A stretch of 39,733 nucleotides of DNA from Nautiliaceae bacterium (lineage in GTDB: Bacteria; Campylobacterota; Campylobacteria; Campylobacterales; Nautiliaceae): positions 1-39,733 of the forward strand of contig JAMOSZ010000040.1 of NCBI GenBank assembly GCA_027062625.1, given 5' to 3'. The notes below the pieces were generated by a model, which was not told where the DNA came from, did no database searches, and saw nothing but the letters and a program-made list of their open reading frames with translations. A program made the translations under genes and the position numbers. Numbering within the stretch: the stretch's first letter is position 1; the number at the start of each line of letters is the position of its first letter. This document shows, piece after piece, positions 1 through 39,733 of this stretch.

Positions 1-127
1 GTCATTTTTATCCTTTTTATTTTGGTCTAACTGCATATACAAGCATATTATACTCTAATGTATTTTTAACTTTTTCAAGTCTTTTTTTGATTGTGAAAAA
101 CTCTTCTATCCCAAATTCTATAACCTT
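1..127. repeat. Terminal direct repeat, identical to 39607-39733 (contig-end overlap)
   Basis: gtcatttttatcctttttattttggtctaa...ctataacctt is identical at both ends; 127 bp is a typical assembler k-mer overlap. Confidence 0.95.
11..127 (-). pseudogene. 3'-end fragment of csf1 (last 36 codons plus stop), duplicated
   Basis: 117 bp identical to 38098-38214, which is the 3' end of the csf1-like ORF 38104..38781; encodes KVIEFGIEEFFTIKKRLEKVKNTLEYNMLVYAVRPK-stop without the rest of the gene. Confidence 0.85.
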
Positions 128-136
128 AAAAGAAGA

Positions 137-496
137 TTAAAGGGAAGAAACTCTTATCTCTATCCCATCCCAGCCAGCGTTTCTAACTTTCTTAGCTCTT
201 ATTTCCACAATCTGTTTATCGTTTTTGTATGCTATCCCCTCCAAAGCGTCCTGTATTGCTTTAAGGGTATTATCCAAATCTTTTCTCCCCTGCTTTTTGC
301 AATAAAGGGTATATTCCAAAACAACATCCCCCTCCAAGACTTTAAACTTATTAACCTTTGCAAGTAAAGCAAGCGCATTTTTAAATTCTCTCCCGGCTTT
401 GCTTATATAGTGTATTATCCGCCCTCCCTTGTATGCACTTCGCCAATAAGAATTTACACTTGGGGGAATTAAGGGGGCTTTTAGATAGTTAGCCAT
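137..496 (-). CDS. RusA-like Holliday junction resolvase
   Basis: PPSVNSYWR start and KKQGRKDLDNTLKAIQDALEGIAYKNDKQIVE, typical of the RusA family (D-x-DN core). Confidence 0.85.
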   Translation of the reverse strand: MANYLKAPLIPPSVNSYWRSAYKGGRIIHYISKAGREFKNALALLAKVNKFKVLEGDVVLEYTLYCKKQGRKDLDNTLKAIQDALEGIAYKNDKQIVEIRAKKVRNAGWDGIEIRVSSL

Positions 497-734
497 TGTA
501 TTTCTTTCGTATAACTTTTATGCATGTTTTTTTCAAGTTCCCACAACAATGAATATTCGTCCCGAAATTGATATATTTTTTATCTCTTAGTCTCTCTAAA
601 ACCCCTCTAAGAGAATTATGATTAATACCTATTTCCTCAGCTATTTCTTTTAATGATATGCACCACTTCTTCTTTTGCCTAAGGAAATTAAACACCCTTT
701 CCTCATTCATTCTACCTATCTCTTGCCTCCTCAT
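489..734 (-). CDS. Small winged-helix-like DNA-binding protein
   Basis: HTH-like pattern ISLKEIAEEIGINHNSLRGVLERLRDKKYI. Confidence 0.5.
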   Translation of the reverse strand: MRRQEIGRMNEERVFNFLRQKKKWCISLKEIAEEIGINHNSLRGVLERLRDKKYINFGTNIHCCGNLKKTCIKVIRKKYNG

Positions 735-967
735 TCACACTCCTTTAAAAGTTTCTCATTAAATTTTATTGCCTTAACAACATCATTAAGTCGCTTAGCA
801 GTCTCGCTCCACTTCTCTTTATCCGTTGCACGCTTTAAGTAAAGCTCCGTGCTAAGCTTATTTAAAAGCTCTCTCCCTGCTTTAATTTTTACTTTTAGGG
901 CGTCTGTGTATTTTAAATCTTTAAAGCTTTTTGCATCTATCCCGTAATAATACATACTACCCTTCAT
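731..967 (-). CDS. Hypothetical phage protein
   Basis: ORF in a tightly packed minus-strand operon. Confidence 0.6.
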   Translation of the reverse strand: MKGSMYYYGIDAKSFKDLKYTDALKVKIKAGRELLNKLSTELYLKRATDKEKWSETAKRLNDVVKAIKFNEKLLKECE

Positions 968-1610
968 AAAACCACTTCTCCGTTTCTCTTAATTTCCTCT
1001 CTACCTCTTTATCCTCCAAAATAAGCTCTACCCATTCCCCAGGTAAAGCCTCTACCATTTTTAAAGCTATTATCCTTATATCTCTATGCGCCGCTTTGTC
1101 TAATCTTAATCTTAAAAAGTGTAATAAACTTCTAAGATTAAATTGAATTTGGAGGGTGTAGATAAAAGCTTGCGGTAAGAGTTTAGATACTTTATCAAGC
1201 GATTTGCCCTGTTTTAGCCGCTTGATTACAATTTGTTTAATAAGTTCTAAATCTTTATCAATTTCCTCATCCCCGGTTAGCTCCATCTCAATTTCAATTT
1301 TTTTGAGTGCATATCTAGATGAGGTTACAACCTGTGAAACTCCTATTCTGTGCCTGCTCTCTTCTAACAAAGCTTTTTGGCTCATTCTAACATCAAACAC
1401 AATTTGGCTCATTTCAAGCACGCTTTCATGCTTTAAATTAAAACCTACTCTCTTAATAAGCTCAAAATCCTTTTCTCCAATCTCTTTATTAATATTATCA
1501 ATCGCCACGCTATCACTTTTATCCCAAGTTGCGTGGCTGTATCTAATACCATTTGCAATAAGCCACAATGGGCTTATATGCAAAAGTCTTACCTGCTGTT
1601 TAGTTTGCAT
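957..1610 (-). CDS. thyX: FAD-dependent thymidylate synthase (ThyX family)
   Basis: ThyX signature region ESRHRIGVSQVVTSSRYALKK and C-terminal NLRSLLHFLRLRLDKAAHRDIR. Confidence 0.85.
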   Translation of the reverse strand: MQTKQQVRLLHISPLWLIANGIRYSHATWDKSDSVAIDNINKEIGEKDFELIKRVGFNLKHESVLEMSQIVFDVRMSQKALLEESRHRIGVSQVVTSSRYALKKIEIEMELTGDEEIDKDLELIKQIVIKRLKQGKSLDKVSKLLPQAFIYTLQIQFNLRSLLHFLRLRLDKAAHRDIRIIALKMVEALPGEWVELILEDKEVERKLRETEKWFYEG

Positions 1611-2112
1611 AGTCTTCCTCCTTAATGAAAATTCCCTGCTCGTTAAGATAGCCTTTTCTATCTTTTATCTCATCCCAAGCAAGCTCGCAACAATCCATAA
1701 ATTCTATTCCCTGCCATTTGCAAAAAGCTTGCAAATCACTTATTACATTTGCAAGGGAATAAAATAAGTTTTCGTTTTTATCTCTTATTATATATTTAGC
1801 AATCTCTCCTATATCCGCTTGCAACCACATAAAAGAGTATTGCAAGTTTTCTTTATTGGCATAATAACTGCTTTGTGTATCTGGTAGATTGTCTATCTCT
1901 GCTCCCATTAATCCAGCCATAATCGTAACAACAACTGCAACATCCCCTACGCTATCTTTAATTTTTTCCATATTCCCTTTTCTAAGCCCATCAGCAAGTT
2001 CCCCAAACTCTTCCGCAAGTTTAAGGTTTTGAGCTTCAAGAGAGGAGTTTGGAATTATTCTCCTCTCTTTCGCCCAAGTGATTACTTTTCCTCTAAATTC
2101 TGTAAATATCAT
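1600..2112 (-). CDS. MazG-like nucleotide pyrophosphohydrolase
   Basis: LAEEFGELADGLRKGN...IKDSVGDVAVVV, EExxE plus ExxD pattern. Confidence 0.75.
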   Translation of the reverse strand: MIFTEFRGKVITWAKERRIIPNSSLEAQNLKLAEEFGELADGLRKGNMEKIKDSVGDVAVVVTIMAGLMGAEIDNLPDTQSSYYANKENLQYSFMWLQADIGEIAKYIIRDKNENLFYSLANVISDLQAFCKWQGIEFMDCCELAWDEIKDRKGYLNEQGIFIKEEDYAN

Positions 2113-2126
2113 TTTCGCTCCTTTAC

Positions 2127-2615
2127 TTAATTGTTAATTAATAAATTAAACGGCTCTTTGCCTAAGATTTTCCTAAATTCTAGAAGTCCTGCTTTGTCTG
2201 GGTAGATACTTTTAAATAAATCTACCGCAAACAAAAGGGAATTGTTAAACATTTCTTTATCATCTTGACTCTGCTCTCTTAAAGCTTCCAAAATTTCCTC
2301 TACACTTTCCGTAAAGGTAAAATCCTTTTTCTCTACAAAATGCTTATGCAGATACATAAGCGTTAATGCAATTGTAACAATATCCACCCCTTTTATAGCT
2401 TTATCCTGCGGAATTCTTTTAAAAAAGAATTTTTCCACTTTTTTAGTTGTTATACTCTCTTTTATATTGCTAAGCTTTTTAAAAAGCCTCTCAAACTCCA
2501 TATCAAGTGCCGTCTTTTCTTTGAGCGACACTTCTTGCATATACTTTTTTGCTTCTAATAAAAAGCTATACGCCCCTAAAAGTAGGGCTTTTTCTTTTAG
2601 CTGATACTTATACAT
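2127..2615 (-). CDS. Hypothetical phage protein
   Basis: ORF in operon. Confidence 0.6.
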   Translation of the reverse strand: MYKYQLKEKALLLGAYSFLLEAKKYMQEVSLKEKTALDMEFERLFKKLSNIKESITTKKVEKFFFKRIPQDKAIKGVDIVTIALTLMYLHKHFVEKKDFTFTESVEEILEALREQSQDDKEMFNNSLLFAVDLFKSIYPDKAGLLEFRKILGKEPFNLLINN

Positions 2616-2940
2616 AAATACCCCTTTCTTTTAATTTTGTCTTAATTTCTCTTAACATCTTTTGCTTTATAATAGGTCGCAAGGCTAATTTTTCTACATA
2701 CTCCTCTACTTGCGTTTTTCTAAAAAATCTTCTTCCATTAAGATAAAACCTATCTATCCATTTTGGCACCTCCCCGATTTCTTCGTATACTTTATTTTCA
2801 GTAATATAGATGCCATGCTTGATTAATATCTCCTTAACTTCTTGTATAATTTTAGCGCCTGTTACTTTTTGTAAAATAACAAACTCTTCAAATTTTAAAT
2901 AAGGATTATTCAGGAATTTTGGGAGGACTATCTTTTCCAT
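2608..2940 (-). CDS. Hypothetical phage protein, possible DNA-binding
   Basis: ORF in operon; overlaps the upstream stop. Confidence 0.55.
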   Translation of the reverse strand: MEKIVLPKFLNNPYLKFEEFVILQKVTGAKIIQEVKEILIKHGIYITENKVYEEIGEVPKWIDRFYLNGRRFFRKTQVEEYVEKLALRPIIKQKMLREIKTKLKERGIYV

Positions 2941-3083
2941 TTTCGCCTCCCTTTAATGAAATTTAAAGCCGCCCGAAAAGTAGGCTTTATTTTACATCTA
3001 AGCACACTCTCTTCCCATATTACCAAATACTCCTTATAACCAGCTGGTATTATTTTGTACCCGTCCTTTTTAAATAAAACCAT
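2928..3083 (-). CDS. Small hypothetical protein (51 aa), absent from the ORF track
   Basis: Reverse strand ATG at 3083 reads MVLFKKDGYKIIPAGYKEYLVIWEESVLRCKIKPTFRAALNFIKGRRKWKR-stop, filling a gap in the operon. Confidence 0.6.
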   Translation of the reverse strand: MVLFKKDGYKIIPAGYKEYLVIWEESVLRCKIKPTFRAALNFIKGRRKWKR

Positions 3084-3093
3084 TGTCTATCCT

Positions 3094-3510
3094 TTAAAAT
3101 GGTATTTTATCTTCATCAGTATCATTTGATGGAGCTTGATTTTGATTGTTTTGTTGTGGTTTTTGCTGGTTTTGAGCTTCACTTTTACTATCCATAAATT
3201 GCACCCTCTCAGCAATAACTGAGTGTTTACTTCTTTTTTGACCAAAACTATCCACCCACTGGTCTAAAACAAGCCTTCCCTCAACTAAAACTCTTCTACC
3301 TTTGTTTAAATACTGGTGTGCAACCTCAGCACTTCTACCAAAGACTTTTACATCAATAAACAAAACTTCTTGCTTATTCTCACCAGTTACATTATCTTTA
3401 TAAACTCTATTTACTGCAAGGGGAAAATTCCCAGCAGCTACTCCGCTTGGAGTATATCTTAACTCTACATCACGGGTAAGGTTGCCTATTAAGATTACTT
3501 TATTGAACAT
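3094..3510 (-). CDS. ssb: Single-stranded DNA-binding protein
   Basis: MFNKVILIGNLTRDVELRYTPSGVAAGNFPLAVNR and acidic tail DEDKIPF; start moved to the internal Met, as 3512 is the end of the upstream gene. Confidence 0.95.
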   Translation of the reverse strand: MFNKVILIGNLTRDVELRYTPSGVAAGNFPLAVNRVYKDNVTGENKQEVLFIDVKVFGRSAEVAHQYLNKGRRVLVEGRLVLDQWVDSFGQKRSKHSVIAERVQFMDSKSEAQNQQKPQQNNQNQAPSNDTDEDKIPF

Positions 3511-3511
3511 T

Positions 3512-4078
3512 TTAATCCTCACAATCACAATCAATAAGCCCGAAAGCCATTTTCGCTTCTTCGTAATCGGGCTTATCTACATATTTCCCTTTGTTATAAA
3601 ATTCATACTCTTTAAGCTCTCCTGCTACATTCTTAAAGCAGGTCCAGCCCTTGTGGTATCTTCCACCACTATAAACAATAACATAACCACCTTCTGGAAT
3701 GGTGGCAACCAGTTCTGTATGTTCTCCAAGTCTTCCAGCACCTGTTGCCGAAACAATTTTCACCCCCTCGGAAGTCTCTTCAATGTGAGAAGTCCCTCTG
3801 TACGAACTTCTCACTTCTTTGTTTATTGTTATTTTTGTTTTATCTTTTTTAGCAGTTAAGATGGGTAAATTTCTTTTGTTATAATAAAGTTCAAGTTTGT
3901 TAATAGTTTCATCCCAACTCGGCGCATTTTCGGGATCTTTTTCTTGCGCCTTTTCATATTCTTCAATTATTCTTAATCCACTTCTGCTAAGAAAAATCCT
4001 TTTAGTTTCATCAGAGATGTTTTCTCCAACACCTCTTATCTCCACCACTTTTATTTCTCCAAGTTTTTTAATCTCCAT
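3512..4078 (-). CDS. Hypothetical phage protein
   Basis: Likely start is the internal MEIKKLGEIKVVEIRG; the upstream extension overlaps the ATPase gene. Confidence 0.6.
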   Translation of the reverse strand: MEIKKLGEIKVVEIRGVGENISDETKRIFLSRSGLRIIEEYEKAQEKDPENAPSWDETINKLELYYNKRNLPILTAKKDKTKITINKEVRSSYRGTSHIEETSEGVKIVSATGAGRLGEHTELVATIPEGGYVIVYSGGRYHKGWTCFKNVAGELKEYEFYNKGKYVDKPDYEEAKMAFGLIDCDCED

Positions 4079-4139
4079 ATTTTCTCCTATCCTTCTTTTA
4101 TTTATAGTAAGATTATATAAAATTACTCTTAAAGTATCC

Positions 4140-5159
4140 TTAAAAAGGGAGACTTTCCTCAAAATTTTCCAAAACCACCTCCGCTTCTGTTTGTTGCGCT
4201 TGTGGAGGAAAGATTTCATCTAGGTAGATTTTATCTATCCAAGGCTCCCCAAGTCTATCTTTATCACATACTAGGAGCCTTACATCTTTGCGGGGAATAA
4301 GCCTACCCATTTCATCTCTTTTTGGCTTGCCTTTCTCATCTGCTTCATACACGAAGCCTAAGCCTAATACGATGTCAGCATCATATTTCTGGTCCCCGCT
4401 TTCCTTTAATATAATCCTGTTTTCTTTAATAGCTTCCTCACTAAGCTGGTTAATAAGAATAATAGTTACCCCTAACTTAATCACTAGCTCGGATAGAGTT
4501 TTAGAGATTTTACTTGCAAGTTCTTTATTGTTTGCAGCAGGAGCGGTTATCTTCATTCTACTATCTATAATAAAAAACCTAACCCCTTCTTTGTAAGCAA
4601 GGATTTTTATAGTTCTAACTAAGTCTTCTAAATCCGCACTTATATCCTCAGGGATAATGAGGTTGTTTAATTGCTGCTCTGTTACATTAATAGCCATTTT
4701 AGAGTAAAGCCTATGCAATATAAGCTCACTCATTTCATAATTAAAGTGAGCTACTTTTTCTTTTCTTGCAATATTTAAAGCTATCCTCATCATTGTAGTA
4801 GTTTTACCTGCATAACTTGCCGCTGCAAATTGTATCATTACTCCAACGGGAATGCCTCCCATGTGCTTATCTATTGCCATAATGCCGCTTTGCACTCTCT
4901 CGGCTTCTTTTATCTCTTTTTTGAGGAAGTTTTTAAGGGTAAGGAATTTAACACTATCCCCAGCCTCTACTTTCTCTATATAATCAAGCTGGGCTTTTAA
5001 GTATAATTTCTTATACTTTAAAATCTCTTCTACATTCTCCTCTGCTTGTGCTTTTTCTAATAACAACCTGTATAAATCTATCTCCAAGGAGAGTTTTTCA
5101 ATTTCACTCTCCACTCTTTTTAATTTTTCTTTTAACGTTTTAACTTTTTGCTCTAACAT
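4140..5159 (-). CDS. RecA/DnaB-fold ATPase (replicative helicase-like)
   Basis: GGIPVGVMIQFAAASYAGKTTTMMRIALNIA Walker A, FFIIDSRM Walker B, TIILINQLSEEA. Confidence 0.8.
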   Translation of the reverse strand: MLEQKVKTLKEKLKRVESEIEKLSLEIDLYRLLLEKAQAEENVEEILKYKKLYLKAQLDYIEKVEAGDSVKFLTLKNFLKKEIKEAERVQSGIMAIDKHMGGIPVGVMIQFAAASYAGKTTTMMRIALNIARKEKVAHFNYEMSELILHRLYSKMAINVTEQQLNNLIIPEDISADLEDLVRTIKILAYKEGVRFFIIDSRMKITAPAANNKELASKISKTLSELVIKLGVTIILINQLSEEAIKENRIILKESGDQKYDADIVLGLGFVYEADEKGKPKRDEMGRLIPRKDVRLLVCDKDRLGEPWIDKIYLDEIFPPQAQQTEAEVVLENFEESLPF

Positions 5160-5169
5160 AGTCTTCTCC

Positions 5170-5550
5170 TTAAATTAATGTAATTTTTTGTAACGCAACT
5201 TTTTGCTCTAACTTCCTAAGATAATACTCCACACTCTCTAAGCTATCAAGGGGGGTGGTTGCCAAGATTTCTAAAAGCTCCTCTTCATAAAAGCTCCCCT
5301 TTGCCTCTTGTATAAACAAATCGCTTAAAATCCAGCAATCATAACATCCCTCCCCCCTTGCTTCTTTTATCTCTTTAAGGGCTTCTCTTATAATTTCTGT
5401 TTGTTGCTTTGTGAATAGGTGTTTCTTGCCCTCTAAAAGCTCCTCTAATAGATTTATTTTCTTATCAGCTACCTCAGCACCCTCAAAATCAAAATGATAA
5501 ATGAGAGTGCTTAAAATAGCTCTCCTAAGGTAATTTAAACTCTTAAACAT
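5170..5550 (-). CDS. Hypothetical phage protein
   Basis: ORF between ATPase and replication-initiator genes. Confidence 0.6.
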   Translation of the reverse strand: MFKSLNYLRRAILSTLIYHFDFEGAEVADKKINLLEELLEGKKHLFTKQQTEIIREALKEIKEARGEGCYDCWILSDLFIQEAKGSFYEEELLEILATTPLDSLESVEYYLRKLEQKVALQKITLI

Positions 5551-5551
5551 C

Positions 5552-6514
5552 TTAACCTCCTAATCCGAAAAAGAAAGTGTTCTCTTCCTCTTTTTCTTTT
5601 TGTTGTAAATATTCTAATCTTATAGAGTTAAAGTTATTCTCTAACGCTTTTGGATTTGCTAAAAACTTATAATAAAAGCTATGTTCCTTTGCAAATTCTA
5701 AAACTTCTTTTATTTCTTCTAAGGGATAAGACTTGCTAAGAGAAATGATAACATTCTCTAAGGAGAAATTTTGTTTTGGAGAGAGGATAATATTCTTTTC
5801 TTTTAAGAAAGACTTAATAAAAAAAATGAGGTTTTGTAGATTTTCTTTTGCCTTAGAAGTTTCTTTTGTTTGTTTACTTTCTTCTTCTCCCTTAGAAATG
5901 TTTTTTGCAATTTTTGAATTATTGATATTTTCTTTTTTATTATTTATTTTTTTATTTAATTCTTTTTTATTGTTATCTTTATTATTTAAAGCATCGTATT
6001 TATTTCCGTTAATATCAGTTTCTGATATTATCGCATTTTGATATTTACGCTTATTAATATTATTTTTATTAATATAATCTTTATTAATATAATTCGTTTC
6101 CTGTGTTGAATAGGGTGTTTCCTGTGTTGAATACCCCCGTTCATTATTTTGAATAGGTGTAAATTCTACGAAACTTTTATGATATAGCTCCGTAAATTTA
6201 AAGTAAAGCTTGTTGCCATCTTCTTTGTCTATCCACTTATCCAATAATCCAAAATTCACTAATTTCTTTATTATTTTTGATATACTTCCCTTTGATTTTA
6301 ATTCTAATAAGGGGTTATCCTCTATTATTTTTTTATAGCTTATCCAATAAAACGTCCCCCTTTCTGTTTCTATTTTTTTCATCTTGCCACTCGCTATAAA
6401 GTCTCTTAAATATTCTGCAACCATTGCATCTTTTATTGTTATTTTTTCTTTACTATTAAGGCTATTGTTAAAATCTACAATAGCCCTTGCGTTTATAAGA
6501 TATGTATATTTCAT
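5552..6514 (-). CDS. Putative replication initiator (winged-helix N-terminus, DnaD/O-like organisation)
   Basis: N-terminal wHTH-like region (GSISKIIKKLVNFGLLDKWID), Asn/Lys-rich linker containing tandem repeats, helical C-terminus, next to a helicase-like gene. Confidence 0.6.
   Translation of the reverse strand: MKYTYLINARAIVDFNNSLNSKEKITIKDAMVAEYLRDFIASGKMKKIETERGTFYWISYKKIIEDNPLLELKSKGSISKIIKKLVNFGLLDKWIDKEDGNKLYFKFTELYHKSFVEFTPIQNNERGYSTQETPYSTQETNYINKDYINKNNINKRKYQNAIISETDINGNKYDALNNKDNNKKELNKKINNKKENINNSKIAKNISKGEEESKQTKETSKAKENLQNLIFFIKSFLKEKNIILSPKQNFSLENVIISLSKSYPLEEIKEVLEFAKEHSFYYKFLANPKALENNFNSIRLEYLQQKEKEEENTFFFGLGG
6011..6137. repeat. Iteron-like cluster inside the initiator gene (candidate replication origin)
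   Basis: Perfect inverted repeat AATATCAG-TTT-CTGATATT (6011-6029), three 15-bp units starting ttattaatat at 6051, 6066 and 6081, two 21-bp units gtttcctgtgttgaata at 6096 and 6117. Confidence 0.6.
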
Positions 6515-6663
6515 TTCTGCTCCTCCTCTTTTTCCTTAATATATTCTTCAATCCACTTTCTAATTACTTTGCTCATAGACTTATCTTCTTTGTCTATGAG
6601 CTCTTTGAATTTTTCATATGTTTCTGTTCTTAGCCTTAATGTTAGAAATCTCCATTCTCTCAT
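6511..6663 (-). CDS. Small ribbon-helix-helix-like protein (50 aa), absent from the ORF track
   Basis: MREWRFLTLRLRTETYEKFKELIDKEDKSMSKVIRKWIEEYIKEKEEEQK; ATGA overlap with the initiator gene; CopG/Arc-like layout. Confidence 0.6.
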   Translation of the reverse strand: MREWRFLTLRLRTETYEKFKELIDKEDKSMSKVIRKWIEEYIKEKEEEQK

Positions 6664-6839
6664 ATCTATCCTTTTTTATATAATTTTATCAAAAAAACTT
6701 GCTTTTTAAAGGGAAATTTATTATAATTTTATTGTTCCCTTTTTCTCCTTTTTAGAATTCTCCTTTTTCTTGTTTTTTCTTTTATGCTTAAAAAGTGTCT
6801 GTTACTTTTTGTAAACAATAAGAGGCAAAAAGAGGAGGG

Positions 6840-7109
6840 TTATAGATTTTCTTTTATTTGCAAAAACTCTACTTTGCGTCCCGTTACTTTGTCTAGGGCT
6901 TTAAAAGCAATCTCTATAAACCCCATTTTCAAAAGTTCATTCACCCTCCCGCTAACTGAGTTAATAGGCAATCCCAGCCCACGCATAATATCCCCTCTAC
7001 TGCAAGGCTGGTTAGCCTTTATGAATTCTAATATTTGCAAGCGTTGCGAAGAGTTTCTGCCGCTTGCAATGTTTTCAGCGTATGCAAGGATGGAAGTTTC
7101 TTTAACCAT
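6840..7109 (-). CDS. Winged-helix DNA-binding protein
   Basis: ILEFIKANQPCSRGDIMRGLGLPINSVSGRVNELLKMGFIE. Confidence 0.65.
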   Translation of the reverse strand: MVKETSILAYAENIASGRNSSQRLQILEFIKANQPCSRGDIMRGLGLPINSVSGRVNELLKMGFIEIAFKALDKVTGRKVEFLQIKENL

Positions 7110-7110
7110 T

Positions 7111-7881
7111 TTACCCCTCCTTTTTGTAGAGGATTATAGCGTCTCCATTACGATTTACATCGTAATAGAGACACTCCCCTATTTTTTCTTCTTGAGAATG
7201 TCCTGCATAATAATATAACTCGCCATTTTTCTTAAAGAACCCTGCTCTACTAGATAGAGCATAGATTATTTTTAATTTTGTGATTTTATGATTTATTAGT
7301 ACAGCGTTATAATCGCCTAATACATAAAGGCACTTTTCGCCCCTGAAAATAGGGGCGGTTATATCCCTGCTATAATTTTGATAATCAAGCTCTTTAAAAT
7401 GAATATTTTTTTCAAAAAGCTTTCTTCTCTCTTCTTTAAGCCTAATCTTTTCTTTTACTACTACATAATTTAAATACCCTTTATTTTCTAGAATATCTTT
7501 TACAACCTCAATTTGAAATCTTTCAAACTCTCCTCTTAATTTTTGTAAGAGGAGAGAATTGATTTTTTCAATTATTGATTTAGGTAGGAATTTATTTTGG
7601 TAGAAGTAATATCCTATTTCAAATATACTATGATTTCTTTTTACAAAAGGATCAATGAAGGAAGCGTAAAACAAATTAATTGCCTCTTCATCGTTTTTCA
7701 ATACAATGCAAGAGAATAATTTATAATTATTTTGTAATTTTTCTTCACCTGCGAAGTCGCTATTATAATCGTGGCTTGTAAAATAATCATTCACGAAGCC
7801 GCCTTTGAAAAAATCCAAAGTAGCTTCTTTATCCGCCACTTTTTTAAAAGCCTCTAAATAAATTTTTTTAATTGTTTCCAT
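7111..7881 (-). CDS. Hypothetical phage protein
   Basis: 256-aa ORF in operon, no recognised motif. Confidence 0.6.
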   Translation of the reverse strand: METIKKIYLEAFKKVADKEATLDFFKGGFVNDYFTSHDYNSDFAGEEKLQNNYKLFSCIVLKNDEEAINLFYASFIDPFVKRNHSIFEIGYYFYQNKFLPKSIIEKINSLLLQKLRGEFERFQIEVVKDILENKGYLNYVVVKEKIRLKEERRKLFEKNIHFKELDYQNYSRDITAPIFRGEKCLYVLGDYNAVLINHKITKLKIIYALSSRAGFFKKNGELYYYAGHSQEEKIGECLYYDVNRNGDAIILYKKEG

Positions 7882-7969
7882 TTTTTCTCCTTAATTTAAT
7901 TATTTTTCACCCCATCTCCAAACCGCTCTCCACCTATAAAGCCTCCGTAGAGACCTTACAGGTAGGGAG

Positions 7970-8155
7970 CTATTTTAAAAGCTCCAAAAGCTCCTCTACC
8001 TTAATTCCTAAAAACTCCGCCAGCGGTTTTAAATACTGCGTGGGGAGCTTGTTTGTTTTAAGATAATAATTTAAAGTTTGTCTTTTAATTCCTAAGTAGC
8101 GAGCCACGCTTGCTTGCGTGACCCCTTTTTGTTTAAGATAATCTTTTAACTGCAT
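7970..8155 (-). CDS. Cro/CI-type helix-turn-helix regulator
   Basis: MQLKDYLKQKGVTQASVARYLGIKRQTLNYYLKTNKLP...LAEFLGIKVEELLE. Confidence 0.8.
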   Translation of the reverse strand: MQLKDYLKQKGVTQASVARYLGIKRQTLNYYLKTNKLPTQYLKPLAEFLGIKVEELLELLK

Positions 8156-8496
8156 TTTGCCCTCCTTTGTTTTCTTTTTGCTTCTTCTGCTCTAAGCCAA
8201 TATTTTAAAGTCAGCGGGCTTTTATTGCCCGCTAGTTTTATTTCTCTTAAAAATCTACCCCACACCCTGTCTATAAGCTCTTTTGGTGGGGATATTATTA
8301 ACGGATTGTTAAATCCTAAATTATATTCTATTTTCTCAACCTCATCTGCTTTGTATCCACTCAAAAACAACTCCCATAATTCATCTTCAAGCCATTTATC
8401 ATCAATCTCCACCTCAACCTCAAACCTTTTTTTGTCAAGGTTGAGGGGAGATGTGATATAGCACATTTCCTTGATGTCTCTTAATCCCTCAGTCAT
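8146..8496 (-). CDS. Hypothetical phage protein
   Basis: ORF overlapping its neighbours by a few nt in an operon. Confidence 0.6.
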   Translation of the reverse strand: MTEGLRDIKEMCYITSPLNLDKKRFEVEVEIDDKWLEDELWELFLSGYKADEVEKIEYNLGFNNPLIISPPKELIDRVWGRFLREIKLAGNKSPLTLKYWLRAEEAKRKQRRAKCS

Positions 8497-9110
8497 TCCC
8501 CCACCTCCTCTGTTTTTTGAGGGGAACTGTTTAGTAGCTCCTCCTCTTTTTTGATTTTTTCTAATTTTTTTAGTAAGACATCTTTTGCTTTATAATAGGC
8601 TTCTTCGTTTAACTCATCTACGCTCCCAACTCCAAGCCACTTTAAAAACTTCTTAACATCCGATTTTGTGGCTTGGAGAAGAGATAATATCTCTTCTTTT
8701 TCTTTTTTTGCAATACTTTTCTGTCCGTGAGCGTCATTGTCCTCATCGCTCGCAATACCTACTGCGAGCGAGAGGCCGTAACGCCTTAAATAAGTTAATC
8801 CACTCCCTATGCTTTGATAATCATTCATCCCCCTGAGCTGGTTGTAGGGGGCGGCAACTTTGCTTTCTATAAATTCATCCTCATAAAAGAGAGTGGTAGT
8901 GACCTCTAAAACACCCTCTTTGAAAAAATTTGATGTTTGGATGAAGCTTATTCCGTGCTTAGCAAGCACTCCTCTCACGATTTTCAGCACTTCATCAAGA
9001 GGGGCGTATTTATATCCATACCCCTCTTTTGACTTATTTGCATCTCTCAACTCTGCCTGAGCTTTGGCGAGAGCTGAGGTTAGTTTTGAGATATTATTGC
9101 TTCTACTCAT
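8493..9110 (-). CDS. ERF-family single-strand annealing recombinase
   Basis: GYGYKYAPLDEVLKIVRGVLAKHGISFIQT and QSIGSGLTYLRRYGLSLAVGIASDEDNDAH. Confidence 0.9.
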   Translation of the reverse strand: MSRSNNISKLTSALAKAQAELRDANKSKEGYGYKYAPLDEVLKIVRGVLAKHGISFIQTSNFFKEGVLEVTTTLFYEDEFIESKVAAPYNQLRGMNDYQSIGSGLTYLRRYGLSLAVGIASDEDNDAHGQKSIAKKEKEEILSLLQATKSDVKKFLKWLGVGSVDELNEEAYYKAKDVLLKKLEKIKKEEELLNSSPQKTEEVGE

Positions 9111-9393
9111 CTTTTGCCTCCTCTAATTTTTTGTTTACTTTTTTAATTTTTTGTCTTTCATTATCTACAAAATTTTTAATTTCAATTAAAACCTCATCAA
9201 ACTCATCAAAATTATTTACTTCAACATAAAGCTCTCCTGTATTATAATCATATTTAACATCAGGGAAGCTATTATAATCAATAACACTTCTCACATTATC
9301 TATTTTAGGAGCAGTTATAATAAACTCTTCTCTCTCTTCTATAAATTTAACCCCTAACTCTTTTAAAAATTTATTCATTTTAATTTTCAACAT
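9103..9393 (-). CDS. Hypothetical phage protein
   Basis: ORF between ERF and exonuclease genes. Confidence 0.6.
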   Translation of the reverse strand: MLKIKMNKFLKELGVKFIEEREEFIITAPKIDNVRSVIDYNSFPDVKYDYNTGELYVEVNNFDEFDEVLIEIKNFVDNERQKIKKVNKKLEEAKDE

Positions 9394-9472
9394 CTTACAC
9401 CTCCTCTTTTGATTTTAGATATAATTCTTTTATAACATCATAAGCCTCTCTTGCTCTCATTTTTTTATTTTT

Positions 9473-10288
9473 TTAAAGATACATATACATCGCCCAATTT
9501 GGCAATGTTACATCATTAATTTTCTTAAAACCGCCCTCCACAAAATCAAATTGTCCCTCTTCCCAAGTGTCGTGCTTTAAGCACCATTTGAATTTGAAGA
9601 GGGCTTTTTGCAACAACTCTTCACCCCAATTAACCCACTCGGGTGTATGGCGGAAGTATCCAGCCCCCGAATAATCCAGCTTAGACACTCCCGCAAAAAT
9701 AAAGTCGGCAACCTGTATGCCGTTCTGATTTAAAACTTCACGATAAACCGCCTCTTGCAACGGATACAAATGATTTGCAGAGGCTTTTGCAAAATCATCA
9801 GGGGTCGCTTCTGACCCCATTGTTTTTAAATCTATTACAACATACCCAGCCTTAGTCTTAACTAAAAGGTCGGGTCTGCACTTAACTTCCACTCCGTCAA
9901 TTTCTCCAAAAAATGACCTTTCAGCTACACCCGCACTCAACCACTCTTTGAATTTTGGGAGTGCAAGGATTTTATCCCTCATACTCTCCACCAACTGCAT
10001 ATCATCAGGGGATAATACAACTTTCCCCTCATTATCAGCAAGGAATTTTTCCCACTCTTCACGCCCCGCTTTTGTGCGTTTATTTACTTGCGGGGCAACT
10101 ACAAATTCATCGCTAAAACTTTCAGGCTCCAATACAATTTTATGGAGGGCTGAGCCTATATCTAGGCTTTTGCCCTCAATCTTTAACTCCCCGTCCCAAA
10201 TTTGCTTAAACTTCTTAGCATTCCTCAGGACTTCTTTTAACAAAGAAGCCCCGAGGGCTTTTGAATTATGATATTCTTTATTTGTCAT
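9473..10288 (-). CDS. RecE/exonuclease VIII-like PD-(D/E)xK nuclease
   Basis: EYHNSKALGASLLKEVLRN..., GSALHKIVLEPE, VKCRPDLLVKTKAGYVVIDLKTM, LYPLQEAVYREVL. Confidence 0.85.
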   Translation of the reverse strand: MTNKEYHNSKALGASLLKEVLRNAKKFKQIWDGELKIEGKSLDIGSALHKIVLEPESFSDEFVVAPQVNKRTKAGREEWEKFLADNEGKVVLSPDDMQLVESMRDKILALPKFKEWLSAGVAERSFFGEIDGVEVKCRPDLLVKTKAGYVVIDLKTMGSEATPDDFAKASANHLYPLQEAVYREVLNQNGIQVADFIFAGVSKLDYSGAGYFRHTPEWVNWGEELLQKALFKFKWCLKHDTWEEGQFDFVEGGFKKINDVTLPNWAMYMYL

Positions 10289-10316
10289 TTACTCTCCTTT
10301 TGCTCCTTTTTTTTGA

Positions 10317-10367
10317 TTTTTTCTTTACATTAAAAAGCTCTAAAAGCTCTTTAATGTAAAGAAAAAA
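10317..10367 (-). repeat. Intergenic stem-loop H1
   Basis: TTTTTTCTTTACATTAAAAAGCT/AGCTCTTTAATGTAAAGAAAAAA; one plus-strand A:C mismatch becomes U:G in minus-strand RNA. Confidence 0.7.
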
Positions 10368-10378
10368 GGGAGAGGGGG

Positions 10379-10690
10379 TTAAAATTTACTTAAAAATTCA
10401 ATTAAATTTTCTTTCTCTTTTTTTATTTTTTCTATTTCTTCTTCATCTGCGTCCCAGTTGATTGAGTTTTCAAACCACTCCTCAACCTCATTTGTGTTGT
10501 CGGTAATATCCTCCCATTCAAACCCACTTGCAATGTATAATACTCCATCATCGGCTTTTATAATATTAACGCAAACAGCGCCATCTCCTTCACCGAAACA
10601 ATCACCTCCTATAAGGAGGTCTTCAAATTTATTGAAGAACTCTTCATATCCTATTTCTTTGAATTCTTTTATAAGCTCTTGTTTATTCAT
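10379..10690 (-). CDS. Small acidic hypothetical protein
   Basis: Strongly acidic 103-aa ORF directly downstream of a strong sigma70-like promoter. Confidence 0.65.
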   Translation of the reverse strand: MNKQELIKEFKEIGYEEFFNKFEDLLIGGDCFGEGDGAVCVNIIKADDGVLYIASGFEWEDITDNTNEVEEWFENSINWDADEEEIEKIKKEKENLIEFLSKF

Positions 10691-10717
10691 CTTTGCTCCT
10701 TTTTCTTGTTTTTCTTG

Positions 10718-10803
10718 TTTTTTTTGTTTTTCTTGATGTAATTGTATAACATTCTTTTACATTTGTCAAGGGATTTTAGACAAAATAGAGAGAAATTTTA
10801 GAA
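10718..10803 (-). promoter_or_regulatory. Leftward sigma70-type promoter P1, in an 86-bp repeat
   Basis: Minus strand TTGACA (10764-10769), 17-nt spacer, TACAAT (10741-10746); 86 bp identical to 13053-13138. Confidence 0.85.
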
Positions 10804-10813
10804 AATTTCTAAA
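10797..10813. promoter_or_regulatory. Candidate operator palindrome between divergent promoters
   Basis: TTTAGAAA-A-TTTCTAAA just upstream of a rightward TATACT (10819-10824) preceding the endolysin gene. Confidence 0.4.
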
Positions 10814-10843
10814 TTTGATATACTTCTTAAAAAAGGAGACACA

Positions 10844-11473
10844 ATGAGCTTTGATTTAGCGTTTGAAGTTTTAGAACTTGCTGAGGGGGGATATGCTGAT
10901 AATCCCTTAGACGAAGGTAAAGAGACATATAAAGGAATAAGCAGGAGGTGGCATCCTACTTGGGAGGGGTGGTATATAATTGATAGCGTGAAAAATTACA
11001 TAGGATACGACGGAACTGATGAGGCAAAGAGAGAGCTAAATGAGCAGTTGGAGGGGAATTATGCACTGCAACAACTAGTAAGAGAGTTTTACAAAAAAAA
11101 CTATTGGGATAAGTTTAACGGAGACAACTTGCCGTTTGAGATTGGAGCAAAACTTTTGGAGCAAAGCGTTTTGCTTGGAACGGGCGGAAAAGGGGCTTTG
11201 CATTTACAAAAGGCAATTAACCTAGAAAAACAAAGGATAGGAGATTACAATTACATAAAAGAGGATGGGGTTATTGGTAAAGGCACACTTGGCGAGCTTA
11301 ACAAACTAAATAAAAACTTTATCTTAAAGTGGCTTACACTTATACAGGAGAGCGAATTGTTGCAGGAGATTTTTGATAAACCACAAAAAATAATTTTTTA
11401 TCAAGGGTGGAAAAATAGAATTAATAAAAGCCTTAAAAAGATAGCGGAAATTCAAGGGGATAGGTTAAGTTAA
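10844..11473 (+). CDS. Endolysin, GH108-type lysozyme with peptidoglycan-binding C-terminus
   Basis: ELAEGGYADNPLDEGKETYKGISRR, DGVIGKGTLGELN; RBS aaaggag upstream. Confidence 0.85.
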   Translation: MSFDLAFEVLELAEGGYADNPLDEGKETYKGISRRWHPTWEGWYIIDSVKNYIGYDGTDEAKRELNEQLEGNYALQQLVREFYKKNYWDKFNGDNLPFEIGAKLLEQSVLLGTGGKGALHLQKAINLEKQRIGDYNYIKEDGVIGKGTLGELNKLNKNFILKWLTLIQESELLQEIFDKPQKIIFYQGWKNRINKSLKKIAEIQGDRLS

Positions 11474-11516
11474 AGTGGTTGGCACTAAAAATAGAGAGAG
11501 TCTCTTTTCTTGTCTT

Positions 11517-11562
11517 TTCTTTACATTAAAAAACTCCGTAAAGCTCTTTAATGTAGAGAAAG
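11517..11562. repeat. Intergenic stem-loop H2 between convergent genes
   Basis: TTTTCTTTACATTAAAAAACT...AGCTCTTTAATGTAGAGAAA. Confidence 0.65.
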
Positions 11563-11570
11563 GAGGGCTT

Positions 11571-12170
11571 TTAACCCTCATCTACCTTAAAGAGGTAAAG
11601 TAAGATGGGGTTAGGCCATGGTCCTTCTTCCTCTGATAAGAAGAAGAATTTCCCCCCTTTCTTTACTAATTTAATATCTTTTCTTGCAAAATATTTATTC
11701 AATAAGTTGTGTAAAATTTTAATATCTTTTTCATTTAAGTTGCATTCATATTCTATTAAAGACTCGTCCCAATGCTCATAAATCTTGTATTTTTTATTTT
11801 TTTTAAGCCTAAAAGATGTGATGTTTTTTCTTAAAAGCTCTTGAATGAGCTTTATTTCATTTTCAACAAGACTAATACTTTCTGAAATCATTCCTCTCTG
11901 ATTATCGTTGTAATCAATATTCCTTTTACAATGTCTGCATTCATCAGTATATGCACCAAACACCTCTTCACACTCCTCATAAGTGTAAAGAGGGTCATAC
12001 ATTTCATATTCCTCTTCAAGATATTTAAGGGTTTCTTTACACTCTTGAATTCTTTTTCTTAATGAATTCTTTGTTACAACCACTTCTTCTTTTTCTTCTT
12101 TTTTTAAAGGTATTTCTATTTTATAATCATCTAAAATTTTTCTTAACAAATTTTTTGTTAAAATGTCCAT
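11571..12170 (-). CDS. Hypothetical accessory protein
   Basis: 199-aa ORF; CEEVFGAYTDECRHC Cys-containing segment. Confidence 0.6.
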   Translation of the reverse strand: MDILTKNLLRKILDDYKIEIPLKKEEKEEVVVTKNSLRKRIQECKETLKYLEEEYEMYDPLYTYEECEEVFGAYTDECRHCKRNIDYNDNQRGMISESISLVENEIKLIQELLRKNITSFRLKKNKKYKIYEHWDESLIEYECNLNEKDIKILHNLLNKYFARKDIKLVKKGGKFFFLSEEEGPWPNPILLYLFKVDEG

Positions 12171-12203
12171 TTCATCTCCTTTTTTTGTTTTTTGATTTTT
12201 TTA

Positions 12204-12255
12204 GCCCATCGGCTTACATAACTTGACAGGACGTCAAGTTATGTAAACAGACGGG
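12204..12255 (-). repeat. Intergenic stem-loop H4
   Basis: TTACATAACTTGAC-AGGAC-GTCAAGTTATGTAA perfect 14-bp core, extended by imperfect CCCATCGGC/acagacggg. Confidence 0.75.
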
Positions 12256-12266
12256 GAGGGGAGCTG

Positions 12267-12590
12267 TTATTCCTCTATTTCTTCCACAATCACTTCCCCC
12301 GTTTCTGGGTCTGTGATTTTTAGGGGGATAAATTTTCCCCCTGTTTCTTCAACAACATCATCAGCGTCATCAGCTTTTGCCTCCTCTACCAATTCCTCCT
12401 CCGTCCATCTTCCATACCTCCACGAATAGTCGTGGAGGTCGTCCCTATTTTCAAACCAAGCACCGCCTTCATTCCAAAGGCGGTTGATGGTTCTTTCTAT
12501 ATCAAATTCTGTTTCCTCTTCATTTACCTCGCAATACCCTAATACTTCCAAGCTATTCCAAGTTTTCCCAATAATTGTAATTACTTCCAT
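12267..12590 (-). CDS. Small, very acidic hypothetical accessory protein
   Basis: 107-aa Asp/Glu-rich ORF. Confidence 0.65.
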   Translation of the reverse strand: MEVITIIGKTWNSLEVLGYCEVNEEETEFDIERTINRLWNEGGAWFENRDDLHDYSWRYGRWTEEELVEEAKADDADDVVEETGGKFIPLKITDPETGEVIVEEIEE

Positions 12591-12609
12591 TTCATCTCCT
12601 TTTTGTTTT

Positions 12610-12656
12610 TTTTCTACATTAAAAGACTTCGTAAAAGTCCTTTAATGTAGAAAAGA
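12610..12656 (-). repeat. Intergenic stem-loop H3
   Basis: TTTTCTACATTAAAAGACTT-CGTA-AAAGTCCTTTAATGTAGAAAA. Confidence 0.7.
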
Positions 12657-12665
12657 AAAGGGAGG

Positions 12666-13034
12666 CTACACAAATAATATTTTCCCTTTATGGGAGTGAA
12701 GTAGTACTGGTTCTTCACTCCCTCTTATTAAAGCAACAAAATCATCAATCTCCCTCTCTAAAAACTCTCTGTCCTCTTCATCTTCAAAAGACGAAGAGCA
12801 AGGGTTTATATATACAGTCGCCCACACCCCTGCCTCTTTTACTTTTTTACCTCCTCTCCACGCAACTAAGAAGCCATTAATTTCCCAGCTTCTTTTAGCT
12901 TGACAACAACCTGCATTGTAGTCATACTCAATTATACCAACGAGTGCCTGTCTTAAAAGCACTCTGATGTACGGAGAATTCTTTCTCCATACTTTTAATG
13001 TACCGTCTCCCCAAAAATTTTTTGCTTTTTCCAT
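12666..13034 (-). CDS. Hypothetical accessory protein
   Basis: 122-aa ORF directly downstream of promoter P2. Confidence 0.65.
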   Translation of the reverse strand: MEKAKNFWGDGTLKVWRKNSPYIRVLLRQALVGIIEYDYNAGCCQAKRSWEINGFLVAWRGGKKVKEAGVWATVYINPCSSSFEDEEDREFLEREIDDFVALIRGSEEPVLLHSHKGKILFV

Positions 13035-13052
13035 TTTCGCTCCTTTTTTTTA

Positions 13053-13138
13053 TTTTTTTTGTTTTTCTTGATGTAATTGTATAACATTCTTTTACATTTG
13101 TCAAGGGATTTTAGACAAAATAGAGAGAAATTTTAGAA
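13053..13138 (-). promoter_or_regulatory. Leftward sigma70-type promoter P2, second copy of the 86-bp repeat
   Basis: TTGACA (13099-13104), 17-nt spacer, TACAAT (13076-13081) on the minus strand; 86 bp identical to 10718-10803. Confidence 0.85.
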
Positions 13139-13194
13139 TTTTAAGCAAAAAAACATTAAACATAGGAAAAATGGGGATTGAAAAGAGAAGTAAT

Positions 13195-13271
13195 TGGTGG
13201 GCGGGGTAGGACTTGAACCTACGACCAATCAGTTATGAGCCGACTGCTCTAACCAGCTGAGCTACCCGCCC
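13195..13271 (-). tRNA. tRNA with anticodon CAU (Met or lysidine-type Ile2), CCA encoded
   Basis: GGGCGGGTAGCTCAGCTGGTTAGAGCAGTCGGCTCATAACTGATTGGTCGTAGGTTCAAGTCCTACCCCGCCCACCA folds as a cloverleaf. Confidence 0.95.
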
Positions 13272-13303
13272 TTGTGGTTAGAGGATAAAAATTATACCAT
13301 AAT

Positions 13304-13789
13304 TTATTGTTTCTTTGTTAAAACCTCATCCTTAATCTTACTTCCAAGACTGCTCCCGTAATAGAAACCTATAATCCCTGCAATTATCGTCCCTAAAAGG
13401 AAACCTAAAATTGTATCTGCAAACCTTACGCTTTGCTGAGGTATTTGCATAGTTGTTACGATAAAGATATATGCAATTGCCGCTAAGCTCCACATAAGAG
13501 CGAATAAATTAACAAAATTCTTTGCAAACCAGCTCTCCTGTTTAAGCGCTACTTTTTGCATTTCTCTTGCACTTGCTCTATCTTGCAACATTAACTCCAA
13601 AAATGCTCTCTCCCTCTCTTGAAATTGCTTTAATCTTGCAATATCTGCGGGAGTGAGTGTTTGTTTTGTGTTTAAATCTATCCCTGTTTTTTCTTTTATA
13701 AGCTCAACTGCTTTATCTTTTCCTGCCTCTATAAAACTTTCTATTAATTCCAAACCTGCACTTGCAAGTATTCCGAATAAAGGTATCAT
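13304..13789 (-). CDS. Holin of the 3-TM / gene-transfer-agent release type
   Basis: Amphipathic N-terminus, RASAREMQK..SWFAKNFVN motif, then hydrophobic segments. Confidence 0.7.
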   Translation of the reverse strand: MIPLFGILASAGLELIESFIEAGKDKAVELIKEKTGIDLNTKQTLTPADIARLKQFQERERAFLELMLQDRASAREMQKVALKQESWFAKNFVNLFALMWSLAAIAYIFIVTTMQIPQQSVRFADTILGFLLGTIIAGIIGFYYGSSLGSKIKDEVLTKKQ

Positions 13790-13814
13790 TTTTGCTCCTT
13801 ATTTCATTTTAAGT

Positions 13815-14102
13815 TTAGTTTTTTAAAATTAAGTCTTCATTATAGATATAATCTTTATATCCTATTTCATCGTTTTCAACCGATACTTCAAGTTTGTAGT
13901 TTCCGGGTTTTAATTCTTCAAGTTCTCCTGATTTTATTCTTAATTCAAAGGTTGTATTATCATCACTTCTATCAAGTTCAGCCGTTTTAACAACTCTTTT
14001 TTCTATATCTTTTATAGAATAAAATGCTCTATATTCAGGCTCAATTATGCCATCTATATATTCAAAGTCTATAAAAATACTTTCATCTAGGTATTTAATC
14101 AT
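13815..14102 (-). CDS. Hypothetical structural protein
   Basis: Beta-rich 95-aa ORF in the tail-distal cluster. Confidence 0.5.
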   Translation of the reverse strand: MIKYLDESIFIDFEYIDGIIEPEYRAFYSIKDIEKRVVKTAELDRSDDNTTFELRIKSGELEELKPGNYKLEVSVENDEIGYKDYIYNEDLILKN

Positions 14103-14304
14103 TAAAGGTCCTTATTTTAAATTTAAGTCTTATTAAATTAATGTCAAATTTTGTTTTTACTACATTTGCATTAAATACAACTTTAAAAGGCTTAACGTTA
14201 AAAATCTGCTTAACGCCTTTGATTTCTTTTATCGTAATCTCGCCGCCGTCTTCCACGATTATTGAATTGTCCTCTCCATATCCAAGCGTAACGATATTAC
14301 TCAA
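14095..14304 (-). CDS. Hypothetical structural protein
   Basis: 69-aa ORF in overlapping gene chain. Confidence 0.45.
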   Translation of the reverse strand: MSNIVTLGYGEDNSIIVEDGGEITIKEIKGVKQIFNVKPFKVVFNANVVKTKFDINLIRLKFKIRTFND

Positions 14305-14593
14305 CTCTCTCCCTTTTCATAATACTTCTCTCAGTAGGTCTGCCTTTTTTATCAAAAAGCGCAAATTTTGCAATTTGATTATTGTTTTTATCTTTAAAAA
14401 TGAGGTGATTATCTACAATTTCCCAGTTCCCAAGTTCTACATCTAAAAGAGTTTGAAGCTTCTCATCTATTTCTTCAATTTTTGTTTTTAATTCTTCAAC
14501 AGCCACAATTTGCTCCTGTAAAAGTTTTATCTGTTTTTCAAGCTCATCTACAACTTGCTTAATCGTCATCCCGCTATCTGATAAAAAAGGCAT
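14297..14593 (-). CDS. Coiled-coil tail-associated protein
   Basis: VVDELEKQIKLLQEQIVAVEELKTKIEEIDEKLQ. Confidence 0.5.
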   Translation of the reverse strand: MPFLSDSGMTIKQVVDELEKQIKLLQEQIVAVEELKTKIEEIDEKLQTLLDVELGNWEIVDNHLIFKDKNNNQIAKFALFDKKGRPTERSIMKRERVE

Positions 14594-14599
14594 TGGAGA

Positions 14600-15253
14600 T
14601 TAGCCTCCGATTGTAGTTTCGCCGTCTTCTACGGTTGGAATATTTAGACTTATAAACTCTTTGTTTCCTATAATAGCAATACTTGCTTCAAATGCTTTTG
14701 GATAATTCCCATCATCGTCTTTTGTAGCTCCCTCTATATAATAAGGACTTGTCTCTACAAAATTTCTTCTATCAAAAGCATGCAGTTTAAATGTCTTTTC
14801 ATTAACTTTTTCAACTGCAAGCACTGCTGGATTTACACTTCCATCTGCAAGCATAGCCGCAGGAGTTGCAACAACTTCATAATCATCAATGCTTGAAAAG
14901 CCAAGCTCCGCTATATCAACCTCAACAATTCCGCTATCACTATTTATAGTAACTCTTTTTCTTACAATTAGGTTGATTGTGTTTAGGATGTCTGCGATTT
15001 TGTCAATTGCTCCGACTAAATCAAGCTCGGTGCCTGCTTTGTCAATTATGTCTTTTAATTTTTGAATTTTTTCCGCAATATCGTCATCATTACTTGTTAA
15101 TGCGTCAATTTTGTCCTTCAAATCATTAATGTAATTCTGAACATCATCTACTTCTTTATTGTAATTCGCAATAAAATCTTGAAGTGTTTGATAGATTGAA
15201 GGTTTTGTGATGCTAAATTTATTTCCGCTTAAATCAGCAGGATAATTAGCCAT
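14600..15253 (-). CDS. Putative tail fibre/appendage protein
   Basis: Coiled-coil N-terminus followed by a beta-rich region, in the tail-tip cluster. Confidence 0.5.
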   Translation of the reverse strand: MANYPADLSGNKFSITKPSIYQTLQDFIANYNKEVDDVQNYINDLKDKIDALTSNDDDIAEKIQKLKDIIDKAGTELDLVGAIDKIADILNTINLIVRKRVTINSDSGIVEVDIAELGFSSIDDYEVVATPAAMLADGSVNPAVLAVEKVNEKTFKLHAFDRRNFVETSPYYIEGATKDDDGNYPKAFEASIAIIGNKEFISLNIPTVEDGETTIGG

Positions 15254-15254
15254 T

Positions 15255-15773
15255 TTAACTCCTTATTATTAGATAATTCACCCTTACGGGTTTATCTTTG
15301 CAATTTAGTCTTTGTTTTTCTTCTACGAAAGCAGTGCTATCATATAGCGCTATATCAAAGCCTGTATCTGTCTGATTTTCTATTCTAACTTCTGCGACCA
15401 AACTATCTTCAACATTTGCAAATATCTTTGCATCTTTTACATCTGCTTCAATATGTTTAATCCCATCTTCGCTATCAACTATTACTTCATTGCTTTCACC
15501 TATTAAAAAAGGTGATGTAAAAATTACGCCTTTTATAATTTCACCATTTTCACAAACATAGCTGTTTTCAATTGCCCTATTCTGAGTCGCAACATCACTG
15601 AATACTTTCCAACTTCTATTGCTTCTACTATCGTAAAGGTCTGCGTAATATTCAACTTCTTTATTTTTCTCTTGTCTTCTATTTACCCAGTTTTTTGTCC
15701 ATCTGATAGCATCGTCTTGTGTGATAGTAGAGTTCCCTCTAACTATTACATCAAGTCTATATAATTTAGCCAT
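15255..15773 (-). CDS. Hypothetical tail-associated protein
   Basis: 172-aa ORF in the tail-tip cluster. Confidence 0.5.
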   Translation of the reverse strand: MAKLYRLDVIVRGNSTITQDDAIRWTKNWVNRRQEKNKEVEYYADLYDSRSNRSWKVFSDVATQNRAIENSYVCENGEIIKGVIFTSPFLIGESNEVIVDSEDGIKHIEADVKDAKIFANVEDSLVAEVRIENQTDTGFDIALYDSTAFVEEKQRLNCKDKPVRVNYLIIRS

Positions 15774-15796
15774 TTTTTATCTTTAAAAGAGGAAGA

Positions 15797-16369
15797 TTAA
15801 AGGGTTGCCCCGTCTCCCTCTTCTGCGTTAAATCCAAAAATATCTTCTACTTCTTTTACAATTGCTTCACAATTTACATTTACAAGTGTTTCTATATCAC
15901 TTTTTGTGAAGTAATTAGTAGTAAGCTCTGCTTTTACGCCTGCAACATCGTCTTCAACTTTGCTAACTCTAATTTCAAGAGCTTTTACTCTCTCAACTAC
16001 ATCGTTAATTGCTTTGTTAAGCGCTTCTTCAACGCTTTTAATGTTTTCAGCATTTGTTGCTACATCTTTTGCTACTGCGTCAATGTTAGATTGTAAAACT
16101 GCGAATTTTGAAAGAATTTCCTCAGGAGTAATTTCTCCGTTTTCATTAACATCAAAAACTTTCGCAAAAGAGTCAGCATACGCTTTTATCTTTTCAAGTT
16201 CTTCACCAAGCCCTTCAATTTTACTTAACTCATCTACAATAGATTGTTTAAGCTCATCTTTTGCTACGCTAATTTGTGCGTCTGTGTAGCGTTTTGAAGC
16301 ATTTGCAACGCTTTTTGCTACACAAACTAGCCTTTCTTGCAATAATGCTTGTAATTCTTCTTTTGTCAT
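15797..16369 (-). CDS. Coiled-coil structural protein with an EF-hand-like loop
   Basis: KVFDVNENGEITPEEILSKFA matches a DxNxNGxIxxxE loop; flanked by long heptads. Confidence 0.5.
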   Translation of the reverse strand: MTKEELQALLQERLVCVAKSVANASKRYTDAQISVAKDELKQSIVDELSKIEGLGEELEKIKAYADSFAKVFDVNENGEITPEEILSKFAVLQSNIDAVAKDVATNAENIKSVEEALNKAINDVVERVKALEIRVSKVEDDVAGVKAELTTNYFTKSDIETLVNVNCEAIVKEVEDIFGFNAEEGDGATL

Positions 16370-16390
16370 TTAAACTCCTTTGATTTTTTT

Positions 16391-16450
16391 TAGTGGTAGT
16401 AACCACTTCAAAAAGCTCTAAAAGCTTTTTAAAGTAAGTTACTACTTACT
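16391..16450 (-). repeat. Intergenic stem-loop H5
   Basis: tagtggtagtaaccacttcaaaaagct ctaaa agctttttaaagtaagttactacttact; shares AAAAAGCTCTAAAAGCT with H1. Confidence 0.6.
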
Positions 16451-16877
16451 TAATAAATTGTCCTTTAATTATTGCAACAATTACTACGCTTATAATCAAT
16501 GTTCCAGCCCACCAAAAAACTTTTGCATGTTTTTCTTGTTGTTTTTTTAAGAATTCAATATCTTTTTCAAGTGCGGGGCAGATGCTATTCCGTTCGTTTA
16601 ATATTTTTTCAATATTCATTTTATTTTCTGTTATTTTTCTTTCACATATTCTTTGTTGCTCATCTATTCTAGAATGTAATCTTTTTATTGCTTCTGTATA
16701 TTTATTATCAAGGTTTGATACTCTTTCTAAAATAATTTCCTGCTTTGAGATGCTTTCACTTATTTTTGATAACTGCTTGTTTTGTATTTTGTTTTGCTCT
16801 ACTAACTCATCAAGAGTTTTTTTAATATAATGTATTTCAAGTTCTTGCCTTTCAACTTTCTTTGTTATCTCTTGCAT
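16446..16877 (-). CDS. Coiled-coil membrane protein, XhlA/holin-accessory-like
   Basis: Long coiled coil and C-terminal TM segment WWAGTLIISVVIVAIIK. Confidence 0.5.
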   Translation of the reverse strand: MQEITKKVERQELEIHYIKKTLDELVEQNKIQNKQLSKISESISKQEIILERVSNLDNKYTEAIKRLHSRIDEQQRICERKITENKMNIEKILNERNSICPALEKDIEFLKKQQEKHAKVFWWAGTLIISVVIVAIIKGQFIK

Positions 16878-16950
16878 AATCTGCCCTTTAAATTAGATTT
16901 CCTTTTATTTTTAAATATTAAGAAATTGCAGGATTACATTTTGGAAAAAT

Positions 16951-17082
16951 TCAAAAAGAAAGGTTTTTTAGTTTAGTTATCTGCGTATCTTGCTTTTTTA
17001 TTTTAATAATTTTCTTATTTTTATTTGTTTTCTGTGATTTTCTTATTTGTTTTTCAATCAACCTATTAAGTTCTTTAATCAT
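16951..17082 (-). CDS. Small basic protein (43 aa), absent from the ORF track
   Basis: MIKELNRLIEKQIRKSQKTNKNKKIIKIKKQDTQITKLKNLSF-stop. Confidence 0.4.
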   Translation of the reverse strand: MIKELNRLIEKQIRKSQKTNKNKKIIKIKKQDTQITKLKNLSF

Positions 17083-17428
17083 ATCGCACCGCCTTTATTT
17101 TTGTTTTTATTACTCCATCTTTGAAATAATGCGTTATTTTTTTAATGATAAATCTTGTTTTTGCAAGGTCCTTTGGTATTCTATAAGTCGGGGCATAAAC
17201 TTCTATAATATCGTTAATCTTTAAAGGCGCAAAATAAGTGCTAAACTCTACTTCTTGCTTATCATACCCACTTTCTAAAAATTCGCTTGTCGCCCTTAAT
17301 GTAGCAGTATTTTCGTCTGTAATAAGGCTATCTTTTATCTCTTTGCTTTCTCCTTCTCTCTCAATCTCAAAAACCCCGCTGTATAAAGGGGTTTTGTTTT
17401 CTTGTATTTGTTGTGATTTTATTAGCAT
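17075..17428 (-). CDS. Hypothetical tail protein
   Basis: ORF in the tail cluster. Confidence 0.5.
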   Translation of the reverse strand: MLIKSQQIQENKTPLYSGVFEIEREGESKEIKDSLITDENTATLRATSEFLESGYDKQEVEFSTYFAPLKINDIIEVYAPTYRIPKDLAKTRFIIKKITHYFKDGVIKTKIKAVRYD

Positions 17429-17438
17429 TTTAAGCCTT

Positions 17439-18056
17439 TTATTTATATTTTAATTCATTAAAAACAATCCACTTAATAATGTTATTTTCTACATAAAAAT
17501 AAAAGAAATATTCATTTTTTTCACTATCAATCAATCTTCCACTTGGAAGTGCATCAGATACCATTTCTTCTTTTGTTTCACAATTTTTACAATATTGTTT
17601 TTTTTGTTTAAACTTTTCTAATAAAAAGTTGAATTTTCTATCAAAAGTTTCTTCATCGTTTTCATCTCTATTACAACCATACTCTTTTAGAGGGTTAGAA
17701 TGGTCTATTATGCCTTTGCCGATAATACACTCTTCATATCCACTATAATTATAACTTTGGGAATAATATTTTAGACCTTCTAAGAACTCTTCCAATGTCA
17801 TTTCTATATTGAGGATTTTTAATTCTTCCCAGCATTCCCAGCCTCCTTCGTAAAGATAAACTAAACCTTCTTCTTTATCAGTAAAACATTTACTGCAATT
17901 ATTAATACATTTTTCCATTAGATAACCTCCTTTTATTATTTTTTTACAAAGACTAGCAGTGCTAAAACATCCACTGCTTGCACCTATTACATACTTTCCA
18001 TCAATTACTTTCATAACCTCACCATTTGCCTTTCTAATCTCCGTTACCTTTCCCAT
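17439..18056 (-). CDS. Cys-rich hypothetical tail-cluster protein
   Basis: CINNCSKC and YCKNC clusters. Confidence 0.55.
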   Translation of the reverse strand: MGKVTEIRKANGEVMKVIDGKYVIGASSGCFSTASLCKKIIKGGYLMEKCINNCSKCFTDKEEGLVYLYEGGWECWEELKILNIEMTLEEFLEGLKYYSQSYNYSGYEECIIGKGIIDHSNPLKEYGCNRDENDEETFDRKFNFLLEKFKQKKQYCKNCETKEEMVSDALPSGRLIDSEKNEYFFYFYVENNIIKWIVFNELKYK

Positions 18057-19480
18057 TATTGCACCTCATCCATATAAATTTGTTTTTTATTTATATACCA
18101 ATCGAGATAAAGCGGTTCTTGTTCTTTCATTTCAAACTTATAAGTATTGTATTCGTTTATGTCAAATTCTAGCTCACCAAATGCGTTACTTTCATATGTT
18201 CCTATTACTGCAAAAACATCGCCGTCTTTTCTTGATATTGTTATACTTTTATTTATTGCATCACCATAATCAATTCCCCAATCTTTCATAAGATTAAGAG
18301 TAAATTTGTAAGGGATAGGATAATACCCATTAAGTTCTATTTTGTGTTCATAGTTGATAACTTGGTTAAAATGGGAAATATGAAAATTAACTGATTTTGG
18401 ATACTTTGAATGTTTTATCGTTCCGTATAGGACTTTTGTTTTGTAGGTTATTTTAAGTTCTCCTTTTTCAACTTTATCAAACGCTAACAAATTGTAACCT
18501 TTCTCAAAGACATAGTTTTCAACTCCTTCAAGCGCTATAATTTCCTCAATACCACCTGTGAGTTCTACATATTCATCATTATTTAATTCAAATTTTTCAA
18601 TTAAAATCCTTTCTCCTTCTTTGCAAGCAATATTGCAATTAGGTTTTTGTATAGTAGGGGAATAATAAATTATAAAAAAAGCATTTATGGGATTGATTTT
18701 GTATGTATTTCCTGCATCATCTGTAAATATAAGCACCTCATCAGGGGAGCAACATTGAGGAGAAGGATTAATATCAAGTGCAATTGTAGGCTCTGCCACT
18801 AAATCTTTTGTATCTGTGCAGTTTATGAAAAGTTTATTTATTTTTTTCTTGTCTTTATTTGTGGAGGTAGAGAATTCAATTATATCACTAAGTTCGCTAA
18901 ATTTTTTTATTGCAACATCATCCTCTTTTATCCTTTTTTTATCTTCAAAATACAAAACACCTCTGTAAAAATAATAATCAAACCCAGTAATCTTACTTAA
19001 ATCTTCAATTGCCTCTTCAATAGCTTTATCTTTTATTTCATAATCAAAAAGTAAAGGAATGTCGGTTAAATTTTCGTAATTGACACTCACATCAGGTAGT
19101 AATTTAGAAATTAAGTCTTTTACTGAGTTTGTTTGTATTGTTTTGTTTAAATTGCCAGTATATTTATAGGTATATTTTATTGTTTTGCTTTTGCAGTAAA
19201 TTTTTATATTGTTGTCTTTTAGATAATCAACATTATCAATTGTAAACTTCTCAGTCACTTCATCCTCATCATTTACTTTATATTTGATTTCTATTCTTTC
19301 TATTAAATCCCCTATAATTGTAGGGGCAATGTATAAATCATTTACAATAAAAGTCAAAGAGTTGTAAATTTTGTGGTTTTCTATATCAAATATTCCTTCT
19401 TGAATAGATACTATCTTATCGTCAATTTTCTTTTTCTGCCCTAAATGGTTTATAAAATATACACTTAAATATACTTCCAT
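18056..19480 (-). CDS. Putative tail tip/baseplate hub protein
   Basis: 474-aa ORF downstream of the tape measure; IEEAIEDLSKITGFDYYFYRGVLYFEDKKR resembles hub-like domains. Confidence 0.55.
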   Translation of the reverse strand: MEVYLSVYFINHLGQKKKIDDKIVSIQEGIFDIENHKIYNSLTFIVNDLYIAPTIIGDLIERIEIKYKVNDEDEVTEKFTIDNVDYLKDNNIKIYCKSKTIKYTYKYTGNLNKTIQTNSVKDLISKLLPDVSVNYENLTDIPLLFDYEIKDKAIEEAIEDLSKITGFDYYFYRGVLYFEDKKRIKEDDVAIKKFSELSDIIEFSTSTNKDKKKINKLFINCTDTKDLVAEPTIALDINPSPQCCSPDEVLIFTDDAGNTYKINPINAFFIIYYSPTIQKPNCNIACKEGERILIEKFELNNDEYVELTGGIEEIIALEGVENYVFEKGYNLLAFDKVEKGELKITYKTKVLYGTIKHSKYPKSVNFHISHFNQVINYEHKIELNGYYPIPYKFTLNLMKDWGIDYGDAINKSITISRKDGDVFAVIGTYESNAFGELEFDINEYNTYKFEMKEQEPLYLDWYINKKQIYMDEVQ

Positions 19481-19482
19481 TT

Positions 19483-20229
19483 TTACTCCTCAAAATTTTT
19501 AAAGATTATCCGAATAGGAGGGGTTTTTAAATCGTAAGCAATTCTTTCAAATATGTAATTTGTAATATTTTTAAAAGGTTTGATTTTGTATTTAATATTG
19601 TTATTAATATCTTTAAAAAATCTGATTTTGTATTTGCTTTTATTAGGTATATTTTTTATTGGTAAAATCTTGTATTTTATGTCGTTTTTTGTTTGTTTGA
19701 AGTTTTTTATTTCATTTCTTAATGCACATGAGCGGATGTCTTCTTTTGTTATTGTCAAATTTTTAATAAATCCTGCGTCATTTCCAGCAGACATAATTCC
19801 ATCTTTTATATACTCAAATTTTATCTCTGTTGTTGTAGGAGCATCAAAAGTTTTTGTATAATTTGCATAATCCGTATTGCCGGATATATGTATAACCCTC
19901 TCTCCGTTTAAATATACATTTAAAAAATCATAATTTTGCTCGGAGCTAACTCTATAATCAAAACTTACTTTTAAAACTTGCTTAAAAGTTTTATATATGC
20001 AAGCTACTTGCCCATCATTAATGTCCTCATTTGTAAATTCCCCATTTTCGTTTTTAATAAATCCATATTCGCATCTGTTCCAATCAGAAATATCAGTTAT
20101 TAACTCATCTATTACAACAATTTCCTTATAATTTTTAAAATTTTCTTCTATAACCTCCTCTACGCTTAAATTTGCATTATCATAATCTTTTATCTGATTT
20201 TGTAGGGAAATGTTTATATTGTTACTCAT
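19483..20229 (-). CDS. Putative distal tail protein
   Basis: 248-aa ORF with a jelly-roll-like segment in the tail cluster. Confidence 0.5.
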   Translation of the reverse strand: MSNNINISLQNQIKDYDNANLSVEEVIEENFKNYKEIVVIDELITDISDWNRCEYGFIKNENGEFTNEDINDGQVACIYKTFKQVLKVSFDYRVSSEQNYDFLNVYLNGERVIHISGNTDYANYTKTFDAPTTTEIKFEYIKDGIMSAGNDAGFIKNLTITKEDIRSCALRNEIKNFKQTKNDIKYKILPIKNIPNKSKYKIRFFKDINNNIKYKIKPFKNITNYIFERIAYDLKTPPIRIIFKNFEE

Positions 20230-20233
20230 GCCC

Positions 20234-20899
20234 TCACTTTAAGTCATACCAGATATTTAAAACAAACTCATTTGCAGGGTCTTCCATCGCTTCTGTAAAA
20301 GGTTGCACCACTTCTTTAACCCAAAATCCTTTGTATTCATCTTTGTTTAAAGCATCCCAAAAAATAGTGCTACTTGCCTTTAAATTACTTACATCATCTT
20401 CACTAACCGTTTTAAAAGTAATTTCTGAACCATTTACACTTTCAACTTCCCAAGTTACCAATTTTGTATTGTCTTCTTTATAAAAAGTTACTTTATCGCC
20501 TGCTTTTACAAATTCGCTAACATCCCTATCTGCCGTAACTTTCTTATTGTCTTTATCATAGTTAGTTACTAAAAAGCCTCCATATAGCCTTAAATTATCT
20601 TTATCTAAATCACTTTCAAGTTCAGTATTGCTCCCTGCCTCAAAAAGATAAACTTCCTCAGTAGGTGAGGTAGTAAAAGAAGCAATATCAAGTCCAAGCG
20701 TTAAAACATCCACTGTTGCTTTTACAAAAAACTTAAAATATCTCTCACCTCCAATTTCAGCAGTGTAAGGTCTTACAGGTAAAAGCAGATTATTTAAAAC
20801 TCCGCTCTCAATTGGTGCATCCGTATCAATGTCATCTCCGTTATTAGAAGGGTCAAATTCGTCTATTTTTAAACTCTTATAAAATTCTAAATCCGCCAT
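20234..20899 (-). CDS. Hypothetical tail protein
   Basis: 221-aa ORF in the tail cluster. Confidence 0.55.
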   Translation of the reverse strand: MADLEFYKSLKIDEFDPSNNGDDIDTDAPIESGVLNNLLLPVRPYTAEIGGERYFKFFVKATVDVLTLGLDIASFTTSPTEEVYLFEAGSNTELESDLDKDNLRLYGGFLVTNYDKDNKKVTADRDVSEFVKAGDKVTFYKEDNTKLVTWEVESVNGSEITFKTVSEDDVSNLKASSTIFWDALNKDEYKGFWVKEVVQPFTEAMEDPANEFVLNIWYDLK

Positions 20900-20953
20900 T
20901 TTTAGCCTTTTTTGTTTATTTTAACTTTTATAGTTTTTGTTTTTTTCCAAAAT

Positions 20954-21331
20954 CTAGGCATAAGCCATCTTTATTGTTACCTTATACCATTCGCTCCCCT
21001 CATATAACATCTCCGCCTTTATAACTTCGTTTTCTTCAAGTCTAAATCTTGCTTTAATTGTGCTATTGTCTGTTGTTGTTAAGTTAATCGTTAAACCTAA
21101 TTCATTTGCTAAGACAACTATTTTTTTTAAGGTTTCAAGCCTAAGCCACCCGTTTTCCATGCTGTCTAATGTTATATTGTTTGCATTATCCCGTCTAATG
21201 CTTTCATAAACTATCTTAGACCCGCCAAGCGTATTGAAACTAACCGCTTTAACATTCTTAACCTCAAAACTTTCAAGCATATAAAGAGGATTATCAAGCT
21301 CAATACCGCCTATTTTCTTTATTCTAACCAT
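20954..21331 (-). CDS. Hypothetical tail protein
   Basis: 125-aa ORF next to the tape measure gene. Confidence 0.55.
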   Translation of the reverse strand: MVRIKKIGGIELDNPLYMLESFEVKNVKAVSFNTLGGSKIVYESIRRDNANNITLDSMENGWLRLETLKKIVVLANELGLTINLTTTDNSTIKARFRLEENEVIKAEMLYEGSEWYKVTIKMAYA

Positions 21332-24300
21332 TACATCATCCTTTTAAAATAACTTGCAAGCTGTTTTGCCGTCATTTCGTCACTTTGCATTTCAAAATTC
21401 GCTCCGTCAGGGAATTTAAAGTTCACATTTACCGTATCGCCGCTTGTATTGTTTGCACTTGGCAAATTCCCTACATATCCGCCCGTTGCGAATTTAGGAA
21501 GTTTAAAGCTGTTTAACTTTTCAAATAAATCCGCTCCAAACATACTAACCGCTTCTTTTCTTATAACAAACTCCCCGTCTTCCAAAAGTGCTAAATTCCT
21601 ATCGCCCCCGCCGTATCCCGGAAGCTTACCGCCGTTCGCAAGTTTAATAAGACCTCCCGTTGCGAATTTAGGAAGTTTATCTTTTAAGATGTCTTGCATT
21701 AAGATATTAAGATTATCTTCACTTAATGTTGCTGCTTGTTTGTTGTATCTTAGAAGGTTTGCAAATCTGTATTGCAATAAATCATCTCTAATGCCATATT
21801 TAGATAAAAAACTATATGCAAGCTCATTATAATCAACAGGTCTATAAAAATAATTATCCACAATTGAAAATCCAGCCTGCAAATACCTTGGTTTGTTGTT
21901 TATAGTCCGTTTTGCAAGCCTTTGAAAATCAATTTTTATTTCTTCTTTACTAGGGATATTTAAGGTCATCAACCTATTGTAAAATCTTTTAAGCTTGTCT
22001 AAATCTAAAATGTAATCAAAATCAGGTGGCAGTATTTTGTTTTCATCTATACCGATTTGCGATATTCTCTTTTTTATCATCTCTTTGTATTTATCCACCT
22101 GCGCTAAATAGTCGTCAATTTTTTGCACTAAATTATTTACAGTCTCGTCTAATTTTTTAACGCTCTCTTCATCAGCTTTTAGTTTTCTTTGCAGAGTTTC
22201 TAATTTGTTTTTATGTTCCTTATATCCTACCTCATCTAATGTCTTACCTCTTATGCTTGCTTTATAATCTGTAATAGCTTTTTGGTCGTTTTCGTATTTA
22301 TTTTTTACTTCTTTTACTTTTTGTATTGTGTTTTCAATTTCTTTTTTCTCAGGTCTGTTTGTACCTCTAAAATGTTTTAAGAGTTCTTTTAATGTGTTTA
22401 GATAATTATCTAGTTTTTCTAGAATATCATCATTTCCATATCTATTGCTATCTGACATGGTAGATAACTGCGTAATAAGTTTTTGAGGCTTTCCTATTTC
22501 AACTAGTCCGCCCGTTGCAAACTTAGGGAGTAGCTTATTGTTTAGTCTATATAAAAAGTCTTCTCCGTAATGTTTAACGGCGTCTCTTTTTACTACAAAC
22601 TCTCCTCTTGTAAGTAAAGCAGGGACATCATCAGAGTTTAGTGGGTCGTCTCCTGGAATTTTACCTTGCACTTTTCTAAATCCCGCAATACCTCCGGCAG
22701 CGTGGGTTTCAACCGTTTTGATGTAATGTATAGTCGTTATAGTTTTTGGAATTTGACTGAGTTTATTTAAAGCCTGTGAAATATCGCTTTTTACTTTTAC
22801 GGTAGGTTTTAGATTTTTAGCTTTTAAATTGACTTTGTTTAATTTTTTCTCAGGTTCTTTTGTATCAGCGTAGAACTTAATAACTTCTTTTTTGCCGGTA
22901 ATCTTATCTTTTATCTCCATAACTGCCGCTAAAACGGGCTTTGTGTCTGCTTTTAGTTTAATCTCACTTTTTGTATTGTTTATCTTTTTATTAACTTTAT
23001 CAACTTCTTTTTTAACTTCGCTCGTGTCAGCAGTTACCTTTTTAGGCTCTTTTATCTTTTCATCAAGGTCTTTTATTTGATTGTCTAAATTCTTAATTGC
23101 TTCTAACGCCGCACTTGTATCAATATTTACCTTTTTACCTGTAATTGCTTCAAGGAGTTGTTTTTCAAGGTTAAGTCTTTGCATTTCAAGGTTTAGCTGA
23201 GCTTTTGTTGCTTGAAGCTCTGCTTTAAGGTTTTGTATTTTAGCCCGTGCCGCCGCCTCTTCCTGTGCTTTTTCCTTTGCGTAATATTCGTTTGTGAGGT
23301 TTTCAAGTTCTTTAAGTCCCTCAATTGCTACTGCGTTTGCCTGTTTTTTGCTAACTATTGCCTTGCCGTTTTCTTTTATTTCAGTGTTTGCAAGAGAAGT
23401 CATTAAACTTTCATATTGCGACATATATCTTTTAGCTTGCGCTAAATCACCTCTTCTCAATGCTTCTTTTGCTTTTGCAAGCCTTATTTCTGCTTGTTTT
23501 TGTTTGTCTATGTATTGCTCATAGGAAGATGCAGTTGATATTTTGAGGTTGTGTATTTTGTTTTCTATGTCTTCAATTGCATTAAGTCTTTCAGTTTCAA
23601 GTTGTTTAAGCCTCGCATTAAGGCGTGTCTGTATGCTTGCAATTTTATCGGCAAGGTCTTTTTCTTTATTTTTTAGTTTTTCTATTGTATTTTCATGCTC
23701 TTGAATTCTTTTTGTATAGGCGTCTTTAAATTCTCTTATTTCTTTTAAATTGTAATATTCAATTATTTTTGCTTTTGCCTTTTCAAAGTGTTCCGTCTCA
23801 CCTAATAGCTCCCTTGCTTTTTCTATTTCTTCGTTTTTTAGCTCTAAGATACTTTTTGTTGTAGTTTGCTCTTTTTGGAGTCTCTTATCTAAACTTTTTA
23901 GATACTTCTCCTGCTCTTTTGTAAGTTTTTCTACTGATTTTTTGGCATTTTCAGCACTTTTTGCTGTTTTTTCGTAAGGTTTTAGGGTTGATAGTCTTTT
24001 AAGTGCAATTTGCAGAGTCTTATTCTGCTCTTCAAGTGCGGCAATCATATTTTTGTATTCAGCACTTCCGTCACTCGCCTCTTTTAGCTGCTGAATTCTT
24101 TTTTTGTTTGTTTTGATTAAGTCTTCTGTCTCTTTTTTTAGTTTTTCTATTTCTTCTCGTGTAAGTTTAAAAGTTTTACGCCCGTTTTCGTCTATTTTCA
24201 TAGAGTTTTTGAGAGTTTGCATTATTTCATCAAAGCTTTTCGTGCTTGCTTTTAACTTATTTGTATTCTCGTCAAGCTCTTTTATTCTCTCTTCCCATTT

Positions 24301-25713
24301 GTCAAATGCATAGTTTAAGCCTTCAATTGCAAGTGTTAAGGCTATTACTGCAATGTTTGCTTTCCCTAATTTCATAAGTGCACCAGTAAGCATTGTTACG
24401 GCTTGTTTTAGCTTTTTAATAGATAAGGTAGTCTTTGTTATTTCTATTGCCGCTTTTGCTCCCAAAACCCCTTCTATAATTGCTCTTACTTTTGAAAGTG
24501 CAATAAAAGTTGCCGTAAGTTCTACTATTGTATTAATAAGAGTTTTATTCTCACTATAAAATTTTTCGGTAGTGCCTATTGCTTCTGTAAGCCATTTCAC
24601 AAAATCAGTCAAAGCAGGCAATAATTCATTTCCTATCGTAATTATAAGCCCCTGAAACGCACTTTCAAGCTCTTTCATATGCCCATTAAATGTATCAGTC
24701 ATTTGTTTGACTTTTTCTTCCGTAACGCCCATACTTTTAGCTATTTTAGAATAAAGCTCATCGTAAGAATTTCCAACGCTATCAATCAAAGTAATTGCCG
24801 TTTTCATAGTTTCAAGACCAAATATGTCCCGCATATACTTTGCTTTCATCTCCTGAGACATATTCGCCATTTTGTCTTTAAATTGTTTTAATACTTCTGT
24901 AAGCCCTACAAACTTTCCGTTTGCATCATAAATTTTTATCCCAAGTTCATCAATTGCGTCTTTTGCGGCACCTGTTGGAGATGCAAGTCTTACTAACATT
25001 GTTGAGAGTCCCGTTCCTGCCATTGTTGCTTTTATCCCACTATTGCTTAATACTCCAATAGCAGTTGCAGTTTCTTCTAAGCTTACCCCAAGTGCCCTTG
25101 CCTGAGGAGCTACGTATTTCATAGCCTCACCCATTTCGGGAATGTTTGTATTTGCATTTGTAATTGTTGCGGTCATAACATCAACCACTCTTTTTGTCTC
25201 TTCCGCTTTTAGATTAAATCCGCTAAGTATATTACTCGCAATATCGCTTGCTCTTCCTAAATCAATCTGACCTACCGCCGCAAGGTTTAAAACATCCCCT
25301 ATTGAAGCCATAATATCCTTAGTCTTATACCCTGCCATTGCGAGGTAATTCATTCCCTCAGCAACTTCTGAGGCACTAAACATCGTGGTTTTTCCAAGCT
25401 CTTCGGCTTTTTGTTTAAGTTTTTCTAGATTTTCTTTGCTAGCTCCGCTTATTGCCCCAAGTTTTGCAATAGACTGTTCAAAATCAGCCACTATATTAAT
25501 AGCGCTCCTTGCCGCCTGAAACCCCATATAGGCACCCACAACCTTTTTAATGCTTCCCGCAAGAGAGGCTAATTGCGCCTCTTGTCTTTTTAAATCAATA
25601 TTGCCCTTTTTAACATTATCACTAAATCTTTTTATTTCATTTTCAAGTTTTTTGATGTCTTCAATTGCTTGTTTTGTGTTCGCTAATATTTCAATCTGTA
25701 ATTTTTTATCCAT
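21331..25713 (-). CDS. Tail tape measure protein (TP901-type)
   Basis: ~1460 aa; KLGAISGASKENLEKLKQKAEELGKTTMFSASEVAEGMNYLAMAGYKTKDI; start set to ATG 25713 with GGAGTGGAA upstream. Confidence 0.95.
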   Translation of the reverse strand: MDKKLQIEILANTKQAIEDIKKLENEIKRFSDNVKKGNIDLKRQEAQLASLAGSIKKVVGAYMGFQAARSAINIVADFEQSIAKLGAISGASKENLEKLKQKAEELGKTTMFSASEVAEGMNYLAMAGYKTKDIMASIGDVLNLAAVGQIDLGRASDIASNILSGFNLKAEETKRVVDVMTATITNANTNIPEMGEAMKYVAPQARALGVSLEETATAIGVLSNSGIKATMAGTGLSTMLVRLASPTGAAKDAIDELGIKIYDANGKFVGLTEVLKQFKDKMANMSQEMKAKYMRDIFGLETMKTAITLIDSVGNSYDELYSKIAKSMGVTEEKVKQMTDTFNGHMKELESAFQGLIITIGNELLPALTDFVKWLTEAIGTTEKFYSENKTLINTIVELTATFIALSKVRAIIEGVLGAKAAIEITKTTLSIKKLKQAVTMLTGALMKLGKANIAVIALTLAIEGLNYAFDKWEERIKELDENTNKLKASTKSFDEIMQTLKNSMKIDENGRKTFKLTREEIEKLKKETEDLIKTNKKRIQQLKEASDGSAEYKNMIAALEEQNKTLQIALKRLSTLKPYEKTAKSAENAKKSVEKLTKEQEKYLKSLDKRLQKEQTTTKSILELKNEEIEKARELLGETEHFEKAKAKIIEYYNLKEIREFKDAYTKRIQEHENTIEKLKNKEKDLADKIASIQTRLNARLKQLETERLNAIEDIENKIHNLKISTASSYEQYIDKQKQAEIRLAKAKEALRRGDLAQAKRYMSQYESLMTSLANTEIKENGKAIVSKKQANAVAIEGLKELENLTNEYYAKEKAQEEAAARAKIQNLKAELQATKAQLNLEMQRLNLEKQLLEAITGKKVNIDTSAALEAIKNLDNQIKDLDEKIKEPKKVTADTSEVKKEVDKVNKKINNTKSEIKLKADTKPVLAAVMEIKDKITGKKEVIKFYADTKEPEKKLNKVNLKAKNLKPTVKVKSDISQALNKLSQIPKTITTIHYIKTVETHAAGGIAGFRKVQGKIPGDDPLNSDDVPALLTRGEFVVKRDAVKHYGEDFLYRLNNKLLPKFATGGLVEIGKPQKLITQLSTMSDSNRYGNDDILEKLDNYLNTLKELLKHFRGTNRPEKKEIENTIQKVKEVKNKYENDQKAITDYKASIRGKTLDEVGYKEHKNKLETLQRKLKADEESVKKLDETVNNLVQKIDDYLAQVDKYKEMIKKRISQIGIDENKILPPDFDYILDLDKLKRFYNRLMTLNIPSKEEIKIDFQRLAKRTINNKPRYLQAGFSIVDNYFYRPVDYNELAYSFLSKYGIRDDLLQYRFANLLRYNKQAATLSEDNLNILMQDILKDKLPKFATGGLIKLANGGKLPGYGGGDRNLALLEDGEFVIRKEAVSMFGADLFEKLNSFKLPKFATGGYVGNLPSANNTSGDTVNVNFKFPDGANFEMQSDEMTAKQLASYFKRMM

Positions 25714-25721
25714 TTCCACTC

Positions 25722-26218
25722 CTAAATAGAGAAATTTTCAACCTCATCCAAATTTACTTCTTCTTTTACCTTCACAAATTCTTTAAAGTCGCTATCTTTT
25801 GCAAATCTTGCTATTCTGTTAGCAATAGCAATATTTCTAATCATTTCTTCTTTTTCTTCATAGATTTGCTCTATTGCTAAAAGAAAAGCACCTAAACCAT
25901 ATTCCTCAGGATTTTTATGATTATGAGAGATAAGAAGGAAGAGAAGTTTTAAAATTTTTTTTTATCTGTTTTGCCTCCTCCCTTCTCGTCAAAGTGTTTT
26001 GCGTTTAATTCAAAAAAAGCCTCTTCAATAACTTTTGCAGCCTCTATTGTCGCATTTTCTAAATCCTCAAATGAGAGGTTTGAATTATCGGCAATAAGCT
26101 CGTAATTGTGCTTATATTCGCCGTTTGCAAGTTTAAGTAAAGACTTTACGTTTATTTCGTAAAGCTCTACCTCTTTATCCTCAAATTTGAGGACCTTTTT
26201 TTCTCTAAAAAATTTCAT
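25722..26218 (-). CDS. Tail assembly chaperone, long form made by -1 ribosomal frameshift (gpG-GT-like)
   Basis: A9T4 slippery tract at 25951-25963 at the end of the short ORF; the -1 frame is open to 25722 and encodes NPEEYGLGAFLLAIEQIYEEKEEMIRNIAIANRIARFAKDSDFKEFVKVKEEVNLDEVENFSI. Confidence 0.8.
25949..26218 (-). CDS. Tail assembly chaperone, short form (gpG-like)
   Basis: 89-aa ORF between tail tube and tape measure genes. Confidence 0.75.
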   Translation of the reverse strand: MKFFREKKVLKFEDKEVELYEINVKSLLKLANGEYKHNYELIADNSNLSFEDLENATIEAAKVIEEAFFELNAKHFDEKGGGKTDKKKF

Positions 26219-26228
26219 TTATTTCCTT

Positions 26229-26993
26229 TTACGCTAAAACTTCTTTAACTAGAAATTGTTGCCCCTCAGGTCTTGTAGTGTCTTTTAGTACCTTTCCTTT
26301 TAAGGTAATTTTTTGAATGTCCTCAGCACTTTTAAGCGTAAAATCTCCGTCAAGTGAGAGGTTTGCTCTAAATATTTCAGTCTTAGACGGCTTTCCGTGA
26401 AGCGGTTTTGAAATAAATCTAAGTGCAACTTCCTGAGATGTTTTGTTAAGCGATGTAAATGTTCCAATTGTAACCGCATCGCAGTCAAACGTTACTTTTG
26501 CATCTTTGCCGACTAAAACTCCGTCTTTTGCAATTTCAACCATTCCAAACTCATAATCAACGCTATAATCAACGCCTTCTTCTGCCGCTACGTCTTCGCT
26601 TCCGTTGTTGTAAGTAACCGTAACGTTTTTAACCTTTCTTTTTCCAAGCTCATAAACAGCACCTGCCGCAGCGCCTGTAATATCTACCTCTAAACCTGTC
26701 GCACTTGTTTGCTTAACTTCGTTGTATTCCCCGCTAAACGCAAGTGCTAAGGTTGTAGGATTTAAATCAGCCGTTTGAATGCTAATTTCTGCACTTACTG
26801 CTTTTGTAACTTCTAAGTCGGTTGTAAGAATAGCACCCTCAGAGTTTTTATGCTCAACTTTCTCAACGTTAAAACTCACACTTGCACTCTCAGTCTGCCC
26901 GAAATATCTAAAATTTTCTTCACCTTTTATTTTTATGTAAAGCTCTCCACCACCAATATAATAATTATCCGCAAAATTTCTGTTAACTGCCAT
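26229..26993 (-). CDS. Major tail tube protein
   Basis: Position between capsid and chaperone; NYYIGGGELYIKIKGEENFRYFGQTESASVSF. Confidence 0.7.
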   Translation of the reverse strand: MAVNRNFADNYYIGGGELYIKIKGEENFRYFGQTESASVSFNVEKVEHKNSEGAILTTDLEVTKAVSAEISIQTADLNPTTLALAFSGEYNEVKQTSATGLEVDITGAAAGAVYELGKRKVKNVTVTYNNGSEDVAAEEGVDYSVDYEFGMVEIAKDGVLVGKDAKVTFDCDAVTIGTFTSLNKTSQEVALRFISKPLHGKPSKTEIFRANLSLDGDFTLKSAEDIQKITLKGKVLKDTTRPEGQQFLVKEVLA

Positions 26994-27003
26994 TATTTAC
27001 TCC

Positions 27004-27981
27004 TTACTTAGTTACGATTTTTACAAATCTCTGTTGTTTTGTTTGGAATTTTTTCTCCCAGTTAGTCTCTTTTGCTAAATCCGCTAATGTAGGACTCATT
27101 CCTGATTTTTTCCAGCTCCAACCTATCGGGTGCAATACAAAACCTTGTCTTGAAATAACAGTTGTATCCCCGCTTCCTTTTCCTGTTAAAGGATTTCTGT
27201 GAAGTTCAATTAAAGGCATATCTCCACCAAGCTCTTTTTGAGCGAATGCAAAAATACCCCTTTGAGCGATAATTGTCGTATAGTGTTTATTTCCATCTTT
27301 ATCTTCTTCAACTGGCATTAAATCATTTACTACGATTTTATAATTCCCGTACATTTCAATTGGTTTTGCTCCCTCTTCACTTGGAGGAATAACATCTATT
27401 AGATTTTGTTTTTTCAAATCCGCATAGATTTTTGAATGTACAAACATCTCTTCAAATTTATCCTGATGGTCGCCAAGCAGACTCGCTCCATCAATTATCA
27501 CACTTGCGTCAATTCCTTTATCTCCTGCATCAAGTGTTAAATCACTTCCTGCTTTTTTAGAAATACCGACTAAAATGTTAATCATCCTTCTTTGCAAATC
27601 TCTCCCCCAGTAATTCCCAATAACGTCTCTTATAACTCTTGCTGGGTCGCTATCTCTTGCTAAAAGCGCCGCAAGGTGCGAATATTTATAAGCTTTTGAA
27701 TAAAGTCCAAGCACTGCAAACATATTACTCCAAGTAAGTTTATTCGTGGTAATTTCATCATCGCTATCATCCATCGCCTCAGGTTCTGTATAGTCAGGCT
27801 CGTCTATATAAGGCATTTCAAACCTGCTGCCTGCATTTGCAGCATTTACTACGCTTTGTAAATCAGGACTTGTAATAATTAAAGGCGAATTTAGTATGTT
27901 TTTAAGTTCTGGTGCCTCATTTAGGACATCATTCGTCCATAAAGTCGCTTGAAACAAATCTTGTAATTTAATTTTAGCCAT
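27004..27981 (-). CDS. Major capsid protein
   Basis: Downstream of the scaffold-like gene; FEMPYIDEPDYTEPEAM...LARDSDPARVIRDVIGNYWGRDLQRRMINIL. Confidence 0.75.
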   Translation of the reverse strand: MAKIKLQDLFQATLWTNDVLNEAPELKNILNSPLIITSPDLQSVVNAANAGSRFEMPYIDEPDYTEPEAMDDSDDEITTNKLTWSNMFAVLGLYSKAYKYSHLAALLARDSDPARVIRDVIGNYWGRDLQRRMINILVGISKKAGSDLTLDAGDKGIDASVIIDGASLLGDHQDKFEEMFVHSKIYADLKKQNLIDVIPPSEEGAKPIEMYGNYKIVVNDLMPVEEDKDGNKHYTTIIAQRGIFAFAQKELGGDMPLIELHRNPLTGKGSGDTTVISRQGFVLHPIGWSWKKSGMSPTLADLAKETNWEKKFQTKQQRFVKIVTK

Positions 27982-27991
27982 TATTTACTCC

Positions 27992-28600
27992 TTATTTTAG
28001 TTTTTTTAATAATTGTGCTGTTAAGGTGTTTTCTTTAAATCCCGCACCTTTATTAGCTCCTGCACTACTTCCCCCATTTCCTTTTGCTTTTAAAAGGTGC
28101 GGCTTGTTTTCAAAAAACTCCTTAATCCCCTCATCAAGGCTTTTTCCGTCTTTAAACTTAACCTCACCATCTATTACGTCAACTCTTTGCTTAATAACCT
28201 CAGCTACAACCTCAGGGTCAATTACATCATAAGCACTCAATGCTTTATTTAATGCGTTTTCTATTCTTAGACTTTTGCTTGTTCTTTCAAGCTCAGCAAG
28301 TTTCTTGCTAAGTTCCTCTTTTTCCTTTTTCTGAGCTTCAAGCTCTTTAACTAATTCTTTTTTACCCTCTTCTTTTGCCTTAGCAATTCTCTCGTCAAGG
28401 CTTTTCAACTGCTCTTCAAGTGAAGTTTTAGAGTTTACAACTTCTTCGTAGGTTTGACTTAACTCTTTGTACTTCACTCTCCACTCCGCAGCCTCGTCTC
28501 TTAGTTTTTTAAGTTCTGTGCTTAAATTTGCATCAATTGCTTTTGCTGCTTCTTCACTAATTTTTCCTGCCTCTAGCAGTTGTTGTAATATCCTTAACAT
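27992..28600 (-). CDS. Capsid scaffolding-like protein
   Basis: Long central coiled coil, located directly upstream of the capsid gene. Confidence 0.65.
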   Translation of the reverse strand: MLRILQQLLEAGKISEEAAKAIDANLSTELKKLRDEAAEWRVKYKELSQTYEEVVNSKTSLEEQLKSLDERIAKAKEEGKKELVKELEAQKKEKEELSKKLAELERTSKSLRIENALNKALSAYDVIDPEVVAEVIKQRVDVIDGEVKFKDGKSLDEGIKEFFENKPHLLKAKGNGGSSAGANKGAGFKENTLTAQLLKKLK

Positions 28601-28700
28601 TTACACCTCCCGTGTTTTGCAAATTGTAAAATCTTTAAAGTCTGTTTTTTGGAAAAAACCGCAATAGATAAAAAGTAAAATAAGCTAAAAAAGGTAGAAG

Positions 28701-29000
28701 ATGATTTATTCGTATGAAGATGAGTTTCTAGTCGGAGGGGTAGATACGACAGAGCTTGAAAATATAGAGGCTGAAAAATACAATTTTGTCCTTAATAAGC
28801 TAAACGTTGATGACAACTATTATCTTGAAAAACTAACTAAATCACTTGTATATATGCACCTTGCAAAAATGCAGCTTGAAAGTGAGGGGATGAAGGCGAA
28901 ATACGACGTATATAAAGCCGAATATGAGCATTTTTTCAACCTTGCGAAAAACAACAACTCAATTATAAACATTAAAAACATTCCAATTCAAAGGGGTTAA
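28701..29000 (+). CDS. Putative head-tail connector protein
   Basis: 99-aa helical ORF at the head of the plus-strand connector cluster. Confidence 0.55.
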   Translation: MIYSYEDEFLVGGVDTTELENIEAEKYNFVLNKLNVDDNYYLEKLTKSLVYMHLAKMQLESEGMKAKYDVYKAEYEHFFNLAKNNNSIINIKNIPIQRG

Positions 29001-29001
29001 A

Positions 29002-29385
29002 ATGATTGACATCGTTCCTGTCTTACACAACGTAAAAGAGCTTATACAAACCCTTAACATCTACAAATCCGTCAAACTCGGTCTTGAAAAGGGAGCGGAT
29101 AAAGCTATAAATACTCCTTTTGCAAGGATTATCGTAGATGAGATAGAACACAGGGGAGCTTTGATTGATTTGCATTTAAGCATCGTTATAGCTTTTAATA
29201 CAAAAAACGATTACGAAAAATTATATGAGGAATTTTTTGCAGCCGAATACACTACTAAAATGTCGCTTTTTAAACTCCCTTACAAAATAGAGCTTATTAC
29301 ATCCATTACAGATGAAGACAGACTTGTTAATCTTAAAGCTGGAATTATTAAATTTAAGATAATAGGACTTTGCAATGCGAATTAA
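29002..29385 (+). CDS. Putative head-tail joining protein
   Basis: ORF in the plus-strand connector cluster. Confidence 0.5.
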   Translation: MIDIVPVLHNVKELIQTLNIYKSVKLGLEKGADKAINTPFARIIVDEIEHRGALIDLHLSIVIAFNTKNDYEKLYEEFFAAEYTTKMSLFKLPYKIELITSITDEDRLVNLKAGIIKFKIIGLCNAN

Positions 29386-29821
29386 AGTCGGCACAACGGA
29401 GGAAATATTTGAAACGCTTGATAAGATGACTGATACATCACAAATGATTAAAAATATTACAACAGCAGTGCACAAAGAAGTTAAAAATCAGGCAAAAAAA
29501 CATTTTATAACTGGAACATTGCATAGAAATATCTTAATGAAGACAAAAGGCAATGCGGGTATTGTGTGGATAGCTGATGATAATATGATGGTAAATTGGA
29601 AGGGTAAAAAAATAAATTATGCGACTTTTGTGCTGTTTGGAACTCGTCCACATTTAATAAAAGCAAAAAATAGAAAAGCACTAAGATTTAGTTATAAAAG
29701 TTTAGATGAGTTTGTATATCGCAAAAGTGTCCGTCATCCTGGATACAGAGGCGACGATTTCTTGCGTAATGCGGCAAAAAAAGTTTTTAAAAATTTAGAC
29801 AAATTAATTAAGGAGAGTTAA
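29375..29821 (+). CDS. HK97 gp10-like minor/tail completion protein
   Basis: VHKEVKNQAKKHFITGTLHRNI...WIADDNMM...VLFGTRPHLIKAK...HPGYRGDDFLRNAAKK. Confidence 0.65.
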   Translation: MRIKVGTTEEIFETLDKMTDTSQMIKNITTAVHKEVKNQAKKHFITGTLHRNILMKTKGNAGIVWIADDNMMVNWKGKKINYATFVLFGTRPHLIKAKNRKALRFSYKSLDEFVYRKSVRHPGYRGDDFLRNAAKKVFKNLDKLIKES

Positions 29822-31110
29822 TGGACTTACTAACTGCAACAAAAATATGGGAATTTGCGAATGAAGCATATGAAGGGAGTGGAGGATTTTTAACAGGCGA
29901 ATACATAGACAAATACCCCCGTGAAAGCGACGAAAAGTATGAAGAGAGGCAAAAAATAGCCTATTACACAAATATTTTTGCAAGCAAGATAAATAGGTAT
30001 ATAGGTTATCTTTTCAAACAAACGCCTACTCGTAATAGCTCAAACAACTTAATAAGAATAATTTTTGATGATGTGGATAATAGGGGGAATAGTATTGACG
30101 TTTTTATGTCTAACTTTGCAAAACATGCAAAAGTCAGAGGCGTTAATCTATTGCTTGTAGATATGCCTAAAAACATACCCGCAACCCTTGCCGAACAGAT
30201 ACAGGCTCGCTCCCTACCTTACTTTACCGAAATTGTACCTGAGAGGCTTGTAGCTTTTAAACTTGATAATACAGGCAAGTTTGAATATGTAGCTTTTTCT
30301 GATGTTATAGACAACTCCACAATGCAAAAGCAGGATATAAAAGAAGTTATAAGGTATTATGATAAGCAAAGTTGGAAGATACTTGACGCCGAAGACACCA
30401 ATAAGGTAATAGAAAGTGGAGAGCATAACCTCGGAGTTTGCCCTGTGTTAATTTTTTCTGAAACTGGCGAATTCCCAGCAATAGGAGAATTTACGCAAAT
30501 AGCACATCTTGCAAAGAGGCATTACAATCTACAAAGTGAACTTGACGAAATACTAAGGGGACAGACTTTCTCTATCCTTACACTTAATGCTGACACCGCA
30601 AGCGATGTTGAAGTGAAGTTATCTACCGACAACGCAATAATTTACGGCAAAGAATTCAACAAACCCGAATACATCGCCCCGCCTGCCGCACCTGCTGAGA
30701 TTTACCAACAAAAAATTAAAGACATAGAGGCTCAGATTGACAAAATTGCCTTTGATGTATCTACAAACGAAAGTAAAGAAAGCGGCATCGCACTTGATAT
30801 TAAGTTTCAGGGACTCAATGCTTCACTCTCAAATTTTGCTTTAAGACTTGAAGATTTAGAACTGAGAGCGTTTGATGTTGTGTGTAGGTATCTTAATATC
30901 AAAAACGACGTTGATATTTTATATCCTAAAAATTTTAATGTTATTGATATTGAAAAAGAAATCGGGATATTAAGTGAGATGAAACAACTTTTAGACTCTC
31001 CGACATATTTCAAACTAAAAGCCCTTCAAATTATTTCAAACGACCTTAATACTATTGACGTGGATAACTTTGATGAGATTTCACAAGAGATTGAGGATAG
31101 TTTTAAATAG
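29821..31110 (+). CDS. Portal protein (DUF4055-like)
   Basis: YPRESDEKYEERQKIAYYTNIFASKINRYIGYLFKQTP, FMSNFAKHAKVRGVNLLLVDMP; 429 aa. Confidence 0.75.
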   Translation: MDLLTATKIWEFANEAYEGSGGFLTGEYIDKYPRESDEKYEERQKIAYYTNIFASKINRYIGYLFKQTPTRNSSNNLIRIIFDDVDNRGNSIDVFMSNFAKHAKVRGVNLLLVDMPKNIPATLAEQIQARSLPYFTEIVPERLVAFKLDNTGKFEYVAFSDVIDNSTMQKQDIKEVIRYYDKQSWKILDAEDTNKVIESGEHNLGVCPVLIFSETGEFPAIGEFTQIAHLAKRHYNLQSELDEILRGQTFSILTLNADTASDVEVKLSTDNAIIYGKEFNKPEYIAPPAAPAEIYQQKIKDIEAQIDKIAFDVSTNESKESGIALDIKFQGLNASLSNFALRLEDLELRAFDVVCRYLNIKNDVDILYPKNFNVIDIEKEIGILSEMKQLLDSPTYFKLKALQIISNDLNTIDVDNFDEISQEIEDSFK

Positions 31111-31210
31111 GTCGCCCACTACGGCGGGACGTGACCACTCCAATCCTTCCACAAGGTAGGCGGAGATTTGTATAGTGAAGTTGATAAGCTCATTTTCATA
31201 GTTTCTTTAC

Positions 31211-32242
31211 CTATACCACAAATCCTTTAAAATCTTTAAACACATCAACATACTTCTTAATCGGATACTTAGGTCTTATGGCGTTAAAAATCTTCTCAAT
31301 ATCTTCTCCTTTTTTAAATCTTATAAGCCTCTCACGGCTCCCAAGTATTTCTCTTTGCTCTTTTTCGCTAAATTTACTCATTGTCTCTTTAACCGCCTTA
31401 TCCCAAGGTTTTTGCTTTCCTCTCACCTTTTTATAATAAGGCGTATAGACGCAGTAGCAATGAGGATGCAGTGGCAGAGTTCTCATTTCCTTTTTTGGAA
31501 TAACTCCACGCCCGTATCCGACATCAAGGTTTGCATAAAAGTCGCAAATGTCCGTTTTTTTGTGTGCGGGGGACATTTCAAACTTAACAAGTTCAACTTC
31601 ATTATCTTCAAGTATACTCTTAGCCCTCACACTCATAAATGCTCTATGTGTTTCAGTTTTTGCAATTCTATTTGCGTAATATCTCATTTTTTCGTGGTAA
31701 GCGGTATTTAAAAGCTTTTGGAGTTCTACATCTGTGAATGCATCCATCTTTCTTATAAGGTCCTTATACGCAATTCTTAAAGGCTTTGTTTTTAGTTTTT
31801 TAATTTGTTTTATTATTTTTTTCTCTTTTTTTTTAAGTGCCTTTAATAAATACTCCGGCAAAACTTTCTTAGCTTTCATTATCTCATCTCTAAAATCGTA
31901 ACCCTCATAAATTTTTAAGGCAATTTTTCTTATTATTTCTTTTGCTTTAATTCCTTCATATAGGATTTTAGTAATCATTTTTGAAATGTCTTTTGCATTC
32001 TTGTAAAGCATCTCAGACAACAATACAGGCGTTACGGCAATTTGTGGATTATCGTTTATAAAATAAAAACTTCCAAGTTCTTTATATAGCTCCTCTTCAA
32101 TCTTTCTTCTCACCTCTTCGTTATATTCTTTGAGATATTTATTTACCATTTCTTCAAGCGTTTTTTTATCCCACGTTGAAGAATTGCGATATTCCTCTAA
32201 AATCTTTTCTAATATTTCTCTTGCCTTCTTACTAAAATCCAT
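31211..32242 (-). CDS. Phage head morphogenesis protein (SPP1 gp7 / Mu F-like)
   Basis: RIAKTETHRAFMSVRAKSI and LPLHPHCYCVYTPYY. Confidence 0.85.
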   Translation of the reverse strand: MDFSKKAREILEKILEEYRNSSTWDKKTLEEMVNKYLKEYNEEVRRKIEEELYKELGSFYFINDNPQIAVTPVLLSEMLYKNAKDISKMITKILYEGIKAKEIIRKIALKIYEGYDFRDEIMKAKKVLPEYLLKALKKKEKKIIKQIKKLKTKPLRIAYKDLIRKMDAFTDVELQKLLNTAYHEKMRYYANRIAKTETHRAFMSVRAKSILEDNEVELVKFEMSPAHKKTDICDFYANLDVGYGRGVIPKKEMRTLPLHPHCYCVYTPYYKKVRGKQKPWDKAVKETMSKFSEKEQREILGSRERLIRFKKGEDIEKIFNAIRPKYPIKKYVDVFKDFKGFVV

Positions 32243-32513
32243 CTGGAAGCTCCTTTTGCTCTGCTGTAATTATCCTAATTCTGCTTTCACTCTTCTCAAA
32301 AAGCTTTGCCAATTCCTTTATGGCTTCACTTCTGCTTCTTCCAATCGCTATCATCTGTTCATAAATATCTCTTATCTCCTGATACTCACTTCTTTTTTTT
32401 CTAAAATAAATCCGCCAACCTCTAAATCTTTTTAAAAACTCTTTAATCTGTTTATCACTTAGCCCGATTTCTTTTAATTCATTTATCACATAAAATTCGT
32501 TTGCCTCTATCAT
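32232..32513 (-). CDS. Hypothetical packaging-cluster protein
   Basis: ORF overlapping its neighbours. Confidence 0.5.
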   Translation of the reverse strand: MIEANEFYVINELKEIGLSDKQIKEFLKRFRGWRIYFRKKRSEYQEIRDIYEQMIAIGRSRSEAIKELAKLFEKSESRIRIITAEQKELPDGF

Positions 32514-33706
32514 ATCAGCCCCAATTTTAAAGATTTTGTTTTGCCTTGTGCTTTTATTAAAGGTGCAAGTGCGTATCTGATTGCATCAATTGTGTGATTA
32601 TATTTATCTTCAACTTGCGGGAGAATGTCACCAGCTGAGTTCGTTTTGTAACTATATAATCTAAATTCTTCAAGCGTATGTTTGCAATTTGGATTTATGA
32701 TTATCTTTTTAAATTTTTTCATAAATTCAATACCGTCTTCAACGCTTCCTTTCCATTTCTCTACGCCCTCAATTCTTAAGTCAAAGTTTCTTCTTAAATA
32801 GCTAATAGTCTCAGGTCTTGCATTGTCAGCTCTAATTAAGTAATCTTTATAATCTGGTATATGCTTTTTAAAAAATTCAGGCATTTCATCAATTTCAATC
32901 CCGACTCCATACGCTTCATCTGAAATATAAAGATAATCATCTACGATATAAACTCTAACAAGCGCTGTTGGGTCAACTGCAAATCCAAAATCAAGCCCTT
33001 GATATATCTCATCGTTAACAGGCAATATTCCACTCTCAAACTTGTCTTTGAATACTTGCTTATCATCATAGATTAAACACTCGCCCTCCCAGATGTGTTT
33101 GTAATAGTTATAATCAATCTTTTTTAAATACTCCATCTCTTCACGTAAAACATCTGGGAAAAATGGATTATCGTAATAGTTTACTTTTACAACAATTGCA
33201 TTTGGCGGTGGTTTTACCACAAATCTTTGATACGTCTCATCCTCTATAAAGTGTGGATTAAAACTTACCCAAATTTCGCTCCCCTCTTTTCTAATTGTAG
33301 GGATAAGTAAATCCCAACTCTCTTTGCTAACACTCTGAGCCTCTTCTACCCAGCATATATCAATACCTTCTGTTGATTTTATCTCTTGGATATTGTGCCT
33401 AAGTCCTTTAAAGATAAATTCACTTCCAACTCTGCTTCTTATCTCATCTCTTGTAACTATAAAATAATCATTTAATCCCATTTCGTTTATCTGGTCTTTT
33501 AAAAGTTTATGAACGCTATCTTTTATTGAGTTTTGAATTTCACGGGTGCATAAGACTCTTATCTTTTTTTGAACTGCAAGCAGTATTAACACTTTCGCAA
33601 TGTTCCAAGATTTACCACTTCCTCTTCCTCCATAAAAAACCTTATACCTCGCTTTCTTTCCTAAAAGCACGTCTAAAAAAATTTTTGGGATTTTTACTTC
33701 AATCAT
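32510..33706 (-). CDS. terL: Terminase large subunit
   Basis: KVFYGGRGSGKSWNIAKVLI Walker A, DICWVEEAQSVS, YQGLDFGFAVDPTALVRVYI nuclease region. Confidence 0.95.
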   Translation of the reverse strand: MIEVKIPKIFLDVLLGKKARYKVFYGGRGSGKSWNIAKVLILLAVQKKIRVLCTREIQNSIKDSVHKLLKDQINEMGLNDYFIVTRDEIRSRVGSEFIFKGLRHNIQEIKSTEGIDICWVEEAQSVSKESWDLLIPTIRKEGSEIWVSFNPHFIEDETYQRFVVKPPPNAIVVKVNYYDNPFFPDVLREEMEYLKKIDYNYYKHIWEGECLIYDDKQVFKDKFESGILPVNDEIYQGLDFGFAVDPTALVRVYIVDDYLYISDEAYGVGIEIDEMPEFFKKHIPDYKDYLIRADNARPETISYLRRNFDLRIEGVEKWKGSVEDGIEFMKKFKKIIINPNCKHTLEEFRLYSYKTNSAGDILPQVEDKYNHTIDAIRYALAPLIKAQGKTKSLKLGLI

Positions 33707-34052
33707 TTTTCACATCAACTCCAATAACATTAATTACAGGAGCTTGATTTTCGTGTTTAACCTCTAATTTCTCACTCCACCCTCTGTGTTTACCCTTTGT
33801 CTTTAAAAAGAAAATAAGGGAAGTAGTATCCCCATCTTTTATCTTCTTCATAAGCATACTTTCGGCAAAATCAATCAACCCTTCCTGTATGGAGTCTACT
33901 TCTTGTTTAAATTTTTTATCCTTATTAAGCCAATTGTAATAAGTTTGTCTATTGATGCCGACTTGTTTGCAACTTGCACTTATATTTCCGGCTGTTTTTT
34001 CTAAAATTTTTAAAAACATTTTCTTTTTTTCTCTTGTGTATTTTATAGGCAT
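33699..34052 (-). CDS. terS: Terminase small subunit (HTH)
   Basis: KMFLKILEKTAGNISASCKQVGINRQTYYNWLNKDKKF, directly upstream of terL. Confidence 0.8.
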   Translation of the reverse strand: MPIKYTREKKKMFLKILEKTAGNISASCKQVGINRQTYYNWLNKDKKFKQEVDSIQEGLIDFAESMLMKKIKDGDTTSLIFFLKTKGKHRGWSEKLEVKHENQAPVINVIGVDVKND

Positions 34053-34109
34053 ATCAATCCTTTTTTATTATTTGTCTATTTTGCCGAGTTAATCATATTA
34101 AACAATCTT

Positions 34110-35441
34110 CTAATTTGCATTCTTATACTCACTCCATTTAACTTTTTTGCCGTTTATTTTTATTTCATCTATGCCTGTGTAATCACACCAACGCTGGATA
34201 ATTACTTGTGCATATTTTTCATCTAATTCCATTAATCTTGATTTTCTTTTTAAAATCTCACAAGCTATAAGCGTACTTCCTGCACCTCCGAATAAATCTA
34301 AAACAATCCAACCAATCTGAGATGAGTTAAATATAAATCTACTAACCAATTCAACAGGTTTCATTGTTGGATGTAATTCGCTTATTGTGGGTCTATCATA
34401 TTCGGCTACACTTGTTTTTAATTCATTTTTTAGTTTTTTAATTTCTTTTATTAATTCATCTTTATTCATTTTTTTATAATCTACATCATCATAAATCGTA
34501 GTAAGTGTAAAATCTCTACAGAAATAATGATTTGCACCCTCTTTCCATCCATACAAAATGGGCTCATGCCGCCAATTATAATCTTGTCTTGATAAAGTCG
34601 CACTTTGTTTTGCCCATATTAATACTTGTGAAAATTTAAATCCTGCATCTACAAATGCTTTTGTAAAATTTACTCTTTCCGTATCTGCGTGTGCTACATA
34701 TATAACTGCCCCATTTCTAACAACTTTCATGTAATTCTTAAATACTTTTAATAAAAAATTATAAAACTTATCACTTTCCATATCATCATTTTTTATAGTT
34801 CCTGCCTTTCCTTTTATTGCTACATTGTACGGCGGGTCAGTAAATACCATATCCGCCTTTTCTCCATTCATCAACCTTTTTACATCTTCCTCATTTGTGC
34901 TATCACCACATAAAAGCCTGTGCTCTCCAAGCTCAATCAAATCTCCTCTTTTAATTACGATGTTTTCCTCATCTATTTCAGGCACATCATTGATTTTTTC
35001 ATTATCACTACTTCCCATTACGTCATCAAAATTATCTAAAATATCATTAAGTTCTTCTTTCTCAAACCCTAAAATATTCATATCAAAAGCGATATTATCA
35101 AGCTCTTCTAAATCAATCTTTAACAATTCCTCATCCCAAGGAGATAACTCTGCGAGTGTATTATCGGCAATCCTGTAAGCTTTCACCTGTGTAGGGGTTA
35201 AGTGCTCAGCCCTTAAAATAGAGACTTCTTTATAACCAAGTCTTTTCAGTGCCTCATATCTTCCATGCCCCGCTATTATTACATTATCTTTATCAACTAT
35301 AATAGGGTTTATAACTCCAAACTCTTTTATGCTTCCCATTATCTTTTCTACCTGCTCAGTAGGATGTCTTTTTTGATTATTCACATAAGGTACTAACTTT
35401 TCAAGTTCTATTGTTTCATATTTTAGCTTTTTATCACTCAT
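34110..35441 (-). CDS. DNA methyltransferase with N-terminal ParB/sulfiredoxin-like domain
   Basis: IIVDKDNVIIAGHGRYEALKRLGYKEVSI ParB-like box; VFTDPPYNV catalytic motif; LDLFGGAGSTLIACE. Confidence 0.9.
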   Translation of the reverse strand: MSDKKLKYETIELEKLVPYVNNQKRHPTEQVEKIMGSIKEFGVINPIIVDKDNVIIAGHGRYEALKRLGYKEVSILRAEHLTPTQVKAYRIADNTLAELSPWDEELLKIDLEELDNIAFDMNILGFEKEELNDILDNFDDVMGSSDNEKINDVPEIDEENIVIKRGDLIELGEHRLLCGDSTNEEDVKRLMNGEKADMVFTDPPYNVAIKGKAGTIKNDDMESDKFYNFLLKVFKNYMKVVRNGAVIYVAHADTERVNFTKAFVDAGFKFSQVLIWAKQSATLSRQDYNWRHEPILYGWKEGANHYFCRDFTLTTIYDDVDYKKMNKDELIKEIKKLKNELKTSVAEYDRPTISELHPTMKPVELVSRFIFNSSQIGWIVLDLFGGAGSTLIACEILKRKSRLMELDEKYAQVIIQRWCDYTGIDEIKINGKKVKWSEYKNAN

Positions 35442-35455
35442 TTGAACTCCTTTTT

Positions 35456-36166
35456 TTAGAACTTTGCAATTTTAAATCTCTTATTGATTGTATCTATATA
35501 ATAAGCAACTTCAAAAGGATTTTTAAAATAAGGTGGAGTTACTGCTCCAATCCCGAGCAGTTGACCGGGTGTAATATTATCAGTAGGTATTCGTCTGATT
35601 ATCTCACAATAATCTACTTTCTCTATCTTTGTGCTTTTAATTTTTCCATGCCCTAACTTCCTAAGTCCCCCTATTCCATCTAAATACCTTAACAACCTTG
35701 CTACCATTTCCCCATTTCCTTTTACACAAAAGGTAAGTTTATCAACTAAGTAGATAGTGTAAGGCATATTATAAGATTTAAAAAATCCTCTTTGAGTATC
35801 AATTACTTTTGTGTCACAATATCTTAAAAATTTATCATCAAACCTCTTTCTCCATTTATCAATCGTTTTTCTATCTCCAAGTTTTAAATGAGACGCATAA
35901 AAAACACGTAGGCTTCTACCACCTACCTCAAAAAACTTACTATAAAGAGGTAAATCAACAAAATCAAACTCATTTTCTTCAACAAACACATAATCATCTT
36001 TTAAAGCTCTCTTAATAGCGCAACTCGCTAAAATACCATCAAAAAACAAAAATCCATCTTTTGCAACCACTCCATTCTCTATCTCAAAAGTAATTTTTAG
36101 ATAATCCTCCTTTTTAAGATTTGCAAACTCTTCATTCTGTCTTAATATTTTTTTTCTTCTTGTCAT
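35456..36166 (-). CDS. csf3: Type IV CRISPR-Cas Csf3 (Cas5-like RAMP)
   Basis: 236 aa; C-terminal glycine-rich RAMP loop GIGGLRKLGHGKIKSTKIEKV; last gene of the csf operon. Confidence 0.8.
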   Translation of the reverse strand: MTRRKKILRQNEEFANLKKEDYLKITFEIENGVVAKDGFLFFDGILASCAIKRALKDDYVFVEENEFDFVDLPLYSKFFEVGGRSLRVFYASHLKLGDRKTIDKWRKRFDDKFLRYCDTKVIDTQRGFFKSYNMPYTIYLVDKLTFCVKGNGEMVARLLRYLDGIGGLRKLGHGKIKSTKIEKVDYCEIIRRIPTDNITPGQLLGIGAVTPPYFKNPFEVAYYIDTINKRFKIAKF

Positions 36167-36175
36167 TCTTACTCC

Positions 36176-36952
36176 TTAATAATCTAATAATTCTTTATGA
36201 TTTCTTGCTATCCTAAGAAATTCTTGGGGGTAGTGATACCTCAACCAAGCAACCCTCCCCTCACTTGCAAAATTTCTTGGAGTAGCATCGTGATACCTTA
36301 TCTTACGTGGGTCTCCCCATAAATGAGTCCGTCTATAAACATCTATTATCGGAATTTTTCTTGTCAAAAGAAAAGCAAAAACATCATTTGCACTCCATCT
36401 CATTATCGGATTGCAATACCACAACCCTTTTTTATTCTTATCAGCAACTCCAAGCGTTTGGGACCATAAAAATTTTCTTTTTTTGCTTTCTTCTGCTCTA
36501 AGTCCCATAAATACCCCCGAGCTCTGATTTTTTTTATCTCTTATTTCATCAATATATTTTGCTAAATCTTTTAATTGCCAGCTTGAAGCTTCATCAAGCC
36601 TAAAATCTTTTTCAAGGGTATCTCCAAGGTTTCTTAAATCCAACTTAAAGGCATATCTCTCCGCCATCATTTTCAAGTACGGAATATGAAAACTAAAAGC
36701 CCTATCATCACAAATATTAAATAACTCTACCTTATCATTTAACCCCATTTCCCACAAAAGCCCTAATACCGCAGTGCTGTCTTTACCTCCCGAATATGCA
36801 AGGTGCCATTTGGGAAACTTTTTAAAGGCGTCTTCTATTAAAAGTTTCGCCTCTTCTACATTTTCCCAAAATTCTCTTGTCTTAGAATGGAGAATGAAAA
36901 GCCTTTGCCACTTCTCATTCTCTCCATCAAACTTATCAAACCAAAAATCCAT
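36176..36952 (-). CDS. cysH-like: CysH-like (PAPS reductase/DndC-type) PP-loop protein
   Basis: WHLAYSGGKDSTAVLGLLWEMG PP-loop, GLRAEESKKRK, CNPIMRWSANDVFAFLLTRKIP; start overlaps the csf2 end. Confidence 0.9.
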   Translation of the reverse strand: MDFWFDKFDGENEKWQRLFILHSKTREFWENVEEAKLLIEDAFKKFPKWHLAYSGGKDSTAVLGLLWEMGLNDKVELFNICDDRAFSFHIPYLKMMAERYAFKLDLRNLGDTLEKDFRLDEASSWQLKDLAKYIDEIRDKKNQSSGVFMGLRAEESKKRKFLWSQTLGVADKNKKGLWYCNPIMRWSANDVFAFLLTRKIPIIDVYRRTHLWGDPRKIRYHDATPRNFASEGRVAWLRYHYPQEFLRIARNHKELLDY

Positions 36953-37739
36953 TTTCTTTTAAAAATTCAAGAATTTCATCTTTAAGCTCCTCAATATAAT
37001 TTTTATACACTTCATCATCTTTTAAAGAAATATCAAATTCCACTTTCCCAAGTCCAATAGCTCCTTTACCTCCTATCCTTGCTTCTTTAAACATTAACAT
37101 CAGTCCTCTTTTTAAAACACTCTCATCAAGCTCATTTGCAACCGATAATAAACCAACCCTAAAAGTCATCTCCACCCCTGCTTTTAGCACTTCATATCTA
37201 TACAACATCTGATGTTTATCAGTCTCAACCTCATCCTTATAAGGATAATCATCTCTCCTTGTCCCAAATTCCTCAGATACAACCTCAAACAAATCAATAT
37301 CGCTTTTCACGCCTGTGAATTGTTCAGTTTGTTTAACAATAGGCAACATATCCTCAACAATCAAAGTCCCCGGCAATATAGCATTACCTATTGCGCTTCC
37401 TAATAAATGCAACATAGGAATGTTTTTATAAAATTCTCTTCTCGTTGAAATGTTTATCTTACCATCACTTTTTTTAAGTGCTCCTCCTGAGAAAAGCGTA
37501 TAATAAAAATCTGGTGTTAATGATTTATCACTTATTCCAAGTAAATCTAAATAATCTTTTGCAATCACTCTCCTTAAAATCCCTCTAATAGAATTTGCTG
37601 AAACGATAGGGATATTAAGAGTCTCTCCACCTATCAAATACTCTCTTCTTCTTATTGTTTTATCAATTCCTGCAACCTCATCGCTTCCTGTGTGAATAGG
37701 ACTTAATAATTTCGCCTTCGTATCTACAATGTATCTCAT
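36936..37739 (-). CDS. csf2: Type IV CRISPR-Cas Csf2 (Cas7-like RAMP)
   Basis: LLSPIHTGSDEV, IPIVSANSIRGILRRVIAKDYL, RIGGKGAIGLGKVEFD: Cas7/RAMP-type motifs. Confidence 0.85.
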   Translation of the reverse strand: MRYIVDTKAKLLSPIHTGSDEVAGIDKTIRRREYLIGGETLNIPIVSANSIRGILRRVIAKDYLDLLGISDKSLTPDFYYTLFSGGALKKSDGKINISTRREFYKNIPMLHLLGSAIGNAILPGTLIVEDMLPIVKQTEQFTGVKSDIDLFEVVSEEFGTRRDDYPYKDEVETDKHQMLYRYEVLKAGVEMTFRVGLLSVANELDESVLKRGLMLMFKEARIGGKGAIGLGKVEFDISLKDDEVYKNYIEELKDEILEFLKENGFLV

Positions 37740-37740
37740 T

Positions 37741-38091
37741 TTACGCTCCTTGTCTTATTAATTTTGCTTTAATTAAAAGATATTCAAGTTCTTCTCTTAG
37801 CATTTTCAAAGCCCTTTTATCATCAATATTGCTAAAATCAAACACGCCTTCTTTGTCTTTAAGATAAATATCACTCATCTTTATCCCCAACTTTCTAATA
37901 AGTTTTGAGGTGAAAGTTTTTAAATCTTTTGTATTTAAGCAAGCTTTTACCCTGCTTTGAAACTCACTCTCAAATCCTATTCTATTATGGTCTTTTGGTG
38001 CAGCTGAATATAAAATATTCAAAATCGCCACCAACCTATCCTCTAAGTTCGCCAAATCTAAAACTTTTTGCTCCTCAAATAAATTTTCCAT
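37741..38091 (-). CDS. cas11: Cas11-like small subunit of the type IV-B complex
   Basis: 116-aa helical protein between csf1 and csf2, the position of the type IV-B small subunit. Confidence 0.65.
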   Translation of the reverse strand: MENLFEEQKVLDLANLEDRLVAILNILYSAAPKDHNRIGFESEFQSRVKACLNTKDLKTFTSKLIRKLGIKMSDIYLKDKEGVFDFSNIDDKRALKMLREELEYLLIKAKLIRQGA

Positions 38092-38097
38092 ATAAGC

Positions 38098-38214
38098 TCC
38101 TTTTTATTTTGGTCTAACTGCATATACAAGCATATTATACTCTAATGTATTTTTAACTTTTTCAAGTCTTTTTTTGATTGTGAAAAACTCTTCTATCCCA
38201 AATTCTATAACCTT
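38098..38214. repeat. 117-bp repeat (3' end of csf1), identical to 11-127 and 39617-39733
   Basis: Exact match by direct reading. Confidence 0.9.
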
Positions 38215-38775
38215 TCTTGGATTTGGGTTTAGAGTTAAGATTTCTTCTTTTGTAAAAAAAGTTTTTGGATTTTTTTTGCTCTTCTCTTTTTCTGGTATAG
38301 AATAAAGATTTTGTATATCTTTAAAAACATTTTTCCATCTGTGAGGCTCAAAATAAAATCCTCCCTCATCTGTTTGTATCCAAAATTCCTCTTTATTAAA
38401 AGAAACTTTTCCCTTAAAAAACAAATGTTTTTTCTTTGAATAAGAAAGGTGAAAGAAAAATGGAGGCTCAATTTCTTTTGGAAAATTAAACAAAATATCA
38501 GCAAGTTCTAAGGCTGTAAACCTTAGAAATCCTTTTTCGTGAAAAATTGCAGACATTTTTCTAACTGAATTTTCTTTTCTATCTGTTAAAACAAATTCAC
38601 ACGCCTCGCAAACGCCTTCCCCTTTTTGTAGATAATCTAAATCTGTAAATGTATTTTTTATTACCTTTTTTAGATTTTTAGGTGCCGGAGATTTACAAAA
38701 AACACATTTAGTTTCTCCTTTAAAAAGGGGCTCTCTTTGCAATAAGGACTTATAAATTAAATGACTCGGATACAT
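38104..38775 (-). CDS. csf1: Type IV CRISPR-Cas Csf1
   Basis: ~225 aa with Csf1-type zinc finger CVFCKSPAP...GEGVCEACEFVL; first gene of the operon; ATG 38775 with GGAGTGAAA upstream (alternative GTG start 38781). Confidence 0.85.
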   Translation of the reverse strand: MYPSHLIYKSLLQREPLFKGETKCVFCKSPAPKNLKKVIKNTFTDLDYLQKGEGVCEACEFVLTDRKENSVRKMSAIFHEKGFLRFTALELADILFNFPKEIEPPFFFHLSYSKKKHLFFKGKVSFNKEEFWIQTDEGGFYFEPHRWKNVFKDIQNLYSIPEKEKSKKNPKTFFTKEEILTLNPNPRKVIEFGIEEFFTIKKRLEKVKNTLEYNMLVYAVRPK

Positions 38776-38795
38776 TTTCACTCCTTAAAAAATAT

Positions 38796-38914
38796 TTATA
38801 AAGAAAAGCTTAACTTAGTCTCTAAGATTTTAATTTGCTTTATAAAACCCCTCTTGTAGTAAGAAGAACAGGCAGTACTATCTTTCCCGCCTGAAATGCC
38901 TCTTCTCTTGTCAT
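38796..38914 (-). pseudogene. Degraded PP-loop (CysH-like) gene remnant
   Basis: Minus strand encodes SGGKDSTACSSYYKRGFIKQI-; the RBS+ATG (MTREEA) upstream is one nt out of frame with the motif; matches AYSGGKDSTAV of the intact cysH-like gene. Confidence 0.55.
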
Positions 38915-38964
38915 TTTGTTTTCCTTTATTAATTAAATTCAACTAGATAATTAAGTTTAACTAA

Positions 38965-39303
38965 TTAATCCCCCTCTTTATCAACTTCCAAAATGCCTTC
39001 ATCTTTAATCCACATAGTATTTTTTTCACACTTACATGGAACAAAAGTTGGGATTGTTTTTAAAGTGCTATTAGATGTTAAATATACACGATTATGGAAA
39101 CATTTGTAGGTCATACCATAGTCTTCTGCTGTAGATATTTTTTCAGAAAATGTGTTTTTAAAATAAAATACAATTTTGCTTCTAATATTACATTCAAAAT
39201 TTGAAATTTTTTCGTAACCAAAGTATTTTTTTTCTATTTTAAATAGCTCTTTACTCCATAAGTTTAAAGACAAAATTATAAGAAAAAGAATTTTAGTTTT
39301 CAT
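38965..39303 (-). CDS. Small exported (signal-peptide) Cys-containing hypothetical protein
   Basis: MKTKILFLIILSLNLWSKELF signal-like N-terminus. Confidence 0.6.
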   Translation of the reverse strand: MKTKILFLIILSLNLWSKELFKIEKKYFGYEKISNFECNIRSKIVFYFKNTFSEKISTAEDYGMTYKCFHNRVYLTSNSTLKTIPTFVPCKCEKNTMWIKDEGILEVDKEGD

Positions 39304-39313
39304 TTTTACTCCT

Positions 39314-39496
39314 TTAAAATTTAATTTTTTTATTCCCCAAAAATTTTAATAAATCTTCCAACATCACTTTAAGCAAGAGATGGTCTCTCTTGCATTCTTC
39401 CTTAGTGCACTTGTCTTTTAATACTTCTTCAATGTGTTTAATAGCTTCTTTCACATCTTGGACAGAGTATTGCATCGCCACTCCTTTAATTAACAT
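39314..39496 (-). CDS. Small hypothetical protein
   Basis: 60-aa ORF; likely start MQYSVQDVKEAIKHIEEV. Confidence 0.5.
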   Translation of the reverse strand: MLIKGVAMQYSVQDVKEAIKHIEEVLKDKCTKEECKRDHLLLKVMLEDLLKFLGNKKIKF

Positions 39497-39611
39497 TCAC
39501 CGAGCAGTTTTTAAAACAATACATCGCACCAATTCTTGTGTCGTCTTCCACTATTCTTTTTTTTAATTTTATCTTTTGTAGTTTTTTCTGTTTTGTGTTT
39601 TGTTTAGTCAT
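39486..39611 (-). CDS. Small hypothetical protein (41 aa), absent from the ORF track
   Basis: MTKQNTKQKKLQKIKLKKRIVEDDTRIGAMYCFKNCSVNVN-stop; RBS AAAGGA supplied by the csf1-fragment repeat. Confidence 0.4.
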   Translation of the reverse strand: MTKQNTKQKKLQKIKLKKRIVEDDTRIGAMYCFKNCSVNVN

Positions 39612-39733
39612 TTTTATCCTTTTTATTTTGGTCTAACTGCATATACAAGCATATTATACTCTAATGTATTTTTAACTTTTTCAAGTCTTTTTTTGATTGT
39701 GAAAAACTCTTCTATCCCAAATTCTATAACCTT
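39607..39733. repeat. Terminal direct repeat, second copy
   Basis: Identical to 1-127; positions 39617-39733 also match 38098-38214. Confidence 0.95.

Follow-up and report, generated by a model that had tools for sequence, protein, structure and literature searches.

Five adjacent genes in the genome of a phage from a Nautiliaceae bacterium, csf1, cas11, csf2, a cysH-like gene and csf3, very nearly certainly make up a complete type IV-B CRISPR-Cas effector module, to judge from their profiles, fold and synteny. They lie on the minus strand at 35456-38781 of the window, the whole stretch of 39,733 nucleotides analysed here (Table 1). All five ORFs were re-found where a sequence-only reading had placed them, tightly spaced as it had claimed, with gaps of 1-12 nt (csf1-cas11, 12 nt; cas11-csf2, 1 nt; cysH-like gene-csf3, 9 nt) and a single 17-nt overlap between csf2 and the cysH-like gene. 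With its gene-by-gene identification as type IV-B, the PADLOC and Pfam profiles, the Csf1 fold, synteny and related loci concur; the profile search that it had proposed took csf1, cas11, csf2 and csf3 to type IV families and the cysH-like product to Pfam PAPS_reduct. The NCBIfam models for csf1, csf2 and csf3 were matched at 6e-10, 1.5e-17 and 2.2e-17, all under the curated cut-offs, so the three proteins are divergent members.

Table 1. Features of the operon and its flanks, by position in the window
Feature	Position	Strand	Evidence
csf1, type IV large-subunit-like, 225 aa	38104..38781	-	PADLOC Csf1_0_IV 1.6e-25; NCBIfam TIGR03114 6e-10
cas11, small subunit, 116 aa	37741..38091	-	PADLOC Cas11_0_IV 7.7e-9
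csf2, Cas7-like backbone subunit, 267 aa	36936..37739	-	PADLOC Csf2_0_IV 4.3e-53; Pfam RAMPs 2.9e-6
cysH-like PP-loop protein (CasCysH), 258 aa	36176..36952	-	Pfam PAPS_reduct 8.9e-15
csf3, Cas5-like subunit, 236 aa	35456..36166	-	PADLOC Csf3_0_IV 4.4e-31
csf1 3' end plus 6 nt, exact repeat	38098..38214	-	117 nt, 100% identity to junction copy
Second csf1 3'-end copy (remnant, no intact csf1)	11..127, also 39617-39733	-	Directly downstream of RusA
ParB-N6/N4 DNA methyltransferase (flank)	34110..35441	-	Pfam N6_N4_Mtase 2e-30, ParB_N 7.1e-7; phrog_498 9.1e-159
Terminase small subunit, TerS (flank)	33699..34052	-	phrog_309 4.9e-12
Terminase large subunit, TerL (flank)	32510..33706	-	Pfam Terminase_3 3.5e-47; 66% identical to Nitratiruptor phages NrS-1/2/3
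RusA Holliday-junction resolvase (flank, opposite side on circle)	137..496	-	phrog_34 2.5e-21
Small ORF between csf1 and RusA	38965..39303	-	Signal-peptide-like start

The individual subunits bear this out. The C4 zinc finger claimed earlier for Csf1 was confirmed as a CxxC...CxxC zinc-binding motif, and the AF2 model of the protein (pLDDT 83.5) matches type IV-A Csf1 (7xg1_A; E 9.4e-8, TM 0.61). Searched against the PDB, the Csf2 family profile finds the type IV-B Csf2 of 7JHY first (1.7e-78), then Cas7c (2.7e-34) and type IV-A (1.9e-14), while the Cas11 profile matches the type IV-B Cas11 of 7JHY at 5.7e-34 and the Csf3 profile type IV-A Csf3 (7xfz_B) at 1.1e-21. In the Csf2 tree the phage protein falls among cysH-bearing loci, with 24-34% identity to the plasmid and phage homologs aligned; its GID motif (D26) misses by one residue the site at which the homologs have their catalytic-loop residue, a site that is not conserved in the Csf2 family, and so speaks neither for nor against cleavage of target RNA. 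Assignment to type III-A (Csm) was rejected, the large subunit being a Csf1-like protein of 225 aa with the type IV-A Csf1 fold and not Cas10 (Csm1). Type IV-A was rejected as well, cysH standing where dinG would be and no array having been found in the phage. The earlier view that the system comes without array, adaptation genes, cas6 or dinG was borne out: no pair of 24-nt repeats (up to 3 mismatches, 50-85 nt spacing) was found near the operon, the same scan of the phage giving one low-complexity pair away from it, and none of the screened phage ORFs, which take in the small ones only in part, matched an adaptation gene, cas6 or dinG.

The carrier, a siphophage, looks like a complete phage, as the sequence-only reading had held. 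A 127-nt terminal overlap closes the contig as a circle of 39,606 bp, which encodes portal, major head protein, major tail protein, tape measure, endolysin, helicase and recombination genes. At the DNA level its SSB gene matches that of the binned host genome with 89% identity, which links phage and host. By sequence, the phage is related to the Nitratiruptor NrS-1 group, though of a different species: TerL, portal and head-morphogenesis genes are held in common and in the same order, and it shares the siphophage module order of NrS-1, NrS-2 and NrS-3, with about 60% identity in portal and about 50% in head morphogenesis. No csf genes were found in the searched stretches of NrS-1 and NrS-2, where the methyltransferase and TerS have no csf neighbours, and the operon therefore looks like an insert; a weak match of the NrS-2 'repressor' to the cysH profile (E 7e-4) was set aside as chance. 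Profiles, synteny and related loci agree with the earlier placement beside the packaging module: the operon is inserted as an accessory cassette between rusA and the methyltransferase-terminase block. On one side csf3 ends 14 nt from the methyltransferase; on the other, RusA lies across the circular junction from csf1, with the 117-bp csf1 remnant and small ORFs in between, one of which (38965..39303) gave no significant family match in profile searches.

Type IV systems had been framed at the outset as mostly plasmid-borne. Plasmid loci do recur, but carriage by phages and viruses has precedents, since virus-borne type IV-B is already known from Fuxivirus and from (pro)phages; prophages and lytic phages are among the carriers cited in PMC10848311. 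Here we recognise it in addition in Skermania phage SPI1 and in ten IMG/VR contigs, which, with plasmids, have the five genes together. A search for related phages, proposed earlier, thus gave the NrS phages as relatives and SPI1 and the IMG/VR contigs as carriers of the same gene set. Phage structural or packaging genes lie nearby in seven of the ten contigs, which were recovered with a three-row alignment; single-sequence scans of the collections were too narrow for relatives, and the same alignment on genome contigs returned one known plasmid only.

The best-described relative, the Mycobacterium sp. JS623 complex (7JHY, PMC7937560), likewise has Csf1, Csf2, Csf3, Cas11 and an associated cysH, with no array or crRNA nuclease. 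It is encoded, however, on an actinobacterial plasmid, the phage copy is distant from it in sequence, and in the phage operon, unlike the JS623 system, cysH is placed between csf2 and csf3. Fuxivirus, a virus of Bathyarchaeia (PMC10848311), has the csf1/cas11/csf2/csf3/cysH module too, but this archaeal virus also has Cas4 and a mini-array of two repeats and one spacer, a repeat pair of a kind not found in the phage here. SPI1 (KR011061), an isolated tailed phage, carries the complete csf1-cas11-csf2-csf3-cysH run as Orf40-44; it differs in its actinobacterial host, in having csf3 before cysH, and in that the run adjoins ribonucleotide reductase and lysis genes instead of terminase. Orf40-44 are annotated solely as hypothetical proteins. 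In the same bacterial order, type IV-A or IV-E-like loci of three same-phylum genomes (G076, G191 and G359) have Csf2 and Csf3 homologs, but a helicase-like (DinG-like) ORF, as read from its sequence and not from a profile, replaces cysH, and in G191 csf3 and csf1 are fused.

Of the 18 type IV-B loci compared, 16 have a CysH-like gene within the locus or close to it; the two others are haloarchaeal plasmids without an assigned one. In 16 CasCysH homologs S54, G56, K57, D58 and S59 of the SGGKDS ATP-loop motif (residues 54-59) are invariant, as are R152, E155, R159 and Y206, but no cysteine column is common to more than four of the 16. Because plasmid and virus copies alike are without a conserved cysteine, a reductase role is argued against; true PAPS/APS reductases (CysH) have a conserved C-terminal catalytic cysteine, and an ordinary sulfate-assimilation cysH moron was rejected on the same ground and because the gene is embedded between csf2 and csf3. 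The SGGKDS loop without conserved cysteine points to adenylation instead of reduction. FAD synthase is an AMP-transferring enzyme. Its PAPS domain is the closest fold to the AF2 model of CasCysH (E 2.7e-7), with TtuA and TilS also near, although the likeness is moderate (TM about 0.5, mean pLDDT 73).

Related Nitratiruptor strains have I-B, III-A or II-C systems, and their CRISPR spacers match NrS phages (PMC9723563). In the host genome, examined as named stretches of a draft assembly, csm3/4/5, CARF-RelE, cas6, cas1/cas2 and probable array edges were found, whereas the search for Cas10 (Csm1) came up empty. The probable repeat is confined to the end of one contig and, carrying a single mismatch, the start of one contig, the array itself being unassembled. 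The host thus encodes part of a III-A system (Csm and CARF-RelE) and, besides it, cas6, cas1/2 and what is probably a CRISPR array.

Functions in competition or counter-defence are hypotheses in the literature. The type IV-B complex is Csm-like; the RNAs on which it forms are heterogeneous and about 55-60 nt long, and Csf2 holds its RNA in a shape that permits base pairing (PMC7937560). We tentatively favour, at somewhat less than an even chance for the mechanism as a whole, an RNA-binding filament with an ATP-using partner that blunts the RNA-guided immunity of the host. Csf2 and Cas11 would assemble along short RNAs as a Csm-like filament, with Csf3 and Csf1 as its caps; without array or cas6, this filament would take up any small RNAs at hand, host crRNAs included. 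CasCysH, as a putative PP-loop ATP pyrophosphatase, might activate a substrate, by adenylation or in some other way, on the filament or close to it, and the net outcome would be lowered RNA-guided immunity. A crRNA-specific sponge is not supported, because crRNAs from a co-expressed array were not enriched among the RNAs bound (PMC7937560). It also counts against the favoured explanation that the host's Csm1 was not found and its array is unassembled, and that a sponge alone leaves the strict conservation of the CysH-like gene unexplained.

That conservation fits another proposal, which we consider somewhat unlikely, that the operon encodes a guide-independent RNA-modifying RNP in which CasCysH, working on the filament, would adenylate either a small molecule or the ends of RNAs, with host transcripts or tRNAs, not CRISPR immunity, as the targets. 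The loop motif without conserved cysteine and the three fold neighbours also agree with it, and a similar hypothesis has been put forward (PMC8175902), but the fold likeness is moderate. Type IV-A silences targets without cutting. That the module is an RNA-guided weapon with which the phage fights rival phages or plasmids, borrowing crRNAs processed by host Cas6 and silencing in the same way, seems unlikely: the host does have cas6, cas1/cas2 and a probable array, and RNA on Csf2 is kept amenable to base pairing, but neither an array or mini-array in the phage nor DinG among the ORFs screened was found, and the type IV-B complex did not pick crRNAs from a co-expressed array (PMC7937560). We think it very unlikely that the operon is cargo from a plasmid, neutral or in decay; the broken csf1 3' fragment beside RusA and the detection of the operon in only one of 397 genomes of the phylum would suit such a history, but the five ORFs are intact and closely packed, and they retain the motifs that do not vary even in distant homologs. 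An assembly chimera or wrongly binned element is highly improbable, for although the contig is cut at the exact edge of the 117-bp csf1 repeat, possibly an assembly-graph branch, csf3 lies close to the phage methyltransferase with no repeat noted at that junction, the operon is like phage genes in composition, third-position GC and ribosome-binding sites, and independent virus contigs bear the same operon adjoining terminase or portal genes.

A broader and decidedly doubtful extension would be that type IV-B is partly phage-adapted, a filament that lacks an array, has a CysH partner able to adenylate, recurs near tailed-phage packaging genes and disarms RNA-guided, especially type III, immunity by RNA chemistry. 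Were that so, the phage described here would serve as a compact and full example, both it and its host having relatives that can be cultivated. The function of type IV-B has so far been discussed mostly for large plasmids. With the full module on a phage of 40 kb, and with ten more virus contigs, the hypotheses of counter-defence and competition would become addressable by infection instead of inference, since the NrS relatives can be induced in cultured strains and spacers of related strains match them.

The sequence-only reading had proposed five tightly packed minus-strand genes of a type IV-B-like operon, and the open reading frames read exactly so, with 12 nt between csf1 and cas11, 1 nt between cas11 and csf2, a 17-nt overlap of csf2 with the cysH-like gene, and 9 nt between the latter and csf3. 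Profile searches bore out the type IV identities of the four csf/cas genes, as well as the CysH-like nature of the fifth product. NCBIfam models also match the Csf proteins, with scores under their cut-offs, and these are therefore regarded as divergent members. Modelling by AlphaFold2, suggested for the complex and here applied to its Csf1 subunit (pLDDT 83.5), gave solved type IV-A Csf1 chains as the sole significant PDB matches. Among PDB sequences, the Csf2 and Cas11 family profiles had the type IV-B complex 7JHY (Mycobacterium sp. JS623) as top match, and the Csf3 family profile matched type IV-A Csf3. The operon does appear to be array-less, as no array-like repeats were found near it, and its GC content, third-position GC and ribosome-binding sites resemble those of adjoining phage genes.

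Features of the window and, for the operon, profile matches
Feature	Position	Strand	Match
csf1	38104-38781	minus	PADLOC type IV Cas8, E 1.6e-25
cas11	37741-38091	minus	PADLOC type IV Cas11, E 7.7e-9
csf2	36936-37739	minus	PADLOC type IV Cas7, E 4.3e-53
cysH-like	36176-36952	minus	PAPS-reductase-family protein, 8.9e-15
csf3	35456-36166	minus	PADLOC type IV Cas5, E 4.4e-31
117-nt repeat, contig ends	11-127 / 39617-39733
117-nt repeat, csf1 3' end	38098-38214
SSB gene	3094-3534	minus
63-nt copies (D2 family)	10308-16448
tRNA-Met (CAT)	13195-13271	minus
Portal and three small genes	28701-31110	plus

The window is one entire contig of a 1.48-Mb draft genome, a contig also present in IMG/VR, and its ends have exactly 127 nt in common, closing it into a 39,606-bp circle. 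It encodes TerS, TerL, portal, head morphogenesis, major head and tail and tape measure proteins, together with an endolysin, a DnaB-like helicase, Erf, an exonuclease, RusA, a MazG-like protein and ThyX; with packaging, head, tail, lysis and replication genes all present, it does look like a complete phage genome. No integrase was noticed among the phage proteins scanned. With Nitratiruptor phages NrS-1/2/3 it shares 66% identity in TerL as well as the gene order of the packaging and head block; in both, the head module includes four genes of opposite orientation, the portal gene and three small ones. Elsewhere, four diverged 63-nt copies with inverted repeats, possibly terminators or regulatory elements, are found among small genes, and tRNA genes from related bacteria match the tRNA-Met gene at ~85% identity. 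The phage SSB gene shows 89% DNA identity to that of the binned genome (contig C27) and at most ~78% to those of other genus members, linking the phage with this host lineage and suggesting recent exchange. Genome size and the kinship with the NrS phages suggest a host in the Campylobacterota, possibly Nautiliaceae-like.

CasCysH, the product of the cysH-like gene, shares S54-G56-K57-D58-S59, R152, E155, R159 and Y206 with its homologs (16 in all), across which no cysteine is conserved. Folds similar to its model (pLDDT 73), at TM ~0.5, include the FAD synthase PAPS domain, PAPS/APS reductases, TtuA and TilS. These features fit a putative ATP-pyrophosphatase or adenylating role rather than sulfate reduction, in line with the argument made in PMC8175902. 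In published work, one type IV-B complex assembled into a Csm-like filament on RNAs of 55-60 nt that were heterogeneous, crRNAs not being selected (PMC7937560), which argues against a simple crRNA-specific sponge. In the host draft genome, a CARF-RelE protein accompanies csm3/4/5, two cas1 loci come with cas2 genes, and cas6 with a WYL gene (stretches L035, L033, L034 and L084; contigs C107, C109, C13 and C24), and probable array edges point to a probable CRISPR array, unassembled, between contigs C13 and C80. For Nitratiruptor strains, I-B, III-A or II-C systems are described, and NrS phages are matched by some of the spacers in these strains (PMC9723563). As our best, though tentative, explanation, the phage RNP together with CasCysH would weaken host RNA-guided immunity; we keep it below even confidence because the published type IV-B complex did not select crRNAs and Csm1 was not found in the host draft genome. 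Alternatively, the operon may serve RNA-guided competition with other elements, or the RNP may have a guide-independent role in RNA or nucleotide modification. That the operon is decaying cargo is argued against by its intact gene set.

Insertion of the operon between a methyltransferase/terminase cluster and rusA was supported by comparison with two relatives. In G152, a phage-like contig of the same family, TerS comes straight after RusA; in G156, which is more closely related, the ParB gene matching the N-terminus of the window methyltransferase has a separate nuclease-like gene upstream of it. No csf matches were found in these two or in the NrS stretches searched. Judging from these gene orders, the operon and three small ORFs fill the interval from rusA to the methyltransferase-TerS block. 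The csf1 3' end is repeated exactly over 117 nt at the contig ends; this junction copy adjoins RusA, and its edge is exactly where the 127-nt terminal overlap stops, reflecting either two arrangements in the phage population or a local assembly fault. The repeat leaves the csf3-methyltransferase junction unaffected. An assembly chimera is the least likely of the explanations considered for the operon.

Among 397 genomes of the phylum, a profile search found type IV-B-like csf2 only in that of the window; two others, and one more from a separate search of the order, carry type IV-A- or IV-E-like csf genes beside a helicase-like ORF. Searching viral contigs with a three-row csf2 alignment yielded ten further IMG/VR contigs (L037-L046), all with cas11, csf2, csf3 and cysH, and nine with csf1; in the tenth, the locus starts inside the operon at the contig end. 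Terminase, portal, head or tail genes occur in the fetched stretches of seven, and by plain count the operon lies <1 kb from TerL or portal in three of these (L037, L039 and L040). No such genes were found among the proteins tested from L041, L042 and L043, which could therefore be plasmids or other elements. Among the compared loci, only L044 and L046 share the arrangement of the window, in which cysH separates csf2 from csf3. Like the window phage, the isolated Skermania phage SPI1 carries the full type IV-B set including cysH (Orf40-44; 6816-10449 of stretch L023, KR011061), annotated as hypothetical proteins only. Published precedents are Fuxivirus, in a paper that also cites prophages and lytic phages with such systems (PMC10848311), and a review notes type IV systems in some phages and prophages (PMC11656645). 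In the Csf2 tree, the window protein sits on a long branch, its exact place unsure, in a group where every plasmid copy comes from archaea (Thermococcus, haloarchaea). With IMG/VR labels accepted as given, a single clade of all virus- and phage-labelled copies was rejected (p-AU 2e-49), and the element type must have switched four or more times. It is therefore likely, judging from these sequences, that type IV-B systems have been exchanged between plasmids and viruses.
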